Of a stretch of 64,000 bases of DNA, positions 1 through 64,000 are shown piece after piece. The translations under genes were made by a program, and so were the position numbers. The notes under the pieces were generated by a model, which was not told the DNA's origin, did not search any database, and saw only the letters and a list, made by a program, of their open reading frames with translations. Each line of letters starts with the position of its first letter. Within the stretch, counting starts at the first letter, position 1. The DNA lies in assembly GCA_019636285.1 (NCBI GenBank), contig JAHBXV010000006.1, positions 124,001 through 188,000 of the forward strand, read 5' to 3'. This stretch comes from Planctomycetaceae bacterium. Lineage in GTDB: Bacteria; Planctomycetota; Planctomycetia; Planctomycetales; Planctomycetaceae.

Positions 1-336
1 GCGGAGCTTCGTCGAGAAACGATTCGCGCGCGCATTGAAGAGGGTTACCTCGACGCCACCACGCTGATGGAATACCTGATTCAGCGCGGCGTGCCCATGC
101 GGACGGGCCATGAAGTCGTCGGCGGTCTCGTCAAACTCGCCGAAACGCGCGGCTGCCAACTCGCGGAACTCTCGCTCGAAGATCTGCGCGCCGCGTGCGA
201 TCTCATCGAACCCAACGTGACCGATGCCCTCGGGGTCGATCACGTCGTCGCGAAGCTGAAAAGCTTCGGCAGCGGAGGACGCGAGGCCGTTGCTGAACGT
301 GTCGCGGCCTGGCGGGAACGGCTGGGTGTGAAGTGA
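1..336 (+). CDS. argH: Argininosuccinate lyase, C-terminal part (5' end outside window)
   Basis: Argininosuccinate lyase splits argininosuccinate into arginine and fumarate, the last step of arginine synthesis in the cytoplasm. The frame is open from the first base, and 111 residues are visible before the TGA stop. The visible part matches the family's C-terminal helical domain: a segment reading EEGYLDATTLMEYLIQRGVP followed by the ARG-lyase tail (GHEVVGGLVKLAETRG, then LSLEDLRAACDLIEPNVTDAL). The catalytic core lies upstream of the window and cannot be checked. The next gene begins within about 90 bases on the same strand, but nothing links its function to arginine synthesis. Confidence 0.9.
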   Translation, partial: AELRRETIRARIEEGYLDATTLMEYLIQRGVPMRTGHEVVGGLVKLAETRGCQLAELSLEDLRAACDLIEPNVTDALGVDHVVAKLKSFGSGGREAVAERVAAWRERLGVK

Positions 337-423
337 CGCCGCGATCCTGCGATGATGAAAAGCCGGCGACGCTGTTGTTGGTCTTCCGGCTGGACGGGAA
401 ATCGCTCTGATTGGAATGTCAGC

Positions 424-1152
424 GTGATACGGCTGTTGAGCTACAACATTCACAAGGGAATCGGTGGACGCGATCGCCGCTACCGGCTGGAACGGATCAT
501 TGAAGTCATTCGAGCTGAGTCTCCCGACATCATCTGCCTGCAAGAAGTCGATCGCGATGTCCGTCGATCCCGATTTCACGATCAGGCCCTCATGCTCGCC
601 GAAGAGTTCACCGCGGTCGCTCATCTCTATCAATTGAATGTGCGGGTGCAGCGCGGGGGGTATGGGAACCTGCTCTTAAGCCGATGGCCGTTGCGACACA
701 GCCATCAGATTTCACTGACTCGCCATGGCAAGAAGCCTCGTGGTGCCCAGATTGCCGTGATCGAGAGCGAGGAAGGGCCGCTGCAAGTCGTCAATTGGCA
801 CCTGGGACTGTCCGAGCAGGAGCGCCACTGGCAGGTGCGACATCTTCTCCGGCATCACCTGTTTCGCGAGTCGGCTCATTTGCCGAGTATTCTGATTGGC
901 GACACGAACGACTGGCGAGACACGCTCGAACGCGGACCATTCTCAATCCATGGATTTCACCAGATCACCCGGCCCCTCTCGCGCTTCCGGTCATTCCCCG
1001 CTTATCTGCCCCTGGGAGCACTCGACAAAGCGTTCGCGCGCGGGAATCTCGTCGTGGAACACGCCAAGGTGAGTCAACGGCGCGTCGCCCGAGATGCGTC
1101 GGACCACTTGCCGTTAATCATCGATGTTCGACTGACGGCTCCATCGACCTGA
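424..1152 (+). CDS. Endonuclease/exonuclease/phosphatase (EEP) family hydrolase
   Basis: This is a 242-residue member of the metal-dependent EEP superfamily (DNase I / exonuclease III / phospholipid phosphatase fold). The family marks are LLSYNIHKG at residues 4-12, LQEVDRD at 39-45 (catalytic Glu41), GDTNDW in the middle and ASDHLPL near the C terminus (residues 225-231). The substrate cannot be read from the sequence; related planctomycete and proteobacterial proteins are annotated as EEP-family or cardiolipin-synthase-associated proteins. I chose the GTG at 424 because homology starts right after it. The frame stays open back to an ATG at 352, but the extra 24 residues are basic and unlike the family. 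A palindromic repeat follows the stop, between this gene and the convergent sulfatase. Confidence 0.8.
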   Translation: MIRLLSYNIHKGIGGRDRRYRLERIIEVIRAESPDIICLQEVDRDVRRSRFHDQALMLAEEFTAVAHLYQLNVRVQRGGYGNLLLSRWPLRHSHQISLTRHGKKPRGAQIAVIESEEGPLQVVNWHLGLSEQERHWQVRHLLRHHLFRESAHLPSILIGDTNDWRDTLERGPFSIHGFHQITRPLSRFRSFPAYLPLGALDKAFARGNLVVEHAKVSQRRVARDASDHLPLIIDVRLTAPST

Positions 1153-1162
1153 CAGCGCCCAC

Positions 1163-1236
1163 GTGTGCCACTGGCTCCGCCAGTGCTTCTTATACGCTGG
1201 TCAACTTAAGGCACACTGGCAGAGCCAGTGGCACAC
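1163..1236. repeat. Intergenic palindromic element, GTGTGCCAC family (copy 1)
   Basis: Two inverted copies face each other. The left is GTGTGC followed by CACTGGCTCCGCCAGTG (1163-1185). The right is CACTGGCAGAGCCAGTG followed by GCACAC (1214-1236). Each arm is itself a hairpin, and the spacer holds CTTAAG. The element lies between the convergent EEP and sulfatase genes. Related copies are near 14695, 19622, 31144 and 39711. Confidence 0.9.
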
Positions 1237-1260
1237 GACCGCAACATTCACATCAACAGA

Positions 1261-2679
1261 TCACGACTTCACCACGACGGGATCACCCTGTTCCCGCAGC
1301 CACGTCTTGAGAGTCTCCTCCAGATCGGAACGCTGCTTCTGAAACTCCGCGGACTCGGACAGATCATTCAGTTCATGTGGGTCGGCTTTCAAATCGAAGA
1401 GCTGTACGCGGTCGATTTGCGGGTACCAGATGAGCTTCCACGAATCGCGGCGGATCGCGCGTTGCACGTCGCCATAGTATCCGATGATATATGGCCGCGC
1501 GGTGTCTGATTGGCCACGAAGAACGTCCGCGAAACTCTCGCCGTCACAATGTGGCGCTGGGACGTTGGCCAGATCGCATAACGTGGGAAACAGATCCCGC
1601 AACACGCACTGGGCATCGGTCACCTGACCTGAGACAACGCCGGGACCGGCAACGATCAGCGGCACATTCAAGGTGTGCTCATACATGTTCTGCTTGCCCG
1701 TCAATCCATGGCTTCCCAGTGCCAGTCCATGATCGCTCGTAAAGACGATGAGCGTGTTCTCTAACTCTCCCGTCTCAGCCAATCGAGCCAGTATGCGACC
1801 GATCTGGCGGTCGATGTCTTCAACCAGCGCCGCGTACACCGCCCAGGCTGGCTTCAGTGCGTCTGGCGTTCGTGGAAACGGAAACAGCATCTCATCACGA
1901 CCGTGGGCATTGCCATGATCGAAGGGATGTTCCGGCAGAGAGTTCGTCGGTAAGACGACCTGTTCAACCCGCGAAAGCGGATCGGTCCCCGGCGGAATTA
2001 AGAGTGGGTCGTGCGGAGCCGTGAAATTGACATGCAACAGAAAGGGCTGGCTCCGCGGCCGGTCGAGAAACTCGATGGCCGCATCCGCGAATCGCGATGA
2101 GATGTCCGGCGTCAGGCCAATCCCGAGTGCCGGCAACGGCTTACCGGTTGCATCGCGGAACTGCCAACCGCGATAGCCCGTCGCCTCGACACCGCGAAAG
2201 TCGCGATAGTCCTGATCGGGCGGTTGCCGACCGCTGGCATAAAAGCCAATAGCCTCGTCGTAACCGAGTTCGTTGGGTTGCGCGTTGTGATGCCACTTGC
2301 CGACATAGGCGGTGCGATAACCGGCTTCGCGAAAGGTGTTGGGCAGGTATGGCAATCCCTCGCGAAAGCGAGACTCGATCCGCACTCCCGATCGAAAGCC
2401 GGTGCAACCCGTGACGATCTCGGCACGGCTCGGATAACAGAGCGGGTTCGAACAACTGGCTTGCAGGAACCGTGTTCCGCGTCCTGCGAGGGCATCCAGG
2501 TACGGCGTGCGAAAGAACGCTGACCCCGCGCACGACAGCGAGTCGGAACGCTGGTCATCAGTCACGAGAAGAAGGATATTCGGGCGCTCTGCCGCATCAC
2601 TTGAGGGGTTCAATCCCGCGACCGCGGCGGCCATCAACAGGGTGGCTCGAACAGAGTGCCAGCGAGCATGCATCGTCAT
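1261..2679 (-). CDS. Secreted sulfatase (formylglycine type)
   Basis: A 472-residue type I sulfatase of the alkaline-phosphatase superfamily, probably acting on sulfated polysaccharides after export. An N-terminal signal peptide ends near Ala30. The metal-binding pair is in LLLVTDDQR (Asp41-Asp42). The sulfatase signature CYPSR is at residues 81-85, where Cys81 would be converted to formylglycine by the maturase. VGKWHH and FTSDHGLALGSHGLTGKQ supply later active-site residues. The length is normal for the family. The start has an AAAGG about seven bases upstream; a second ATG two codons later is also possible. Planctomycetes carry many such genes, and no polysaccharide lyase or hydrolase sits beside it to indicate a substrate. 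Confidence 0.93.
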   Translation of the reverse strand: MTMHARWHSVRATLLMAAAVAGLNPSSDAAERPNILLLVTDDQRSDSLSCAGSAFFRTPYLDALAGRGTRFLQASCSNPLCYPSRAEIVTGCTGFRSGVRIESRFREGLPYLPNTFREAGYRTAYVGKWHHNAQPNELGYDEAIGFYASGRQPPDQDYRDFRGVEATGYRGWQFRDATGKPLPALGIGLTPDISSRFADAAIEFLDRPRSQPFLLHVNFTAPHDPLLIPPGTDPLSRVEQVVLPTNSLPEHPFDHGNAHGRDEMLFPFPRTPDALKPAWAVYAALVEDIDRQIGRILARLAETGELENTLIVFTSDHGLALGSHGLTGKQNMYEHTLNVPLIVAGPGVVSGQVTDAQCVLRDLFPTLCDLANVPAPHCDGESFADVLRGQSDTARPYIIGYYGDVQRAIRRDSWKLIWYPQIDRVQLFDLKADPHELNDLSESAEFQKQRSDLEETLKTWLREQGDPVVVKS

Positions 2680-3030
2680 GTGTAAAGCCTTTTGATAGCT
2701 CTAAGACGGTGTGTTCCGATTCTCAGCGATTGCCTGTTTCATGCAGCAACTCTCGGCAATTCGCGTGGAACAAGCGTTTCACGATCACCGGCTCCATCGT
2801 TGCGGATACGGCTTGAGAAATCTTGAGTCAAAAGCAGGTGGACCGGCAATTTTTTCGCAAGTTGCTCTTCGCGCCGCGGAGCGGGTTTCGATATAGCTCC
2901 GCCCGTCGTGGCGCGGGAACCACGGCGATGCCTCGGGCCGGCGTCTCTGTCGCCCATGGGCCAGTCATTTCGAAAATTGCCTCTCTGCCATCTCCTCTCG
3001 ATCACGGATCCCTTCGGAAGGTTCAAAACC
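2680..3030. other. Divergent intergenic region
   Basis: About 350 bases separate the divergently read sulfatase and the small Gly-rich protein gene. It must hold both promoters, but no convincing -35/-10 pair or operator palindrome stands out. Short open frames here overlap each other and show no family resemblance. Confidence 0.5.
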
Positions 3031-3339
3031 ATGCGGAAGAAGTTTGCGTACGCCTTGACTGGCCTGTCGATTCTGGGTTCGGCCCTGGGTTGCTGCTGCT
3101 CGCACGCCAATCGCTGCAATCCTTGCGGCGGATATGGCTATGGAGCCGGTTTCGCTCCGGCTGCCAGCCCCTGCGGTCCGGGTGGCTGCCAGCCCAGTTA
3201 TGGCCCGATGGGCATGACCGGCGGGTATGACAACACCGCCTATGCCCTGCCTGCCGGAACGATGGCTTCCACCGCCACGACCAGCGGCTATCCGATGACG
3301 GCTTCGCTGCCGCTCAACTCGCTGCCGACGCACCACTAG
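3031..3339 (+). CDS. Small exported Gly/Cys/Pro-rich protein
   Basis: A 102-residue protein of unknown function. It starts with a basic tail and hydrophobic segment (MRKKFAYALTGLSILGSALG) followed by three cysteines, then a low-complexity stretch rich in Gly, Tyr, Cys and Pro. The hydrophobic segment followed by Cys suggests a lipoprotein or cell-envelope protein, but the residues before the first Cys (SALG) do not fit the lipobox well. The ATG at 3031 has GGAAGG about nine bases upstream. Similar short Gly/Pro/Cys-rich exported proteins are common in planctomycetes. No enzymatic motif is visible. Confidence 0.65.
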   Translation: MRKKFAYALTGLSILGSALGCCCSHANRCNPCGGYGYGAGFAPAASPCGPGGCQPSYGPMGMTGGYDNTAYALPAGTMASTATTSGYPMTASLPLNSLPTHH

Positions 3340-3380
3340 AGTCTGCTTGAGTGACACGGCACCCCTTGAATGTCGTGTGA

Positions 3381-3395
3381 CGAGGCTCCGCCTCA
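3381..3395. repeat. Short CGAGGCTCCGCCTCG-type palindrome
   Basis: The sequence CGAGGCTCCGCCTCA is a near-perfect hairpin. The same motif, with the last base G, occurs in the palindrome cluster at 39773-39787. It lies in the intergenic space after the small Gly-rich protein gene. Confidence 0.55.
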
Positions 3396-3566
3396 TCGTG
3401 GGGAGCCTGATGCAGAACCGGTGCATCCCGCTGCGTCGCAGAGCATCGTTGCGAAGTTGCAGGCTCCAGCAATGGACCAGCTCAGCGCGACCAACCCGGC
3501 TCAGGACGAGCCGGTCGGGCCATCGCGGGCCATTTTCTCATGCGGTGGATTGCGGTTTCCCCGGCC

Positions 3567-4142
3567 CTAAAAAGGCCAGAAGTAGACCACGACGCCAATC
3601 GCCGCGGCGGCCATCGCATAGCCGATGGCCACGATCAGACCGTCGCGCGCGGTGAGTCCCACCGCCAGCAGCACGACGGCTGACGATGGCACCGTCACCC
3701 CCCACGGGACGAGTTCCAGCGGATAGAACGTGAGCGCCAAGAGAATGCTCACCGCGGCAATCACATATTTCGCCGGTCCTTCCGCTAAAAGACACCACCG
3801 ACGGCAGACCATCTTGTCGATCCAGCGGGCGGCTGGTCGCGAATTCTCGGTCCCCGATTCAATTCTTTTGCGAGAGATCGTGATCTCTCGCAGTCTTCGC
3901 GGCAGCCATGGCTGACTGCGAAACGGCATCTGGGCCGAGATCAGGATGATAATGGTCGCGGTTATCGCCGCCATTCCTGGAATCGCCCCGAGGGGCGAGA
4001 GCACGATCGCCGCCGGCAGGAGCAGCATCGGCCCGAAGCCTCGCGAGTTGACAGCTTCGAGAAGCTCGCCGAGCGAGACGTGATCCGTCTTCGGCGTTTC
4101 CTCGACCTTATCGACCAGGGAAGTGAGGGGGCGGGCCGTCAT
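3567..4142 (-). CDS. ExoD-family inner-membrane protein
   Basis: A 191-residue member of the ExoD family (exopolysaccharide synthesis, ExoD; PF06055). The family is known from rhizobial exopolysaccharide and alkali-tolerance phenotypes, but its biochemical role is unknown. The N-terminal helix region (VSLGELLEAVNSRGFGPMLLL) and the following hydrophobic blocks (AAIVLSPLGAIPGMAAITAT, YVIAAVSILLALTFYPLEL, and the C-terminal AAAAIGVVVYFWPF) match the family pattern of about four membrane segments. The start is ATG at 4142, just downstream in transcription from the Pmp3 gene end at 4173, so the two may be co-transcribed. Confidence 0.8.
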   Translation of the reverse strand: MTARPLTSLVDKVEETPKTDHVSLGELLEAVNSRGFGPMLLLPAAIVLSPLGAIPGMAAITATIIILISAQMPFRSQPWLPRRLREITISRKRIESGTENSRPAARWIDKMVCRRWCLLAEGPAKYVIAAVSILLALTFYPLELVPWGVTVPSSAVVLLAVGLTARDGLIVAIGYAMAAAAIGVVVYFWPF

Positions 4143-4172
4143 GATGGTACCGAGTGCGCTACCAGCTTCCGC

Positions 4173-4367
4173 TTACTTGCGGACGATGATCCACACAGCG
4201 TGGATAATCCCCGGGATGTACCCGAACAGCGTCAGCAGAATGTTCAGCCAGAAGTGCAGGCCCAGCCCCACCTCGAAGAAGACGCCGACGGGGGGCAGAA
4301 AAATGGCCAGGAGAATGCGGATCACATCACCCGTTGTTGAGTCTTTTGGTACCACATCGGTAGGCAT
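4173..4367 (-). CDS. Pmp3/YqaE-family small membrane protein
   Basis: A 64-residue protein of the Pmp3/YqaE family (PF01679): two membrane helices joined by a short loop. [20 protein letters not shown] and [20 protein letters not shown] match the family's two helices, including the PPVGV and GYIPGIIHA motifs. Family members are linked to salt and membrane-potential stress, but no mechanism is established. I chose the ATG at 4367 because GGAGACGAGACC places a Shine-Dalgarno GGAG eight bases upstream. An ATG five codons earlier (4382) overlaps that site. ExoD follows 30 bases downstream on the same strand. Confidence 0.9.
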
Positions 4368-4382
4368 GGTCTCGTCTCCCAT

Positions 4383-4733
4383 TCAAGATTCCCGAAGCCG
4401 ATGCCCGGCCCGAGGCGCGAGCCGACATCGCGTGACCGAAGAGTCAGAAACGCGAGGATCGTGCCAGACGGAGGCATTTCTGGGCACGAAGGCGCAGGTC
4501 TCTGTCTGGAAATGACTTACGGCGAGATATTTCTGTGTCCCCTCATGCAGTTCCGAATCCGAGACCGGTGTTCAGGACCAACAAGCTGGTCGCTGGGCGA
4601 TCAGTATCGGCCATTTTGCGAAGTGGGAGCCGCCTTGAGCCGCGTGGCTGAACCCGCGACGATGAAGGCGTGTCGAAACAACACCGACGCGCTCCCTCAG
4701 TGTGGTTGCCTTTTTTCCGTTCTCGGAGCCTCG
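4383..4733. other. Divergent intergenic region
   Basis: About 350 bases lie between the Pmp3 gene and the YjbQ-family gene. The plus-strand frame of the YjbQ gene stays open through this stretch, but the extension has no family resemblance and is rejected. No clear promoter, operator or repeat was found. Confidence 0.45.
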
Positions 4734-5156
<423 letters not shown>

Positions 5157-5166
5157 TTCATTTGCC

Positions 5167-5481
5167 ATGTTCGAAGGACTTCGCGAGATCGAAGCGGAAA
5201 TCCGATATCTGACCACCGAAGAGGGTGGCCGGAAGACTGGTGTGTTCAGTGGCTACAGAGGGCAGTTCTACTACGGCGGGAACGACTATGACGGATTTCA
5301 GTTTTTCCCTGACCTATCCGACGACCAGATCGTGGAATTGGGAACGACTGTCCGAGTATGTGTGCGGTTTCTTCAAGAACGATGGGATGAGATTCACTCA
5401 AAGCACATCACCGTGGGAATGCCTTTCGAGATCAGAGAGGGAAACAGAACAGTCGGTCGTGGTCGCGTGACAAAGTTGTGA
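5167..5481 (+). CDS. Stand-alone EF-Tu domain III-like protein
   Basis: A 104-residue protein that resembles only the third (C-terminal beta-barrel) domain of elongation factor Tu. The N-terminal AEIRYLTTEEGGRKTGVFSG and then YRGQFYYGGNDYDG parallel the EF-Tu stretch with EEGGRHTPFFSGYRPQFYF. The C-terminal MPFEIREGNRTVGRGRVTKL parallels the EF-Tu ending. The GTPase domain and domain II are absent, and nothing upstream supplies them, since the YjbQ gene is a different family. The start at 5167 has GGAGAG about 14 bases upstream; an in-frame TTG at 5146 overlaps the YjbQ stop. The function is unknown. In EF-Tu this domain contacts tRNA and EF-Ts, so an RNA- or protein-binding role is only an inference. 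Confidence 0.75.
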   Translation: MFEGLREIEAEIRYLTTEEGGRKTGVFSGYRGQFYYGGNDYDGFQFFPDLSDDQIVELGTTVRVCVRFLQERWDEIHSKHITVGMPFEIREGNRTVGRGRVTKL

Positions 5482-5500
5482 TGGAAAGGCAGGTTGCCCT

Positions 5501-5812
5501 ATGTCATTTCGACGAAATCCCGATCGCCCGTTGGCCTGGAAGCGGTGGGTGGGTCAGCACTTTGACGAGCTGACCGCTGCGGGCGTACGGCTGGAGATCT
5601 TCTCGAACGAGTACCGATGGGCGAATTTCCTCGAAGAAGGCGGGATCGATTGGGAGAGCGGCTGGCGGATCGAGATGCTTTCGCCGCAGCAAGCCGAACG
5701 TCTCCATCGGTTTCTCATCGCGAACGAGAATCGTTCGGGGCTTGCGACTTGCTTTCGGATCCTTGCCGAAATCGCCGAACTTCCACGAGAATCTCCGCAG
5801 TCTCGTGAATGA
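5501..5812 (+). CDS. Hypothetical protein, 103 residues
   Basis: I do not recognise the family. The protein is mixed-charge and probably cytoplasmic, with no signal peptide or membrane helix. It is rich in aromatic and acidic residues in the first half (NEYRWANFLEEGGIDWESGW), followed by a helical stretch (LSPQQAERLHRFLIANENRS). The gene follows the EF-Tu-domain gene by 19 bases, has a GGCAGG upstream of its ATG, and is read in the same direction as its neighbours, which supports it as a real gene. Confidence 0.6.
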   Translation: MSFRRNPDRPLAWKRWVGQHFDELTAAGVRLEIFSNEYRWANFLEEGGIDWESGWRIEMLSPQQAERLHRFLIANENRSGLATCFRILAEIAELPRESPQSRE

Positions 5813-5866
5813 CGTTCGTCGCAGACGTCTTTGCGGACCTCTGCGAAACAGCGCCGGAAGTTCCCC

Positions 5867-6196
5867 ATGCCCTACAGTGAATCCCTCGCCAGCCGCGTCC
5901 GAGCCGCTCTGTCCCGCAGGCGAAATATTGACGAGAAGAAGATGTTCGGCTGCGTCTGCTTCCTTCTGAACGGCAACGCCCTCGGCGGTGTCTGGAACGA
6001 CCGGCTCATTGTCCGCCTCGGCCCCGAGATGGGAGAGGCGGCCCTTCACGAACCGCACGTCCGCCCGTTCGACATCACCGGCAAACCGATGCGCAACTGG
6101 GTGGCGATTGATCCGGAGGGTATCGCGGAGGATGACCAGTTGACCGACTGGATCGAACGGGCTCTCGAGTTCGTGAAGACGCTGCCGAAGAAGTGA
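5867..6196 (+). CDS. TfoX N-terminal domain protein
   Basis: A 109-residue protein matching the TfoX/Sxy N-terminal domain (PF04993). In gammaproteobacteria the full protein regulates competence, while single-domain relatives such as this are widespread and of unknown role. The family marks are the early KKMFGCVCFLLNGNALGGVW and the later MRNWVAIDPEGIAEDDQLTD. The C-terminal TfoX domain is missing, as is usual outside Proteobacteria. The start ATG at 5867 gives the domain its normal length. The last 98 bases of this gene recur in damaged form at 7269-7366. Confidence 0.82.
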   Translation: MPYSESLASRVRAALSRRRNIDEKKMFGCVCFLLNGNALGGVWNDRLIVRLGPEMGEAALHEPHVRPFDITGKPMRNWVAIDPEGIAEDDQLTDWIERALEFVKTLPKK

Positions 6197-6470
6197 ACCG
6201 GGGAGTCGCAGGGCAGGGGGGGGGAATACTGGTTCTCGGTTCACAAGCTCACGGGGGGACAAGTGCAGAAAACGCACTAGATGGCCCGCGCGAACTTCTC
6301 TTCCCGCGAATTCGGGGATTGTCACGGGTTCGATCGTGCCTATCATCCAGACGATACTGGAGCCCGCCTCGGAACTGCGCGACTCGTGAGATTGTTCCGG
6401 GGCGACCAGGTCCGTGGTCTGCGGTCACGCGGCGTTCTGTTCGTGAATCCCCTCAGAAAAGTCCCTTCTT

Positions 6471-7226
6471 ATGCGCCCTGCTCTTCTTGGTTGCTGCCTC
6501 GGTCTCTTTGCGTTGGTCCCTCAATCGTCCTGGGCCGCGTTGCCACCGGAACTGGAAGACGTCAAACAGCAGATCATTGACATCTGCGTCGCGAACACCA
6601 ATCGAACCGACAACATTCCTGAAATCCGGGCACAACTCGAACCGTTAATCACGCAACTGGGCACCTGGTTCGATGCGAATCGACCGGAGAACGAGATCGC
6701 GTTAACTCAGCAGCCCTGGCAAAACCTGTGGTTCGACGACCCCGACATCGAGTTCGATTTCTCGTTTGGACCGATCGCCCTGTTGCAGCCCCGCGATCAG
6801 ATTTACCAGGTCGTCGAAGAAGGCTTCTACTACAACGCCTCGGAGATTCGTCTGAGGTTCTTCCGCGCGCAGTTCGCGCTCCAGGGCTATCTCAAGGGAG
6901 CCTACACGATTCTGCGTCCCGCCGATGAAAGCAACGTTGGCGAGTCCCGGTTGAACACGGTCGATCTGGAGTTTGTCGCGAACTCGATTCAGTTCGGACC
7001 TCTTCCGCAGAACATCGGTCTGTCGCAACTCGTGAAGTCGGTGGATGCTGGCCTGTATCCCACCATTCCCATTCCGGGCCCGCTCGGCGTGACCGGTGAA
7101 CTCTGGAACGTCTACATCGACGAAGACCTGCGAATCTCCGCCGGTTTCGATGACTCGGAACCGGAAGTCATCGATCTCTACATTCTACGCCGCGTCGACC
7201 GCGTCCAACCGTCTAATAACGATTGA
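6471..7226 (+). CDS. Secreted PAP/fibrillin-like protein
   Basis: A 251-residue protein with a signal peptide (MRPALLGCCLGLFALVPQSS, cleavage near WAA). The rest is predicted soluble and beta-rich. The C-terminal LWNVYIDEDLRISAGFDDSE resembles the closing motif of the plastid-lipid-associated/fibrillin family (YLDEDLRISRG in that family). The middle LWFDDPDIEF fits the part of that family that compares strands around a lipocalin-like barrel. I infer a lipocalin-like lipid-binding role in the periplasm, with moderate confidence only. The gene stands alone, and the region after it holds a decayed TfoX gene tail and REP palindromes. Confidence 0.55.
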   Translation: MRPALLGCCLGLFALVPQSSWAALPPELEDVKQQIIDICVANTNRTDNIPEIRAQLEPLITQLGTWFDANRPENEIALTQQPWQNLWFDDPDIEFDFSFGPIALLQPRDQIYQVVEEGFYYNASEIRLRFFRAQFALQGYLKGAYTILRPADESNVGESRLNTVDLEFVANSIQFGPLPQNIGLSQLVKSVDAGLYPTIPIPGPLGVTGELWNVYIDEDLRISAGFDDSEPEVIDLYILRRVDRVQPSNND

Positions 7227-7268
7227 GAGACCGCCGTCCGTTGATCCGATTCTGCGATGCTCATTCCT

Positions 7269-7366
7269 GTGGCGATCGACCCGGAAGGCATCGCGAGCAG
7301 TTACCAGTTGACCGATTGGATCGACCGGGCCGTCGAGTGTGTGTAGACGCTGCTGAAGAAGTGAAC
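7269..7366 (+). pseudogene. Decayed duplicate of the TfoX-domain gene tail
   Basis: These 98 bases align without gaps to 6101-6198, the last 32 codons of the TfoX-domain gene plus its stop. By eye I count 18 differences, about 82 percent identity. In the shared frame an AAG codon has become TAG (7344-7346), and the first two thirds of the gene are missing. Weaker similarity runs on to about 7383, just before the REP palindrome at 7392. This is a truncated duplicate, not a functional gene. Confidence 0.85.
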
Positions 7367-7391
7367 GGGAGACGCGGATGGGCAGATGGAC

Positions 7392-7464
7392 GTGTGCCAC
7401 GGCTCTGTGAGCCGTGTGTATTTACATTTCCCCAGGACGCACGGCTCGCAGAGCCGTGGCACAC
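7392..7464. repeat. REP pair beside the RAYT gene (left side)
   Basis: The left arm is GTGTGC followed by CACGGCTCTGTGAGCCGTG (7392-7416). The right arm is CACGGCTCGCAGAGCCGTG followed by GCACAC (7440-7464). They form an inverted pair of hairpins (a BIME-like unit). The right arm is identical over 25 bases to the single element at 8114-8138, on the other side of the transposase gene. Confidence 0.92.
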
Positions 7465-7506
7465 AGATTTGGTAGCGTCTCGAGCAATTCGGTTGTGACG
7501 CGCCGT

Positions 7507-8076
7507 TCACGACAAATCGACCGGATCCATTTTGAGCGGGACATCCTCAATTCCCGCATGAGCCTGAGCACTCGACCATCGCCAGTCCGTGGGGCGCTCG
7601 ACAAGCCCGCGACGAACGGGATTGGCGTGAATGTAGGCAATCACCTGCTCGACAGTCTTTTCTTTCCAGATGTTTTCATCGTAGCCGCCGCCGGGTTGCC
7701 AGAAGCGGAATGTCTCACGATCTCCATGTCGGACGGTGAGTCGCCGCAGCGAGACGTCATTACCTGTTTGCTGCAGGAACGCTTTCGCGGCGCGGGAAAC
7801 GGGAGCCTTCAATCCCGCGAGAATCGGGCCCATCTCGTAAATGCGGTCCCGAGGGAGAAACAGCAGATGGACATGTTCGGGCATGATCACGTACGCCCAG
7901 ATCGCCACATTGCGATTTTCTCTCAGGCGGCTGAGCGCATCGATGACCCATTGTCGCGAACGATCTTTTGAAAGTAACGGCGAGCGTTTTTGGCATGAGA
8001 ACGTGAGGAAGTGTGCGTGGCCTGGTTCGTTGATTGTCCGTCGTGTCTTTCGAGGTGGGTATTCGGACTTTGTCAT
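7507..8076 (-). CDS. REP-associated tyrosine transposase (RAYT, Y1 HUH family)
   Basis: A 189-residue single-strand transposase of the Y1/IS200-like fold. The HUH metal-binding motif is HVH at residues 68-70 in MPEHVHLLF. The likely catalytic tyrosine is Tyr148 in VIAYIHANPVRRGLV, a motif typical of RAYTs. RAYTs cut and join REP palindromes but are usually single-copy domesticated genes and not selfish ISs. Palindromes flank this one closely: a pair at 7392-7464 beyond its 3' end and a single one at 8114-8138 upstream. The ATG at 8076 has GGAG about ten bases upstream. An ATG 20 codons earlier would translate part of the repeat itself. The gene appears intact. Confidence 0.92.
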   Translation of the reverse strand: MTKSEYPPRKTRRTINEPGHAHFLTFSCQKRSPLLSKDRSRQWVIDALSRLRENRNVAIWAYVIMPEHVHLLFLPRDRIYEMGPILAGLKAPVSRAAKAFLQQTGNDVSLRRLTVRHGDRETFRFWQPGGGYDENIWKEKTVEQVIAYIHANPVRRGLVERPTDWRWSSAQAHAGIEDVPLKMDPVDLS

Positions 8077-8113
8077 TTGGGCGTTCTCCGCCTCAAAGTC
8101 GTTTTTTCCATTG

Positions 8114-8138
8114 CACGGCTCGCAGAGCCGTGGCACAC
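8114..8138. repeat. Single REP palindrome beside the RAYT gene (right side)
   Basis: CACGGCTCGCAGAGCCGTG followed by GCACAC. It is identical to 7440-7464 and in the same orientation, so the RAYT gene is bracketed by direct copies of the palindrome. The stop of the next gene, read toward it, is at 8144. Confidence 0.92.
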
Positions 8139-8143
8139 GGGGA

Positions 8144-9454
8144 TTAACTTACTAACCGCGTCATCCGATACCCGGGATGCGCGGGATCAAACAGCTCCGG
8201 TAACAGCCGGGTTCCCAGGCCGGGGCCTTCGGGGAGGGAGGCGTGGCCGTCGGCGATGTGGACGTTGGTGTCAATCAGCGCCGGGTACAGCGTGCGGATG
8301 TGGGCGCGGACTGTTTCCTGCCACATCACGTTCGGGACCGATGCGGCGACGTGCAGGCCCGAGAAGAGCGTCAGCGGGCCGGTGCAGTCGTGCATCAGCG
8401 TGGGGACGTTATAAACCTGCGCGAACTCGGCGACGCGGCGGGTTTCGCTGATTCCGCCGACCCATGTCGGGTCGGCCATTACGAAATCGGCGGCACCATC
8501 TTCGAGGGCACGCCTGTACGGTTCGCGATGGACGAGCATTTCGCTGATCGCCAGCGGTACGCCCGATCGCTCCCGCAGCACGCGCAGCGAGTCGATGCAG
8601 TCGGGCCGCAGCAGGTCTTCCGCCCATAAGAGCTTGACGTCTCGCAGCGCTTCGCCGATGCGCGTCGCTGCCGGCAGCGAGAAGAAGCCGTGGCCGTCGA
8701 GCATCAGTTCGATGCGATTGCCAAGTTTTTTGCGAATCTCAAAGAGGGGATGGAGGGCCACATCCAGTTCACCCGGCGGGACATAGTTGCCGCCGTGCCG
8801 CTGGTAAATGTGGTCGAGCGGCCAGACCTTCATGGCGTGATAGCCCTCGGAGAGCAGCTCTTCGGCGAGTTCCACCGCGGCATGCACGCTCCGCCAGTTG
8901 TCTTCCAGCGGGCCGGGTTTGCCGGGTGACCCATGCCCCGGCCAGCCTTGGGCGTCGGGCGCATCCGGACCAAGTCGGCCATAGGTCGGACCGCCGCAAC
9001 TGTTGTAGACCGGCACGCGATCTTTGACGGGACCACCCAGGAGCCGCCAGACCGGTTGCTCGGAGAGTTGCCCGGCGATGTCCCACAGCGCGAGGTCGAC
9101 AGCGGACAGGGCCCGCATCTCGGCTCCGAAGCCGCCGAATGAAGCGAAGCGGTCGTGAAAGAACCGCCAGTGGCTCTCAATGGCCAGCGCATCGGCCCCC
9201 AGCAGTCGGCGGGCCATCCAGTCGTGCAGTGTCGACGCGACCGCATGCGGAATGTAGTACGACTCGCCGTGACCAATCACCGGCGTGCCGTTCACGGTCC
9301 CCGCATCGGTATGCAGCCGCAGCAGGATGAGCCCCGGCATGATGTCGTGCGGGATGAGCGTCTCGACGGCCACGATGCGCGGCCCCAGCCGGAACGCATG
9401 CGCCTGGTGCGGACTGGAGGGACCGACCAGTTTCATCGACGAGTCATTCGCCAT
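8144..9454 (-). CDS. Enolase-superfamily (mandelate racemase / muconate lactonizing) enzyme
   Basis: A 436-residue enzyme of the enolase superfamily, acting on a sugar acid or related carboxylate by metal-assisted proton abstraction. The capping domain occupies the first third (GHGESYYIPHAVASTLHDWM, then ALSAVDLALWDIAGQ). The TIM barrel carries the metal ligands in IELMLDGHGFF (Asp), LLWAEDLLRPD (Glu) and VPLAISEML (Glu). The SYYIPHA and KVWPLD features recall the mannonate-dehydratase/galactonate-dehydratase side of the family, but the substrate cannot be fixed. The ATG at 9454 was chosen because the 33 residues before it in the open frame are low-complexity and unlike the family. The C terminus ends six bases from a REP palindrome. 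Confidence 0.88.
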   Translation of the reverse strand: MANDSSMKLVGPSSPHQAHAFRLGPRIVAVETLIPHDIMPGLILLRLHTDAGTVNGTPVIGHGESYYIPHAVASTLHDWMARRLLGADALAIESHWRFFHDRFASFGGFGAEMRALSAVDLALWDIAGQLSEQPVWRLLGGPVKDRVPVYNSCGGPTYGRLGPDAPDAQGWPGHGSPGKPGPLEDNWRSVHAAVELAEELLSEGYHAMKVWPLDHIYQRHGGNYVPPGELDVALHPLFEIRKKLGNRIELMLDGHGFFSLPAATRIGEALRDVKLLWAEDLLRPDCIDSLRVLRERSGVPLAISEMLVHREPYRRALEDGAADFVMADPTWVGGISETRRVAEFAQVYNVPTLMHDCTGPLTLFSGLHVAASVPNVMWQETVRAHIRTLYPALIDTNVHIADGHASLPEGPGLGTRLLPELFDPAHPGYRMTRLVS

Positions 9455-9584
9455 GGGGCACCAATGGAGACGCGGGGAGGGGGAGAAGGGGCGATGGGGA
9501 GCGAAGACCTGGATGTCGTGATGATGACGGATCGCGGGCGCTGGGTCGGTCAACTCACGTGACGGCTTTCGGAGCGATCCGCAG

Positions 9585-10427
9585 TTATTCGGCGTGAACG
9601 CGGACGCCGATTTTGCGGAGCTCTTCGAGTTGCTGCTTGCCCGCGTCGCTGAGCGGATTGCCGCCGACGTACAGGTTCCAGTACGGGGCGAAACGGCGAT
9701 CTCCTTCGACGTCTTTCTTGGCCATCTCGACCAGCGGGGCGAGGTCGGCGATCTGGTTGTTCTGCAGGAACGTCCAGCGGAGTTCCGTCAGACCAGCGAG
9801 CGGTGAAACATCTTTCACCTGGTTCTTCTGGACGTCCAGACGTTCCAGCCACTTCAAAGACGCCGCCGGTGCAATGTCGGCGATCTGGTTCTGTTCGAGA
9901 TACAGCGCGGCCAGCTTGGGGAGGCCGGTGACCGGTTCCATCGACGCGATCTTGTTGCGGCTGAGGTACAGAGCGTTCAGCGCCTTCAGCTCGCGAACGG
10001 CGTCAATCGCGGCGATCTGGTTGTCTTCAAGTTGCAGGTATTGCAGCTTGACCAGCTTCGCCAGTGGAGCAATGTCGGCGATCTGGTTTTTGGCGAGGTC
10101 GAGCGACTGAATGTTGGTGCATTCGGCCAGTGGGGCGACATCGGCGATCTCATTACCCGTCAGCCGGACGAGAGCCAGATTGCGGCACTTTTCGAGACCA
10201 GCCAGCGACTTGATCCCCCGCTTGGGCGCTTCCAGGAAGAAGATCGTGGAGACGTCGTCCTCGGTGATGGGCTTGGACTTATCGAGCTTGTCGATCTGCT
10301 TCTTCTTGAGGATTTCCCGGATGACGGTATCGAGCTGTTCATCGGGGAAGGCGACATCGGCGGCGGTGGCCGTCGCGGCAGAGGCACAGACAAGCAGGAC
10401 GCCCAGGAGGCGAATCGTCGGCAGCAT
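9585..10427 (-). CDS. Secreted leucine-rich-repeat protein
   Basis: A 280-residue exported protein. A signal peptide (MLPTIRLLGVLLVCASAATA, cleavage near TAA) is followed by about eight 22-residue leucine-rich repeats of the internalin type. Their units read like LAKNQIADIAPLAKLVKLQ and LEDNQIAAIDAVRELKALN. Such repeats form a curved scaffold for protein binding, and no catalytic motif is present. The ATG at 10427 begins the signal peptide; the frame is open further upstream, but that part is basic and unlike a leader. The gene is divergent from the large surface protein starting at 10689. Confidence 0.87.
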   Translation of the reverse strand: MLPTIRLLGVLLVCASAATATAADVAFPDEQLDTVIREILKKKQIDKLDKSKPITEDDVSTIFFLEAPKRGIKSLAGLEKCRNLALVRLTGNEIADVAPLAECTNIQSLDLAKNQIADIAPLAKLVKLQYLQLEDNQIAAIDAVRELKALNALYLSRNKIASMEPVTGLPKLAALYLEQNQIADIAPAASLKWLERLDVQKNQVKDVSPLAGLTELRWTFLQNNQIADLAPLVEMAKKDVEGDRRFAPYWNLYVGGNPLSDAGKQQLEELRKIGVRVHAE

Positions 10428-10688
10428 GGCGGAAGTTCCTCGTCGAATGATCTCAAACTCTCCCGCCAATCTAGCCGCCGGGGAGCGGGCTGAACAACCC
10501 ATCGCCGCCGGTTGATTGGTTCCGGCAGCCGGTCGCGCGGCTCGTCTCCGCCCGTTACGACTGGAAAAACCGGCAGGTTCGTCAAAATCCGCACAAGTCC
10601 TCTTGACGGCAAAGTCGATGTCAGACGGTGAAAGCTCCTTTGCGGGGCGCGATCTCTGTTTCGCGGTGCGGGCGCTGGGGGGGAACCT

Positions 10689-12794
10689 GTGCAACCCAAA
10701 GACTTGTGTGCCGGCTTATTGGCCGCACTGTGCGGCACGACGGCGGTCTCCGCCCAGGACAACGTCCAATATCAGCAAATGGCCCCCATGCAGGGTGGCT
10801 ATGCGGCCCCGCCGACCTATCCCGGCGAGTACTACGAACAGGACTGGTCGTCGGTCGATGAACCGGGATTTTTCGGGACTTCGTACAACCCTTGGATCGG
10901 GGTTGAACACCGGTCGCGCGGCTACGGTTACGAACGCGGATACACGGCGTTCGAGTCACAGGTTCCGCTCTTTGAAGAAGTCGGTTCGAGCCTGACCAGC
11001 TTTCAGGGGAACCTGCTCCTCGACAACGCGGCCGACTTGGGCGGCAACGCGGGCCTGATCCATCGGCGGCTCATCGGCGCGGGCAACCGATCGATCGGCG
11101 GCAGCATCTTCTTCGATCACCGCGAGGCGTACGACCAGAACTTCTACCAGATGGGCCTGGGAATCGAGAGCCTCGGCGAGAACATCGACTTCCGCGCCAA
11201 CGGCTACATCCCGCTCGGAAAAGACACCAGCGATCCGCTGGCCGGGACCATTCGCAATCCCCGCTATGCCGGACGCAATCTGTGGCTGGACGGCCTACGT
11301 GCCCAGGCATTGGCCGGGTTCGATGTCGAAGTAGGAGGACGGCTGCCGTACATCGGCGATCTCTTCCGCAGCTACATCGGCCTGTATCACTTCCAGGGCG
11401 ACGGTTCGGAGGACGTCACGGGCGTGCAGGGCCGGTTCGAAGCCCGCATCAACCACCAGGTGAAGCTGCACCTCGCCCTGACTTCCGACGGCACCTTCGG
11501 CAACATGGCCGTCCTCGGCATCGGGCTGTATTGGCCGTCCATCGCCCGCGATCGTGCCGATGGCCAGTTCACCGTGGCCGATCGGTTTAACGAGCCGGTC
11601 TACCGCAATCAGAACATCGTGGTCGCCAAGCAGCAGCAATACACGACGTTCGCGGCCGAACATCCCGGCGGCGGCATCATCGACTTCGTGCATGTGAACA
11701 GCGGAGCCCTGCCGGGCGGCAACGGCAGCGTCGAGTCGCCGTTCCAGTCGCTCGCCGACGTCGCCGGGAACAGCAGCCCGCGATCGGTTATCTTCGGGCA
11801 CGCCAACAGCGTGTTCAATGGGCAGTCAATCACCCTGCAATCGGGGCAGCAACTGCTGGGCGAAGGGGTCGAGCACATCATCGGCACGGAGTACGGCCCG
11901 GTGATTCTGCCGACGGCCACCGATCCCGACCTCATCACCAGCGTTCCCCTGATTCAGGGCTTCGCCGGCGATGGCGTCACGCTCGCGGGCGACAACGTCG
12001 TCTCGGGCTGGACGATTCGTAACGGTGGCGGCAGCGGGATCGTCGGCACGAACGTGGCCAACATCGTCATCGATGAGGTTGTTGTCGAAGGGAATGGCGG
12101 CGACGGCGCGGCACTGTCGCCGGCGAGCGGCACCATTCGCGTGACCGACAGCCGTTTCGATTCCAATGGCGGCGACGGCCTGCGAATTCAGGCGGCTGGC
12201 AGCGGAACCGCGAATACCTACATTCGGCAGGTCGCCTTCATCGACAACGATGGTAACGGCCTGCAGATTGACACATTCGGGACCATGCGGCACGACATTG
12301 TGGTGCTGGAGAATTCCGCCCGGATCTTCCTCGATCCCACAGAAGACACGCATCCATCGCAGATTCAGATCACGTCGAACGATACTTCAACCGTCCGCCT
12401 GAGGATGGAGAACAACTTCATCGACGACATCGGGACGGACGACGGCGTCAACACCTCAGAAGATGCTTACTTCCACCAGGTTCGATTGGAAGCCGCGAAT
12501 GCGTCGCAGATGTATGCGGCACTCATCGACAATCGCCTCGAAAGCAACCGCGAGTTCTTGAACAACAGCCCCGCGAACGGACCCTTCGGCGTCACCGCCA
12601 GTTCGAACGGCACGTCCCAGATGTGGCTGCGGATGGACACCAACACCAGCATGCTCAACTACGCGTTCCAGGAGCTCGACCTGTCGCGATTCCGCATCGA
12701 AAACTCGCTGGACAGCAATACGGGAACATTCTTCTACTTCCCGTCCTCGGTTCACTTCGAGACCATTCCGGTCAACTCGTTCGTCGTTCCGTAG
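10689..12794 (+). CDS. Inverse-autotransporter-like outer-membrane protein with beta-helix
   Basis: A 701-residue protein that probably spans the outer membrane. It starts at a GTG with a GGGGGG run just upstream, and a signal peptide ends near VSA. Residues of about 60-290 are rich in short amphipathic strands (GGNAGLIHRRLIGAG, GGSIFFDHREAYDQNFYQMG, IDFRANGYIPLG) and resemble the inverse-autotransporter beta domain (PF11924, as in intimin and invasin). The rest (GGNGSVESPFQSLADV onward) reads as a parallel right-handed beta-helix with Asn/Gly/Asp-rich turns. I infer a surface-exposed passenger; no enzymatic residues were identified. A strong terminator follows at 12826. Confidence 0.72.
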   Translation: MQPKDLCAGLLAALCGTTAVSAQDNVQYQQMAPMQGGYAAPPTYPGEYYEQDWSSVDEPGFFGTSYNPWIGVEHRSRGYGYERGYTAFESQVPLFEEVGSSLTSFQGNLLLDNAADLGGNAGLIHRRLIGAGNRSIGGSIFFDHREAYDQNFYQMGLGIESLGENIDFRANGYIPLGKDTSDPLAGTIRNPRYAGRNLWLDGLRAQALAGFDVEVGGRLPYIGDLFRSYIGLYHFQGDGSEDVTGVQGRFEARINHQVKLHLALTSDGTFGNMAVLGIGLYWPSIARDRADGQFTVADRFNEPVYRNQNIVVAKQQQYTTFAAEHPGGGIIDFVHVNSGALPGGNGSVESPFQSLADVAGNSSPRSVIFGHANSVFNGQSITLQSGQQLLGEGVEHIIGTEYGPVILPTATDPDLITSVPLIQGFAGDGVTLAGDNVVSGWTIRNGGGSGIVGTNVANIVIDEVVVEGNGGDGAALSPASGTIRVTDSRFDSNGGDGLRIQAAGSGTANTYIRQVAFIDNDGNGLQIDTFGTMRHDIVVLENSARIFLDPTEDTHPSQIQITSNDTSTVRLRMENNFIDDIGTDDGVNTSEDAYFHQVRLEAANASQMYAALIDNRLESNREFLNNSPANGPFGVTASSNGTSQMWLRMDTNTSMLNYAFQELDLSRFRIENSLDSNTGTFFYFPSSVHFETIPVNSFVVP

Positions 12795-12825
12795 CGATCG
12801 ACCGAAGAGCGACAGCAGTACGAAC

Positions 12826-12870
12826 AAAGCCCCGGTCGGCGTCTCGTGAGGACGCATGACCGGGGCTTTT
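12826..12870 (+). terminator. Rho-independent terminator after the surface protein gene
   Basis: A perfect GCCCCGGTC / GACCGGGGC stem (12829-12837 and 12858-12866) is followed by TTTT on the plus strand and preceded by AAA, so it can also terminate the convergent gene that ends at 12899. Confidence 0.85.
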
Positions 12871-12898
12871 CGTGTTTTCAGGTTATGCAGCCGAGACA

Positions 12899-13498
12899 CT
12901 ACCAGACGAAATTCGTGTCGCGGTTGTAGACGGCACGGCCGGGGTAGTACCACGGGGCGCGGTAGTTGTAGTACGGGAACCGGTAGTGCCCGTGCAGCGA
13001 GTGTCGGTGAAAGCCAGGACCGAAGTGATCGTAGTAGGGGTTCCCCGTCATGCTGTATTGCCCCCCGGCCGGATCGTTGTAGTAGTAGGGTGACCCGATC
13101 CGGGCCTCGTATCCGCCGGGGGCCCAGTAGGCGGGGCCTGGCGCTTCGGTGGGAACTTCAACCAGGCTATTCATGGTTGGCGTGCCGGCTCGACGCGGAA
13201 CCGGAATCGGCACCGGCGGCGGGTACGTCGTCCCCGGTTGAGGGGGAATTGCTGAAGTGGCCCCCGGGACAGGCTGGTAGCTGGGGGCCGGTCCGATCGG
13301 CGTCGGAATCGCATCGGGCACGTTCGTCCCGGCATCGACCGGAGGCTGCGGCACTGGAGTCAGGGGATACGGACCCGCTCCCGGCAGCAGCGTGGGATCG
13401 GAGGGGGGAGCGGGCGGAACTTGGCCACGAATGGGGACCGGGGGCAGGGCCAGCATCAAAACGAGGACTGCGATCGCGACCAACACCAGACGTAACAT
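12899..13498 (-). CDS. Secreted Pro/Tyr-rich protein
   Basis: A 199-residue exported protein of unknown function. The leader (MLRLVLVAIAVLVLMLALPP) is followed by a proline-rich half and a tyrosine/histidine-rich C-terminal half (YYYNDPAGGQYSMTGNPYYD, HFGPGFHRHSLHGHYRFPYY). The composition suggests a structural or envelope-associated polypeptide and no enzyme. It is read divergently from another Pro/Gly/Tyr-rich secreted protein starting at 13909, and the two have similar composition. No domain is recognised. Confidence 0.65.
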   Translation of the reverse strand: MLRLVLVAIAVLVLMLALPPVPIRGQVPPAPPSDPTLLPGAGPYPLTPVPQPPVDAGTNVPDAIPTPIGPAPSYQPVPGATSAIPPQPGTTYPPPVPIPVPRRAGTPTMNSLVEVPTEAPGPAYWAPGGYEARIGSPYYYNDPAGGQYSMTGNPYYDHFGPGFHRHSLHGHYRFPYYNYRAPWYYPGRAVYNRDTNFVW

Positions 13499-13908
13499 GA
13501 CAGCCAGCCTTCCTGGATGTGGAGAACCCGGTCAACGCGCGAAGGAAAACTCAATTCGCGACGGATTTTTTCCGGAGGGTGAAGGACTCGCGAACATCGC
13601 GATCCCGTTCACAACAGTCTCCCTCCGGCAAAAATAGCCGATGATCCGCGGGGAGGTCGGCGGTTTCCCGATTCGAGCAGACCTTCCGCGTCTCTCGCCC
13701 GCGCGTCACAACGGTCGCGGAAAGTTTTCCGCATGCGGGAAGACGGCCGAGCACGCCAGATCGGCGGAAGTCAGCGGTCGTGGGAGTCGATAGGTCAGTC
13801 GAAGGCGGGAAGTTCCCGGCCGAGGTTTGGCCATCGTTGCCGACTCGCCGGGATTTCGCGTCGGATCCTGCTGGACCGGTTTCGGACGTCGACGAACGGA
13901 GGCGCGGC
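13499..13908. other. Divergent intergenic region with long inverted repeat
   Basis: About 410 bases lie between two divergently read secreted-protein genes. The clearest feature is an inverted repeat, TTTTTTCCGGAGGG at 13566-13579 against CCCTCCGGCAAAAA at 13621-13634 (13 of 14 positions pair). On both strands T runs come before and A runs after, so it is not a terminator. Nothing else is evident. Confidence 0.5.
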
Positions 13909-14667
13909 ATGCTCACATCCGTGATAGTACACCTGGCCGCGGCCGCGACTTCGCAGGCGGGCTATCCGCCTGGCGGTCCGTACGACGTGAACGGCTATCC
14001 GGCTCCCATTCCGGCGAACCCGGCTCCGGCCTATGCGCCCGCCTATCCGGCATATCCGCCGGGCGGCATGCCCGGACCGACACCGCTGCCGGGGGCTTAC
14101 GGACAAGGCCCCTACGCCCAAGCCCCGGCCATGACCGGTGGCCAACCCGTTGGAACACCCGCCCCTTCGGAAACGCCTGGCTATCCGGCGATTTCGGATG
14201 CCTACCAGCAATACGCGTTCGGCGGACAGGCCGAGCAGCGCTGGCCGTTCGATACCCAGCAGAACTGGGTCCACGGCTACTTCCAGGAAATCCCCGCGTA
14301 CGGCGGCCACCACGTCTATCGTCCGTACAACTACAAAGACATCCTGTCGCAGTCCCAGACGGCCGCCGGCTGGGGCCTGAGCCCCACGATGCCCTACTCG
14401 CAACAGTTCTGGCATCGCTACCAGGACCGTGCCGCGATGATGAAGCTGTCAGGGACCGCGCCGGCACCTCGTCCGGCTATGCCGGTCGAAGAGTTCGGCG
14501 TTCCGGCTCGGGTCTATCCGGAAACCCAGGTCCAATGGGTCACCGAGGGGGCCATTCCCACAAGCGAATTTCGTCCTGCAGAGCAGCCTGTGCAGCCGGT
14601 GATGCCTGCATCCAGCGGTCCTGGCGCCGGGCCCTATTTGCCGCTCCTGACGGGACCGGGCCGTTAG
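13909..14667 (+). CDS. Secreted Pro/Gly/Ala-rich protein
   Basis: A 252-residue exported protein of unknown function. After a short hydrophobic start (MLTSVIVHLAAAATSQAG) come repeated Pro-Gly-Tyr/Ala motifs (AYAPAYPAYPPGGMPGPTPL), then a Trp/Tyr-containing middle (WPFDTQQNWVHGYFQEIPAY) and a C-terminal Pro-rich end. GGAGG lies about seven bases upstream of the ATG at 13909, which decides the start. A palindromic repeat follows the stop, between this gene and the convergent AlkD-like gene. Confidence 0.68.
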   Translation: MLTSVIVHLAAAATSQAGYPPGGPYDVNGYPAPIPANPAPAYAPAYPAYPPGGMPGPTPLPGAYGQGPYAQAPAMTGGQPVGTPAPSETPGYPAISDAYQQYAFGGQAEQRWPFDTQQNWVHGYFQEIPAYGGHHVYRPYNYKDILSQSQTAAGWGLSPTMPYSQQFWHRYQDRAAMMKLSGTAPAPRPAMPVEEFGVPARVYPETQVQWVTEGAIPTSEFRPAEQPVQPVMPASSGPGAGPYLPLLTGPGR

Positions 14668-14694
14668 TGCTCCGTCAATGTCGGCGATTCGGGC

Positions 14695-14770
14695 GTGTGC
14701 CACTGGCTCCGCCAGTGCCTCTTTTTGTGGATGAAAGACTTAAGGCGCACTGGCGGAGCCAGTGGCACAC
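14695..14770. repeat. Intergenic palindromic element, GTGTGCCAC family (copy 2)
   Basis: The left arm is GTGTGC plus CACTGGCTCCGCCAGTG (14695-14717) and the right arm is CACTGGCGGAGCCAGTG plus GCACAC (14748-14770). The spacer contains CTTAAGG as in the copy at 1163. It lies between convergent genes. Confidence 0.9.
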
Positions 14771-14823
14771 GAAAATCAAGCCCTGATAAAGCGCTAGGTA
14801 TTCCCGGTTCTTGCGACCGACGA

Positions 14824-15642
14824 TCAATCTGGCAGCGATCGCCGCCCACGCCGAATAATTGCTTTCGTCGCCGGGCTGTCGCTCCGCGCGAGCCAGTCGT
14901 CGCACAGCGCGGCCACCCATTCGGGTCGCGACTTGGCGGCGTCGTTCAGCCAGTTGCCGACCGAAAGCTGCACATACCGGGCGGGGTCATTGTGCAACGG
15001 CTGAAGTAGCGTGAGCGCCAGTTCCGGCTGCTCCTTGAGGAGCGGCACATGGCTCGCCCAGACGCCGCGCGGTCGTGTCGCCTCGCAGGCAAAGCGGCGC
15101 AAGTTCTCGTCGCGATCTTTGGCCAGTGGAACTAGCGCCTTGATCGTTTTCGCCGTGCTGGCGATCACATCGTCGCGAATCGCCATCCACGCCAGTTCTC
15201 GCACGCCGAAATGCGGGTCCGCCGCCAGCGGCTTGAGCCACGTCAACCGTTGCTCAAACGGCATTCCCATTGCGAGCCCGCGGACAAAGCAGGCCCAGCT
15301 ACGGACCGAGTCGGATGGATGCAGAACGAGTTTCTGCCAGGCGGAGCGGGCACTTTCGCTCGGCGGAACCTGACTGGCAAGATACTGCCCCACGCAACGC
15401 GTCTGTGCCATGGCCGTGGGCCTGGGCAGCGAACGCAGCCGGGTGGTGACTTCGCCGACATGGCGTGCCAGGCCCAGTTTGGGGAAGGTCGATTCCACCA
15501 GAATCTCATGATCGACGATCAGGCATTCCACAAGCGAGAGCGTCGACGTTTCACCCGCATTGAGCGCGGCGCGAACGTCCGCTGGGACGTCGACCGTCCG
15601 TCGTGCAGGCTTGCGGTTGGTCAGGGGAAGGGGAGAATTCAA
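14824..15642 (-). CDS. AlkD-like DNA alkylation repeat protein
   Basis: A 272-residue all-helical HEAT-like repeat protein resembling the DNA alkylation repair AlkD/AlkC family (PF08713). Family members recognise alkylated bases on DNA. Two-helix units are visible (SDSVRSWACFVRGLAMGMP, FGVRELAWMAIRDDVI). The C-terminal YVQLSVGNWLNDAAKSRPEW, followed by ATKAIIRRGRRSL, matches the family's conserved closing motif (SVANHLNDIAK in relatives). Whether it has glycosylase activity cannot be told, since some relatives are binding-only. The gene is convergent with the Pro-rich secreted protein gene, with a repeat between. Confidence 0.75.
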   Translation of the reverse strand: MNSPLPLTNRKPARRTVDVPADVRAALNAGETSTLSLVECLIVDHEILVESTFPKLGLARHVGEVTTRLRSLPRPTAMAQTRCVGQYLASQVPPSESARSAWQKLVLHPSDSVRSWACFVRGLAMGMPFEQRLTWLKPLAADPHFGVRELAWMAIRDDVIASTAKTIKALVPLAKDRDENLRRFACEATRPRGVWASHVPLLKEQPELALTLLQPLHNDPARYVQLSVGNWLNDAAKSRPEWVAALCDDWLARSDSPATKAIIRRGRRSLPD

Positions 15643-15785
15643 CCGGCGTCCTTTCGTTGACCTTGGTCAATGATCGTCACGATCATCCGGAACCGAACAT
15701 CACGCTGGCGATTCTGTCCAAAGGTCGCAACCTTTCGTGACAGTCGCGGCTCGGAAACACGGCTGCCAGAACGACCTGCTTGAGA

Positions 15786-16373
15786 ATGATGATGCGCAGC
15801 CTGTGTGTTTTCTGCGGTGCCAACCGCGGTTTCCTTCCCGAATACGCCGACTCCGGTCGTGCTCTTGGGCGATTGCTGGCCGAGCGATCGATTCGCCTTG
15901 TTTACGGCGGCGGAAGCGTTGGCATGATGGGAATCGTCGCGGATGCCGTGCTCGAACATGGCGGCGAAGTCATCGGCGTCATTCCCGACTTTCTCGCGAC
16001 AAAGGAGTTACTCCACGCGGGTGTGACCGACATGCGCGTGGTCCAGACCATGCACGAACGCAAAGCGCTGATGGCCGAACTGGCGGACGGCTTCGCCGCG
16101 CTCCCCGGCGGGCTCGGAACCTTCGAGGAACTGTTCGAGGTCCTCACCTGGACGCAGTTGGGCCTCTACCGCAAGCCGATCGGCTTCCTGAACGTCCAAG
16201 GCTTCTTCGATCCGCTCATCGGGTTGATCGACCACGCTCGCGAGGCAGGCTTCTGCCGCCCAGAACACCTGGGACTCTTTTGCACGGCGGAGACACCCCC
16301 CGACCTGCTCACGCGCATGGCCAACCACGACCTGCCAGCGGTCCCGAAATGGTTTACGAACGAGCAAATCTAA
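15786..16373 (+). CDS. LOG-family (TIGR00730) nucleotide phosphoribohydrolase
   Basis: A 195-residue Rossmann-fold protein of the LOG family, whose characterised members release bases from nucleoside 5'-monophosphates (cytokinin riboside monophosphate and AMP). The motifs are clear: FCGANRG near the N terminus, YGGGSVGMMG at 40-49, MHERK at 89-93 and PGGLGTFEE at 107-115, which contains the catalytic Glu. The length is typical. Several ATGs sit close together (15786, 15789, 15792), so the exact start is uncertain. The upstream in-frame TTG at 15780 is less likely. The biological substrate in planctomycetes is unknown. Confidence 0.92.
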   Translation: MMMRSLCVFCGANRGFLPEYADSGRALGRLLAERSIRLVYGGGSVGMMGIVADAVLEHGGEVIGVIPDFLATKELLHAGVTDMRVVQTMHERKALMAELADGFAALPGGLGTFEELFEVLTWTQLGLYRKPIGFLNVQGFFDPLIGLIDHAREAGFCRPEHLGLFCTAETPPDLLTRMANHDLPAVPKWFTNEQI

Positions 16374-16392
16374 TGGGTCTCTTCGCCGAGGT

Positions 16393-16486
16393 TAGCCGCG
16401 ACCCATCGGGGAGCGCTCCCCCCGATTCAATCGACTCCCTCTCCGTGTCTTCCCACGAACCACCAACTACCAACCACTGATCACTC
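16393..16486. repeat. Low-complexity intergenic tract with GGGGAGCGCTCCCC hairpin
   Basis: The tract holds a GGGGAGCGCTCCCC palindrome followed by a pyrimidine/adenine-rich run of ACC and AAC steps (CCACCAACTACCAACCACT). A similar arrangement after a CGCGACCCA lead-in occurs at 52685-52800, again directly after a gene. Confidence 0.55.
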
Positions 16487-16580
16487 TATCCTCCCCGACG
16501 TACTCGCTTCGCGGCGGGGATGACGGTACTTTGAACACTCTGCCGTTAACTCATTCGCACCATTCTGATGGACACCCAAG

Positions 16581-17609
16581 ATGCTCAAACTGCGAATCGG
16601 TGGCCTCCTCTTTGTCTTGCTGGGATTGTCTGCTGTCAGTTCCGGCGCCGACGACGCGGTCGTGACCAAAGAATTCATCTACGAGAAAGCCCCGTTCCCG
16701 GAAGCGCATGCTTCAACCATCGAGGAAGGCCCCGACGGGCTGGTCGCGGCGTTCTTTGGCGGGACGGAAGAGAAGAACAAAGACGTCGGCATCTGGGTGT
16801 CTCGAAAGACCGCCGAAGGATGGACGCCGCTGGTCGAAGTCGCCAACGGCGTGCAGGCCAACGGGGAGCGCGAGCCCTGCTGGAACCCGGTGTTGTTCCA
16901 GCCGAAGGAGGGGCCGCTGCTGCTGTTCTTCAAAGTCGGTCCCAGCCCCAGCGAATGGTGGGGCGAACTGATTGTTTCCCACGATGGCGGCAAGACGTGG
17001 GGCGAACGCCGTCGTCTGCCCGATGGCATTCTTGGGCCGATCAAAAATAAGCCCATTCAGCTCGCCGACGGCACGATTATCTGCCCGACAAGCAGCGAGC
17101 ATGACGGCTGGCGGGTCCATGTCGAGTTCACCAAGGATCTGGGCAAGACTTGGACATCGACCGAGGCGCTCAACGACGGTAAAGCCTTCGGTGCGATTCA
17201 ACCGACGTTCTTTCGCCATGGCGACGACAAGTTGCAGATGCTCTGCCGCGGGACGAAGCAGCACGTCATCGAGGGTTGGTCGGACGATGGCGGCAAGACC
17301 TGGAGCGAACTGAAGCCAATCGATCTGCCGAACCCCAACAGCGGGATCGACGGCGTGACGCTCAAAGACGGTCGGCACCTGCTGATTTACAACCACACGC
17401 CCAAGGGCCGCAGCCCGCTCAATCTTGGACTGTCGGCCGATGGAAAGTCGTGGAAGTCGGTCCTGGTGCTGGAAGATCAGCCCGGCGAATACAGCTACCC
17501 CGCCGTCATTCAGACGAAGGATGGGCTGGTTCATGTCACCTATACCTGGAAGCGGCAGAAGGTTCGTCACGTCGTGGTCGATCCGGCGAAACTGACGGCG
17601 TCGAAATAG
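16581..17609 (+). CDS. Secreted sialidase-like (BNR/Asp-box) protein
   Basis: A 342-residue exported protein of the six-bladed sialidase/neuraminidase fold. A signal peptide (MLKLRIGGLLFVLLGLSAVS) ends near SSGA. Three Asp-box motifs of the S/T-x-D-x-G-x-T-W type are visible: SHDGGKTWGE, TKDLGKTWTS and SDDGGKTWSE. An N-terminal ASTIEEGPDGLVAAFFGGTE block is usual in the planctomycete exo-alpha-sialidase-like family. Actual sialic acid cleavage is unproven, since many relatives hydrolyse other sugars. A sulfatase lies 14 kb away, and no direct operon partner is evident apart from the FG-GAP gene 50 bases downstream. Confidence 0.85.
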   Translation: MLKLRIGGLLFVLLGLSAVSSGADDAVVTKEFIYEKAPFPEAHASTIEEGPDGLVAAFFGGTEEKNKDVGIWVSRKTAEGWTPLVEVANGVQANGEREPCWNPVLFQPKEGPLLLFFKVGPSPSEWWGELIVSHDGGKTWGERRRLPDGILGPIKNKPIQLADGTIICPTSSEHDGWRVHVEFTKDLGKTWTSTEALNDGKAFGAIQPTFFRHGDDKLQMLCRGTKQHVIEGWSDDGGKTWSELKPIDLPNPNSGIDGVTLKDGRHLLIYNHTPKGRSPLNLGLSADGKSWKSVLVLEDQPGEYSYPAVIQTKDGLVHVTYTWKRQKVRHVVVDPAKLTASK

Positions 17610-17659
17610 CCCGCGCGTCGCGAGGTTGGTCCCACAAGCTTCCGCGGAGAGCCTTCCCT

Positions 17660-19579
17660 ATGCGGTCCGTTGCCACTCTGCTCATTCTCTCGATCGTGGC
17701 CGCCCCCGCGACCGGGCAAGATACGACATCACGCTTGTCCCGCGTGAAGTACAACAACCCCGGCCTGGTGGTCGACTTGGGGGTTGGACTGTGGGCCTGG
17801 CCGATGCCGATGGATTTTGATGGCGACGGCGACATGGACCTGGTCGTCAATTGCCCCGACAAGCCCTCGAATGGCGTGTACGTCTTCGAGAACCCGACCG
17901 GCGAAGCCTTTCCGGTCTTCAAAGCGGGACGACGAATCAGCAAGGGCATGCAGAACGTCGCGGTGTCATATGGTGACGACGGAATCGACGTTCTCTCACC
18001 CGCGATGAGCTACCCGCAATTTCTGAAGACGGGGCTGGAGCAGGGGGAGAAGATCGCGCTTCCCGGCAACATTCATCCCAACAAGGTCCGTCAGAACGTC
18101 TGGAAGCGGCTCGACTATGATGGCGACGGCACGCGCGATCTGATTGTGGGAGTGGGCGACTGGACCGAGTACGGCTGGGACGATGCCTTCGATTCGCAGG
18201 GCAAGTGGACGCGCGGTCCGCTGCATGGCCACGTCTACTGGCTGCGGGGACTGAAGGATGGCAAGTTCGGCGAAAAGGAATTCGTACTGGCAGATGGCAA
18301 GCCGGTCGATGTCTTCGGCTGGCCGTCGCCGAACTTCGCCGATTTCGATGGCGACGGCGACCTCGACCTGTTGTGCGGCGAATTCCTCGACAGCTTCACC
18401 TACTTCGAAAACATCGGTTCGCGCACGGCACCCAGGTACGCTGCCGGCCGCAAGCTGATGTCGCAGGGACAACCCCTGACGATGGACTTGGAAATGATCG
18501 TTCCCGTCGTCATTGATTGGGACCGCGACGGCGACCTCGATCTGATCGTGGGCGATGAAGATGGCCGCGTCGCGTGGATCGAAGGGACGGGGAAGTTCGT
18601 GGACGGGCTTCCCGAGTTCCTCCCGCCCCGCTACTTCCAGCAGGAAGCTGACGAGCTTAAAAGCGGTGCGCTGGCAACGCCGGTGGGTGTCGACTGGGAC
18701 AACGACGGCGACACCGATCTCGTGTCGGGCAATACCGCCGGTTATGTCGAGTTCTTCGAGAACCTGTCGGGGCCGGGCGTCGAAATGCCAAAATTCGCGA
18801 GGCCGGTCCGCCTCCAGGCCGGCGGCGAGACCCTTCGGATTATGGCCGGACCAAACGGTTCGATTCAGGGACCGTGCGAAGCGAAGTGGGGCTACACCAC
18901 GCTCAGCGCGGCCGACTGGGACGGCGATGGATTGACCGACCTCATCGTCAACTCGATCTGGGGCAAGGTCGTCTGGTATCGCAACATCGGCAGCAAAACG
19001 AAGCCCGAACTCGCGGCGGCCCGCATGGTGGAAGTCGACTGGCCCGCCGGTCCTCCCAAGCCCGAATGGACATGGTGGACTCCCGAACCGACGGAACTCG
19101 CCACCGAATGGCGCACCACGCCGGTTGCCGTCGACTGGACGCGCGACGGCAAGACTGATCTCGTCATGCTCGACCATGAAGGCTACCTGGTGCTGTTCGA
19201 GCAGAAAGACCAGCGCGACGGCAACCCGATTCTGTCGCCGGGGCAGCGGGTCTTCACCAACGAAAAGGGCGAACCCCTCCGCCTGAATCCGAATCGTGCC
19301 GGCAAAAGTGGCCGCCGGAAGCTGACGGTCGTTGATTGGGACGGCGACGGCAAACTCGACATCCTGCTCAATTCGTCCAACGCGAATTTCCTCCAGCAAG
19401 TCGGCGAGAAAGACGGCACGTGGCAATTCCAGGATCGGGGACCGGTCGATTCACGGAACCTTGAAGCCCACGACGTCAGCCCGACAGCCGTCGACTGGAA
19501 CGGCGACAAGGTCCCCGACCTGGTCATGGGCGCGGAGGACGGGCGGTTTTACTATCTCAGGAACAGTCGCTCCCAATAG
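17660..19579 (+). CDS. Secreted FG-GAP/VCBS repeat protein
   Basis: A 639-residue exported protein with a signal peptide (MRSVATLLILSIVAAPATGQ). It is built of integrin-like FG-GAP/VCBS propeller repeats. At least six calcium-binding loops of the DxDGDGxxD type are visible: DFDGDGDMDLVV, DYDGDGTRDLIV, DFDGDGDLDLLC, DWDRDGDLDLIV, DWDNDGDTDLVS and DWDGDGLTDLIV, with more near the C terminus. These repeats fold as a beta propeller and are used for binding. The ATG at 17660 was chosen because it starts the leader; the frame is open farther back through the sialidase gene, in a different frame from it. It is probably co-transcribed with the sialidase gene. Confidence 0.88.
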   Translation: MRSVATLLILSIVAAPATGQDTTSRLSRVKYNNPGLVVDLGVGLWAWPMPMDFDGDGDMDLVVNCPDKPSNGVYVFENPTGEAFPVFKAGRRISKGMQNVAVSYGDDGIDVLSPAMSYPQFLKTGLEQGEKIALPGNIHPNKVRQNVWKRLDYDGDGTRDLIVGVGDWTEYGWDDAFDSQGKWTRGPLHGHVYWLRGLKDGKFGEKEFVLADGKPVDVFGWPSPNFADFDGDGDLDLLCGEFLDSFTYFENIGSRTAPRYAAGRKLMSQGQPLTMDLEMIVPVVIDWDRDGDLDLIVGDEDGRVAWIEGTGKFVDGLPEFLPPRYFQQEADELKSGALATPVGVDWDNDGDTDLVSGNTAGYVEFFENLSGPGVEMPKFARPVRLQAGGETLRIMAGPNGSIQGPCEAKWGYTTLSAADWDGDGLTDLIVNSIWGKVVWYRNIGSKTKPELAAARMVEVDWPAGPPKPEWTWWTPEPTELATEWRTTPVAVDWTRDGKTDLVMLDHEGYLVLFEQKDQRDGNPILSPGQRVFTNEKGEPLRLNPNRAGKSGRRKLTVVDWDGDGKLDILLNSSNANFLQQVGEKDGTWQFQDRGPVDSRNLEAHDVSPTAVDWNGDKVPDLVMGAEDGRFYYLRNSRSQ

Positions 19580-19621
19580 TCCGCGAAAAAACGCCTCCTG
19601 GTTGGTCACAGCGTCCTTTTC

Positions 19622-19697
19622 GTGTGCCACTGGCTCTGCCGGTATGTCTTAAGTTGATTGGTAATAATAAGATGCACTGGCGGAGCCAGTGGCACAC
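19622..19697. repeat. Intergenic palindromic element, GTGTGCCAC family (copy 3)
   Basis: The left arm GTGTGCCACTGGCTCTGCCG is slightly degraded (19622-19643). The right arm is CACTGGCGGAGCCAGTG plus GCACAC (19675-19697). The spacer has CTTAAG. It lies between genes read in the same direction. Confidence 0.85.
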
Positions 19698-19748
19698 GCA
19701 CGAATCTTTGACATTGCAGAGCACCTCCCCCCTTTGAATCGATGGTTC

Positions 19749-20252
19749 ATGTCGCAACAGGTTCTCGTTCGTTACGGCGTTGTTCCCGAAGTGATTCGCT
19801 GCCGGTTTGCCGGCGACGAATCGCTGAGGCGCGAACAGGCCGTGGTTGTTCACTCACCCCGCGGACTCCAGATCGGAGCGGTCCTCGAATCGTTCCGGGG
19901 GGCGGTCGATGAAGAGCGCCTGTTCGATGTCGATCGCATCGCGACGAGCGATGATCTTGCGGATCGGGATCGCCTCGAACAGCAAGCGGGCGACGAGTTC
20001 GAGACCTGGCAGGGTCGGATCGCCGAGTGGGGATTGCGGCTGGAACTGCTCGACCTGGAATACACGCTCGACGGCCGGAAGTTGATCGCCTACGTCCTTG
20101 GCGATCGCGGCCCGGACTGCACGAAACTGGCCCTGCAAGCCGCCGCGGCGGGTTTGGGAACCATCGAAGTGCAACCTGTCGAGGCAGGGGGCCTGGCCCA
20201 GGTCGAAAAGTCCGGCGGCGGTTGCGGCAGCGGCAAGTGTGGCTGCGGGTGA
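19749..20252 (+). CDS. PSP1 C-terminal-domain protein with Cys-rich tail
   Basis: A 167-residue protein resembling the PSP1 C-terminal domain (PF04468; RicT/YaaT relatives). In Firmicutes these proteins belong to a complex that affects RNA processing and sporulation. VVVHSPRGLQIGAVL and LDLEYTLDGRKLIAYVLGDRG match the conserved parts of that domain. The protein ends in GGGCGSGKCGCG, a short Cys-rich tail that could bind metal or an iron-sulfur cluster; RicT relatives are known to use cysteines for cluster binding, but the tail here is different in position. The ATG at 19749 is preferred to an earlier start that would read through the palindromic repeat. Confidence 0.75.
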   Translation: MSQQVLVRYGVVPEVIRCRFAGDESLRREQAVVVHSPRGLQIGAVLESFRGAVDEERLFDVDRIATSDDLADRDRLEQQAGDEFETWQGRIAEWGLRLELLDLEYTLDGRKLIAYVLGDRGPDCTKLALQAAAAGLGTIEVQPVEAGGLAQVEKSGGGCGSGKCGCG

Positions 20253-20358
20253 GGCCGGGACTGTGCGGTAATCCGGCATTCGGGGTTGCGGACGCATCAG
20301 GCAATGCTGATGATTGGGCGTCACGGTTTCCCGTCACCTCGTCGCGAGGGCCGCCGCC

Positions 20359-21693
20359 ATGTTGTCGATTGTCGAGCCGACGCAAGCCGGCCTGTCGCGT
20401 CGCAACCTCTTGCAGATTGGCGCGCTCGGTTGGGGCGGCCTCGTAGGGAGCGACATTCTCGCGGCGAATCGCGCGCAAGGTTCGCGTCCGCGCTCGGTCA
20501 TTCTTTTATGGATGACCGGCGGCCCGTCGCACATCGACACCTACGACATGAAGCCCGAGGCTCCGGACATCGTGCGGGGGCCGTTTGCGTCCATTCCCAC
20601 CACCGTGCCCGGGCTCGACATTTGCGAGCTGATGCCGCGGCAGGCACCATTGGCACATCATCTGACCGTCATTCGCTCGTTCACGCACCAGTGGTCGGTG
20701 CATGACGACGCGCAGCACCTGGTCCAGACGGGCTATCCGCAGTTCAACGCCCGGCAGGCCGGCCAGCAGCATCCCTGTCAGGGCTCCGTCCTCGCGAAAT
20801 ATCTCCGCTCGAACGACGCGGGGATTCCGGGATATATGTGCGTCCCGGAAGATTACCGCCGGCACGCGGGCTTTTATCAGGAAGCGTCGTTTCTGGGGTC
20901 CACGTATAACGCGGTCAACAGCGGCGCGATTCCCGAAGATACTCGCGCACGACCGTCGGAGTTCGCGCTCCCCGCCGAACTGTCGCGAGATCGTCTCCAG
21001 AGTCGCCGTGACCTGACGGAATCGCTCGACGGCCTGCGCCGCCGCTTCGACTCCCTTCCCGCAGCGACCCGTCGCGACGACGTTCTGCGGCAGGCATACG
21101 ACCTGATTCTCGGCGATCGCGTGCGGTTGGCACTCGATCTTGAGCAGGAAACGACCCAGACGCGCGACGACTATGGTCGTCATCCGTGGGGACAGTACAC
21201 ACTCTTGGCCCGGCGGCTCGTCGAAGCGGGAGTCCCCTTCGTCACCGTGAACCTGTATGAGAAAGACGTCGACTGGTGGGACGACCATTACACCATCGAG
21301 GCGAATCTGCGCAAACGGCTCCCGGTGTACGACGGGGCTTTCTCGGCGCTGATCGGGGATCTGGAACGGCGCGGGCTCCTGGATGATGTCCTCGTCGTGG
21401 CGTGCGGCGAATTTGGCCGTGCTCCGAAGATCGACGGCGGAGCCGGTCGTGGTCACTGGCCGCGCGCGATGCACGCAGTGCTTGCAGGCGGGGGCTTCCG
21501 GCACGGTCGCATTATCGGCAGCACGTCCCGCGATGGCGGCGAACCTGCCGACCGCGCCATGCCGCCCGGCGACTTGCTGGCCAGCATCTACCACTGGATG
21601 GGAATCGATCTCGACCTGACTCTGACAGATCGCCTCAACCGTCCGAAGCGGCTGATCGAAGAGGGGCGGCCGATACCGGAACTCTTCGCCTGA
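20359..21693 (+). CDS. DUF1501-family secreted protein (Tat-exported)
   Basis: A 444-residue DUF1501 protein, a very common planctomycete family of the alkaline-phosphatase/sulfatase-like fold with no assigned substrate. The leader SRRNLLQIGALGWGGLVG has a twin-arginine motif, so export by Tat is likely. Conserved blocks include SVILLWMTGGPSHIDTYDMK, ICELMPRQAPLAHHLTVIRS, and VVACGEFGRAPKIDGGAGRG followed by HW. In most planctomycetes this family is encoded next to a DUF1549/DUF1553 cytochrome gene. No such gene lies next to it here, which is a small oddity. The ATG at 20359 begins just ahead of the Tat motif; a TTG at 20314 is unlikely. Confidence 0.9.
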   Translation: MLSIVEPTQAGLSRRNLLQIGALGWGGLVGSDILAANRAQGSRPRSVILLWMTGGPSHIDTYDMKPEAPDIVRGPFASIPTTVPGLDICELMPRQAPLAHHLTVIRSFTHQWSVHDDAQHLVQTGYPQFNARQAGQQHPCQGSVLAKYLRSNDAGIPGYMCVPEDYRRHAGFYQEASFLGSTYNAVNSGAIPEDTRARPSEFALPAELSRDRLQSRRDLTESLDGLRRRFDSLPAATRRDDVLRQAYDLILGDRVRLALDLEQETTQTRDDYGRHPWGQYTLLARRLVEAGVPFVTVNLYEKDVDWWDDHYTIEANLRKRLPVYDGAFSALIGDLERRGLLDDVLVVACGEFGRAPKIDGGAGRGHWPRAMHAVLAGGGFRHGRIIGSTSRDGGEPADRAMPPGDLLASIYHWMGIDLDLTLTDRLNRPKRLIEEGRPIPELFA

Positions 21694-21725
21694 AAAATAT
21701 TTGCGGAGACGTTTATCCCGCGAAA

Positions 21726-23453
21726 TCACCGCGGCTCGCTGGCAGGAGCGGTTGCGGAACCGGACGCATCGCTGACTGGCGTCAACGGCTTCAAATTGCG
21801 GAAGTTATCGCCCAGAACCAGATCGAAGCGGCCATCGCTGGCGCGGAGCGTGATCCGGTCGGAACCAATCGTTTCGACCGTGAATTGCCTTTCGGCGATG
21901 ACGAACGATTGGCCCTTCTGCAACTTCGTGATGTTGTCCGTCAGTCGATCGCGCAGCCATGCCTCGTCTTTCCCGTCGACCATCAGGCAGGCGATCAGGA
22001 ACGTCAGGGCGGCCGGGTCGTCCTGCACGCGAACGGTCAGTTGCAGTCGATCGGATTCCGACGGTGGGCCCTTGTCGCGCACCACCACGGCCAGCGAGTG
22101 TTCAGCCAGCGGTTCCGTTGTCGGAGGCATCCATTGGAGGCGGCCGGTTCGCGAGTCGATCGTCATGCCGGCCGGGGGCGTTCCCTCCAGCGAAAACGTC
22201 AGTTCATCGCGCGGCAGGTCGGGGTCTTCCACGGCCAGGACCACGTTCAATGGCTGCCCCGGATAGGCGGAAATCTGGTTGCCGGCGCGGAACCTGGGCG
22301 GATGATTGGGAAGCCGCACTTCCAGCGACAGCTTGGTCGTGGTGACCGGTTCTCCCCCTTTAGCTGGGAGTGCCGCCACTTCGACGGCGTATTTCTCGGT
22401 GGGAGTTCCCTCCTTCGGTTTCCAGGAGAGTTCACCCGACGTCTGATTCAGTGTCAGCCCTTCGGGAGGCTGGCCGACGAACTGGTAACGTGGTTCGCCA
22501 TCGGCGGGATCCCAGCCGGTGACACTCAGCTTGAGCGACCATTCCTTGCCGAGGACCACCGGATCTGCCGTGACGGGGGAGAACTTGGGATCGTAATTGA
22601 TGGGCGGGCGGGGTTTCACGAACGGACGAAGATCGGTCCACGCCGGCCAGGACGCGGCCAGCTTCGCAAGGTCATCGTCGGAGCGCGGCGGGGCATATTC
22701 GACGAGCGCTCCCTCGGCGTGAGGCATCGGGAAGCCGCCAATCGCCCGCGTGACCGTCCACTCCGTTTCCTGGCCAGCCGTGACGTCGACCCACTCGCCA
22801 TCGATTCGCACGCGAAACGGGGCCTCTTTTGGAAACCCTGGCGGAACCGACTTCAGCGACAGGCGGGTTTCCGTGAAATCCATGGTCTTTGCCAATTCCG
22901 CGGACGGAAAGAGCCGACTGCGGTCCGAAGCCCCCACCACGGAGACTCCTTCCGCCGTCAGGTTGACCTTCAATCGCGGTTCCCCATTGGCGGTGGGGCT
23001 TTCAATGGTCAGCCGGCTGATTCGCTGGAGGAGGGCCACTTCCTCGAAACGGGCCAGGAAGTTCGCCAACTGCTCGCGCGTGGCAGAACCTTGAATGGTG
23101 ACAGGAATGGTGACATAGGCATTTCCGCGAATGGATTTGCCATCCAGTTTGACACCCAGTTCCGTCCAGCCGGTGGCCTGCGCGATGTCGGTCAGCCACT
23201 GCGCGTAGACGCGCTGGGCGACCAGCGGATCGGGCGGCAGGCTCTGATCGCGCCAAGTCTTCAGCCGGGCGGTGGCCCGCATCAGTTCGATCTCGCGGTC
23301 TTCCTTGGCCGAAACCTCGGACTGAACGCTCTCTAGAGTTTCCCGGGCATCGCGCACCGGCTGCAAGAACGCGGCATCGAATCGAGGCGCGAGAAACCAG
23401 AGAGCGACAATCGCCCCCAGTCCGCCGGCCAGATACTTTTCGCGAGTTTGCAT
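21726..23453 (-). CDS. PilO/GspM-like inner-membrane protein with Ig-like domains
   Basis: A 575-residue protein, last in the secretion operon. It has a short N-terminal membrane helix (EKYLAGGLGAIVALWFLAPR) and a coiled-coil stretch (RDARETLESVQSEVSAKEDR). A ferredoxin-like region follows in the manner of PilO/GspM (VTIQGSATREQLANFLARFE). Beyond about residue 280 come two putative Ig/cadherin-like domains with the LTLNQTSGELSWKP and MTIDSRTGRLQWMPPTTEP signatures. PilO is normally only about 200 residues, so the C-terminal Ig-like region is an added module. It probably faces the periplasm and links the inner-membrane platform to other envelope parts. The PilM-PilN gene lies 58 bases upstream. 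Confidence 0.75.
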   Translation of the reverse strand: MQTREKYLAGGLGAIVALWFLAPRFDAAFLQPVRDARETLESVQSEVSAKEDREIELMRATARLKTWRDQSLPPDPLVAQRVYAQWLTDIAQATGWTELGVKLDGKSIRGNAYVTIPVTIQGSATREQLANFLARFEEVALLQRISRLTIESPTANGEPRLKVNLTAEGVSVVGASDRSRLFPSAELAKTMDFTETRLSLKSVPPGFPKEAPFRVRIDGEWVDVTAGQETEWTVTRAIGGFPMPHAEGALVEYAPPRSDDDLAKLAASWPAWTDLRPFVKPRPPINYDPKFSPVTADPVVLGKEWSLKLSVTGWDPADGEPRYQFVGQPPEGLTLNQTSGELSWKPKEGTPTEKYAVEVAALPAKGGEPVTTTKLSLEVRLPNHPPRFRAGNQISAYPGQPLNVVLAVEDPDLPRDELTFSLEGTPPAGMTIDSRTGRLQWMPPTTEPLAEHSLAVVVRDKGPPSESDRLQLTVRVQDDPAALTFLIACLMVDGKDEAWLRDRLTDNITKLQKGQSFVIAERQFTVETIGSDRITLRASDGRFDLVLGDNFRNLKPLTPVSDASGSATAPASEPR

Positions 23454-23511
23454 GAATCGGACTTCGTCAGGCTCTGGTTGAAATCGAGGTTACAGGGGTT
23501 CCGATGGGTCG

Positions 23512-24978
23512 TCACGGGGACTTCTTCGTCGCGGCAGGAGCCGCTGGCGCTTCGCGGAGTATCGCGATGTCGAGCGCCATCGCGACGGGATATTCGGGAT
23601 CGCGGGGATTGCCGCCAACGGCCTTGGGTTGCTGCCGCACTCCTTCCTGGTCGAGCGTGTGACCCAGTTCCGCGAAGTCCGATCGGTCTCGTGCCGCCAT
23701 GTCTCCCGTGATGCGGACGAGCGTCTCGTTCGTCCCCGGGCTCCAGTCGACGCGGGTCAGGTAAAGCCGATCGGTCTCGGGGAGGACAGTCACCAGTTTC
23801 TGCCAGGTCTCGGTCGGCGAGACATCGGTGGCTTCCCAGGCACGCAGCAATCCGTCGGCGTCGAAGGTCGGTTTTCCCTTATCGAGAAGCTCCTGGAGAT
23901 TGCGGGATTCGTCGCGCGCGGCGGCGATCTTCGCCTCCAATGACGACACCGATGCCCAACTCCACCAGGCCGTCAACAGCAGGAAGACGACGGCGGCAGC
24001 GGTCGCCATGGCCCAGCGGGGAATCTTCAGTTGCCGAGGGGGCTGCGGCCGGCGCGGGCGCAGGAAGTCGACTCCCGGCAGTCGGGGCATGCACTCCGCG
24101 AGCAGCATTCCCGCGAGCGCCACCGAACAGTCGGGAGCCTCGGACCAGCCGCGAATTTCCGAGGTCAGGTCAATCCGCGGATCGACCACCACGAGCCGGT
24201 CGCCATAGCGTTCGCGCAAGAGCGCCTGAATCTGGTCCGAGGTTTCAAGCTGCTCGGGGATATAAACGACGCGGTCGAGCTCCATGCCATGATGGACCTG
24301 CCCGAGCGCGACGGTTGCCCGCGTCAGTTCCGCCGTCAGCGGACGAGGATCGTTCGCCGCCGACAATCGCGTGGCGTGCGAGAAGACGACATGGCCTTCA
24401 TCAATGATGGTCAGTTCGAGCCGCGGACCGCGTTGATGGATGACGAGCGCCGGCTGAGCCGTGGTTCCCAGCACGCGGACGGCCGCCTCGGCCACGGCCG
24501 TGCTGGTGACCGCCAGGCCGACCCATTCCAGATTGGCCGGACCGAGCAGCGACCGGCACTCAATCAGCCGGGCCGCATCGATCGTGAAGGCCAGCACGCG
24601 CTTGGCGCTCACCGCCGCGTCTTCCGGAACGGGCAGATAGTCGAGCGTGATGGCATCGCCCGGAAGGCCCGCTTTCGTCGCCGCTTGCAGGCGGACGATT
24701 TCGGGAAGCTCCCAGGCGGGAACATCGGGCACGTCGAGCAGCCGCGTCACCGCCAGCGCGCGGGGGGCCAGCACCAGCGTTCGCCGCGTGGTGATGCCCG
24801 CGGCTTGCAGCCGTTCCCGCAGCTTTTCTCCCCATTCCATGGCGGCGGTCGGGGAATCCACGGTGACCGGACGGTCGACGACGACGCTCTTCACCAGTTG
24901 CACGCCGTCCTTGCCCACGCGGGCATCGACGGCAGTCAACTGGTCCGGTTCCCAGAGAATGGCGAGGCAGTCGGTCAT
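23512..24978 (-). CDS. PilM-PilN-like fusion (GspL-like) assembly protein
   Basis: A 488-residue protein. The first two thirds are a PilM-like actin-fold ATPase domain (VRLQAATKAGLPGDAITLDY, VVTSTAVAEA-type helices, ECMPRLPGVDFLRPRRPQPP at its end). The last third has a membrane helix (WAMATAAAVVFLLLTAWWSW) followed by a coiled coil and a ferredoxin-like domain, as in PilN. The same layout defines GspL in type II secretion. The start ATG at 24978 was chosen because upstream codons are low in family resemblance. It follows GspK after a 187-base gap containing a palindromic repeat and precedes the PilO-like gene. This is probably the cytoplasmic anchor of the platform. Confidence 0.85.
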   Translation of the reverse strand: MTDCLAILWEPDQLTAVDARVGKDGVQLVKSVVVDRPVTVDSPTAAMEWGEKLRERLQAAGITTRRTLVLAPRALAVTRLLDVPDVPAWELPEIVRLQAATKAGLPGDAITLDYLPVPEDAAVSAKRVLAFTIDAARLIECRSLLGPANLEWVGLAVTSTAVAEAAVRVLGTTAQPALVIHQRGPRLELTIIDEGHVVFSHATRLSAANDPRPLTAELTRATVALGQVHHGMELDRVVYIPEQLETSDQIQALLRERYGDRLVVVDPRIDLTSEIRGWSEAPDCSVALAGMLLAECMPRLPGVDFLRPRRPQPPRQLKIPRWAMATAAAVVFLLLTAWWSWASVSSLEAKIAAARDESRNLQELLDKGKPTFDADGLLRAWEATDVSPTETWQKLVTVLPETDRLYLTRVDWSPGTNETLVRITGDMAARDRSDFAELGHTLDQEGVRQQPKAVGGNPRDPEYPVAMALDIAILREAPAAPAATKKSP

Positions 24979-25094
24979 GGACGGTCGGCACCTTCGGGTT
25001 CTTGGTCGGGCCCGTTCAATATCACTGGCTGGCGAAGGGCTGCAAAGCTCTAACTCCGCGTATCGCCTCGGGAATCGCGTTTTTTCCGCAAACA

Positions 25095-25152
25095 CTAGCC
25101 CGAAGCGTCAGCGAGGGAGCAACGTACAGCCCTCGCTGACGCTTCGGGTTAG
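25095..25152. repeat. GAAGCGTCAGCGAGGG palindromic element (copy 1)
   Basis: A 19-base arm CCCGAAGCGTCAGCGAGGG (25099-25117) is perfectly inverted at 25130-25148, with CTAG- and TTAG-type flanks. It lies between the gspK-like and PilM-PilN-like genes inside the secretion operon, on a transcript read right to left. A second copy with the same arms is at 59017-59076. Confidence 0.92.
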
Positions 25153-25165
25153 TGAATCATCCGGC

Positions 25166-26815
25166 TCAGGGGCCGGATTGTCCGATTAATTCGTGCAATC
25201 GATATCCCGAGCCGAGGTGGGACAGGTCGCGGCGAAAGGTGACGGCCGGCGGTTGCACGCTCGCGTTGACGATTGCTTCCAACCGGACGAGCGGCCCGCG
25301 ACTCCCGGAATGGCCGATCGCCGTCGCGCGGTACACGTCGCCTCGCGCCGTCAGGTATTTGTCGAGCTTGCGGAGCGTGGCCACGTCGGTCAGCCCCTCG
25401 GTCAACAGCCAGCCGGTCGTCGCGCGGCTGAGCAACTGCTGTTCAGACAGACCGTCCGGCCCTGCCGCCCACTGCGCCCCGACGATCGAGTTGGCGAGGG
25501 CCTCGTCCATTTCCGGCAGGCCCAGCAGCGTTTCCAGTTTGGCCTGATTGACGTTAACTCGGCCAATGATTGTCGTCTTCGTCGAGACCGACAGCGTGTC
25601 GAACAGGGTGACCAGGGACTCGGCGAAGTCGCCATTGCTGGAGTTCCAGGGGCTCTTCAGCGTGGTGCTGGACCCGTCCTTGGCCACTTCCACTTCGGCG
25701 TCGACCAGTTCGTACAGGGAGGTCAGACGCACCGGTCCGCCCGTCGACAGGTCCATGCCGCCGCGCGTCACCGTTCCTGCCTGACCGCGAGCCATCTGGC
25801 GGGCAATTCCTTCGGCGAATTGTTGCAGGGCGTTGTCAGTCTCGTTATCGCCGGTCGTCGCGACCGCGGCCCCGTCGGTGACTTCGACATTCACCGCCCC
25901 TTCCATGCGATACGCGACGATAAAGTCGGCGTATTCCTCGCCCAGCGTCTCGCTCAACTGATCGTAGAGCTCCGTGAGAATCGATTGATTGACGTCAATC
26001 TTCGCTCCCCCGTCGCTTCGCAGATTCGTTTCGCAACTTTCGACCGTCAGGTACGCATCCCAGCCCAGTTGCAGGACGCCGTCGCCGTTGTCCACCGGCA
26101 GCGAAACCTCGCCATCGTCTTCGTTGGGGTCGAGCAATCCGTTGCGGTTGGCGTCCTCCCCGTAAAGAAGTTGCGGCGTGACTCCGGTCACCAGCAGCAG
26201 TTCATCGAGCGATTCGAGATTGCCGTTTCGCGGCGCGTAGGGGGGCGTCTGGCCCTGGTACTCGATCGATTCGGCTCCATAAGGCCGCCGCTGATCGTCC
26301 GCGTCGATCCAGTCGAGAATGGAGTCCGCCAGCGATTCCGTCATGCCGGGAAGCGACATGAGGAGAGTCCGTTCCTGGTCTTCGTCCAGACCCAGCGCGG
26401 CGATCGCGTTCAGGTTCAGCTTGGACGATTCGTCGACGAGGCCGTAGCGCAGGCCCCGAGGTTGCTGGGCCGAACCGAGCGGCGCCACGACCGTGAAGTA
26501 TGTCTGGGAATTCGCCGTCGACCCAGGTTGGACCAACACGCTCTGAAACAGGGCCGGGTTGTGATACAGGTTTTCTTCGCCCGGCGCGAGCCGGTTCCCC
26601 AATTGCGAGGCCACGTACTCAAGTGCCGATTCCGCCGCCGCCCGCGTCTGCACCTCGCGCCCGGCGAGGCTGACCGCTTCCGTCTCCGCGATCATGAACT
26701 CGGAGAACGTATAGGCCGAGAGCGTGAGGATCACCAGCACGATCAGCACGATGATCAGCGCGCTGCCCGAGCGCGGACGATTGCTCTCCGGTGTTCGTGC
26801 CTGACGTCGTGTCAT
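25166..26815 (-). CDS. gspK: GspK-like minor pseudopilin
   Basis: A 549-residue pseudopilin of the GspK family, the largest minor pseudopilin, which caps the pseudopilus tip. The N-terminal class III-like signal SGSALIIVLIVLVILTLSAY lacks the usual Glu at +5, as is normal for GspK. The globular part has two helix-hairpin-like repeats (MSLPGMTESLADSILDWIDA and LLGLPEMDEALANSIVGAQW) and calcium-type loops (DANRNGLLDPNEDDGE). It is longer than GspK of gammaproteobacteria (about 320). The gene overlaps gspJ by four bases (ATGA), so the two are translationally coupled. Confidence 0.9.
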   Translation of the reverse strand: MTRRQARTPESNRPRSGSALIIVLIVLVILTLSAYTFSEFMIAETEAVSLAGREVQTRAAAESALEYVASQLGNRLAPGEENLYHNPALFQSVLVQPGSTANSQTYFTVVAPLGSAQQPRGLRYGLVDESSKLNLNAIAALGLDEDQERTLLMSLPGMTESLADSILDWIDADDQRRPYGAESIEYQGQTPPYAPRNGNLESLDELLLVTGVTPQLLYGEDANRNGLLDPNEDDGEVSLPVDNGDGVLQLGWDAYLTVESCETNLRSDGGAKIDVNQSILTELYDQLSETLGEEYADFIVAYRMEGAVNVEVTDGAAVATTGDNETDNALQQFAEGIARQMARGQAGTVTRGGMDLSTGGPVRLTSLYELVDAEVEVAKDGSSTTLKSPWNSSNGDFAESLVTLFDTLSVSTKTTIIGRVNVNQAKLETLLGLPEMDEALANSIVGAQWAAGPDGLSEQQLLSRATTGWLLTEGLTDVATLRKLDKYLTARGDVYRATAIGHSGSRGPLVRLEAIVNASVQPPAVTFRRDLSHLGSGYRLHELIGQSGP

Positions 26816-28185
26816 CGCCGGCCTCCTCCGCCACCGCCGCGCGGACCGCCGCCGCCGCCGCTCGGAGGAAGCGAAATCCCTGGCGGAAGCTGGAATCCCG
26901 GCGGAAGCTGAAAGCCGGGAGGAAGTTGAAATCCGGGCGGCAACTGAAACCCAGGGGGAAGCTGGAATCCCGGCGGAAGCCCTCCGGGCGGACCCCCGGA
27001 GGGAGGATTATTTCCTCCGCCAGACGGGGGACGTCCCGAGGGAGGGCGGCCCGATGGCGGCCGACCGCCACCCTGGTCGGGGCCGCCGCCTTGCGGGCGC
27101 CCGTTGCCATCGGTTCCAAATCCACCGGCACCATCGCCTCCGCCAAATCCCGTCCCATCGCCGAAGGCCCGCCGACCCGATTGTCCCGTCCCGCCGTCGG
27201 TCCCATCGCCCGACGTCCCATCCGACATGGTTTCGTCTTCGGTGAGCGCCCCCGCGGAACTTTCAGTGACCGCAACGGGCGTGATCGGAATCGCGATGAC
27301 TGCCCGGGCCACTTGCAGCGGGGCCGCGGGTGCCGTCGACAAGGCGGCCCAACCGGACGAGGCGGCCGGACCGCTTTCGGCGTCATCCAGAAAACCCAGC
27401 GAAACTTCCACCGCCTTGGGAAGCTGCCCGTAAGAGACCGAGTCCCATTCGTTGTACCAGGCTTGCCCGTCGAAGTAGCGGAACTGGAGACTGCCGATTT
27501 CCGGAGCCAACAGTCGCGTCGCGGCAGTCACCGTGGTCGTTCCCCCATAGTCCATCGCCAGACGATCGCCCTGCTGAACCGCCAGCCCGGCGATCCCGCC
27601 CAGCGACTGCGTCCCGGTCATCGGCTCCGAGATTTCGCCCGGCGTGGCGAGAAAATAGGTCACGGCGACCTGGTCGCTGGCGGGCCCGGTCCCGCTGAAC
27701 ATCGGCTCGTAGCTCAGTTGTCGCGACGGTCGCGTGATGTGCAGCGTCAGGCGATCGGCCGTCCCGATCAGGCCGGCAGACATTGCCGCCGAGGTCGCCG
27801 CCGGGGTCGTCGAGCCTCCCGTCGTGCCGCTGTCCCCGGTCTCGGTTTCCGTATCTGCTGCGTAGGTGACCGTCGAACCCTCGTCGGCAGCGGCGCCGTC
27901 GGTTGAAGCGAGTTCGACTTCCGGCGTGCGGAAGACAATCGATTGCGCATCGAGCCGGATCTGCCTGAGAAGCGCCCGCGACAACTGAGCCCGCTCGACG
28001 CGAGCCCGCCCCAGCGACGAAAACTTCCAATACAATTCCAGCGACGCGTAAACCGCCGCGATGAGCAGCAGCGTCAAACCCAGGGCGATGAAGACCTCGA
28101 ACAGCGTGAACGCCGCCCGCTCGCGCGACGCCTCGCGTTCCCGGGGGGCTCCCATTTTTTGAAAGACGCGGGGGGAAGGGCTCAC
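26812..28185 (-). CDS. gspJ: GspJ-like pseudopilin with Gly/Pro-rich C-terminal tail
   Basis: A 457-residue GspJ-like minor pseudopilin. The pilin signal ERAAFTLFEVFIALGLTLLL has Ala in place of the usual Gly before the cleavage site (AFTLFE), which is tolerated by some peptidases. The first 230 residues are ordinary GspJ. The rest is an unusual tail: about 45 residues rich in Thr/Gly/Asp, then Gly/Pro/Arg blocks, then six tandem LPPGFQ units and a terminal GGGGGPRGGGGGGRR. Such tails are not found in standard GspJ. The tail could be an intrinsically disordered linker that reaches out of the pseudopilus. The start overlaps the gspI stop by four bases, and the stop overlaps the gspK start. Confidence 0.85.
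   Translation of the reverse strand: MSPSPRVFQKMGAPREREASRERAAFTLFEVFIALGLTLLLIAAVYASLELYWKFSSLGRARVERAQLSRALLRQIRLDAQSIVFRTPEVELASTDGAAADEGSTVTYAADTETETGDSGTTGGSTTPAATSAAMSAGLIGTADRLTLHITRPSRQLSYEPMFSGTGPASDQVAVTYFLATPGEISEPMTGTQSLGGIAGLAVQQGDRLAMDYGGTTTVTAATRLLAPEIGSLQFRYFDGQAWYNEWDSVSYGQLPKAVEVSLGFLDDAESGPAASSGWAALSTAPAAPLQVARAVIAIPITPVAVTESSAGALTEDETMSDGTSGDGTDGGTGQSGRRAFGDGTGFGGGDGAGGFGTDGNGRPQGGGPDQGGGRPPSGRPPSGRPPSGGGNNPPSGGPPGGLPPGFQLPPGFQLPPGFQLPPGFQLPPGFQLPPGISLPPSGGGGGPRGGGGGGRR
26869..26985. repeat. Tandem 18-base repeats encoding LPPGFQ units
   Basis: About six imperfect 18-base repeats in the gspJ-like coding sequence, read on the minus strand as LPPGFQ. The copies differ at third codon positions, which suggests selection on the peptide. 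Confidence 0.8.
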
Positions 28186-28631
28186 AGTCCCAGCTCCTGC
28201 ATGATGGAGGATGAACCCGTGGCGGCGGCCGCCGCGTCTTGCATGGCCACCGGATCGCGAATGATACGGGTCAGGGAAAACGATTCGTTCAATGCCATCG
28301 CGGGGACGGCGCGTTCCAGCGTCACCGTCACGACCAGGAGGTCCGGTTGCGTTCCCGGCTCGACCGTCGCCAGCCAGTTCCAGCCCGGGGCATCGAGCGA
28401 TGCCTGGGCCGACGTTGATTGCAGCGGATAAACCCCGGTCGCCAGTTCGTCCATCCGCGATTCCGCGAGGGCGACGGCCTCTCCCAGAAGCTGTGCCCGC
28501 ATCGCCGCGCGGGTTCCCACCGTCACGATCTGGCCGATCGCGGCGACGCCCCCCAGAAAGATCGCGAGCGCCAGGACCACCTCGAGGAGGGTGATCCCCT
28601 TGCGATGTCGATGCGAAGCGGGTGTCCTCAT
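28182..28631 (-). CDS. gspI: GspI-like minor pseudopilin
   Basis: A 149-residue minor pseudopilin. The N-terminal KGITLLEVVLALAIFLGGVA is a prepilin signal with cleavage after Gly (G/ITLLE) and Glu at +5. The rest (LLGEAVALAESRMDELATGV) matches the GspI type. The ATG at 28631 overlaps the gspH stop (ATGA) and supports coupled translation. A longer upstream frame starting near 28727 runs inside the gspH gene in another frame and lacks the signal. GspI is known to form the tip complex with GspJ and GspK in type II systems. Confidence 0.88.
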   Translation of the reverse strand: MRTPASHRHRKGITLLEVVLALAIFLGGVAAIGQIVTVGTRAAMRAQLLGEAVALAESRMDELATGVYPLQSTSAQASLDAPGWNWLATVEPGTQPDLLVVTVTLERAVPAMALNESFSLTRIIRDPVAMQDAAAAATGSSSIMQELGL

Positions 28632-29257
28632 CGCCGCTCCCTTCGTGCGATCGGGTCGACGGTGATGGCCGAGGTCAGGTCGCGGACGCTCAGGCGGACG
28701 ACGCGGCGGGACGAATCGTGGACCCACACCTCGCCGCCGCTAGAACTGCCGTCCGGAAAGAACCGAATCGCCGGAGCCCAGCCGACATCCCGGACATTGA
28801 AGTGAGCGTCGGTGAAGAGATTCGCCCACTCCTCGCCCAGTTTCTCGACGACGACGGGTTCGGTCATTCGCAGGCCATCGGCCACATCGCCAAAGCCCAT
28901 CTCGGCTCCCAGTTCGCCGGAGACAACCGGTATGATCGACGAAGGAGGCTGCGCGGCGGTCGGCGCGCTCTCGCCCGGGATCTGGCTGCCGAGATCGGGA
29001 CGCTCTTCCGGCAGAATCACGAATTTCTGGCCGTTAGGCTCGTGGCGAAACTGGTAGATCAAGCCCGTCTCGATCGCCTTCAGGCGGCAGCGGTCCAGTT
29101 CGCTCCGCACGATCTGCACGTTGCGATTCAGGTCATGATCTTTCAGGTAACGCATGGCGGCCGGCCACGTCAAACCGGCGAGGAGCGCCAGGACGGCGAC
29201 CACGAGGATCACCTCCAGGAGCGTCATCCCGCGCCGGCTTGCGAGCCGAGTGTTCAT
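28628..29257 (-). CDS. gspH: GspH-like minor pseudopilin
   Basis: A 209-residue pseudopilin. The signal SRRGMTLLEVILVVAVLALL has cleavage after Gly (G/MTLLE) and Glu at +5. The following long helix (AAMRYLKDHDLNRNVQIVRS) and the C-terminal beta-rich domain (AIRFFPDGSSSGGEVWVHDS) are typical of GspH and of FimT-like minor pilins. It lies between gspG and gspI in the usual order of type II operons, which favours GspH over FimT. The stop overlaps the gspI start. Confidence 0.85.
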   Translation of the reverse strand: MNTRLASRRGMTLLEVILVVAVLALLAGLTWPAAMRYLKDHDLNRNVQIVRSELDRCRLKAIETGLIYQFRHEPNGQKFVILPEERPDLGSQIPGESAPTAAQPPSSIIPVVSGELGAEMGFGDVADGLRMTEPVVVEKLGEEWANLFTDAHFNVRDVGWAPAIRFFPDGSSSGGEVWVHDSSRRVVRLSVRDLTSAITVDPIARRERR

Positions 29258-29288
29258 GACAGCGCCGCCTCAATTCATCATTCCAGCA

Positions 29289-29744
29289 TCAGATACTGCC
29301 GTCGGCCCAGTTCGAGATATCGTCCCCGCCGCCATTGTCGTTCTTCTGGTCCGGACCCGACGACCAGATCGCCGGCTTCGTCGTCTGCGCCTTCGAGTTC
29401 GGATACTCGTAGTAGAACGGCTGGCCCCAGGCGTCGGTCGGGATTTTCTCCAGGTAGGGTTCGAGCGGCTTGCCGTCGGTTCCCACCGGGTTCATCAGCA
29501 GGTTGAGTGAATCCTGCCCGCCTACGGGAAACTCGGCATTGTGATCGACGGCGTACATCTTGAGCGCCTGTTCCAGGCCCTTGATGCTGGCCTTCGTCGC
29601 CCCAATGTTGGCTTGCCGTTGCGACCCGAGCAGCCGCGGCACGACCATGGCCGCGAGGACGCCAATGATGGCCAGCACGATCAGGAGTTCGAGCAGCGTG
29701 AAGCCGCGACGACGGTTTCGATTTGAATTTCGCAAGGTCCGCAT
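29289..29744 (-). CDS. gspG: GspG-like major pseudopilin
   Basis: A 151-residue major pseudopilin. The signal RRRGFTLLELLIVLAIIGVL is a textbook prepilin site (G/FTLLE). The body holds the GspG-specific pattern: ALKMYAVDHNAEFPVGGQDS, then a loop with DAWGQPFYYEYPNSK, and Asp/Asn-rich calcium-site residues toward the C terminus (GPDQKNDNGGGDDISNW). This is the unit that builds the pseudopilus fibre. ATG at 29744 was chosen as it is the first Met before the signal with a basic leader; an earlier in-frame start would add 29 residues of non-family sequence. Confidence 0.95.
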   Translation of the reverse strand: MRTLRNSNRNRRRGFTLLELLIVLAIIGVLAAMVVPRLLGSQRQANIGATKASIKGLEQALKMYAVDHNAEFPVGGQDSLNLLMNPVGTDGKPLEPYLEKIPTDAWGQPFYYEYPNSKAQTTKPAIWSSGPDQKNDNGGGDDISNWADGSI

Positions 29745-29827
29745 GGCAATTCCTGGAGAGACGGTCAATTTCGCGAGGCAAGGTCTTGAGAATACGTGTT
29801 CAGAATCAACGGGCGACACACAGGCGG

Positions 29828-31039
29828 TCAACCAGCAAGGCTTGAGATTTGCAAAATAGGCAACAACAGCGCGATCGCCACGAACAGGACGATGGCGGCG
29901 AGAATCATCAACAGAATCGGCTCGAGCATCCGTACCACGAGTTCGAGTTCACGATGCGTCCGTCGTTCCAGATTCTCACTGATATTAACTAACACCTCTT
30001 CCAGATTGTTGGCTTCCTCGCCCACGGAAATCATTTCCACGATTTCGTCGGGAAACTGCTTGCTCGCCGCCAGCGGCCGCGCGAGCGATTTCCCCGCCGA
30101 AATATTGTCGGACGCATCGGCGATCGCCTGCGTGAGCACCCGGTTTCCCGTCGCATCCTTGGCGATGCGCAGCGAGGGGAGAATCGGGACGCCGTTGGAC
30201 AGCAGCGTTCCCAGCACACGGCAGAACCGGGCGATCGCGAGGCTCTTCACGATGCGGCCGATTCCGTACGCCCGCAGCCGGAACTGGTCCATCCGCAGCT
30301 TGCCTTCGTCGGTGTTCAACCACCACCGCGCGGCCAGCACGGCCGCGATCATCGCCGCCGCAATGAGAATCCAGTAGGTCTGGGCGGCACGGCTCATCGA
30401 CAGCAGCATCGTTGTCGCGGCCGGCAAATCACCTTGTTCCTTCTGCTTTTTGAAGATCTCCTCGAATCTGGGGACGAACCAGACCAGGAGGACCGACAGC
30501 ACCAGACCACCGGTTCCCAGAAGGAACATCGGGTAGATCATTGCCCCGACGACGCGGCCCTTGAGCTCTTCCGAATGTTCGGTGAAGACGGCGACCCGTT
30601 TGAGAACATCCTCCAGGAAGCCCCCTTCTTCACCAGCCCGCACCATGCTGATGACGAGATCGCCAAAGACGTCCTTGTGGTAGGACATCGCGATATTCAG
30701 CCGCATCCCGTCCGACACTTTTTCGCGGACGTCCTGCAAAATGCCGCGAACGACCGGCGTTCCCGCCTGTTTGCCCAGCAGTTCGAGTGACCGCAGCAGC
30801 GGCACGCCGGATTTCAGCAGGTCTCCGAGTTGTGCATACAGGGTCGCGAGTTGTCGCTGACTCACCCGACGACCGCCGAACGAAAGCAGCGGGCGATTCG
30901 CTTCGACCGCGTCGACTTTCACCGGAAACAACTGCCGGCCGGCCAGCAGCGCGAGCGCATCCTGATTGCTCGCGGCCGAGATGACCCCTGTCACCTGCCG
31001 TCCCGTCAGTTCCTTCGCGATGTATTGAAAGTCGGGCAT
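29828..31039 (-). CDS. gspF: GspF/PilC-like inner-membrane platform protein
   Basis: A 403-residue polytopic protein with the two GspF domains. The first (LATLYAQLGDLLKSGVPLLR to SMVRAGEEGGFLEDVLKRVA) and the second (RFCRVLGTLLSNGVPILPSL to ISVGEEANNLEEVLVNISEN) are repeated halves of the same four-helix bundle. Three membrane segments are present, including GAMIYPMFLLGTGGLVLSVL and the C-terminal EPILLMILAAIVLFVAIALL. GspF links the ATPase to the pseudopilin-loading platform. ATG at 31039 (MPDFQYIAKELTG) is the family start. The region upstream contains a repeat element and no GspC or prepilin peptidase gene. Confidence 0.95.
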   Translation of the reverse strand: MPDFQYIAKELTGRQVTGVISAASNQDALALLAGRQLFPVKVDAVEANRPLLSFGGRRVSQRQLATLYAQLGDLLKSGVPLLRSLELLGKQAGTPVVRGILQDVREKVSDGMRLNIAMSYHKDVFGDLVISMVRAGEEGGFLEDVLKRVAVFTEHSEELKGRVVGAMIYPMFLLGTGGLVLSVLLVWFVPRFEEIFKKQKEQGDLPAATTMLLSMSRAAQTYWILIAAAMIAAVLAARWWLNTDEGKLRMDQFRLRAYGIGRIVKSLAIARFCRVLGTLLSNGVPILPSLRIAKDATGNRVLTQAIADASDNISAGKSLARPLAASKQFPDEIVEMISVGEEANNLEEVLVNISENLERRTHRELELVVRMLEPILLMILAAIVLFVAIALLLPILQISSLAG

Positions 31040-31388
31040 GTTTGAGCGGAAAGCTATTGGCGGAAAGCGGAGAGCCGGAAATAGTGAGTTTTGGTGATTG
31101 TTCTTGCTGGTTGCTGGTGGCTGGCTGCTTCTAATCTTTGGTTGTGTGCCACTGGCTCCGCCAGTGCATCGAGTCATGGTCCAACAACTTAAAATCTAAC
31201 ACAACCTCTGTGTCATGAAGTGTTTGCCCGGTGTTCCGCAGGTTTCTGGCAGGCACAACCGGTTGTGTTAGGGTTTCTAAGGCACACTGGCAAAGCCAGT
31301 GGCACACGAAACTGCGGAAAACGGTAACTGTCGCCTCTCGTAGTTCTTCTTGCTCGTTGCTGGAAGCTGGCGGCTGGCCGCTCCTCTT
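31040..31388. other. Intergenic region with palindrome and nested inverted repeat
   Basis: About 350 bases between the gspF and gspE genes, within the operon. It is mostly filled by the GTGTGCCAC element (31144-31307) and by G/C/T-rich low-complexity stretches (TTGCTGGTTGCTGGTGGCTG near 31104 and a similar one near 31352). No open frame with a recognisable start was found. Confidence 0.6.
31144..31307. repeat. Intergenic palindromic element, GTGTGCCAC family (copy 4, with insertion)
   Basis: The left arm is GTGTGC plus CACTGGCTCCGCCAGTG (31144-31166) and the right arm is CACTGGCAAAGCCAGTG plus GCACAC (31285-31307). The spacer is enlarged to about 120 bases and contains its own perfect 11-base inverted repeat, CTAACACAACC at 31196 and GGTTGTGTTAG at 31261. 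Confidence 0.9.
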
Positions 31389-33065
31389 TTAGCTATCATC
31401 GCCACGGGTAATTCGTAGCACTTCGTCCAGTGTCGTATCGCCCCGGCGGGCTTTCAGGTAGCCCGATTGGCGGAGCGACGTCATGCCATGTCTCAGGGCG
31501 TAATCGCGAATCTGACCGCTGCTGGCTCGTTCCACGCACAAATGGCGGATGGCCGCATCATTCTTCAGCAGTTCAAAAATCCCCGATCGACCGGAATAGC
31601 CGACTTCACGACAAGCCCGGCAGCCAACCGGTCGCCACAGGGTTTCGGGGACCGGAGACAGATCGGGTGGCAGATCGTCGGCAGCGGGCGTGTAGACCTG
31701 ACGGCACGAGGGGCAGAGTCGTCGTACCAGCCGCTGGGCCAGAACTCCCTCGACGGTGCTCGCCACCAGATACGGCTCGACGCCCATGTCGACCAACCGG
31801 GTAAACGCCCCCGGAGCATCGTTCGTATGCAGCGTGCTGAACACCAGGTGGCCGGTCAGCGACGCCTGAATGGCGCTCGTGGCCGTTTCACCATCTCGAA
31901 TTTCCCCAATCAGGACGATGTCGGGGTCGTGCCGCAGAATGCTCCGCAGCCCGGCCGCGAACGTCAGGCCAATCTTGCTGTGAACCTGAATCTGGCTGAT
32001 GCCGTCGAGATGGTATTCGACCGGGTCTTCGACGGTGATGATCTTGGTTTCCGGGCTCTTAATCTCCGCGAGCGCGCTGTAGAGCGTCGTGGTCTTGCCG
32101 CTCCCGGTCGGGCCCGTCACCAGCACAATGCCGTGCGGCAGCGAGATCAGTTCATGGAACTGGTGGAAGACATCATCGGGGAAGCCCGCCCCCTTCAGGT
32201 TGAACGTCATCCGCTGCTTGTCGAGCAGACGCAGCACCACCCCTTCGCCATGCAGCATGGGGATGATCGACACACGGACGTCGATGTCGCGCCCCTGGAC
32301 CCGCACGTTGATGCGCCCGTCCTGCGGCAGCCGCTTCTCGGCGATATTCAGCTTCGCCATGATCTTGAGACGCGTCACGATCGCCGAGGCAAACTGATGA
32401 ACCTCCGCCGGCAGCGGCTGTATGCGGAGGATGCCGTCGACGCGGAAGCGGATCGTGAGGCCGCGCTCGCGCGGTTCGATGTGAACGTCGCTCGACCGCT
32501 GCTCAAGGGCTTCGACGAGCAGTTCGTTCACGAGGCGAATGACCGACGGTGCCTGGGCCGACTCGGCGAGCTCGCCCGCCTCTCCCGTCAGCCCCTCGAT
32601 GGCCAGTTCGTCTTCGCCCCGCTGGGCGACCAACTGGTTGATCGTGTCGCCGCCGACCCCCAGGTGCTTCTTGATGTGCGAGACGATATCTTCGCCGCAC
32701 GCCAGCACGGTTTCGATGGGCGACTGCGCGATCGATGCGAACTCGTCGAGCCCTTCGAGTTCAAACGGGTCGGCGGTGGCGATCGTCAGTAAGCCATCGT
32801 GCCGGGAAATCGGCAACAGGCGATGTCGGAAAACAGCCGATGGCGGGAACTCCAGCAGCAAGTCCGGGTCGATGGTGACCTGATCGAGCCGGACGAACTT
32901 CTGGCCCAGCGCTTCCGCCAGCATGCGGAGCGAATCTTCTTCCGAAAGGACACCATCATCGACGAGAATCTGGTCGACCCGCCGTCCGTTCGAGCGGGCG
33001 CGAGCCGACTCGACCTGCGACGAATTCGCCAGACCGTGTTCCAGAATCAGCGACGCAATTTCCAT
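31389..33065 (-). CDS. gspE: GspE/PilB-family assembly ATPase
   Basis: A 558-residue type II/IV secretion ATPase. The N-terminal MshEN-like domain occupies residues 1-140. Walker A is [11 protein letters not shown] (318-328), the Asp box is [12 protein letters not shown] (345-354), Walker B is [11 protein letters not shown] (381-391) and the His box is FSTLHTNDA (409-417). A tetracysteine zinc site, CPSC (451-454) and CRAC (482-485), follows in the usual place. The protein is therefore expected to be an active hexameric motor. The ATG at 33065 begins the MshEN-like domain. It lies directly downstream of the secretin-like gene on the same strand. Confidence 0.95.
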
Positions 33066-33312
33066 ATCGATTCGTTTCTCGCCCCAACCTCACGCGGTTG
33101 CGGCGGCTTCCTGTATGGCGGGCACGCGGGTGGCGTGTGGGTGTGTCCAGGGTGTCGGGTGATTGCTTTCCGGGGGGATGACTAATAATACGGGGTCGGC
33201 AAGGGGTGGGTGGCCAGAGGTTGATGCGACACAATCACACGGACGTCGTCGACGTCGAGGTTTCAAACTCCAAAACTCACTTCACGCGGCTCGCGTCATG
33301 GATCTTACCGGT

Positions 33313-36300
33313 TTAGCGTCCTCGACGGCCTCCTCCATCACGTGACGAGTCGCCTCCACCACCTGGAAATCCACCGCCAGGGAAACCACCGCCCGGAAAG
33401 CCGCGGAAACCGCCGCCTCCCGGACCGCCTCCGCCACCTTCCATTCGCTCGCGCATTCGCTGCTCGAAGAACCGCCGCATGTCGTCGGGGTTCGGCCCGC
33501 CGCTGGGTGCAGCGGGGGCTCCCGAACTGCTGGAACTGCTGCTTGATGACGTATCCGAGGAACGCGAGGACGATCCCGACGAACGAGTCGTGCTGATCTT
33601 CACGCGCGGCATTAGCGAGCCCAGCGCGTTCTGCAACACCGACGAGCTGACATTGTCGAGCGGCATCACGCGAACGGTTCGCCGGGCTTCCAGCGCCGCC
33701 TTGTCGATCGACTCGACGAGTGCCGTCACTTCGCGAAACGTGCCATCGTTGGCCGAAACGATCAGGTGATTGGTTCGCTCGTCTTTACTGAGCGTCATCC
33801 GCAACTCGGGCTGTTGGGCCTGGCGGTCACCTCCGCGTCCGCCGCCCCCCATCAAGGCCGCCAGGGCCTGTGCCCCTTGTCGGGCCTGGTTGTTCTGGTT
33901 GGGATCCTGCAGAAAGTCCTGGTAGACGTCCTTGACGATCGTGTAAACCTCGTTGACGTCGGCATGGTTGACGGGAATCATCCTCGGCACGCGATCCCGC
34001 AACGAGTCGGGCCACTCGGAAGCGTCGAGCACTTTCAGCATTTCTTCGACGTCGCGAACCTTTTCGCTGGGGCCGGAGACGAACAGGGCATTCAGCCGCG
34101 GCTCGGGAATAATCTTCAGCGACAGTGAAGTCGACAGGTTGTCGAGGCCCGCCATGTCGACCAGGCTGCCGCCAAAGTTCGACAGGCTCCCCATCATGCC
34201 GGAACTCGCCGACGAACTCCGGCTGGCCACCGTGACGTCGGGAATCAGTTGCGCGAGGACTGCGGCGACTTCCGTCGCGTCGGCAGACTGGAGCGTGAAG
34301 ACCGTCCACGTCGTGCGCGGCGGAACGACTCGCATCGCGCTGGCCAGCATTTCTTCCAACTGGTCGAGAGCCTTCGGATCCGAAGACCCGATTACCAGTT
34401 CGTCGCCCACGATCGTCATGGTGATACTGCTCTGCGCGGCCGGCTGAGCGGGGGCTTTGGCGTCGGTCGTCGGCTCGTTCGGGTCAACCGCCTGGTCTTT
34501 ATCGTCCGCGTTCCGACCCTTTTCGTCAGCAGCTTGCTGCAATGTGGCTGGCAGAACCCGGAGTTCGCCGGGGCGGGCCGGGCGGCTTGTGCTTGGTTCA
34601 GACGGAGCCGCGTCGTCTTCCGCTTGCGGGCGCGGTCCGCGATCGGCCGGTGCGCGAACGCCGCCGACGGGGCCACGGTCGCGGGGCAGAATCACTCGGA
34701 TCGGAACGTCGGACGAAGCGCCCCACATCCGCTGAATCACCTGCATCAGTTCCTGCGGATCGCGTCCACTCAGCGGAATGCTGCGGACGGGGCCCCGGTC
34801 TTGTCCCGACCGCTGGCCGCTGCCATCTTCTCCCAGTTGAGCCATCAGGGTTTTGACCTGGGCCAGTTGATCCTGGGTTCCGCGAATCATGACCTGGCGA
34901 CTCAGGAGGTCGGGTTCAATCGTCGGGGCATTGGTTCCGTCGGCGATGAACATCGATCGCAGCGTCGAAGCCGCCGAGACGGGGTCCATGCGGGACAGGG
35001 GAATCACCATGACCTGCTTGGCTCCGCCCACGCCATCCAGTTGCTGAATCAGCAGTTGGGCTTCCTGGTGCTGCGAGGCCGTCCCCATGATATGCACGCG
35101 GCCGTTGCGGCCTTCTTCGTTGACCACGACGCCCGGCATCAGCGCGTCCAGCGTCTTCGCGATCTCGCGGGCATCGCCCGTGGTGATGGCATACGACGCG
35201 AGGTACGGCTTACCATCTCCGCCCGAGGCGCCGTCGCCCGGCACATCAATGGTTTGCAGAGTGTCGCGAATGATCGCGTGTTCGGCGGCCGTCGCCGTCA
35301 CCAGCAGTTGGCTGGTCCGGGTATCCGCTGTAATCACCGAACTGCTCAGCCCCGCCACTACGCCGGGAGCGGACGGCGTTCGCGATCGCTCATTGGCGGC
35401 CGACACATTCGGGGCCACGCTCGACATCCCCAGCAGACTGCGAACAATCTGTTCGGCCTCCAGCGGGGCGACGTTCTTGAGCGGGTAAGCCGAGAATGTT
35501 CGATCCGAAGGACCACTGCGGGCCGCGATCGATTTCAGCATCGCGTCGATGCGACGCAGGTTGCTGCCAATGTCGGTCACCAGCAGCGAGTTGGTGCTCG
35601 CCAGCCCGACCACGCTCCCCTGCGGACCTTTGATCTGGTCGACCTCGGCGGCCACAGCCGCCACGTCGACCCCGACCAGCGGGAAGACAACGGTCAGCAA
35701 TTCATTCTTGCCGCGCTTCGGCAGTTCTTCCGGTGTCACATTGGGGACGATATTCGGAGGAATGGGTTTGTCGATATTGAGGCAGACGAGGAAATCGTCG
35801 CGGCGCACCAGGATATAGCCCTTGGGAAGCAGATACCCGTTCAGCACGTCGAGAGCTTCCATCGGCGTGTACGATCGCTGATCGAAGTAACTGAATGTCC
35901 CCGGCGGGACATCGTTCATGTCGAGCGAGAGACCCGCGGCGGCGGCGAACATCTTGAGGACGTCGCTCCACGGGGCGTACTTGAAGTTGAACGACATCGA
36001 TTCGGCCGTCTTCGGCGATGCTCCGGGGGCCAGGCCCGGCCGTTGTCCGTCAGCGGGCGATGCGGGGGCGCCATCTCCCCTGGAAACAAAGGACATCACA
36101 GGCTGTGCCCCGGCCGGAACTTCCTCGACGCGAATCACGCGCGGCACTGGCGGTGCCAGCGGCGCTCCGGGGACCATGCCCGGAAAACCGAACGGAGGGC
36201 CAGCCGCGGCCTGCATTGGGGTGCCCAGCTTGCCAGTCCATTGGGTCTTCTGATCGGGCGTGAGCAGGGCGAGGAACTTGGCATCCCACTCCGCGGTCGC

Positions 36301-36897
36301 CTTGTTCCGGTCTTCCTCGGACATGCGGAACATGTCGCGACGGGCCTGGGAGTATTCTTCCGACAGCGCGGTGATCTGCTTTTTCTGTTCGTCGGTCAGC
36401 TTCAGGTCGTTAGCCACCGAGGGACGGAGCAGGGCTCGAACCCCCGAGCGCTGCAAACTGATCTGCTGCAGACGCGTGAATTGTGAATCCTGCAGCAACT
36501 GCTTCACAGCCGTCTCGGCGTCGGCCGCATTCTTCTCCATGATCGCCTGGATCTGGGCCTGCACGGCCGCACGGGCGGCTTCATCTTCGCCAGCCTCGCG
36601 CAACTGTCCGAAAAGCTGACCCATTTCCTCGCGGCTGTCCGGCCGGTTGGTCTGAAGCTCGAGCAGTTTGGCTTTCTGCTCGTCGGTCAGGCCGAGTTCC
36701 GTCTGAAAATTGGGGTCCGCCAGATCTCGCAAGAGGTCGGCCGGCATGCCGGCGAAACCGCCCCCGAATCCTCCGCCGAACCCCCCGCCGCCAAACCCGC
36801 CGCCGCCTCCCCGCCCACCACGCTGAGCTTCGGCGAGTGTACAGAAAGACACAATTGTCAGTGCAAGAAGAACTCGCACGGGAATCGATCGAATCAT
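33313..36897 (-). CDS. Secretin N-domain protein lacking a recognisable barrel domain
   Basis: A 1194-residue exported protein. A signal peptide (MIRSIPVRVLLALTIVSFCT) is followed by a glycine-rich run. Two LT-D/E-Q helical regions come next (ELGLTDEQKAKLLELQTNRP, DLKLTDEQKKQITALSEEYS). A secretin N0/STN-like part follows near residues 310-375 (MSFNFKYAPWSDVLKMFAAA). At least four N1-type modules are then visible (VFPLVGVDVAAVAAEVDQIK, AYPLKNVAPLEAEQIVRSLL, VIPLSRMDPVSAASTLRSMF, VFTLQSADATEVAAVLAQLI). The protein ends in Ser-rich and Gly-rich low-complexity. The secretin beta-barrel C-domain (PF00263, VPGLGDIP-like motif) was not found. It heads the gspE-K operon and should lie in the periplasm. 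It is probably involved in substrate or platform contact. Confidence 0.82.
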   Translation of the reverse strand: MIRSIPVRVLLALTIVSFCTLAEAQRGGRGGGGGFGGGGFGGGFGGGFAGMPADLLRDLADPNFQTELGLTDEQKAKLLELQTNRPDSREEMGQLFGQLREAGEDEAARAAVQAQIQAIMEKNAADAETAVKQLLQDSQFTRLQQISLQRSGVRALLRPSVANDLKLTDEQKKQITALSEEYSQARRDMFRMSEEDRNKATAEWDAKFLALLTPDQKTQWTGKLGTPMQAAAGPPFGFPGMVPGAPLAPPVPRVIRVEEVPAGAQPVMSFVSRGDGAPASPADGQRPGLAPGASPKTAESMSFNFKYAPWSDVLKMFAAAAGLSLDMNDVPPGTFSYFDQRSYTPMEALDVLNGYLLPKGYILVRRDDFLVCLNIDKPIPPNIVPNVTPEELPKRGKNELLTVVFPLVGVDVAAVAAEVDQIKGPQGSVVGLASTNSLLVTDIGSNLRRIDAMLKSIAARSGPSDRTFSAYPLKNVAPLEAEQIVRSLLGMSSVAPNVSAANERSRTPSAPGVVAGLSSSVITADTRTSQLLVTATAAEHAIIRDTLQTIDVPGDGASGGDGKPYLASYAITTGDAREIAKTLDALMPGVVVNEEGRNGRVHIMGTASQHQEAQLLIQQLDGVGGAKQVMVIPLSRMDPVSAASTLRSMFIADGTNAPTIEPDLLSRQVMIRGTQDQLAQVKTLMAQLGEDGSGQRSGQDRGPVRSIPLSGRDPQELMQVIQRMWGASSDVPIRVILPRDRGPVGGVRAPADRGPRPQAEDDAAPSEPSTSRPARPGELRVLPATLQQAADEKGRNADDKDQAVDPNEPTTDAKAPAQPAAQSSITMTIVGDELVIGSSDPKALDQLEEMLASAMRVVPPRTTWTVFTLQSADATEVAAVLAQLIPDVTVASRSSSASSGMMGSLSNFGGSLVDMAGLDNLSTSLSLKIIPEPRLNALFVSGPSEKVRDVEEMLKVLDASEWPDSLRDRVPRMIPVNHADVNEVYTIVKDVYQDFLQDPNQNNQARQGAQALAALMGGGGRGGDRQAQQPELRMTLSKDERTNHLIVSANDGTFREVTALVESIDKAALEARRTVRVMPLDNVSSSVLQNALGSLMPRVKISTTRSSGSSSRSSDTSSSSSSSSSGAPAAPSGGPNPDDMRRFFEQRMRERMEGGGGGPGGGGFRGFPGGGFPGGGFPGGGGDSSRDGGGRRGR

Positions 36898-37178
36898 GGT
36901 TCAAGCCGCTTTCCGGAACTGACGCTCACCGTACAGGCAGGTCATCATGTCTTCTCGAGTTTCCGAAACAGGACAATTGTACTTACCTCTCAAATTGCCA
37001 AGAGGTTGCATCAATTTGGGCAAACTCGGCTTGCCCTGACGTCCCGTCGCGAACACCATGAGAACGACATGGTCCCAGCGTATGCAACACCGATCCGACG
37101 TCGATGAACCGGGGTTTCAAGGATTGGGATCAAGAATTCATTCGACCGGGACACCTCGGGCCGATTCGGAGGTAGCGC

Positions 37179-38138
37179 ATGACACGGCTTGTGACGGCTG
37201 GAACGGTTCTCGCAATGATCGTGGTCGCGACGAGCAGCCTGGCGGTGCCGGCACCCGTTTCCGCCCAGCCACCAGGTTTTCGGACGCCGTCGCCCGAGGG
37301 GATGTTCCGGTTCATGGATCGGAATCAGGACGGAACGCTCGATGCGGGGGAGTTGGAACGCATTCAGGGGCCGATCCGCGACTCCCTGGAGCGCGCCGGG
37401 GTCGATTTCCGCCGCGGAGTCAGTCAGTCGCGGTTCATGGAGGTCATGCCCCGCGCGATGGAGCAGATGCGCGGGTCATCGGGCGATTCCCGAGGCGGTC
37501 GGGATGAACGGCGCGGCTCCGACCGCGATCGGTCGCGTGATGTCACGCCGACCCCCGCCGCGCCGGCGGCTCCACCCCCTCCGAAGGTCGTTGTTCGCGT
37601 TCCCAAACCTCCCGTGACCATCGCGCTCGCACCGACTTATGGCGATTGGGATAGCAACGGCGACGGTCAGATCTCCTTTTCCGAATGGCGGTTGCGAACA
37701 CAGGGGAGCATCACTCAGTTCGATGAACTCGATTCCAATCACGACGGATTCCTGACGCCTCGCGAACTTCAGGGTTCCGGGACGAATGTCACCCTGACCG
37801 CGACCGGGACTCCCTCCACCGTGACGGGCTCGCCCGCCGTCGGAGCCGTGGCTGTTGGATCGGGCTCCCCGGCGAGCGGAACGAACGCCGCCACCTCGAC
37901 TTCCGGTTCATCCGGCACGACTTCGAATTCGGCGACTTCCGGTAGCGGAGGCATCGACGCACGCACTCGCTCGGCTTTTCAATCGCTGGACGTCAATCGC
38001 GACGGGCAGATCGACCCGGATGAGTGGAAACGCTCGCGATCGCTGCGCCCGCTGTTCGAAAAGATCGGTTTCGATCTGACAACGCCCGTGAAACTGGAAG
38101 CCTTCGCCGAAGGGTATGCCCGGGCGCTGAAATCGTAG
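37179..38138 (+). CDS. Secreted EF-hand protein
   Basis: A 319-residue exported protein with signal peptide (MTRLVTAGTVLAMIVVATSS). Four EF-hand-type loops with DxNxDG patterns are visible: DRNQDGTLDAGEL, DSNGDGQISFSEW, DSNHDGFLTPREL and DVNRDGQIDPDEW. They are separated by a Pro-rich and Thr/Ser/Gly-rich linker. These loops bind calcium and occur in many planctomycete secreted proteins of unknown function. The gene is divergent from the secretin-like gene and stands alone at its start. Confidence 0.85.
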   Translation: MTRLVTAGTVLAMIVVATSSLAVPAPVSAQPPGFRTPSPEGMFRFMDRNQDGTLDAGELERIQGPIRDSLERAGVDFRRGVSQSRFMEVMPRAMEQMRGSSGDSRGGRDERRGSDRDRSRDVTPTPAAPAAPPPPKVVVRVPKPPVTIALAPTYGDWDSNGDGQISFSEWRLRTQGSITQFDELDSNHDGFLTPRELQGSGTNVTLTATGTPSTVTGSPAVGAVAVGSGSPASGTNAATSTSGSSGTTSNSATSGSGGIDARTRSAFQSLDVNRDGQIDPDEWKRSRSLRPLFEKIGFDLTTPVKLEAFAEGYARALKS

Positions 38139-38228
38139 ATTTGGCCCCACTAACCCATGTATTCGCTGGCTGCTCGCTGCTCGCTGCTTTCATTCACACC
38201 CCGTTTTCTTCATCCAGGGAGGGATTTC

Positions 38229-38939
38229 ATGACCCGTTTTGTTGCCGCGATGTTTCTCGGGCTGGTCGCTGGTGGGGGGAGCCTCTGGGCGGCCGAAGCG
38301 GCGGAGCCTCGATCACTCCTGGGAATTCTGCCCGAGGATGGAGCCTGGAGCCGCTTCGCCGTCACCATCGAAGAAGGGGGAGCCGAGTATCAGGTCCACT
38401 GGGTCACTCGTTCCGTCGGGAAGCTGTTGCATCAGGATCGGCCCTGCCGTTGGATCGAACTCGAGCAGCAGTCGGAATCGCTCATCTACCCGCCGCGCGT
38501 CTACCGGTTGCTGATTCCCGAAGAAGCGTTCGGTCCGGGCAAGAACCCCACGACGGCCGCCATCAAGATCTGGGTCCGCGAGAAGACCGGCGGTCCGCGT
38601 GTCATTTCCTCGATCGCCGCGTACGACGAACGCCTGGCGGCTGTCCTGGAAGGCCCCGATGCGAATCTCGCGCGATCCAGCAAGGCCGAGACGGTCTCCG
38701 CGGGCGAGAAGACCTATGCGTGCGATCGTCTGGTGGGCGACCGTCAGACCCGCATCGAGGGCTTTGGCGTTCGGATGGAGCACTCGCTCTTGCTCTGCGC
38801 GGACGTCCCGTTTGGCATTGCCGGCTCAAGCCTCGAAGTTTTTCCGGCGAACGGCGATCAGATCATGGGCCGCGTGACGAGCAAGCTGGAAGCGGCTGGC
38901 GACGGCGCGGTGGCGGCCCTTCCCGATGCGGTCCCTTGA
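38229..38939 (+). CDS. Secreted protein, tandem paralogue A
   Basis: A 236-residue exported protein with a signal peptide (MTRFVAAMFLGLVAGGGSLW, cleavage near WAA). The family is not recognised. Its body is predicted mostly beta strands. It is clearly related to the next gene: both contain LPEDGxWxxF, the TxRSVG block, a VxRLLxPxEAFG block (here RLLIPEEAFGPGKNP), and a PFGxAG block close to the C terminus. GGGAGG lies about eight bases upstream of the ATG at 38229. The tandem pair probably arose by duplication. Confidence 0.7.
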   Translation: MTRFVAAMFLGLVAGGGSLWAAEAAEPRSLLGILPEDGAWSRFAVTIEEGGAEYQVHWVTRSVGKLLHQDRPCRWIELEQQSESLIYPPRVYRLLIPEEAFGPGKNPTTAAIKIWVREKTGGPRVISSIAAYDERLAAVLEGPDANLARSSKAETVSAGEKTYACDRLVGDRQTRIEGFGVRMEHSLLLCADVPFGIAGSSLEVFPANGDQIMGRVTSKLEAAGDGAVAALPDAVP

Positions 38940-39014
38940 CGGCTGCTGTCAGGCGCTCTGAAGTGATGTGACGCCCCTCTCGTCACGGATTCCCTTCTTC
39001 GGAGATTCCCCATC

Positions 39015-39686
39015 ATGCTGGCCGTGCTGCTGACCACTGCTCTGCTCGCCGCCGAGCCGACCTCGGTCCCCTTGATCCAGACGCTTCCGGAAGATGGCTC
39101 CTGGGTGAAGTTCGACCTGCGTCTGGAGGGACCAAGCATCGACCAGACGCTCACCTGGACCGTGCGCTCAGTGGGGAACTTTCAGCAGGCGGGCAAAGAC
39201 CTGCGGTGCATCGAAACCGACCTGTCGGGCGGAACCGACCTCAGTCCCAGCGTGCATCGTTTGCTGGTTCCCGTTGAAGCGTTTGGCGAGAACAAACACC
39301 CGCTGGAACGGGCCGTGAAAATGTGGTTCTTCCGGGGGATGGAAGCGCCGCAGGCGGCGAGTGGACTCGAAGCCGATGCCATCACCGCGTTCTTTCTCGG
39401 TGGACCGACGTCCGACGTGGTAAAACTCGCCGAGCCTGAAGTCGTGAAGTGGCAGCGCGGTGAACTGAACTGCACGGCCTATACCGGCCAGTCAAAACGA
39501 ATGGTCAACACGGCCCTCTTCGATTCCGACTGGAAAGTCCTCCGTCACCCGGAGATTCCCTTCGGACTGGCCGGCCTGACGCTGAAGATCAATCCCGGCA
39601 ACCCTGGCGAAGAAATCAAGGTGACGATGACGCTGCAAGACCACGGCAAAAACGCCGAAGCGGCGCTGCCAAGCCTGGTGCCTTAA
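39015..39686 (+). CDS. Secreted protein, tandem paralogue B
   Basis: A 223-residue protein, probably exported (MLAVLLTTALLAAEPTSVPL has a very short hydrophobic leader). It shares the LPEDGSWVKF, TVRSVGNF, RLLVPVEAFGENKHP and PFGLAGLTL blocks with its upstream paralogue and has the same length. The function is not recognised. The two genes are 75 bases apart and read together. A cluster of palindromes follows the stop, between this gene and the convergent topoisomerase. Confidence 0.7.
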   Translation: MLAVLLTTALLAAEPTSVPLIQTLPEDGSWVKFDLRLEGPSIDQTLTWTVRSVGNFQQAGKDLRCIETDLSGGTDLSPSVHRLLVPVEAFGENKHPLERAVKMWFFRGMEAPQAASGLEADAITAFFLGGPTSDVVKLAEPEVVKWQRGELNCTAYTGQSKRMVNTALFDSDWKVLRHPEIPFGLAGLTLKINPGNPGEEIKVTMTLQDHGKNAEAALPSLVP

Positions 39687-39710
39687 CGCTTGGTTACGGT
39701 TCCATGATTC

Positions 39711-39846
39711 GTGTGCCACTGGCTCCGCCAGTGTGCCTTCGTTCCCAGGCTCTGCTTGGGAACGCCTCTTCCCGAGGCTCCGCCTCGTCTTCGCGAGCGT
39801 GGGGCTTGTCGACTCTGATTCGTCCCCCACCGGCTTGTCCGGTGGG
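39711..39846. repeat. Cluster of four different palindromes
   Basis: Four hairpins follow each other closely: a half-element of the GTGTGCCAC family (39711-39733); GTTCCCA...TGGGAAC (39741-39763); CGAGGCTCCGCCTCG (39773-39787); and CCCACCGG...CCGGTGGG (39826-39846). They lie between the convergent paralogue B and topA genes. Confidence 0.88.
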
Positions 39847-39890
39847 AACGGGAGTTTGACGGCTAGCCATCAAAGCCGAAATCGATTCGC

Positions 39891-42536
39891 CTACTCTTCG
39901 GCCGGCGGCTTCTTCTTCGTCGCCTTTTTCCGAGTCGTCTTCTTCTTCGCCGCTCCCGTCGCGGCAGCACCTCGGCCGCGGGCCGTTTTCTTGCCCCCGC
40001 CCTTGGCCGCGCGATCGGCGATCAGTTGTACGGCTTCTTCCATGGTGATTGCCGTCGGTTCCTTTTCCTTCGGAATCGTCGCGTTCACCTTGCCGTGCTT
40101 CACATAGGCGCCATAGCGGCCTTCGAAGATCTGGACCGGGCCTTTGAGCGTCGGATGCTCGCCTAGATCCTTGAGCGGCGTCTGGGCCACTTTGACCCGC
40201 GCCTGGCTGAGCAGCTCGACGGCTCGATCCAGCCCGATTGTCAGGATGTCGTCGGTCTTGTCGAGCGACTTGTAGGTCTTCTCATGCAGCACGTACGGGC
40301 CGTACATCCCAATGCCGGCTTTGACGAGATGCCCCGTCTGCGGATGCGCTCCGAGGTTTCGCGGCAGTTCGAGGTACTTGAGCGCATCCTCGAATGTCAG
40401 CGTGGAGGCGTCGCGGTTCTTGGGAATCGACACGCGCTTCGGCTTCGGTTCGCCGTCGACCACCTCGCCCAGTTGCAGATACGGACCGTACGGGCCGATC
40501 AACAGATACAGCGATTTGCCGGAATCGGGCTCGATCCCCAGGGCCTGCGGTCCCTGCTTTTTCTGTTCGATCAGTTTGACGGTCAGATCGGGCGTGAGAT
40601 CGCCCGGCGCGATGTCATCGGGAATCGAAGCCGTCACCGGCTGACCATTATCGCTCGTCTCGACATAGGGCCCGAATTTGCCGACGCGGACGTTCGGCAA
40701 ATTGTCGCTAAGCGTCAGCGTGCAGGCTTCGCGGGGGTCGATCGAGTCTTCCTTGTTGCGCACCGATGAGTCGAGCCCCGTATCCCCCAGATAAAAGCTG
40801 GTGAGGTACGGAAGCTTTTCCGCCTGGCCGTTGGCGATGTCGTCGAGATCCTGCTCCATCTTCGCGGTGAAGCCGTAATCGACCAGGTTCGGAAAATACT
40901 GTTCGAGCAACTTAGTGACGGCGAGCGCCGTGAACGTGGGAACGAGTTGATTGCCCTGCTTCCGGGCGTATCCGCGATCCTGAACCGTGCCGATGATGGT
41001 GGCATAGGTACTCGGCCGGCCAATCCCTTCGGCTTCCAGTTCCCGGACGAGCGTCGCTTCGGTGAATCGCGCCGGCGGCTTGGTTTCGTGGGCGAGGGCT
41101 TCGACCGACTGGCAGGCGAGGTTGTCCCCTTCGTTGATTGGCGGCAGGGCGGCTTCCTGGTCGTCGAGCGCCGCTTCGGGATCGTCGACCCCTTCCACGT
41201 AGGCCCGGAAGAAACCGGGGAATTCGACGTGTCGCCCCGTCGCCCGAAATTCGACCCCATCGGCCGCGATGGTCACCGTCTGAAAGCGGAGTCGCGCTTC
41301 CGCCATCTGCGTCGCGACGGTCCGCTTCCAGATCATGCCATACAGGTCGGCTTCGCGGCCGGAAAGTCCGTGCTCGTCGGCCGTTTTCATCTCGGTTCCG
41401 GCCGGGCGAATGGCTTCGTGGGCCTCCTGGGCGTTCTTGGTCTTGTTCGTGTACTGCCGCGGCTCGGGGCTGAGGTAGTCCGCGCCGTAACGCTCCTGCA
41501 CGCAACGCCTTGCCGACGTCAACGCCTCCTGCGAGAGATTGACGCTATCGGTACGCATGTAGGTGATGAGGCCATCTTCATAGAGCCGCTGCGCGACCTG
41601 CATCGTCTGGCGGGCGGTCATGCCCAGTTTGCGGTTGGCTTCCTGCTGGAGCGTACTGGTGGTGAAGGGGGCGTAGGGCTTGCGAGTCTGTTGCCGCGTT
41701 TCGACCGCCGAGACCGACCAATCGGCATCGCGCAGCCGCGTTTCCAGAGCGAGTGCTGCCGTTTCGTCCAGCAGCAGGACGTCGGCGTCGGCCTTCAGCT
41801 TGCCGGTCGACTCGTCGAAATCCTTGCCGCTCGCGACACGGCGACCATCCACCGTGCTCAGTTGCGCGTCGAACTTCGGGCCCGCCGACGTGGCTAGATT
41901 GGCTTTCAGATCCCAGTACGAGCCCTTGCGAAATGCCAACCGCTCGAGTTCGCGGGCGACCAGCATGCGGACGGCGACCGACTGCACGCGCCCGGCCGAC
42001 AGGCGGGGAGCGACCTTTTTCCACAGCAGCGGACTGAGGCGGTAGCCATAGAGCCGGTCGATGACGCGCCGGGTTTCCTGGGCTTCGACCAGGTTTCGGT
42101 CGAGCGTTCGCGTCTCGCTGATCGCCTTGCGGATCGCTTCCTTCGTGATTTCGGAGAACGTCATCCGCTTGACCGGAACTTTCGGTTCGAGCAGTTCGGC
42201 CAGATGCCAGCCGATGCTCTCCCCTTCGCGGTCTTCGTCGGTTGCGAGAATCAGTTCCTGGGCCGACTTGAGGGCGTCCTTCAGCTCCTTGACGAGCTTT
42301 TTCTTTTCCTTGGGAACCACGTACAGCGGCGCGAACGACTGATCGACGTTCACCCCCAACCGGGCCCATTCCTCCTTTTTGAGGTCCGCGGGAATGTCGG
42401 CCGCGCTCTCGGGGAGATCGCGGACATGCCCCATGCTCGCGAGAACGGTGTAGTCCTTGCCGAGGTACTCGCCGATCTTCTTGGCCTTCGCGGGCGATTC
42501 GACGACAACCAGGGCTTTGACGGTCTTGCCTGCCAC
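39891..42536 (-). CDS. topA: DNA topoisomerase I (type IA)
   Basis: An 881-residue type IA topoisomerase that relaxes negative supercoils. The Toprim domain starts with LVVESPAKAKKIGEYLG and contains ATDEDREGE (98-106), the metal-binding acidic triad. The catalytic tyrosine is Tyr326 in ITYMRTDS. The C-terminal third has TopoI repeats of the GxYGPYV/KFGPYVE type (GKFGPYVETSDNGQ, GPYGPYLQLGEVVDG, GMYGPYVLHEKTYK, GRYGAYVKHGKVNA). A Lys-rich tail (GAAKKKTTRKKATKKKPPAE) follows and may bind DNA. The E. coli zinc fingers are missing, as is usual in this phylum. The start at 42536 gives the expected N terminus. Confidence 0.97.
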   Translation of the reverse strand: MAGKTVKALVVVESPAKAKKIGEYLGKDYTVLASMGHVRDLPESAADIPADLKKEEWARLGVNVDQSFAPLYVVPKEKKKLVKELKDALKSAQELILATDEDREGESIGWHLAELLEPKVPVKRMTFSEITKEAIRKAISETRTLDRNLVEAQETRRVIDRLYGYRLSPLLWKKVAPRLSAGRVQSVAVRMLVARELERLAFRKGSYWDLKANLATSAGPKFDAQLSTVDGRRVASGKDFDESTGKLKADADVLLLDETAALALETRLRDADWSVSAVETRQQTRKPYAPFTTSTLQQEANRKLGMTARQTMQVAQRLYEDGLITYMRTDSVNLSQEALTSARRCVQERYGADYLSPEPRQYTNKTKNAQEAHEAIRPAGTEMKTADEHGLSGREADLYGMIWKRTVATQMAEARLRFQTVTIAADGVEFRATGRHVEFPGFFRAYVEGVDDPEAALDDQEAALPPINEGDNLACQSVEALAHETKPPARFTEATLVRELEAEGIGRPSTYATIIGTVQDRGYARKQGNQLVPTFTALAVTKLLEQYFPNLVDYGFTAKMEQDLDDIANGQAEKLPYLTSFYLGDTGLDSSVRNKEDSIDPREACTLTLSDNLPNVRVGKFGPYVETSDNGQPVTASIPDDIAPGDLTPDLTVKLIEQKKQGPQALGIEPDSGKSLYLLIGPYGPYLQLGEVVDGEPKPKRVSIPKNRDASTLTFEDALKYLELPRNLGAHPQTGHLVKAGIGMYGPYVLHEKTYKSLDKTDDILTIGLDRAVELLSQARVKVAQTPLKDLGEHPTLKGPVQIFEGRYGAYVKHGKVNATIPKEKEPTAITMEEAVQLIADRAAKGGGKKTARGRGAAATGAAKKKTTRKKATKKKPPAEE

Positions 42537-42832
42537 GGGGTTTGGTATTTCTGAGCGAGGATGGAAAGGTGATTGCGCGAGCCGTCCGGACGAGGGAGGG
42601 GCGCTAACCCGTAGTGCCTCTTGCCCTTGTACCGGGGCAACCGACGACTACAATGCCCACCCGACACCTCCCGAATGGTCCGGGCCATCCTTACGGCATC
42701 ATTTGGCGAATTGTCAAGGGACTGCCGGGAAACCTCGGGCAGCACCAGGGGCGGGTTTTCGCGACGGTCGGCCAAAAGGGGCGCGACCGCCGAAGCCCGC
42801 GCAAGTGCTGTTCGCCGAAGGAAATCGACGGA

Positions 42833-45475
42833 ATGATCACCTCGTTCAACAGCCTGATCCGCAAGCACCAGAAGCAACTCATCGTCGTGCTGACCGGGCT
42901 GGCGATGTTCTCGTTCATCTTCCTCGATCCGTCCATGACCGGGTCGGGAGGTGGCTTGCCATTGCCGCTGGCCGTCATGCTGGTCGCCGCGGTCTGCGCG
43001 GGGGGGATGTGGTTCATTGGCTACCCGCGCGGCAAGGGGATGGAGTTCGCCGGCTGGGGGGCGCTCGTCGGGGCCGTGGTTGCCGTGTTCAGCTTGCGCT
43101 CGAGCGGTGAAGTTCCCGTCGTCGCGACGAACGCCCACAACTATACAGCACAGGACATGCAGCGACTGGCGAATGAACGCCAGATTGCCAATCGATTCGC
43201 CTTCCTGGCGGGGCAGAAGTCGGGGTCGCGAATGGCGGCCGGTTTTGGGGATACCTCGGAACGCAGCCTCGTCATGAAGGATCTGCTCCATCGCGAAGCC
43301 GAATCGATGGGGCTGAAGCTCGGCGACGCCGCCGTGAATGAGTGGATCACCCAGATCACCAATGACGCACTCAGTAAGGCGGACTATCGGGGCATCCTGC
43401 GGGAATTGATGGTTGGCGAAGCGAAACTGTTCGAGATTCTCGGCGACGAGCTGGAAGCCCAGATGGCGTTTCAGCTTTCCACCCCCTCCGCGGCCGCCGT
43501 TTCGCGGCAGTCGCGCCAGGGATGGATGCTGCAAACTCCCGAGAAATATTACGAATATCACAAGATGCTCAATCAGCGCGAGCGTCTGCGCGTGATCGAA
43601 TTGCCGGTCAGCGAGTTCGTGAAGCAGGTTCCCGATCCGACCGACGGGCAATTGCTGGCATTCTTCGACCAGCACAAGGGGACTCCTCCCGGTCCCGACG
43701 GGACACCGGGGTTCCTCCAGCCGCGCAAGGTTCAACTGGCGTACCTGGTCGCCGACTTTGAAACGAATTACGAACACTACGAAAGCCTGGCGGCTCAGCC
43801 GACTGAAGAAGACGTCGTCGCCTATTACGAGGCCAACAAGGAACGCTACCGCATCCGCAGCATTCCCGACTTCCCGGAGTTTCCCTCGGGCGACACAGAA
43901 GCTCCGGCCGACGCCATGAGCCCCGCCAACCAGCCGGGAGTCGAAGCCCCTGTGCTTCCCGCGCCCGACGCGACCTCACCCGCCACGCCGGAGTCTGATG
44001 CCGAGAAAGCGGACGCTGAAAAGCCGGCCAACGAAAAGCCGGCTGACGAAAAGTCTGACGCTGAAAAGCCGACGGAAGAACCGAAGGGCTCCGCTGAAGA
44101 AGCACCCGCACCGGCCGGTCAGGCGGCGATTTTCGAACAACCGGCCAACGATGCAGCCGCAGAACCGGCGCCAGCCGCTGACGAACCTGCCAAGCCTGCG
44201 GCGGAAGCCCCTGCCGAAGAAAAGCCGGCCGCTGAAGCCCCCGCGAGCGAAAAGCCTGCTGAGTCAACCGACGCTCCCGCGCAGCCCGGGGCGGATCCGG
44301 CCATCGAATTGCCCGCACCGGCCGCGGCCCTGCCGGAAATCAAACCCGAAGAGCCGAAGTACCAGGAACTGGACACGGCCCTGCAACTCGAAATTCGCGA
44401 ACAACTGCTCAAGGAGCGGGCCTTCGAGAAGGCCCAGGAGGCCGCCAATGCCGCCGTGGCATTCATGCAGAATCTGGCCGACGAGTACCTGTATGCCGAG
44501 TCCGACAAAGCCCGCGAGGCCCTAGCCAAACAGTTTCCGGCCAAGCTGAAGGACTACGCCGCCGAGCATGGCCTGCGGTATGAAGAGACGAGCCTGCTGA
44601 CACAGCAGCAGCTCATCATCTCGACCGACTATACGATTGGCTCTGCGGTCGATCCCGCATCGCTGGGCGACCCGCGCGGCGGAACGACGGTCGCATTGCG
44701 GGCGTTCGAGTCCGAACTGCTGTTCCAGCCCATGCGAGCCGACAGCCAGCTCAAGCGGCAGGCGTACGCGTACTGGAAGGTCCAGGACGTCAATCAGCGC
44801 GTTCCCGCACTGGACGATGTTCGCGCGGAAGTCGTGGAAAGCTGGAAGTTCGACCAGGCCCGTTCGCTGGCCAAGTCACGGGCCGAGCAGCTCGCGAAAC
44901 TCGTGGAAGGGGCAGGCACCGACTGGGCCGCCGCGCTGGCGGGAGAAACCGTCGCGGGCGAGGGGACGCCGGCCGTTACCGTCCGTGAAAGCTCGCCGTT
45001 CACGTGGGTCAGCCGTCCGCTGACGGTCCCGCAGCAGACGTTCACGACCGGCGGGGAGATCCAGCTTTCCAACATCGACGCGGTTCCTCAGGTTGGCGGC
45101 GACTTCATGCGCAAGGTCTTCGACGAGATGAAGCCCCTCGACGTCGCCGTCCTCCCGAATCAGCCGCGCAGCGCGTTCTATGTCGTGCAGCCGTTCGACC
45201 GCGATGGCAGCGGAGACACCCCGACCGATGAGATCGCGATCGCGGCGATGCGGCAGCAGTTCCTGGAAGAGGGGCGGCAAGATCCCAGCCGCCTGTTCGG
45301 GCGGGTTCTGGTGATTCCTCAGTTCGGGCCATTCCCGATGCTGACACCCTACGACACGCTGTCGATGGAACCGCAACAGCAGGTGGAACGAGCCTGGCTC
45401 GAGGAATTTGAGCGGAAGTACGCGATTGCGTGGCCCGCGGCGAATCCCGATGTCGCTCCGGACGCGCTGGAGTAG
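42833..45475 (+). CDS. SurA/PpiD-like membrane-anchored chaperone
   Basis: An 880-residue protein anchored by N-terminal membrane helices (QLIVVLTGLAMFSFIFLDPS, then GLPLPLAVMLVAAVCAGGMW). The N-terminal chaperone-like region resembles SurA/PpiD (AAVNEWITQITNDALSKADY and KYYEYHKMLNQRERLRVIEL). In the middle, residues of about 355-510 form an Ala/Pro/Glu/Lys low-complexity segment with repeated KPADEKSDAEKP-like units. No complete parvulin (PpiC) domain could be identified by eye. Such proteins usually help fold outer-membrane or secreted proteins. The ATG at 42833 was chosen because the transmembrane region starts right after it; an upstream in-frame start near 42614 lacks a ribosome site. 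Confidence 0.78.
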   Translation: MITSFNSLIRKHQKQLIVVLTGLAMFSFIFLDPSMTGSGGGLPLPLAVMLVAAVCAGGMWFIGYPRGKGMEFAGWGALVGAVVAVFSLRSSGEVPVVATNAHNYTAQDMQRLANERQIANRFAFLAGQKSGSRMAAGFGDTSERSLVMKDLLHREAESMGLKLGDAAVNEWITQITNDALSKADYRGILRELMVGEAKLFEILGDELEAQMAFQLSTPSAAAVSRQSRQGWMLQTPEKYYEYHKMLNQRERLRVIELPVSEFVKQVPDPTDGQLLAFFDQHKGTPPGPDGTPGFLQPRKVQLAYLVADFETNYEHYESLAAQPTEEDVVAYYEANKERYRIRSIPDFPEFPSGDTEAPADAMSPANQPGVEAPVLPAPDATSPATPESDAEKADAEKPANEKPADEKSDAEKPTEEPKGSAEEAPAPAGQAAIFEQPANDAAAEPAPAADEPAKPAAEAPAEEKPAAEAPASEKPAESTDAPAQPGADPAIELPAPAAALPEIKPEEPKYQELDTALQLEIREQLLKERAFEKAQEAANAAVAFMQNLADEYLYAESDKAREALAKQFPAKLKDYAAEHGLRYEETSLLTQQQLIISTDYTIGSAVDPASLGDPRGGTTVALRAFESELLFQPMRADSQLKRQAYAYWKVQDVNQRVPALDDVRAEVVESWKFDQARSLAKSRAEQLAKLVEGAGTDWAAALAGETVAGEGTPAVTVRESSPFTWVSRPLTVPQQTFTTGGEIQLSNIDAVPQVGGDFMRKVFDEMKPLDVAVLPNQPRSAFYVVQPFDRDGSGDTPTDEIAIAAMRQQFLEEGRQDPSRLFGRVLVIPQFGPFPMLTPYDTLSMEPQQQVERAWLEEFERKYAIAWPAANPDVAPDALE

Positions 45476-45790
45476 GCTGTTCCGTAAATCCGGGCGGTAA
45501 GCCTTCCGGCGCAAGGCGCGGCGGCTAGCGGACAGTTCGCGACTCGGAACGGAACGCTCGTTTCGGGTCGCGGCTTAGCGACAACTGCTGGACAAACCCC
45601 AACGCGCCGGTTAAAGAGTTCGTATCAAGAACGACTGGGATGCGACGTTGTCGCGAACAGTGCGGGTTCTTGTGTTGCCCGGAAATGGCGGCTAGGCCGC
45701 CAGCCCACCGACGACAGACTGTCTGGCCCGGGACGGGGCCTGACGCCGAAACTCCTTCCCACCGATGAACTTCTGGAGACGAGCCCCCCG
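45476..45790. other. Intergenic region before the ABC cassette
   Basis: About 315 bases between the SurA/PpiD-like gene and the ABC ATPase gene. Only a short GGCGGCTAGGCCGCC hairpin near 45686 was noted. No promoter is obvious and no ORF is convincing. Confidence 0.4.
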
Positions 45791-46534
45791 ATGACTGCTC
45801 CCGCTGTCGAGACGGCTGGTCCGATGATCGAGGCCCAGGGCCTCTCCAAATTCTACGGGCCATTCGCTGCCGTGCAGAACGTCAGTTTTTCGGTCCCCAA
45901 AGGTCAGGTGTGTGCGTTTCTCGGCCCCAACGGTGCCGGAAAATCGACCACGATGAAAATGTTGACCGGGTTTCTCGCCCCCACCGAAGGGTCGGCCAGA
46001 CTGGCCGGGTTCGATGTCAGCACCGAACGCCTCCTGGCCAGCGAGTATCTCGGCTATCTGCCTGAGAATGGCCCGTTGTACCTGGAAATGACGCCTTCCG
46101 CGATTCTGCAGTTCCTCGGAAAAACGCGGGGGATGAGCGGAGCCCGGCTGAAAGATCGGCTGGCTTATGTCGCCGACAAGTGTTCGCTGTCGGGCGTGTG
46201 GGGCAAACCGATCGCCAAGTTGTCGAAGGGCTATCGCCAGCGCGTCGGCATGGCCCAGGCGCTCTTGCACGATCCGGCCGTCCTGATTCTGGATGAACCG
46301 ACGAGCGGGCTGGACCCGAACCAGACGCACGACGTGCGCGAACTGATTACCAGCCTCAGCAAGACCAAGACCATCCTGCTGTCGACGCATATCCTGCAGG
46401 AGGTTCGGGCGGTTTGCAGCCGTGTCGTCCTCATCAATGAAGGACGTCTGGTGTTCGATGGAACCGTCGACGAAATGGCGGGAAGTCAGCACGACATGGA
46501 AACGCGCTTCCGTCAGTTGACCGGCGCGGCCTGA
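45791..46534 (+). CDS. ABC transporter ATP-binding protein (GldA-like)
   Basis: A 247-residue ABC ATPase. Walker A is GPNGAGKST (45-53). The signature is LSKGYRQR, a variant of LSGGQ. Walker B is AVLILDEPTSGLDP, followed by the H-loop in LLSTHILQE. It belongs to the ABC-2 type ATPases related to GldA, NatA and other gliding/exporter cassettes. The next gene encodes the fused permease/substrate component, so these three genes form one transport unit. What the unit moves or powers is not known in planctomycetes. Confidence 0.93.
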   Translation: MTAPAVETAGPMIEAQGLSKFYGPFAAVQNVSFSVPKGQVCAFLGPNGAGKSTTMKMLTGFLAPTEGSARLAGFDVSTERLLASEYLGYLPENGPLYLEMTPSAILQFLGKTRGMSGARLKDRLAYVADKCSLSGVWGKPIAKLSKGYRQRVGMAQALLHDPAVLILDEPTSGLDPNQTHDVRELITSLSKTKTILLSTHILQEVRAVCSRVVLINEGRLVFDGTVDEMAGSQHDMETRFRQLTGAA

Positions 46535-46613
46535 TGCCGATCTGGTCGGGTTGTCTTCGACCGTTCCGTGTCAGTCATCACGAGTTACCCTTGGGTTGAG
46601 AATACGTTCCACC

Positions 46614-49286
46614 ATGCCGCGATCACACGTCGTCTTCTCGATCTTTCAGCGCAACGCCTGGAGTTACTTTGCGGGAACTCTGGGTTACCTGTTCATGGTC
46701 GTCTTCGTGGTGCTGGGGGCGCTCGCCGCGTTCCAGCAGCAGTTTTTCGCCAACAACCTGGCGAATCTCGACCAGTTGAACCAGTGGTATCCGCTGCTGC
46801 TGCTGTTCATCGTTCCCGCCATCACGATGGGAACCTGGTCCGACGAAAAGAAACTCGGCACCGAAGAACTGCTCTTCACGCTCCCCGTCTCCGACCTGGA
46901 AGTTCTGCTGGGCAAATACTGGGCGGTGTCGAAGGTCTTTTCGATCATTCTGGTCTTTTCGCTCACGCACACGCTGGTGCTGGCCTGGATTGGCGACCCC
47001 GACTGGGGGCTGATGTTCGCGAACTACCTGGGCTACTGGCTTGCCGGTTGTGCCCTCCTGGGTTGCGGGATGCTGGGGTCGTACCTGACCAATTCGTCGA
47101 CCGTCGGCTTCGTGCTGGGGGCCGTCCTCGCGGGTATTCCCGTGGTGCCGCAGTACATTCCGCAGCCGGAATTTGTGACGGCGCTCACCGGGAACGACGA
47201 CCTGTTTTCCAGCCTCAGCGTCGCCTATCACCTCCGGCCGTTCGGACTGGGGCTGATCCCGCTGTCGGGCATCGTCTACTTCGTCTCGATCGCCGTCATC
47301 ACGCTGTACATCAACCTCGTGCTGATCGGCGAACGCCATTGGCGGGGCGGCAAGCAGGCCGGTTCGATGGGTCTGCAATACGCCGTTCGAGCCGTCGCCG
47401 TCACCGTGACGCTCTTCGCCGTCAATGCCCTCGTTGCCGGGCATAATGCCGACATCGACATGACCAGCGAACGGCTTTACACGCTCACGCCGACCACGCG
47501 GAAGCTGATTTCGGAACTGGACGGCAAACGTCCCGTCACCATTCAGGCGTTCGTGAGTGCCGACGTTCCCCGCGACTATGTTCCGGTGAAGTCGACGTTG
47601 ACCGGTCTCCTCAGCCAGTATCGCCAGTTGGGCGGCGGCAAGATCACCATTCGGCAGGTCGAGGTCCAGCCCTTCAGCGAGCAGGCGGAAGAAGCCCGAC
47701 GCTATGGAATCGTGTCGCGTTCGGTGCAATCGGAACGCGGCGGACGGTTGCAGGTGGACGACGTCTTCCTGGGAGCCGTCATCAACAGCGGCGCGAATGA
47801 AGTGGTGATCCCCTTCTTCGACATCGCCATCCCGGTCGAATACGAATTGACCCGGTCCGTGCGGACCGTTGCCAGTGCCGAGCGCAAGACGATCGGCATC
47901 CTCGAGACCGACGCCAAGATCAACGGCGGATTCGACATGTCGAGCTTCCGCAGTCAGCCGCAATGGCGGATCGTCGAAGAACTCAAGAAACAGTACAACG
48001 TCGAGACCGTTCAGCCGACTGGTCCGATCGACGACAAGAAGTACGACGTCCTGGTCGCCGTGCTGCCGTCGTCGCTCAACCAGCAGGGGATGGCGAATCT
48101 TGTCGACTATGTTCGCAAAGGTCGACCGACCCTGATCTTTGACGACCCGATTCCCGCGTTCAATCCGTCGCTCGCGCCGCGCCAGCCGAAGCCCCGACCG
48201 GGCGGTGGGATGATGGGGCAGGGCGGGCCGCCGGAGCCGAAAGCCGACGGCGGACAGGCGACGAGCCTCGTCAACCTGCTGGGGATTGAGTGGATCTTCG
48301 ATGAGGTCGTCTGGGACAATACCATTCTGTCACTGCATCCCGAGTACGCCGACGTTGTGCGGCCGGAAATGGTGGCGATCAGTCGTCAGTCCGGGGTCGC
48401 GACGGCCTTCAATCCCGACAATGAAGTGACGAGCGGCTTGCAGGAACTGCTGGCCTTCTTTCCGGGGACGCTGAAGGCACGCTCGAACAGCAAGCTCAAG
48501 TTCCAGCCGCTTTTGAAGACCGGTCCCGATTCGGGGCTGTTGGCGTGGGACAAACTGGTCCGACCGGGCTTCTTTGGCGGCGTGGAAATCGAAAATAACC
48601 CGGTCCGCAAGGCCGATGAATACTCGCACATTCTCGCCGCCCAAATCACTTCGGATGGCAAGAGCCCAGAAAAGATCGATGCCATCTTCGTGGCTGATAC
48701 CGACATGATTTCGGACTGGTTCTTCATGGTCCGCGAGCGGCGCATGTATGGGTTGGACCTCGACAACGTGACGTTCGTCCTCAATTGCGTCGACCAACTG
48801 GCCGATGACGGTTCCTACATCAACCTGCGGAAGCGCCGCGCCAAACATCGCACCCTGCTGCGAGTCGAGCAGGCATCGTCCAAGTTTGTCGCCGAGCGAA
48901 CGGCCGAGTCCGAAAAGGCCAACACCGAAGCCCAGAAGGAGCTCGACGAAGCCAAGGCCCGCTTCGCCAAGCAGGTCGAGGAGATTCGCAACGACAACAA
49001 CCTGGATGACGTCGCCAAGCTGCAGAAGATCGCGATCGCCCAGGAAACCGAACAGCGCCGCGTCAGCGTCGCCGAGGCGAATATTGAACAGGCCAAGGAA
49101 AAGCGAGTCGCCGAAAGTCGCGCCAAGACAGAACGGCAAATTCGCTCGATCGAGAGCCGGTACTGGCTCGCCGCCGTCTTCCTGCCGCCGATTCCCGCGA
49201 TTCTCCTGGGACTATTCGTCTGGGCGTGGCGATTGCAGAACGAACAGAAAGACATTTCCCCCGCGCGTCGCGTGAAGAAAGTCTGA
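46614..49286 (+). CDS. Fused GldF-GldG ABC permease / auxiliary protein
   Basis: An 890-residue protein formed from two usual proteins. Residues 1-250 are an ABC-2 permease like GldF, with about six membrane helices (YFAGTLGYLFMVVFVVLGAL, QWYPLLLLFIVPAITMGTWS, SVAYHLRPFGLGLIPLSG). Residues from about 260 on are GldG-like (ABC_transp_aux), beginning with a membrane helix and the DMTSERLYTLTPTTRKLISE block and holding RVEQASSKFVAERTAESEKA-type coiled coil near the end. A last membrane helix is at the C terminus. In Bacteroidota GldF and GldG are separate proteins. ATG at 46614 is the first Met ahead of the membrane segments. Confidence 0.88.
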   Translation: MPRSHVVFSIFQRNAWSYFAGTLGYLFMVVFVVLGALAAFQQQFFANNLANLDQLNQWYPLLLLFIVPAITMGTWSDEKKLGTEELLFTLPVSDLEVLLGKYWAVSKVFSIILVFSLTHTLVLAWIGDPDWGLMFANYLGYWLAGCALLGCGMLGSYLTNSSTVGFVLGAVLAGIPVVPQYIPQPEFVTALTGNDDLFSSLSVAYHLRPFGLGLIPLSGIVYFVSIAVITLYINLVLIGERHWRGGKQAGSMGLQYAVRAVAVTVTLFAVNALVAGHNADIDMTSERLYTLTPTTRKLISELDGKRPVTIQAFVSADVPRDYVPVKSTLTGLLSQYRQLGGGKITIRQVEVQPFSEQAEEARRYGIVSRSVQSERGGRLQVDDVFLGAVINSGANEVVIPFFDIAIPVEYELTRSVRTVASAERKTIGILETDAKINGGFDMSSFRSQPQWRIVEELKKQYNVETVQPTGPIDDKKYDVLVAVLPSSLNQQGMANLVDYVRKGRPTLIFDDPIPAFNPSLAPRQPKPRPGGGMMGQGGPPEPKADGGQATSLVNLLGIEWIFDEVVWDNTILSLHPEYADVVRPEMVAISRQSGVATAFNPDNEVTSGLQELLAFFPGTLKARSNSKLKFQPLLKTGPDSGLLAWDKLVRPGFFGGVEIENNPVRKADEYSHILAAQITSDGKSPEKIDAIFVADTDMISDWFFMVRERRMYGLDLDNVTFVLNCVDQLADDGSYINLRKRRAKHRTLLRVEQASSKFVAERTAESEKANTEAQKELDEAKARFAKQVEEIRNDNNLDDVAKLQKIAIAQETEQRRVSVAEANIEQAKEKRVAESRAKTERQIRSIESRYWLAAVFLPPIPAILLGLFVWAWRLQNEQKDISPARRVKKV

Positions 49287-49352
49287 CGGGCTTCTGAAGT
49301 AGATTGTTGAAGTCCGACCCGAAACCGACCAAACCGATCTCTGGCAACAACC

Positions 49353-50915
49353 ATGAGCGAAGCACAACGAACTGGTCTCTTTGTCGGCGTCGCCGCGCTG
49401 TCGGTGGTGATCGCGGTGATGGCGGCTCCCTCGACTCCGAAGCCGCCGGCGGAATTCGCCGACGTGGGAACGCCGTTCTTCCCCGAATTCGAGGATCCGC
49501 TCGCCGCGACCGCCCTCGAAGTCGTCGGCTATAGCGAAGATACCGCCGAAGCACGCATCTTCCGCGTGGAATTCAAGGACGGCGTGTGGAAGATTCCATC
49601 GCGGTTCAATTACCCGGCCGATGGCAAGGACCGCCTGGGGAAGACGGCCACCAGCATGCTGGGCATCAAGAAAGAGTCGCTCGCCGGTCGCCTCGAAGCC
49701 GAGCACGAAGAGTTCGGCGTCATCGACCCGATGAGCGAGAGCACGGCGCTCAAGGGACGTGGTCAGCGGATCAAGCTCCAGGGGCCCGATAACAAGACAT
49801 TCGCCGACATCATCGTCGGCAAGCAGGTTCCTGGCCGCAGCGGCTTCTACTATGTCCGCCGGGCGGACGAAAAGCCGACGTACATCGCCAAACTCGATCT
49901 GTCTCTTTCGACCAAGTTCGCCGACTGGATCGAAACCGACCTCTTGAAGCTCGATGGCAATCGCCTGACGGGCATCAACATCGACAAGTACTCGGTCGAT
50001 CTCGACCAGGGTCGCATCGTGGGACGTGATCCCAGCGAACTGACTCGGAAGTCGTCGTCGGATCCTTGGAAGCTGGACGGCATCGACGAAGCGACCGAAG
50101 AGGTCAATGCCGACGAAGTCCGGAAACTGGTCAACGCGCTGGATGATCTCAAGATCATGGGCGTTCGCACCAAGCCGGTGAAGCTCAGCCGCGACTTGGC
50201 GCTCGACGAAGGAATTCAGCTCAACGCGGCGATCGCGGCCGACATGCAGAGCAAGGGTTACTTCTTCGCCAAGTCGCCGGAAGGAGGCCAGCAACTGGTT
50301 TCCAAGGAAGGGGAAGTCATCGCCCGGACCGATCAGGGAGTCGTCTACGATCTGCGCTTCGGCGATGTCTTTAACGGAACTGAGGAAGAGATCGAACTTG
50401 GCTTCACGAAGTCGGAAGGGTCCGATGATAAGAAAGACGATGGAGAAAAGAAGGCCGACGAAAAGCCTGCCGTCGAGACCACGAAGAGCCGTTACCTGTT
50501 CGTCACGGCTCACTTCGACGAAAACCTGATTGGCGACAAGCCCGCCGAACCGGTGAAGCCGACTGAACCGTCGGACGAGGCCGCCGAATCGGAGGAGCCA
50601 GCCGACGCGCTGGCGGCCACGAATACGCCCGCCGGCGACCCCAAGACCCAGTACGAAGCGGCTCTGAAGAAGTACGAAGCGGACAAAGCTGCCTACGAGG
50701 GGGAACTCGCCAGTTGGAACGCGAAGAAGGAAGAAGGCGAGAAGAAGGTTAAGGAACTCAACGCTCGCTTCGCAGAATGGTACTACGTCATTTCGGCCGA
50801 GAACTTTGACAACCTCAGCCAGGGTCGCGCCTCGCTGGTGAAGTCGAAGAAAGCCGCGGCCGAATCCGACGCCCCCGTTCTCCCCCCGGGTCTCCCGCCG
50901 GGTTTGCAAAATTAG
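49353..50915 (+). CDS. DUF4340-family membrane-anchored protein
   Basis: A 520-residue protein with an N-terminal membrane helix (TGLFVGVAALSVVIAVMAAP) and a DUF4340 domain (residues of about 75-350, with SKGYFFAKSPEGGQQLVSKE and the VYDLRFGDVF block). DUF4340 regularly follows GldG-type genes and is thought to be part of the same envelope complex. The later part has a Lys/Glu/Asp-rich low-complexity insertion and a coiled-coil stretch (EALKKYEADKAAYEGELASW, KKEEGEKKVKELNARF). It lies 66 bases after the GldF-GldG fusion and belongs to the same cassette. Confidence 0.88.
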   Translation: MSEAQRTGLFVGVAALSVVIAVMAAPSTPKPPAEFADVGTPFFPEFEDPLAATALEVVGYSEDTAEARIFRVEFKDGVWKIPSRFNYPADGKDRLGKTATSMLGIKKESLAGRLEAEHEEFGVIDPMSESTALKGRGQRIKLQGPDNKTFADIIVGKQVPGRSGFYYVRRADEKPTYIAKLDLSLSTKFADWIETDLLKLDGNRLTGINIDKYSVDLDQGRIVGRDPSELTRKSSSDPWKLDGIDEATEEVNADEVRKLVNALDDLKIMGVRTKPVKLSRDLALDEGIQLNAAIAADMQSKGYFFAKSPEGGQQLVSKEGEVIARTDQGVVYDLRFGDVFNGTEEEIELGFTKSEGSDDKKDDGEKKADEKPAVETTKSRYLFVTAHFDENLIGDKPAEPVKPTEPSDEAAESEEPADALAATNTPAGDPKTQYEAALKKYEADKAAYEGELASWNAKKEEGEKKVKELNARFAEWYYVISAENFDNLSQGRASLVKSKKAAAESDAPVLPPGLPPGLQN

Positions 50916-50934
50916 TAACTGAGGTGGTGCGGGG

Positions 50935-51027
50935 GTAGGCTGGGATAGCCGTCAGGCGTATCCCAGCGCATTCCTTACCCGAGTTCACAAACATGCTGGG
51001 ATACGCCTAGTGGCTATCCCAGCCTAC
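50935..51027. repeat. GTAGGCTGGGATAGCC palindromic element
   Basis: Outer arms GTAGGCTGGGATAGCC (50935-50950) and GGCTATCCCAGCCTAC (51012-51027) are a perfect 16-base inverted repeat. Inner arms GGCGTATCCCAGC (50955-50967) and GCTGGGATACGCC (50995-51007) form a second perfect 13-base pair. Each half can also fold as its own hairpin. Confidence 0.92.
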
Positions 51028-51052
51028 AGTTTGACAGCCCCGAGACGTGCTC

Positions 51053-51913
51053 ATGTCATCCATCGCCGTCATCGGGGCTGCGGGACAACTCGGCACCGAT
51101 CTGGTGCGCGTGCTGGGTAGCCGAGCGCTGCCGGTAGGGCGTCCGGCGGTCGATATGTCCGTCGCGGGCTCTGCCGAGGCATGGCTGGACGAACACCGTC
51201 CCTCCGCCGTCATCAACTGCACGGCTTACAATCTGGTCGATCAGGCCGAGAAAGAACCCGAGGCGGCAATCGCCGTCAACGGGCTTGCCCCACGACGGAT
51301 GGCCCTCTGGTGCGCGGCCGCGAACGTGCCGCTCGTTCACATCAGTACCGACTACGTCTTCGGCGGAGCAGAAACCCCAACGCGGCCGCTCTCGGAAGAC
51401 GATTGCCCCGCGCCCGTCAGCGCGTATGGAACGAGCAAGCTGGTGGGCGAACAATTCGTGCGGGCGATCTGCCCTCGGTCGCTTGTCGTGCGAACCTGCG
51501 GCCTCTACGGCCTGCGTCCCACGCGAGGCAAAGGGAACTTCGTCGAGACGATGCTGCGTCTCTCCGCCGAGCGCGATGAATTGCGAGTCGTCAACGACCA
51601 GCGCTGTACCCCGACCTGCACCTGGGGACTGGCAGAGGTGGTGGTGGAACTGCTCGACCGCCAGGCATGGGGCCTCTATCACGCGACGGATGAAGGCGAC
51701 TGCACCTGGTACGAATTCACGAAAGAAATCGTCCAACTGGCCGCACGAACCACCCGCGTAATTCCCATCGAATCGACGGAACTTAAACAGCCGGCAAAGC
51801 GTCCGACTTACAGCGTCCTTTCGTCCGCAAAGATGCAGAGCGTCCTGGGCCGGTTGCTCCCCGACTGGCGAACTGCCCTCGCGGCTCATCTGGATCGCCG
51901 TGGAATCGAATAA
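51053..51913 (+). CDS. RmlD-like dTDP-4-dehydrorhamnose reductase
   Basis: A 286-residue short-chain reductase of the extended SDR type that makes dTDP-rhamnose from the 4-keto precursor. The nucleotide site is AVIGAAGQLGTDL near the N terminus. The catalytic Ser/Thr is in VHISTDYVFGG and the YxxxK motif is YGTSKLVGE. PAPVSAYGTSKLVGEQFVRA and the C-terminal LLPDWRTALAAHL match RmlD. No rmlA, B or C neighbours are present, so the sugar could differ. The ATG at 51053 is preferred; an earlier GTG at 51047 is also in frame. A palindromic repeat lies just upstream. Confidence 0.85.
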   Translation: MSSIAVIGAAGQLGTDLVRVLGSRALPVGRPAVDMSVAGSAEAWLDEHRPSAVINCTAYNLVDQAEKEPEAAIAVNGLAPRRMALWCAAANVPLVHISTDYVFGGAETPTRPLSEDDCPAPVSAYGTSKLVGEQFVRAICPRSLVVRTCGLYGLRPTRGKGNFVETMLRLSAERDELRVVNDQRCTPTCTWGLAEVVVELLDRQAWGLYHATDEGDCTWYEFTKEIVQLAARTTRVIPIESTELKQPAKRPTYSVLSSAKMQSVLGRLLPDWRTALAAHLDRRGIE

Positions 51914-51945
51914 GATCGTGACATCGCAAATCGAGGAGCAGCCAC

Positions 51946-52683
51946 ATGTTTCCACGGATCGCTGGTGTCGTGTTCCTGGGATTGCTGCTGGCTCGAACTG
52001 GGGTGGCCGACGATGGCTATGGTGACTTGGTCGGTCGCGTTGTTGTCGAAGGCGATGTTCCGAGCCTCTCGCCGTTGGGGAAGGGGATTTGCGCCGGAAA
52101 AGACGTCCCCGACGAATCGCTGCTCGTTCATGAATCGAACCGGGGCCTGGCGAACGTCCTGGTCTACTTGGTGAAGTCTCCGGATCGAGTTCATCCTGAT
52201 CTGGCAATGCCACCGACGGGTGAACGGGTCCTTGCACAGCAGGACTGTGCGTTCCAGCCTCATGTCATGATTGTGCGCAGCCGCCAAAAAGTTCGGATCC
52301 TGACCTCTGGTGCGGTCACTCATAACGCCCGTGCGTCGCCGGTTCGAAATAGTCCATTCAACGTCCTGCTCTCGCCAGCAAATCGCGAGGGGGTTGAATT
52401 GAGTTTCCCGGTGGCAGAGTCGCTCCCGTTCAAAGTGGTCAGCGACCTTCGTCCCTGGATGTCGTCGTACTGGCTGGTCGTCGACCATCCCTACGCGGCC
52501 GTGACAGACCCAAATGGTCGGTTCACGATCAAAGGGCTACCCACTGGCGAGCACAAATTCATCGCCTGGCACGAACGTCCGGGCTACATCCACAATCGCC
52601 GCGAACCTCTCGAAGTGACGATTGAATCCGGGAAGGCAACCGACGCCGGCACGATTTCCGTAGCCGGACCGCGACTGAAATAA
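51946..52683 (+). CDS. Secreted cupredoxin-like protein lacking two copper ligands
   Basis: A 245-residue exported protein with signal peptide (MFPRIAGVVFLGLLLARTGV). It shares the whole length with the next gene: a central cupredoxin-like strand set (DCAFQPHVMIVRSRQKVRIL, with His126 in VTHNARASPVRN) and a C-terminal carboxypeptidase-regulatory-like domain (AVTDPNGRFTIKGLPTGEHK). In the paralogue the type-1 copper loop is CDIHPWM; here it reads SDLRPWM, so Cys and His are replaced by Ser166 and Arg169 while Met172 remains. Copper binding of the type-1 kind is therefore unlikely. The gene follows rmlD by 32 bases. Confidence 0.8.
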   Translation: MFPRIAGVVFLGLLLARTGVADDGYGDLVGRVVVEGDVPSLSPLGKGICAGKDVPDESLLVHESNRGLANVLVYLVKSPDRVHPDLAMPPTGERVLAQQDCAFQPHVMIVRSRQKVRILTSGAVTHNARASPVRNSPFNVLLSPANREGVELSFPVAESLPFKVVSDLRPWMSSYWLVVDHPYAAVTDPNGRFTIKGLPTGEHKFIAWHERPGYIHNRREPLEVTIESGKATDAGTISVAGPRLK

Positions 52684-52684
52684 A

Positions 52685-52800
52685 TCCGCGACCCAACGGG
52701 GATCGCTCGCCTTCGTCTTCCATCCCCCTCTCGCCCCCTCCCCGCGTCACCCCCTCTTTCTTCACACCGACCACTACTCACTAACCACCAACCACTCTCC
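52685..52800. repeat. Low-complexity intergenic tract with CGCGACCCA lead-in
   Basis: The tract starts with CGCGACCCAACGGGGATCGC and runs into pyrimidine-rich sequence ending in CACTAACCACCAACCACTC. The overall plan matches the tract at 16393-16486 (CGCGACCCATCGGGGAGCGC, then ACC-rich steps), so these look like two copies of a weakly conserved element. Confidence 0.55.
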
Positions 52801-52943
52801 AGACTCAACCCTTGTGTCTCGTCCGTCGATCAGAAATAATTCATGCGTTGTTCAAGACGAACTCCGCCAGTCGGTTGGTCGGCCAGATCCCTGTCCGTCC
52901 AGCTCCCGCCTGTTGTTTTCCCTTTATCGGATCAAGGAACCAG

Positions 52944-53708
52944 ATGATGCACCTGCGAATTCCCGGCCTGGCCTGCGTTTGCCTCGTGGCGCTGAGTGCC
53001 GGACTCTGTGCGGACGACTTTGGCGACTTCACCGGGCAGGTCGTTCTCGATGGCGAAATCCCCACGTTGCCGCTCCTGGTCAAGAAGGGTGATGCCGCCG
53101 TGAAGGACGCCGCCGTCTGTGCGGCCCAGGATCTGGTCGACGAGTCGCTGGTCGTGAACGAAAAGAACAAGGGCGTGGCGAACGTCGTGGTCTACCTGCA
53201 GCGCGCCCCGTCGAAAATCCATCCCCATCTGAAGATGCCGGCCGAGGCCAAGGTTGTTTTTGACCAGAAGGCATGCACGTTCATGCCCCACGTGATGGTG
53301 GTGAACACCCAGCAGAAGGTCCAGGTGATTTCGGCCGATGGCGTGGCGCACAACACGCGATCGGCTCCGGTGCGCAACCAGGGCTTCAATTTCATCGTGG
53401 CCCCGAATGACCGCGAAGGGGTCGATGTCAGCCTGCCGATCGCCGAGTCGCTGCCGATGAAACTCACCTGCGACATCCACCCGTGGATGGCCGCCTACTG
53501 GATGGTGGTCGATCACCCGTATGCGGCGGTGACGGACGCCGACGGCAAGTTCACGATCAAGGGCCTCCCCGCCGGCGAGCACAAGTTCATCGTCTGGCAC
53601 GAACGCCCCGGTTACATTAACGGCCGCCGCGATCCACTGGACGTGAAAATCGAAGGCGGCAAGGCGACGGACGTGACGATCAAGGTTCTTGCCACCAAGC
53701 TCAAGTAG
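52944..53708 (+). CDS. Secreted cupredoxin-like protein with intact copper loop
   Basis: A 254-residue exported protein. A signal peptide (IPGLACVCLVALSAGLCADD) is followed by a cupredoxin-like domain. The candidate copper ligands are His136 in GVAHNTRSAPVRN and Cys176, His179 and Met182 in LTCDIHPWMAAYWMVV. A carboxypeptidase-regulatory-like beta domain (AVTDADGKFTIKGLPAGEHK) closes the protein. The family often includes methylamine-utilisation-like proteins. The start at 52944 has AAGGA nine bases upstream; a second ATG is one codon later. A terminator follows the gene. It is the tandem paralogue of the gene before it. Confidence 0.85.
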   Translation: MMHLRIPGLACVCLVALSAGLCADDFGDFTGQVVLDGEIPTLPLLVKKGDAAVKDAAVCAAQDLVDESLVVNEKNKGVANVVVYLQRAPSKIHPHLKMPAEAKVVFDQKACTFMPHVMVVNTQQKVQVISADGVAHNTRSAPVRNQGFNFIVAPNDREGVDVSLPIAESLPMKLTCDIHPWMAAYWMVVDHPYAAVTDADGKFTIKGLPAGEHKFIVWHERPGYINGRRDPLDVKIEGGKATDVTIKVLATKLK

Positions 53709-53745
53709 TTGAGTCTTCCACCGCCAACTCTGACACGAACCAATT

Positions 53746-53796
53746 CCGGGGGATCGACACACCGAAAGAGGCGTCGAGCCCCCGGTTTGTTTTTGG
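53746..53796 (+). terminator. Rho-independent terminator after the cupredoxin genes
   Basis: The stem CCGGGGGATCGAC (53746-53758) pairs with GTCGAGCCCCCGG (53773-53785) with one interruption and is followed by TTTGTTTTT. The AAAC-type stretch is missing on the other strand, so it mainly serves the plus-strand genes. Confidence 0.85.
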
Positions 53797-53805
53797 CATT
53801 CAAAA

Positions 53806-55497
53806 TTACGGAGCCGGTCGCGCCAGCACCGCTTCTGCTGGTGAAATCAGCCCGTCGCCATCCCGATCGAGCGCCAGAAACCGGATGACCGAACCCGGGA
53901 ACTCTCGCGCCGAAATGTCGCCATCGGAATTACGGTCCATCGCCGTGAACCAGCCGGGAACCGATTCGCCGGTCGTGTTCCGGGCGAAACCAGCCGGCAG
54001 CATTTCGGCTGACTGGAAATCGGCAAGCCCAAATCGTCCGGTTGCTCGCCAGACATCGGGAAGTTCGCGATCGGCAAGGGCCTGATCGTTGTCGCGATCC
54101 CAATCGCCCAGAGACCGCGCGGCGTCCAGGAACTCGCGACGAGTCAGGCGGCCGTCGCGGGAGCTGTCGATCAATTCAAACAACTGGCGGCCTTCCTCGC
54201 GAATCTCCAGTCGAAACGGCAGCGACCGCGCGAGAATTCGCGGAACGATGACTGCCTGCCACTCCGTGAGATAGACACGATCGTCCTTGTCGGCGTCCAG
54301 CACGTCGAAGGGCGGAAGAATGTCGACTCCCCCCGAGCGGGCCTCCGCCGCTTCGAGGTAGTCGTTGGCGTCCAGATCCAGCCGTCGAAAGAGCGATTCC
54401 GAGAACTCTTCAGCAGGTCGGCCCGGCGGCGCCGCCGAAAGTATCAGATTGGCTTCGTCGAGAATCATCCGCAGGGACGATCCTCCCGACGACGGAATTG
54501 CAATGCGATCCAGCCGCGTCTGGGCGGATATGCTGGCAGCGGCAGTCGCGTTGGCAAATCGAACCAGAATCGCGACGTCAGCCGGGGCGCGTCGAACGTA
54601 ATCGGCCAGTTCGCCAGGATCCAATTGTCCGTCGCGATTCGCGTCGAATGCCTGGAACTGCGCCGCGCGCATGCCGGAAATTTCCGTGGCGCTCAATCTT
54701 CCGTCGCGTCCGAACTCGGTCCCACCCGACGAATTGGGGCGTGACGAGTCGTATCGGACGAGAATCTGCTGGGCGATCTCGGTGGCCTGTTGATTGGCGA
54801 GCGCGAGGAATCGCGATCGCGGAGTGCCGCGGGCCGCGCGCATGGGTCTGGGCTGCTGCATGTTGACGCTGGGCTGCAACTCGGCGATGGAAATGGTTTC
54901 ATCCTGATCGAGGTCGAACTGGCGCAGCCGCTCATATCCCTGACGCAAGTCGTCCGCGGTCACGAGGCCATTCTGGTCGGAGTCCAACTCCCGAAAGATG
55001 CGGGCGACGGCCAGTGAGTTGGCTTCTCCGGGAGTCGCGGAGACTTCGCTCATGCTGAAGGGGCCAAGATCGCGGGCGAGGATTTCTTCGAACAGCTCGC
55101 GGCGGCCGATGGCTCCATCGCCATTGAGGTCCGGATCGCGCCGCCGGGCTTGGTTGCCATTGTCCTGATTTTGCGGATCGCCCAGGAGCCGTTGAAACTC
55201 GGTGACGCTGACGCGTCCGTTCCGATCAGCATCGAGCAAGTCGTCAAGCTGATCGAATAGGTCCAGCCAGCGTTCGCGAAGGGTCTTGCCGCTCACGCGA
55301 ATTTCGATTTCGATCATCACCGGACCGGTTTCGCCAAGCGCGACGATCCAGTCACCCGGCAGCAAACCAACCGGCCCCGCCTGGAGAGCCGTCAAAGCCG
55401 AAACGGGCTCCTCGTCCTGACTGTTGGCACCGGGAGTCATCGACAGACAAATGCCCATAGCCAGGACGAGGCAGATGGCAGCGGTGGGACGTTTCAT
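53806..55497 (-). CDS. Secreted multi-EF-hand protein
   Basis: A 563-residue exported protein with signal peptide (MKRPTAAICLVLAMGICLSM). Many EF-hand-like loops follow along the whole length, for example DADRNGRVSVTEF, DLNGDGAIGRREL, DSDQNGLVTADDL, DANRDGQLDPGEL, DLDANDYLEAAEA, DSSRDGRLTRREF, DRNSDGDISAREF and DRDGDGLISPAEA. They are likely calcium-binding. The gene is convergent with the cupredoxin pair and divergent from the sugar isomerase at 55659. The ATG at 55497 begins the leader; an earlier in-frame start would place the leader internally. Confidence 0.88.
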   Translation of the reverse strand: MKRPTAAICLVLAMGICLSMTPGANSQDEEPVSALTALQAGPVGLLPGDWIVALGETGPVMIEIEIRVSGKTLRERWLDLFDQLDDLLDADRNGRVSVTEFQRLLGDPQNQDNGNQARRRDPDLNGDGAIGRRELFEEILARDLGPFSMSEVSATPGEANSLAVARIFRELDSDQNGLVTADDLRQGYERLRQFDLDQDETISIAELQPSVNMQQPRPMRAARGTPRSRFLALANQQATEIAQQILVRYDSSRPNSSGGTEFGRDGRLSATEISGMRAAQFQAFDANRDGQLDPGELADYVRRAPADVAILVRFANATAAASISAQTRLDRIAIPSSGGSSLRMILDEANLILSAAPPGRPAEEFSESLFRRLDLDANDYLEAAEARSGGVDILPPFDVLDADKDDRVYLTEWQAVIVPRILARSLPFRLEIREEGRQLFELIDSSRDGRLTRREFLDAARSLGDWDRDNDQALADRELPDVWRATGRFGLADFQSAEMLPAGFARNTTGESVPGWFTAMDRNSDGDISAREFPGSVIRFLALDRDGDGLISPAEAVLARPAP

Positions 55498-55658
55498 GGA
55501 GTCCGCCTGAACCGGAGGAGTGAGCGTGCCGATCGATCGACGGGACAGAAAACGCGTCTGGACGGAACAAGGTGATTTCGTCATGTTACCGAGGCGGAGT
55601 CGGAGTGATGGCGGAAATTGTCTGTTCTCCGGTCAAGACCTTTCGGGATTTCTGAATC

Positions 55659-56459
55659 ATGCCTCGCTTTCAGACGTCGATTGCCACGCGCTCGCTGGGA
55701 CAGTCGCTGCGAGATGCGATCGTGGAAGCCGGGTCACTGGGAGCCATGGGCGTGCAGTTCGACGTCCGTCGCGAAGTGTCGCCGTCGGAGTTTACGGGGA
55801 CCGCTCGTCGCGACCTGCTGCACCTCTTGGGAGAACTTGGTTTGCGCGTCGCCAGCGGAGTCTTTCCGCTGCGGCACGCGCTCTGCGATGCCCAGGAACT
55901 GGACCGGCGTCTTTCGAGTCTCAAGGAAGCGATGTCGTTTTGCGGCCAACTGGGAGCGAACACCTTCTGCGTGGCTCCCGGCCACGTTCCCGCTCCCGAC
56001 GATGCCGCCGGCATGGCAACCGTGGGTGGGATTCTCAACGAACTGGCGGCCCATGCGAACCATGTGGGTGTCGTCGTCTGCCTGACACCAGTTCGGGAAT
56101 CGGCCGAGGATCTGGTGCGGCTGGTGGGGCTGGCGACCGCCGGTCCCGTCGCGGTCGATTTCGATCCGGCTCATTTCGCGATTCGCGGAGACTCGGCCAG
56201 CGACGCCCTGCGGACCATTCATCCCCATGTCGGACACCTCCAGATGCGAGACGGCCGACGGGGAAGCGGCGGGACCGGACAGGAAACGGCTGTCGGTCGC
56301 GGCGACGTGAGCTGGGCCGAACTCCTGGCGCTGCTCGAGGAGATGGAGTATTCCGGCTGGATGACGGCGATCCGCAACGATGCGCAGGACGGCCCCGCGG
56401 ACGTGGCCCGAGCCATCACGCTCGTGCAACGGGCGCTGACGGGTCATCAGGTGTCTTGA
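55659..56459 (+). CDS. Xylose-isomerase-like TIM-barrel sugar isomerase/epimerase
   Basis: A 266-residue TIM-barrel protein of the AP-endonuclease-2/xylose-isomerase-like family. The pattern LGANTFCVAPGHVPAPDDAA, VAVDFDPAHFAIRGDSASDA, HVGHLQMRDGRRG and YSGWMTAIRNDA follows the metal-site strands, although the last metal Glu is replaced by an Asn in AIRNDA, which may affect activity. Planctomycetes have many paralogues, and the substrate is unknown. The gene begins divergently from the EF-hand protein gene and precedes xseA after a repeat. Confidence 0.78.
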   Translation: MPRFQTSIATRSLGQSLRDAIVEAGSLGAMGVQFDVRREVSPSEFTGTARRDLLHLLGELGLRVASGVFPLRHALCDAQELDRRLSSLKEAMSFCGQLGANTFCVAPGHVPAPDDAAGMATVGGILNELAAHANHVGVVVCLTPVRESAEDLVRLVGLATAGPVAVDFDPAHFAIRGDSASDALRTIHPHVGHLQMRDGRRGSGGTGQETAVGRGDVSWAELLALLEEMEYSGWMTAIRNDAQDGPADVARAITLVQRALTGHQVS

Positions 56460-56496
56460 CGGTCCGCGGAACCTTGGGACGGTTCACATTGCTGCT

Positions 56497-56567
56497 GAGT
56501 CGAGAGTCGAGTGAGAAAGACCGACGAATTCCTTGTCTTGCTCGACTCTAGACTCTCGACACTCGAC
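56497..56567. repeat. GAGTCGAGAGTCGAGT palindromic element
   Basis: GAGTCGAGAGTCGAGT (56497-56512) is partly inverted at 56541-56567 (CTCGACTCTAGACTCTCGAC, then ACTCGAC). The repeat lies between the sugar isomerase gene and xseA. Confidence 0.7.
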
Positions 56568-56650
56568 CCAATCGGACTCAAGAAGTCGATGGCCCTCGAT
56601 GCTTATCGCCCGGCCTTGAACCACGCGCGTTTTCCGGGCATCTTCGCGAC

Positions 56651-57859
56651 ATGTCCGAAGCGCCCCCCGTTTTGTCCGTTTCCGCCCTCACGGCCATCCT
56701 GAAAGAGGCGGTGGAGTCGACGTTTCCCCGCGTCTGGGTGGCGGGCGAAGTCTCGAACGTCACGCGGGCCTCGTCGGGGCATGTCTACTTCACACTGAAG
56801 GACGACGGAGCCCAGATCAAAGCCGTCATGTGGCGGTCCGCGGCGCAGCGCCTCAAGTTCGAATGGGGCGACGGCATGCAGGTCATCGCCGCCGGCGCCC
56901 TGGAGGTCTATCCCGCGCGAGGGCAGTACCAGTTGATCGTCGACCGCTTGCAGCCGCAGGGGATGGGCGCGCTGGAACTTGCCTTGCGGCAATTGCAGGA
57001 GAAACTGGCCGCCGAGGGTCTGTTTGATCCCGCGCGAAAGCGGCCGCTGCCAACCTTCCCCCGCCAGGTCGCCCTGATTACCAGCCCGCGCGGCGCGGCC
57101 GTCCGCGACCTCATTCAGGTCATGGTCCGCCGTTGGCCTGCGATTCAAATCGTCGTGATTCCCGTTCCGGTTCAGGGAGTGGAAGCCGCCCCGGCGATTG
57201 TCGATGCCTTTGCAAAGCTGGCCCGGTTTCCTGAAGTCGACGTGGTCATCACCGGACGGGGCGGTGGCAGCCTGGAAGATCTGTGGGCGTTCAATGAAGA
57301 ACCCGTGGCCCGCGCGATTGCCGGTTCGCCGGTCCCCGTTGTGAGCGCGGTCGGCCATGAAACGGATGTCACCATCGCCGACTTGGTGGCCGACCGCCGA
57401 GCGCTCACGCCCAGCGAAGCCGCGGAACTGGTGGCACCCTCGATCGCGGAACTGAAGACCGAACTGAAAACGCTCGAGCGCCGGGCGGCGACCGCCTTGC
57501 GGCGTCACCTGGTCCTCGCAAGACGCGAACTGGACGGACTGGCCCAGCGCCGCTGCCTGGCGCGTCCATTCGACCGCATTCGCGAACTGGCCATGCAGCT
57601 CGATGAATGGAGCCAGCGACTCCCCACGCTGATCCGCCGACGTTTCGCGCGCGCGGAACAGGATCTGGCCCGGATTTCCGCGTCGCTTCAGGCTCTCAGC
57701 CCGCTGGCCGTCCTGGGGCGTGGCTACACGCTCACCAAACGGCGAGAAGATGGGCAGATTGTGAAGTCCGCGGGAGACGTGTCCGAAGGGCAGGAACTCT
57801 CCACGCTGGTTGTCGACGGCGTGATACTCAGTCGTTGCGAGCGAATCGTGCGCGACTGA
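56651..57859 (+). CDS. xseA: Exodeoxyribonuclease VII large subunit
   Basis: A 402-residue large subunit of exonuclease VII, which degrades single-stranded DNA. The N-terminal OB fold holds VWVAGEVSNVTRASSGHVYF and AVMWRSAAQRLKF. The catalytic domain contains ALITSPRGAAVRDLI, GRGGGSLEDLWAFNEE and SAVGHETDVTIADLVADRRA, all expected. The C-terminal coiled coil is of moderate length. The small subunit gene xseB, which often follows directly, is not found downstream, where a glycosyltransferase gene starts. The gene is otherwise normal in length and start. Confidence 0.95.
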   Translation: MSEAPPVLSVSALTAILKEAVESTFPRVWVAGEVSNVTRASSGHVYFTLKDDGAQIKAVMWRSAAQRLKFEWGDGMQVIAAGALEVYPARGQYQLIVDRLQPQGMGALELALRQLQEKLAAEGLFDPARKRPLPTFPRQVALITSPRGAAVRDLIQVMVRRWPAIQIVVIPVPVQGVEAAPAIVDAFAKLARFPEVDVVITGRGGGSLEDLWAFNEEPVARAIAGSPVPVVSAVGHETDVTIADLVADRRALTPSEAAELVAPSIAELKTELKTLERRAATALRRHLVLARRELDGLAQRRCLARPFDRIRELAMQLDEWSQRLPTLIRRRFARAEQDLARISASLQALSPLAVLGRGYTLTKRREDGQIVKSAGDVSEGQELSTLVVDGVILSRCERIVRD

Positions 57860-58010
57860 CTAGGCTGCCAGCCTGGCGGAATCCCTCTGGACACCTCGGA
57901 AAGCTTTTGCCACATTACGCCTGCGGGAGAAGCGGCACGGAGTGCGCGCGGGCCGAGTAGCGAGGCAAAATCGCTCCGGCTGGATTCCGTTCTTGGCAAG
58001 GATGCTTCGG

Positions 58011-59006
58011 ATGAGCGTTTCGGTCATCGTTCCCATTTACAACGAACGTGAGAATATCCCCCTGCTGCATACCGCCGTGACCGACGTCATGGAGCGGATT
58101 GGCCGGCCGTGGGAACTGATTCTCGTCAACGACGGCTCCTCCGACGGTTCGACCCGTCTGCTCGAAGAGCTGGCGCAGTCCGACGCTCGCGTGAAAGTCA
58201 TCGAGTTCCGCCGCAACTTCGGTCAGACAGCCGCCATGCAGGCCGGGATTCAGGCGGCTTCGAACGAGGTGGTCGTCCTGCTGGACGGCGACCTGCAGAA
58301 CGACCCGAACGACATCCCCATGATGCTCGACAAGATCGACGAGGGATACGATCTGGTCCACGGCTGGCGCAAGAACCGCCAGGATGCCTTCGTCAATCGC
58401 AAGCTGCCATCGCGGATCGCCAACTGGCTGATTTCGCGCGTCACGAAGTTCCCGGTTCACGACCTGGGCTGCACGCTGAAGGCGATCCGCACGGAAATCG
58501 CCCAGGAGCTGCAACTTTACGGCGAGATGCACCGCTTCATTCCGATTCTCGCCCACTGGCGTGGCGCCCGTTGCGTCGAAGTTGTCACCAACCACCATCC
58601 CCGGCGGTTTGGAACGTCGAAATACGGCATCGGTCGCACGACCCGCGTCGTTCTCGATCTGCTGACCGTGAAGTACTTCATTCAGTACATCGTCAGCCCG
58701 ATGAAACTCTTCGGGCAGATCGGTCTCCTCTGCTTCGCCGTCGCGATGATGTCGGGCTTCGCGACCGTCGGCATGAAGCTGGCTCAGGGCGTCGACATGA
58801 CCGGCAACCCCCTGCTGCTGCTCACCGCGTTTGCCGCGATGACGGGGATTCAGTTCCTGTTCTTCGGCATGCTCGGCGAACTCTGCTCGCGGATCTATTT
58901 CCAGACGCAAAACATGTCGAGCTTTGCCATCCGCAAGATGTGGAACTTCGACCAGCCAGCCGTCGTGCAGCTCAAGGCGCATACCGCCGAACGCCGGGCA
59001 GCGTAG
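58011..59006 (+). CDS. Family 2 glycosyltransferase (DPM1/ArnC-like)
   Basis: A 331-residue GT2 enzyme that probably uses polyprenyl-phosphate or a lipid acceptor. The N-terminal [20 protein letters not shown], the metal motif [16 protein letters not shown] and the [20 protein letters not shown] block are typical of DPM1/ArnC/GtrB enzymes. Two C-terminal membrane helices follow ([20 protein letters not shown] and [20 protein letters not shown]). AAGGA lies eight bases upstream of ATG 58011, which decides the start; an ATG at 58002 is nearer the ribosome site than usual. A GAAGCG palindrome lies just after the stop. Confidence 0.9.
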
Positions 59007-59016
59007 GCGGATTCAT

Positions 59017-59076
59017 GTAACCCGAAGCGTCAGCGAGGGGGATTCCACTCTCGCCCTCGCTGACGCTTCGGGTTAC
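59017..59076. repeat. GAAGCGTCAGCGAGGG palindromic element (copy 2)
   Basis: GTAA plus CCCGAAGCGTCAGCGAGGG (59017-59039) is perfectly inverted at 59054-59076. It has the same 19-base arms as the copy at 25095-25152. The element lies between the convergent glycosyltransferase and sugar isomerase genes, where it could form a hairpin at the end of both transcripts, but no T run follows. Confidence 0.92.
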
Positions 59077-59105
59077 TTTTCGCAGGGCAAAGAACCTCGC
59101 TCGAT

Positions 59106-60158
<1,053 letters not shown>

Positions 60159-60171
60159 GTCGGGGGGCTTT

Positions 60172-60786
60172 CTATTGTGGTTCAGGCTGGCCAGAAGAGG
60201 ACTTCATTCGGAAAAGATCTGCTATCGGCAAAACGAGTCCCGGCAACATCGAATCATTGTCGATGGTGTGGTTCGCATTAAAAAGCACGGGTTCAAAATC
60301 GGGACCACAAACGGTGACTGTCCGTAGCTCCACATCGATAAGCCAAACGCGGGGAACGCCGCTGTTCAGATAAATGCGAACTTTGTCGACGATTCGCTCA
60401 TGCGTGTCGGACGGGGACAGAATCTCGACCGCCAGAGTTGGAGGAGCGTCATAGAATGGCGGATCGACTGGGGGAACTTCAAACTCTTTTCCCAGCCAGA
60501 CGGCAACGTCGATCCCCGCAATCTGGTCCGGATCCCGGCTCAGGCGACAGCGAACCTCTCCAGATCCGAGGGAACCAATTGGCGACAGCGGATCGTCCAG
60601 CCACCTGAACAGCAGGTACGAGAGGCGCGCCTGAACAAAACTGTGCCAGGCGTTCCGTGTTGTCATCGCTGCCCCCCATTCAATGATTTCCCCATCAATC
60701 AGCGCGAGCCGCGTCCCTTCCGGCGCTTCGGCTTCCGCGCGGAGGAAGTCCTCCATCGTGGCGGGCTTGGTGGAGAGGGTGGCCAT
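60172..60786 (-). CDS. Uma2-family (DUF820) putative endonuclease
   Basis: A 204-residue Uma2/DUF820 protein, PD-(D/E)XK nuclease fold. The family is expanded in cyanobacteria and planctomycetes and has no proven role. Typical blocks are [47 protein letters not shown] (Asp of the active site), [11 protein letters not shown] (Glu-x-Leu-Ser-Pro) and [16 protein letters not shown]. The last blocks carry the catalytic Glu and the usual Trp-Leu-Ile-Asp. It is inserted between two sugar-metabolism genes on the same strand. Confidence 0.9.
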
Positions 60787-60839
60787 GGGATGACTCCGTC
60801 GACCGGATACAGGTCACACGTTGTAGGATGCAATCGCGA

Positions 60840-62060
60840 CTATTTCTTCGCGGCGGCGATATTCGGGGCGTCGGGTTGGGCTTCGGGGCCGAAGTACCGC
60901 AGACCGACGAGTGGCTCGTTGCTGGTGTTCTCGTAGACCACACCTTCGCCAGCGGCCTTGGCCGTGACGAAGACTTCGTCCAGCGTCATCTGGCCAAAGC
61001 GGATCATCGCGGGAGTCTGGAGCTTGAGGCCGTTGATCTTTCCCTCGCCCTGAACCGTGATCCAGCCGAAGGCGCCGCCATCCTTGATGGTGACCTTCAC
61101 CCCCGGGTTGACGGTCAGCTCTTTCGCGGTGAAGAGCTGTTCGCCGTGGATACGGCCATAGACGATCCAGCGGTCGACGAAACCATCCTTATCACTGCCG
61201 GACGCCACGATCGGTTCGAGATAATGGCTGTCCTTGAAATTTGCGTCGACATTCCCTTCCCAGTCGAGCGCGTCGACCAGGTACTGGTTGTCGTCGTGCT
61301 TCTCGGCAGGGAAGTCCTTGGTCAAGAGCGATCGCGGCACGGCTCGGCCTTCGACCATCGACTGGTACATGCTGAAGACGTCGCTTCCCCACTGCGGCTC
61401 ATACGTGAGCAGTGAACCGGGCGCGTGCAGGACACGGGGAGGAATCAGCCAGCCGGTCCCCAGCTTCAGGCGGTAAGCCTTCGAGAGATCGAGAATGCCG
61501 TTGTCGCCGTCGTTCCAGCGATTGAGGCACTCGACCACCTGTTCCCTGGTGGTGCCGGGTTCCAACCCCATGAACGTGTAAGGGAAGTTGTTGCCCACAT
61601 TGTTGAGCTGCGGCGGGAAGTAGTAGCTCTCGGGCTTTCCTTCCTGTCCCACCAGCTTCGCCTGCTCGTCGTTCTGGTGCATGTGATGGGGAATCGGCCC
61701 CATGTTGTCGAAGAACTTGGAGTAAACCGGCCATCGCTTGTACTTGGTCCAAATCTTCTTACCAACGATATCAGCCCCCAGTTCGGCCACCGCATCGCGA
61801 AGAGTAAAACGCTCCCCGCGAAAAATGCAATAACTCAATCCTTCATCGGGGGGAGCCCCTTCGTTGGCGGCAGCCGTTGTCGAGCCGAACCATCTTTCAT
61901 CGATACCGCCTCGATGCGTGCCGAGGGCATAATAATCGTCCGGGTGCAGCTTGATCCGCTTGCCCGGCTGAAGGAAGGAACGAGGAACCCAGGTCGGGGC
62001 GAGACGGAAAATTCCGCCTCCTTCGGTCAAGGCGTCAATGGCCAGTCGGGCGACGTTCAT
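60840..62060 (-). CDS. Phosphomannose-isomerase-like cupin protein
   Basis: A 406-residue protein of the class I mannose-6-phosphate isomerase-like cupin fold. The first cupin has the metal-binding PIPHHMHQNDEQAKLVGQEG followed by KPESYYF. The second domain begins around VNPGVKVTIKDGGAFGWITV. Together with the two nearby TIM-barrel isomerases, this suggests a role in sugar or polyol catabolism, but no precise substrate follows. The start at 62060 is an ATG giving the usual N terminus; a strong ribosome site is not visible. Confidence 0.78.
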   Translation of the reverse strand: MNVARLAIDALTEGGGIFRLAPTWVPRSFLQPGKRIKLHPDDYYALGTHRGGIDERWFGSTTAAANEGAPPDEGLSYCIFRGERFTLRDAVAELGADIVGKKIWTKYKRWPVYSKFFDNMGPIPHHMHQNDEQAKLVGQEGKPESYYFPPQLNNVGNNFPYTFMGLEPGTTREQVVECLNRWNDGDNGILDLSKAYRLKLGTGWLIPPRVLHAPGSLLTYEPQWGSDVFSMYQSMVEGRAVPRSLLTKDFPAEKHDDNQYLVDALDWEGNVDANFKDSHYLEPIVASGSDKDGFVDRWIVYGRIHGEQLFTAKELTVNPGVKVTIKDGGAFGWITVQGEGKINGLKLQTPAMIRFGQMTLDEVFVTAKAAGEGVVYENTSNEPLVGLRYFGPEAQPDAPNIAAAKK

Positions 62061-62580
62061 GCGAGACTCTTTCTCAATGAAGCGGTTTCGAACCCTCGCC
62101 GGAGGGAGTTACGTAAGACGTGTCACTTGTCTATTAAACGACGGGATCTCTCAAGGTCGGGAACTCGCGCAAATTCCAGAGGGCTGGACCGATTCGAATC
62201 CCGAGGAAAACGACCTCAAGATCTCATCCTCGCAAGGAAAGCGCGGAAGCATTCTGACCAGTTCGCGGCAGAAATCAAACTGTGAAATCAGATCCCGAAC
62301 GGACCAGCTGTAAAAAACGTCGAGGAAGAAACGGGCGAGGTGCGACCCCAACGCCGTGAGACATCGATTGATGGCCTTCATGGTCCACGAAAATGTCTAC
62401 GGATTGGACAGGAATAGAGGTTGTATTGCCGAGTCGTTGAAGTCCAGCCTTCAGGCTGTTCTTCGAAACTCCGCAAACAATGCTCACCCCACATCAACGC
62501 AACCCAAACCTCGAACCAAAACAGGGCAAGCTAAAGCTTGGACTCCAGCGCTTAGGCTCCAGCGCTTGAAACTTCGCTGG
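62061..62580. other. Intergenic region with repeat; no convincing gene
   Basis: About 520 bases between the cupin and sulfite reductase genes. A minus-strand frame of 76 codons (62151-62381) is open, but its product resembles nothing I know and has no good ribosome site. The right half holds a repeat family at 62441-62558. The base composition of the left part is less GC-rich than its neighbours. Confidence 0.45.
62441..62558. repeat. AGTCCAGCCTTCAGGCT-type inverted element
   Basis: AGTCCAGCCTTCAGGCTG (62441-62458) is imperfectly inverted as AGCTAAAGCTTGGACTCC near 62530-62545. A short direct repeat, CTCCAGCGCTT, follows at 62543 and 62557. Confidence 0.6.
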
Positions 62581-64000
62581 TCAGAGCGACTCTTTGGCAA
62601 GGACTGCATCGGCGATAGCGTTCAGCCCCTCGACGCCCACTCGGCAACAATAGTCGCCGAACGATTCGCCGGGCTGCCGGTCGGCCTTGAAGGAACCGAA
62701 CAAGGGAGCGAGGACCGGAACGACCTGTTCGAGCGGGATCATATCTTTGTAGATGAAACCGAGACGAGTCCCCTCCGCGTTGCCGCCAAGGAAGATCGTG
62801 TACTTTCCGACTGCCTTGCCGACGAAGCCGATGTCGGGGGTGTAGGGCCGGGCACACCCATTGGGGCAGCCGGTCATGTGCATGGAGATCCGTTCGTGAA
62901 GCAAACCATGCCGGGCGAGTTCGATTTCCACCTGGTCAATCAATTCGGGCATGACCCGTTCGGATTCGGTGATCGACAAGCCGCATGTGGGGAAAGCGGG
63001 GCAGGCGATGGCATACCGTCGCACGGGGGTCAGTTCTTCGGCCAATTTGATCCCATGTTCACGGAGCATCTGCTCGATATCGTTCCGATCGGCAGGATCA
63101 ATGTCGCAGAGGATTAGCCCCTGGAGTGCCGTGAGGCGGCATTCCATGCCATATTTTCCCAAAACGGCACGGATGGCGGTTTTGATCCGTAAATTTCCCT
63201 CGTCCTTAATACGACCGTTTTCGATGTTCACCCCGAGGAAGAGTTTGCCATCACCCTGTTCGTGCCAACCCATGTGATCGTCGACGCCGTACACGTCCGC
63301 CGGGTGCGGTTCAGGGAGCGGTTGGCCGTAATACTGTTCGACCGTTTCCTTGAATTTTGCCAGTCCCCAATTGTGAATCAGGTACTTCATGCGGGCGACC
63401 TTGCGGTCGACCCGGTTGCCATGATCCCGCTGCACCTTGATGATCGCCACGGCGATATCGGGGACCTGATCGGGCGTGACAAAGGTGAGCTTTTGAGCGA
63501 GCGCGGGAAACGTCTTTTCGGCACTGGGAGTCCGTCCCATGCCACCGCCGACGAGGACATTGTAACCGACGATCTTGTCATCCTCGACAATCGCCAGAAA
63601 GCCGAGGTCGTTACTGTAAATGTCGATGCAGTTGTCATCGGGGAGCGCGATTGCGGTCTTGAATTTCCGCGGCAAGTAGAGCTTGCCGTACATCGGCTCT
63701 TCGACCGGTTGGAACTCCGCGACGTTGGTCTGGTTTCCTTCGTCGTCCTTCAGCCAGATTTCGTAGTAGGCGGTGGAACGGGGTTTGAGATGCTCGGCGA
63801 GCCGGTAGGCCAGCGACTGCATCTCGTCGCGGACCGGATTATTTCGGATTGGCGCGGGACATGCGCAGATGTTTCGCTCAACGTCTCCGCAGGCGGCCAA
63901 AGTAGTCAGAAAGACATGGTTGATGCCGCGGATCGAGGCTTTCAGATTCTCCTTCAGGACTCCGTGCAGTTGTAATCCCTGGCGGGTGGTGATGCGGATC
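62581..64000 (-). CDS. cysI: Sulfite reductase hemoprotein (5' end outside window)
   Basis: At least 472 residues of a siroheme/4Fe-4S sulfite reductase, which reduces sulfite to sulfide for cysteine synthesis. The frame is open to the window edge on the right, and IRITTRQGLQLHGVLKENLK near that end matches the family's substrate-site strand, so the true start lies outside. Cluster and siroheme ligands are present: CPAFPTC and TGCPNGC, with FLGGNAEGTR after them. The C-terminal GESFGDYCCRVG is as in CysI. No cysJ or ferredoxin gene is visible in the window. Confidence 0.93.
   Translation of the reverse strand, partial: IRITTRQGLQLHGVLKENLKASIRGINHVFLTTLAACGDVERNICACPAPIRNNPVRDEMQSLAYRLAEHLKPRSTAYYEIWLKDDEGNQTNVAEFQPVEEPMYGKLYLPRKFKTAIALPDDNCIDIYSNDLGFLAIVEDDKIVGYNVLVGGGMGRTPSAEKTFPALAQKLTFVTPDQVPDIAVAIIKVQRDHGNRVDRKVARMKYLIHNWGLAKFKETVEQYYGQPLPEPHPADVYGVDDHMGWHEQGDGKLFLGVNIENGRIKDEGNLRIKTAIRAVLGKYGMECRLTALQGLILCDIDPADRNDIEQMLREHGIKLAEELTPVRRYAIACPAFPTCGLSITESERVMPELIDQVEIELARHGLLHERISMHMTGCPNGCARPYTPDIGFVGKAVGKYTIFLGGNAEGTRLGFIYKDMIPLEQVVPVLAPLFGSFKADRQPGESFGDYCCRVGVEGLNAIADAVLAKESL

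Follow-up and report, generated by a model that had tools for sequence, protein, structure and literature searches.

A planctomycete RAYT gene bracketed by GTGC-tagged REP hairpins, and covariation of the last tag base with an N-terminal residue among its relatives

The window analyzed here, a stretch of 64,000 nucleotides from a Planctomycetaceae bacterium, carries a RAYT (TnpA_REP) gene together with two kinds of tagged hairpins (Table 1). The reading frame of the gene is intact, running from an ATG at 8076 to a stop at 7507; the open frame extends further upstream to a GTG at 8136, which lies inside the hairpin on the 5' side, and we infer that the ATG is the likelier start. The original prediction, made from the letters of this DNA, had described a complete Y1 HUH transposase, and its numbering of the HVH motif and the catalytic tyrosine is exact.

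Table 1. RAYT gene and REP elements in the window
Feature	Position	Strand	Basis or detail
RAYT / TnpA_REP gene	7507..8076	-	189 aa; HVH 68-70, WQ 126-127, catalytic Tyr148 (YIHANP)
REP: tag GTGTGC + hairpin CACGGCTC-TGT-GAGCCGTG	7392..7416	+	sequence
Inverted partner REP of 7392-7416	7440..7464	-	sequence
Single REP, 5' side of RAYT gene, identical to 7440-7464	8114..8138	-	sequence
CACTGGC-family REPIN, 74 nt, putative cognate of the C92 RAYT	1163..1236	.	inverted pair 1163/1228
CACTGGC-family REPIN, 76 nt	14695..14770	.	inverted pair 14695/14762
CACTGGC-family REPIN, 76 nt, left hairpin degenerate	19622..19697	.	inverted pair 19622/19689
CACTGGC REP pair with longer spacer, 164 nt	31144..31307	.	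inverted pair 31144/31299
Single CACTGGC REP	39711..39733	+	

The encoded protein scores 103.1 bits against the NCBIfam model NF047646 for REP_Tyr_transpos (cut-off 80) and 24.5 bits against PF01797 (cut-off 23), and it has an HUH motif and a tyrosine with the YxxxNP signature in a PF01797-like core. Its EHVH, WQ and YIHANP motifs fit exactly none of the subclass rows (2.1-2.8) in Table 1 of PMC6006769, and from the guide contacts of the E. coli enzyme given in that source, W94 and Q95 are retained and R104 is replaced. An AlphaFold2 model (mean pLDDT 93.8, with lower confidence in the N-terminal arm, mean 70 over residues 1-10) is closest in the PDB to 4er8, the REP complex of E. coli TnpA_REP (Z 17.0, rmsd 2.6, 145 residues), with the runner-up at Z 11.7. 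Judged by its substitutions, the gene is under purifying selection, because comparison with three close relatives gives a pN of 0.20-0.24 and a pS of 0.73-0.78. Gene copy number is low, as is identity between copies, the nearest paralogues within the same genome being 49% and 42% identical. The fold and the HUH/Tyr core are the same as in IS200/IS605, and the gene might be read as an ordinary autonomous insertion sequence of that group with the hairpins as its ends. However, the IS200 model NF033573 gives 18.2 bits, under its cut-off of 55, compared with the score for the REP model; the YxxxQ signature is replaced by YIHANP; no second copy above 49% identity exists in the genome; and the hairpins far outnumber the gene, which together make the insertion-sequence reading exceedingly improbable.

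All three hairpins that flank the gene have the form GTGTGC-CACGGCTC-NNN-GAGCCGTG, with GTGTGC at the foot of the hairpin, 0 nt from the stem. The two on the 3' side of the gene form a 73-nt REPIN with tags facing outward, for which the DNA fold gives -34.9 kcal/mol. These hairpins had been read and placed correctly in the original prediction, and the flanking copies are identical as it claimed, over 26 bases (7439-7464 = 8113-8138) and not the 25 that it counted. The unpaired tetranucleotide at their 5' foot is GTGC and not the canonical GT[AG]G, and we treat it as a variant; the GT[AG]G foot is also absent from subclasses 2.6 and 3 as given in PMC6006769.

The hairpins are dispersed in many copies. 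GTGTGCCAC occurs 12 times in the window, compared with 0.51 expected from dinucleotide shuffles, and 11 hairpins combine a G[GT]GTG[GC] tag with at least 7 bp of stem, three of them flanking the RAYT and eight being of the CACTGGC type. As had been proposed, the dispersed elements at 1163, 14695, 19622, 31144 and 39711 share the outer flank and have a different core, CACTGGC-NNN-GCCAGTG. The flanking palindromes do recur elsewhere in the genome, an outcome on which the original prediction had been staked: the family that belongs to the window RAYT is small, with 21 perfect matches to GTGTGCCACGGCTC (0 in the reversed-pattern control), or 25 sites when the GGGTGC tag is included (GKGTGC). Exact GTGTGCCACTGGCT sites of the CACTGGC family number 239 (control 1). 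Among the first 100 CACTGGC sites listed, 42 form 21 outward-tag pairs, 15 of them exactly 76 nt long. We read 48 distinct copies, and 24 of these have a partner within reach, at 76 nt in 22 cases; because the two ends of one REPIN may both be counted, the 24 paired copies correspond to about a dozen elements. Across these 48 copies, the tag is preceded by C in 77% and by G in 0%, and in the NNNCTT after the hairpin the C is found in 75% and the two T's in 85% and 81%.

Other repeats occur in the window and the genome. Inverted pairs of CCCGAAGCGTCAGCGAGGG at 25099-25148 and 59021-59072 make up a second repeat family, found 62 times in exact form across the genome (0 in the control). Contig C20 carries another Y1 HUH gene (L053; NHVH, YTTQAQ), perhaps class 3-like, that is flanked by this sequence as well. 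Beside the single REP at 39711, positions 39741-39795 hold the short palindromic repeats GTTCCCAGGCTCTGCTTGGGAAC and GGCTCCGCCTC, and a further Y1 HUH gene (L054, contig C13) has 30-33-nt inverted pairs containing CCGCCTCCGCTGGAGGCGG on both sides.

Matches to the Y1_Tnp profile at E<=0.01 fall at nine places in the genome (10 rows), four of which are in the RAYT group compared here: C70 (the window RAYT), C92, C33 and C59. The C92 RAYT, 42% identical to the window RAYT, has GTGTGC-CACTGGC hairpins on both sides, the C33 RAYT is flanked by GGGTGG-CACGCCC, and the C59 RAYT by GGGTGG-CCCCGGTTGC. The original prediction had seen in the dispersed CACTGGC elements the derived REP population of the window RAYT, whose stem would then have drifted from CACGGCTC. 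This reading draws on the GTGTGC and CAC...GTG common to both hairpin families and on the distance of less than 10 kb between some of the elements and the window RAYT gene, but CACTGGC stands on both sides of a C92-type RAYT, and in other genera CACTGGC goes with the C92-type clade and CACGGCTC with the window clade. We consider it very unlikely. Matching of hairpin to gene indicates instead that the dispersed CACTGGC elements have their own RAYT, the sister on contig C92, because that gene is flanked by exactly those hairpins. One genome can hold several RAYT/REP pairs with a common tag and different stems.

To place these pairs in a wider setting, we searched 150 genomes of the family with the window RAYT, and 79 had a match at E<=1e-15. 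We took 113 loci (4 from the genome itself, and 29 and 80 from family genomes), with fragments and the weakest listed places excluded. A GTG[GC]-tagged hairpin lies within 600 nt of the gene at 98 of the 113 loci, on both sides at 78, and none was found within that distance at 15. The 108 kb of RAYT flanks contain 196 GTG[GC]-tagged stems of at least 7 bp, compared with 1, 1 and 8 in three Markov resamplings, and the commonest tag hexamers are GGGTGG (101), GGGTGC (68) and GTGTGC (31). GTAG was also tried as the tag and gave 10 hairpins in these flanks. On the tree, stems group with their RAYT clade: CACGGCTC is kept by the window-type RAYTs of four genera (L060, L063, L064, L065, L092), the C92-type clade has CACTGGC, CACTGCTGG and CACTGTTGG, and CACGCCC, CTGGGG and CATGC are found in other clades. 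We show that, as far as sequence comparison reaches, the stem and the tag of the hairpin evolve with the RAYT lineage. With an intact RAYT, GTGC-tagged flanking hairpins, and tag and stem evolving along with the enzyme, the original proposal of a REPtron is upheld, and the window RAYT is very probably a single-copy, domesticated HUH/Tyr single-strand transposase that forms part of it.

For 249 RAYT-flanking REPs with a stem starting in C, we counted the base after the hairpin, which is G in 2% of the 130 with a GTGC tag and C in 18% of the 119 with a GTGG tag. The base after the hairpin rarely complements the last tag base, and the latter is thus usually unpaired. Inspection by eye of RAYT-adjacent REPs gave no dinucleotide rule common to the tails of those with GTGG and those with GTGC. 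In a record named Desulfomonile tiedjei, a C92-type RAYT (L270, 1501-2031) has GGGTGC-CACTGCTGG on both sides, and it represents either a transfer between phyla or a mis-binned contig.

The number of REP copies was compared with the presence of RAYTs across the 150 genomes. All five genomes that carry a window-type RAYT have at least 4 copies of GKGTGCCACGGCTC (G000 25, G039 97, G026 9, G103 9, and G044 4, the last counted here with only a partial gene) compared with 3 of 145 without (G024 10, G049 14, G089 11; Fisher P = 9e-8). Similarly, of the 11 genomes that have a CACGCCC-clade RAYT, 9 hold at least 4 copies of GGGTGGCACGCCC (CACGCCC), compared with 18 of the 139 that lack one (P = 2e-6). 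The anticipated correlation between palindrome number and RAYT gene holds for the window type, and it breaks down in part for CACTGGC, where the link to the C92-type RAYT is loose and the second outcome named as contrary to the original prediction, palindromes abundant in genomes that lack the gene, is partly seen. GKGTGCCACTGGC (CACTGGC) has 268 copies in G000, and no C92-type RAYT was found in G066 (262 copies), G029 (235), G106 (160), G088 (88), G141 (61) and G071 (54). The best RAYT match in these six has an E value of 1.6e-19 or worse; their RAYTs are of other subfamilies, mostly at about 25-38% identity, with none at all in G071, and most CACTGGC-rich genomes without a C92-type RAYT carry other Y1 genes. 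Their CACTGGC REPs may be orphan or trans-mobilised, or the RAYT genes may have been lost in assembly. G065, with 156 copies, does have a C92-type RAYT, whose own REP is CACTGCTGG.

We rescanned 17 genomes, mainly those with CACGCCC or CACGGCTC copies but no cognate RAYT, with the C33 RAYT, and 15 gave some RAYT-like match. In G056, a C33-type RAYT lies in broken pieces (58% and 60% identical) on contig C382, with 20 CACGCCC copies, as if the enzyme were decaying before its REPs. REPIN-bearing E. coli genomes without a RAYT are already on record (PMC8049555). Persistence of REP populations without a detected cognate RAYT, and the position of most REP copies in the window between the main ORFs, could also fit palindromes kept by the host as structural or transcription-end elements, to which the neighboring RAYT would be incidental or only a host regulator. 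Such a role is hard to reconcile with the coevolution of tag and stem with the adjoining RAYT across many genera and with a paired unit of fixed 76-nt length, and we regard it as quite unlikely.

The last base of the tag changes between G and C at least nine times on the RAYT tree. In a scan of all alignment columns, the strongest association with this base was a histidine in the N-terminal arm, at a residue numbered -17 from the TFSC motif (as in xHRKxxKHxHEPGDLHELTFSC). Within the main clade of the discovery loci, His is found at -17 in 36 of 50 C-tag RAYTs and 0 of 36 G-tag RAYTs (P = 8e-13 with kinship ignored; two mixed loci and the G-tag locus L071, which has no anchor, are left out). 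The rule was recorded before it was tested on 80 further loci from a different collection and on L204, whose tag call is based on one 6-bp hairpin. Removal of new loci with at least 90% identity to discovery loci and of one near-copy left 56, and L271, itself a discovery locus, was also removed. Among the 43 new C92-type loci for which tag and residue were both read, His occurs in 28 of 34 with a C tag and 2 of 9 with a G tag (Fisher P = 0.0014), N or K goes with a G tag in 5 of 5, and Q with C in 1 of 1. Arg has a C tag in 5 of 5 new loci, yet a G tag in 5 of 7 discovery loci, and it is uninformative because the association is opposite in the two sets. L235 and L267, with His and GTGG, are exceptions to the rule. 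The window RAYT has Pro8 at this position with a C tag and the C92 RAYT has Arg with a C tag, and the rule is silent on both.

We obtained similar results with Pagel-type tests of correlated evolution in which the arm was left out of the tree [new loci alone P = 0.019, discovery C92 loci P = 8.9e-4, discovery main clade P = 1.4e-6, all loci combined P = 4.2e-6, or 9.6e-6 with the arm kept in]. In the C92-type clade, the alignments indicate that changes of the tag base go along with changes at an N-terminal His that directly precedes a conserved RK, which makes the N-terminal arm the leading candidate for the part of the enzyme that reads or accommodates the last tag base. The covariation may also reflect shared ancestry or hitchhiking with another site, with no contact between residue and base. 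Residue -17 was chosen by scanning all columns, the rule has exceptions, and a stricter test of independent pairs on supported branches yields only 7 pairs and falls short of significance (4.3 agreeing, 0.3 opposing, median P 0.125). In addition, residue 9 of our model aligns with residue 1 of 4er8, and -17 thus has no counterpart in the E. coli protein. On the other side, the rule was fixed in advance and upheld in the 43 new loci, and the signal of correlated evolution is present in the new loci alone as well as in the combined set. We give the explanation by ancestry or hitchhiking not quite an even chance. Loss of R104 was considered separately as the cause of the G/C switch and was rejected, being common to GTGG and GTGC relatives.

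Two RAYTs in G125 differ at this residue, L142 with Asn at -17 adjoining GGGTGG-CACTGTTGG and L148 with His at -17 adjoining GTGTGC-CACTGTCGG. The 66 REPs of this genome, classed by tag and stem, comprise 38 G/TTGG, 15 C/TCGG, 10 C/TTGG and 3 G/TCGG (odds ratio 19, P = 5e-6), and the same classes in G140 number 14, 9, 6 and 0 (P = 7e-4). The mixed class implies that the separation of REP subpopulations is incomplete.

Cleavage of single-stranded REPs by TnpA_REP enzymes takes place at CT or CA. When the tag is changed from GTAG to GTAC, Marinomonas TnpA_Mb cleaves at GA and GT instead, as would be expected if the fourth base of the tag paired with the first base of the cleaved dinucleotide (PMC8266576). 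By analogy with these relatives, we infer that the window RAYT would bind the single-stranded hairpin with its unpaired tag and that Tyr148 would cut at a dinucleotide selected by pairing with the tag, which under the Marinomonas rule would start with G for GTGC. The window RAYT probably recognises and spreads its flanking hairpins. In this genome, CACGGCTC is paired with the window RAYT, CACTGGC with that of C92, and GTGG-CACGCCC with that of C33. REPINs, as inverted pairs of about 73-76 nt, may occasionally be copied to new, mainly intergenic sites. We compared G125 and G140 (88% identical, 105 kb colinear aligned) for REPIN empty sites, and no clean one was found at three sites and then at ten more candidates. 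The first three hold two complex indels and one shared REP; six of the further ten have no alignment to the predicted place, and the four with matches give two long indels between aligned flanks, one case of two partial matches, and one short weak match. For the REPIN as a mobile unit of fixed length, the constancy of 76 nt in nearly all paired copies stands beside this absence of clean empty sites in the two genomes.

Taken together, these observations are compatible with a planctomycete branch of RAYTs in which the guide naturally switches between GTGG and GTGC (the changes counted on the tree), the arm (His versus Asn/Lys/Gln/Asp/Glu before RK) reads or accommodates the last base, and the switch would retarget cleavage from C-starting to G-starting dinucleotides, insulating sister pairs. 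We advance this tentatively, as a possibility that is somewhat more doubtful than not. If true, sister RAYT/REP pairs in one genome would be insulated by a single DNA base and a single enzyme residue. Knowledge of how RAYTs recognise REPs and choose cut sites comes from a small number of gammaproteobacterial enzymes (PMC8266576). The present loci provide a natural series of more than 100 enzymes with their substrates, almost entirely from a single phylum, whose stems and guide bases vary along with the enzyme. The series points to a specific residue for testing, with the paralogous pairs of a single genome serving as internal controls, and the REP-rich genomes in which no cognate RAYT was found lend themselves to the question of how REPs are maintained.

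The TnpA_REP/RAYT enzymes of E. coli, Pseudomonas and Stenotrophomonas are HUH/Tyr proteins of the same NCBIfam family and fold as the window RAYT, and their systems have in common with it a foot tetranucleotide, inverted pairs and several RAYT/REP pairs per genome (PMC2817692, PMC8266576, PMC3116915). The tag differs, ending in GTGC in the window system (GGGTGG/GGGTGC in relatives) compared with GTAG/GTGG in those bacteria. The guide loop of the window RAYT reads WQxGGGYDRN, with the E. coli R104 replaced, and the protein has a short N-terminal arm that E. coli TnpA_REP lacks. Class 3 TnpA_Y1 proteins resemble the window system in occurring in planctomycetes with a non-GTAG foot, CnGA, but their signature is Y....Q, whereas the window RAYT has the class 2 YxxxNP (PMC6006769). 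RAYT/REP pairs in planctomycetes are in print for Rhodopirellula baltica, whose tyrosine transposase genes, described as 'a plethora', have repeats at their flanks, a situation like that of the window genome (PMC3733652), and the original remark that such systems are little described in this group is fair. The R. baltica REPs are classed under GTAG, with the variants GYAG, GYRG, GTRG, GTMG and GTGG, and GTGC does not appear in the main text of that paper. In the literature examined, REP feet are given as CnGA, CGTC, or GT[AG]G with its variants; in open-licence literature, taken as main texts with few figures and supplements, we found neither a natural GTGC foot nor covariation of a guide residue. 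In Marinomonas TnpA_Mb, the change of the fourth tag base that alters the cleavage dinucleotide in vitro was made by laboratory mutation (PMC8266576), whereas GTGC in the planctomycete family is natural and recurrent. The window system is therefore of the known REPtron type, and what it adds is the GTGC guide variant and a testable hypothesis of specificity.

Follow-up and report, generated by a model that had tools for sequence, protein, structure and literature searches.

Where is the outer-membrane channel of a type II secretion system (T2SS) encoded, if its operon starts with a secretin-like protein that has no barrel? This question is raised by a locus in the window, the whole stretch of 64,000 nucleotides of planctomycete DNA that was analysed. 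Ten minus-strand genes, read from 36897 to 21726, make up one operon with the order Dn, GspE, GspF, GspG, GspH, GspI, GspJ, GspK, PilM/N-like and PilO/GspM-like (Table 1). Dn is the name used here for the barrel-less secretin-N protein encoded by the first gene. The first-pass annotation had read the same order (D-like, E to K, PilMN-like, PilO-like), and the family matches agree with it. GspG scored above its strict NCBIfam equivalog cut-off while GspE and GspF stayed below theirs, and the matches of GspH, GspI and GspJ were all below the curated cut-offs. Genes were called with a codon-weighted caller; naive longest-ORF calling lost real genes because of high-GC shadow ORFs. The GspG ORF encodes 180 aa and the true start is probably inside it. 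An overlapping ORF in another frame (29278-29781) was considered as G and rejected, as it has no family match.

Table 1. Positions and supporting matches of the genes and protein parts described in the text. Window positions are given without prefix; G000 is the genome of the window and C13 another contig of it.
Feature	Position	Strand	Length (aa)	Evidence or remark
Dn, barrel-less secretin-N protein	33313-36897	-	1194	
GspE-like ATPase	31389-33065	-	558	PF00437 8.1e-135; TIGR02533 603 bits (cut-off 630)
GspF-like platform protein	29828-31177	-	449	PF00482 3e-57; TIGR02120 352 bits (cut-off 424)
GspG major pseudopilin	29289-29831	-		TIGR01710 103.9 bits (cut-off 88.85); T2SSG 2.8e-16
GspH-like minor pseudopilin	28628-29257	-		N_methyl 6.9e-5; XpsH 1e-10
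GspI-like minor pseudopilin	28182-28727	-		TIGR01707 3e-10
GspJ-like minor pseudopilin	26812-28185	-		T2SSJ 8.3e-5
GspK-like minor pseudopilin	25166-26815	-	549	T2SSK_1st 5.5e-18; NF037980 2.4e-26
PilM/PilN-like (GspL-type) protein	23512-25095	-	527	TIGR01175 6.6e-5; position conserved in relatives
PilO/GspM-like protein	21726-23453	-	575	GspM/XpsM model E 0.0041
Divergent neighbour, probably outside the operon	37179-38138	+		calcium-binding protein model NF041410, E 1.4e-12, 47.9 bits (cut-off 120)
Dn, signal peptide	N-terminus			
Dn, Spy/CpxP-like helical domain (LTXXQ)	residues 53-224			above Pfam cut-off
Dn, N0 domain	residues 301-375			AF2 model
Dn, seven N-modules	residues 400-1071			AF2 model; beta-alpha-beta-beta-alpha each
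Dn, half module	residues about 1074-1102			AF2 model
Dn, C-terminal tail	last ~95 residues			AF2 model; mostly low-confidence, Ser/Gly-rich, one short helix
PilO/GspM-like protein, TM helix				
PilO/GspM-like protein, PilO fold	residues 73-173			
PilO/GspM-like protein, two cadherin/Ig-like domains	residues 284-478			
PilO/GspM-like protein, C-terminal beta domain	residues 484-546			
GspD	G000:C13:27160-31170	-	1336	six Secretin_N stretches and barrel (PF00263 4e-44); TIGR02517 357 bits (cut-off 351)
Lipoprotein-like gene directly behind GspD	L009:8424-9164	-	246	
ORF with PF00263 match in two stretches	L013:14378-19264 (G000:C45)	+	1628	as if an insert were in the barrel
Short ORFs with partial barrel matches	G000, C48; C67		308; 235	
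Dn-GspD fusions	L088-L090		2175-2328	
Dn-GspD fusions	L091, L092		3240-3269	
Dn-GspD fusions, giant single ORFs	L110:1308-16529; L111:5065-18936; L112:2727-16601; L113:2096-14737	+; -; +; +	4213-5073	start of the L110 ORF probably too early
Barrel-less proteins, window's family	L093:11771-19843; L094:6502-15663; L095:6742-14553	-; -; -	2603-3053	27-40 N-modules
Second barrel-less paralogue	L115:8428-11433; L116:503-3562	+; -	about 1000	
Third Dn-like ORF	L106/L122 (G032:C3)		496	beside gspF

The barrel-less first protein

Profile and structure analyses of Dn gave a consistent picture. In the Pfam search, Secretin_N (PF03958) was matched in six stretches with an E value of 9.7e-52, and the barrel family PF00263 gave no match at E<=1. 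The T2SS GspD model TIGR02517 covered only the N part of the protein, with 149.6 bits against a cut-off of 351. An AF2 model built with 20 orthologues, which has a mean pLDDT of 67 and values mostly of 75-93 within the modules, shows no barrel either; the domain boundaries in Table 1 are our reading of its secondary structure. Compared with the PDB, the model matched PulD (6hcg) with Z 13.3 over residues 302-623 (289 aligned), the rmsd of 21.9 belonging to a match that spans several domains of the model, and its N0 matched the GspD N0 of 4jtm with Z 10.3, rmsd 2.5 and 80 aligned residues. Invariant residues were found across the 20 orthologues, the C-terminal half module included. Dn thus has the N0 and Secretin_N parts of a secretin and no barrel, as the first-pass annotation had claimed. 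Because the barrel is absent, Dn alone is not a secretin; it is a secretin periplasmic chain.

GspD on another contig and in relatives

The search for a separate barrel in the window's genome gave nine PF00263 matches. Three of them are Tad-type secretins with a T2SS-T3SS_pil_N domain, and a full GspD, placed above the T2SS equivalog cut-off, is encoded on C13. This GspD is orthologous to a gene near the end of the operon in 11 relatives. A search of the surrounding 19 kb turned up no relative of E or F from the operon, and in the window's genome this GspD is not linked to the operon. Of the two ways out proposed in the first-pass annotation, another secretin encoded elsewhere is therefore the one that is borne out. 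The other, a barrel-free system with another mode of working, is unsupported, as the annotation itself had named an ordinary GspD gene serving the same operon as the finding that would speak against it; with the orthologous GspD a barrel-free mechanism becomes unnecessary. The lipoprotein-like protein encoded directly behind GspD belongs to no Pfam family and its place is conserved in relatives; it is a candidate pilotin or outer-membrane partner. Other barrel matches of the same genome, on C45, C48 and C67, are listed in Table 1.

The distribution of both chains was analysed in the window's genome and 39 relatives (40 genomes in all), using residues 296-1095 of Dn as query. Dn was matched in 35 of the 40. 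The C13 GspD has a close orthologue in each of the 25 genomes of the same family (25/25). Eleven relatives carry one locus with the order Dn-E-F-G-H-I-J-K-MN-O-GspD-lipoprotein (L068-L075, L117, L120, L104+L121), Dn being the first and GspD the second-last gene; some of these loci run into the end of a contig or stretch, so that their first or last gene is incomplete. In some relatives (G001, G004, G011), as in the window's genome, the GspD-lipoprotein pair is away from the operon.

In other families the two parts are found in a single stop-free ORF with Dn-type N0 and modules at the start and a PF00263 barrel at the end. All these fusions (L088-L092, L110-L113) match PF00263 at E<1e-44 and have no stops. 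In the five shorter ones the GspD part corresponds to the split GspD from about residue 397-426 onwards, and therefore they have no second N0. The giant ORFs (L110-L113) come from two other families of the phylum, and a PilM/N-like gene is situated just upstream of the giant ORF in L110 and L112. One genome (G032) has adjacent Dn and GspD genes at one locus (L106) and a fusion at another (L091); a third Dn-like ORF is located beside gspF in the adjacent-gene locus. Further barrel-less proteins were also seen. Three very long ones belong to the window's family, and that of L095 adjoins its own E-F-G-H-I-J genes. A second, shorter barrel-less paralogue is present in many relatives and has no match in the window's genome; it lies near two type II/IV ATPase-like ORFs in L115 and near a pilin-like ORF in L116.

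A module HMM was built from Dn and used to count the ring modules. Among the controls, E. coli GspD gave three modules and the Tad secretins, GspE and GspK gave none. Dn has seven modules and the C13 GspD five clear and two weak ones; the fusions have 9-12 and 27-29, and the ORFs of 4213-5073 aa have 44-47. PilQ of Thermus thermophilus has six rings, N0-N5, in a complex 350 A long that spans most of a wide periplasm (PMC5745081). By extrapolation, the stack of Dn and GspD would be longer than Thermus PilQ and the giants would be several times longer, if each module forms a ring, as we infer.

The Dn-GspD boundary and its possible readings

The boundary between the two genes appears to cut one ring domain, judged by sequence, since the first half of a module is found at the end of Dn and a second half in GspD. 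In the adjacent genes of L106 the end of the first protein corresponds to Secretin_N positions 2-25 (weak, E 0.11) and the second protein, after its signal peptide, opens with positions 33-65 (weak, E 0.011), so that in this one relative the halves are complementary. For the window's own pair the halves are clear only as family profiles and not in the two proteins singly: the Dn C-terminus aligned to module columns 2-30 of 90 (hhalign probability 83) and GspD residues ~444-478 to columns 51-85 (probability 89), with three control stretches at 0.1-0.2, while the single-sequence HMM scored the halves at about zero (-1 and -2 bits). The GspD of the window's family gave no recognisable first half module in cis (probability 0.5; the alignment is poor there). 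In L097/L099 the same GspD stretch looks more like a first half module. The two halves would complete each other in trans.

The observed domains, shared locus, fusions and module halves, along with their conservation, suggest that Dn and GspD are two chains of a single long secretin stack, and this is what we consider likely. The two chains are thought to work as one mainly because of the gene-fusion pattern. Dn would be the inner-membrane-proximal part of this two-chain secretin, exported to the periplasm, and its N0 and seven ring modules would stack coaxially under the separately encoded GspD. GspD would add five clear modules (up to seven with the weak ones) and the outer-membrane barrel. 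The chains would meet at one ring module cut in two, with the first half on Dn and a second half on GspD, and would assemble physically. The pseudopilus (G-K), driven by E via F, would work inside the long channel, and the N0 ring of Dn would face the GspL/GspM-like platform.

The GspD of the window's family has an N0 of its own, which forms a single clade with support 100/99 in an N0 tree (a tree of few columns and many open forks, of which only the GspD-N0 clade is used), and such a GspD might reach the inner membrane alone. Dn might then not share a channel with GspD but belong to this T2SS as a ring or scaffold of its own in the periplasm, where it would enclose or guide the pseudopilus or hold on to substrates via its Spy/CpxP-like domain. 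The several modules kept by this GspD next to its N0, the chaperone-like LTXXQ domain of Dn above the Pfam cut-off and the unlinked position of the two genes in the window's genome suit this arrangement. It is nevertheless unlikely, as the single-chain fusions of several families align the same modules with the barrel and have only one N0, and the adjacent genes of L106 possess complementary half modules.

The missing barrel and the low-complexity tail at the end of Dn could also be taken as signs of a decayed secretin that is being lost and replaced by the moved GspD. This is hardly credible and already contradicted by conservation: Dn is intact and conserved in 35 of the 40 genomes, residues are invariant in 20 orthologues up to the C-terminal half module, and a full GspD shares the locus in 11 genomes. 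An operon for a type IV pilus or another filament, with the long secretin as fibre exit, is suggested by the PilM/N- and PilO-like platform proteins and by the pilus-like fibres at planctomycete crateriform structures (PMC5394234). GspG above its equivalog cut-off, the presence of GspK, the lack of a PilT-like ATPase in the operon and the C13 GspD above the T2SS equivalog cut-off all argue against a filament, and we hold it to be distinctly unlikely.

Known systems and the inner-membrane platform

The N0 and N-module folds are like those of bacterial T2SS GspD (E. coli GspD; PulD, 6hcg, 4jtm), and E. coli gsp has the same gene order D-E-F-G-H-I-J-K. In contrast to these, two genes are present here instead of one, the barrel is on the other, unlinked protein, and seven modules plus five to seven replace three. 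A known machine is thus varied: its secretin has gained length through many ring modules and is encoded in two parts by separate genes. The nearest precedent for the split is GspD of the mitochondrial T2SS. There the barrel is on one protein and separate GspDN proteins carry a module or half of one (half in GspDN2 and GspDN3), and GspD and GspDN1 may interact according to yeast two-hybrid data (PMC8134430). The likeness is in the arrangement only, N-modules and barrel being on different proteins. Each mitochondrial GspDN is one module or half, whereas the Dn chain has N0 and seven and a half modules, and the mitochondrial system is eukaryotic, and no evidence links the two by direct descent. 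Thermus PilQ shares the extended periplasmic stack but is one chain of 757 residues, belongs to a type IV pilus/DNA uptake system and has far fewer modules.

T2SS-like genes were noted before in a planctomycete (PMC6906331). In the literature searched we found no previous account of planctomycete secretins that are split or giant, many journals being outside our reach. The planctomycete periplasm is enlarged and variable, and the outer membrane bears enigmatic crateriform structures; these are situated at contacts of the inner and outer membrane, some bear 12-nm fibres and they are unexplained (PMC5394234). Planctomycete secretins may form very long tubes that cross the periplasm with anything from a dozen to more than forty stacked rings, built in the window's family from two chains cut inside one ring module and in others from a single giant chain, and they could be part of these structures, though we regard this as doubtful and the link to the crateriform structures as speculation. 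The lengthened, split and fused secretins supply named genes for testing how a secretion machine bridges the planctomycete envelope. They also parallel, in bacteria, the split secretin known from the mitochondrial T2SS. Such systems would be missed or misread by annotation pipelines which look for PF00263 beside gspE.

GspC and uncertain GspL/M apart, the system looks like a T2SS in the sequence features tested, and protein secretion would be the function of the operon. PF11356 (GspC) was found nowhere in the window's genome, in line with the first-pass statement that there is no GspC; that statement is qualified by the last operon protein, whose C-terminal beta domain may be a GspC-HR/PilP equivalent by its position and topology. 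The PilO fold of this protein matched 2rjz with Z 12.6 and rmsd 2.2 over 98 aligned residues, and 16 orthologues retain the C-terminal domain, including those that lack Ig domains. The GspC-HR/PilP assignment stays a lead because the sequence tests (Pfam, PDB profile search, hhalign) were all non-significant, with E 0.15 for 2lnv and an hhalign probability of 5.7. Profile matches of the domain to designed Pizza proteins were rejected as a repeat artefact. The Foldseek rows for the whole protein were filled by cadherins and barely covered the HR fold. Pseudomonas putida has a known fusion of PilO and PilP, the latter a GspC-HR homologue (PMC3169554). The last operon protein resembles this fusion in that a PilO-like domain is combined with a beta domain at the C-terminus; it differs in the two Ig/cadherin-like domains in between and in a C-terminal domain that has no significant PilP or GspC sequence match. 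The absence of a prepilin peptidase from the operon, also stated earlier, holds, as no operon protein matched the family. Peptidase_A24 was matched at five places elsewhere in the genome, three of them strongly.
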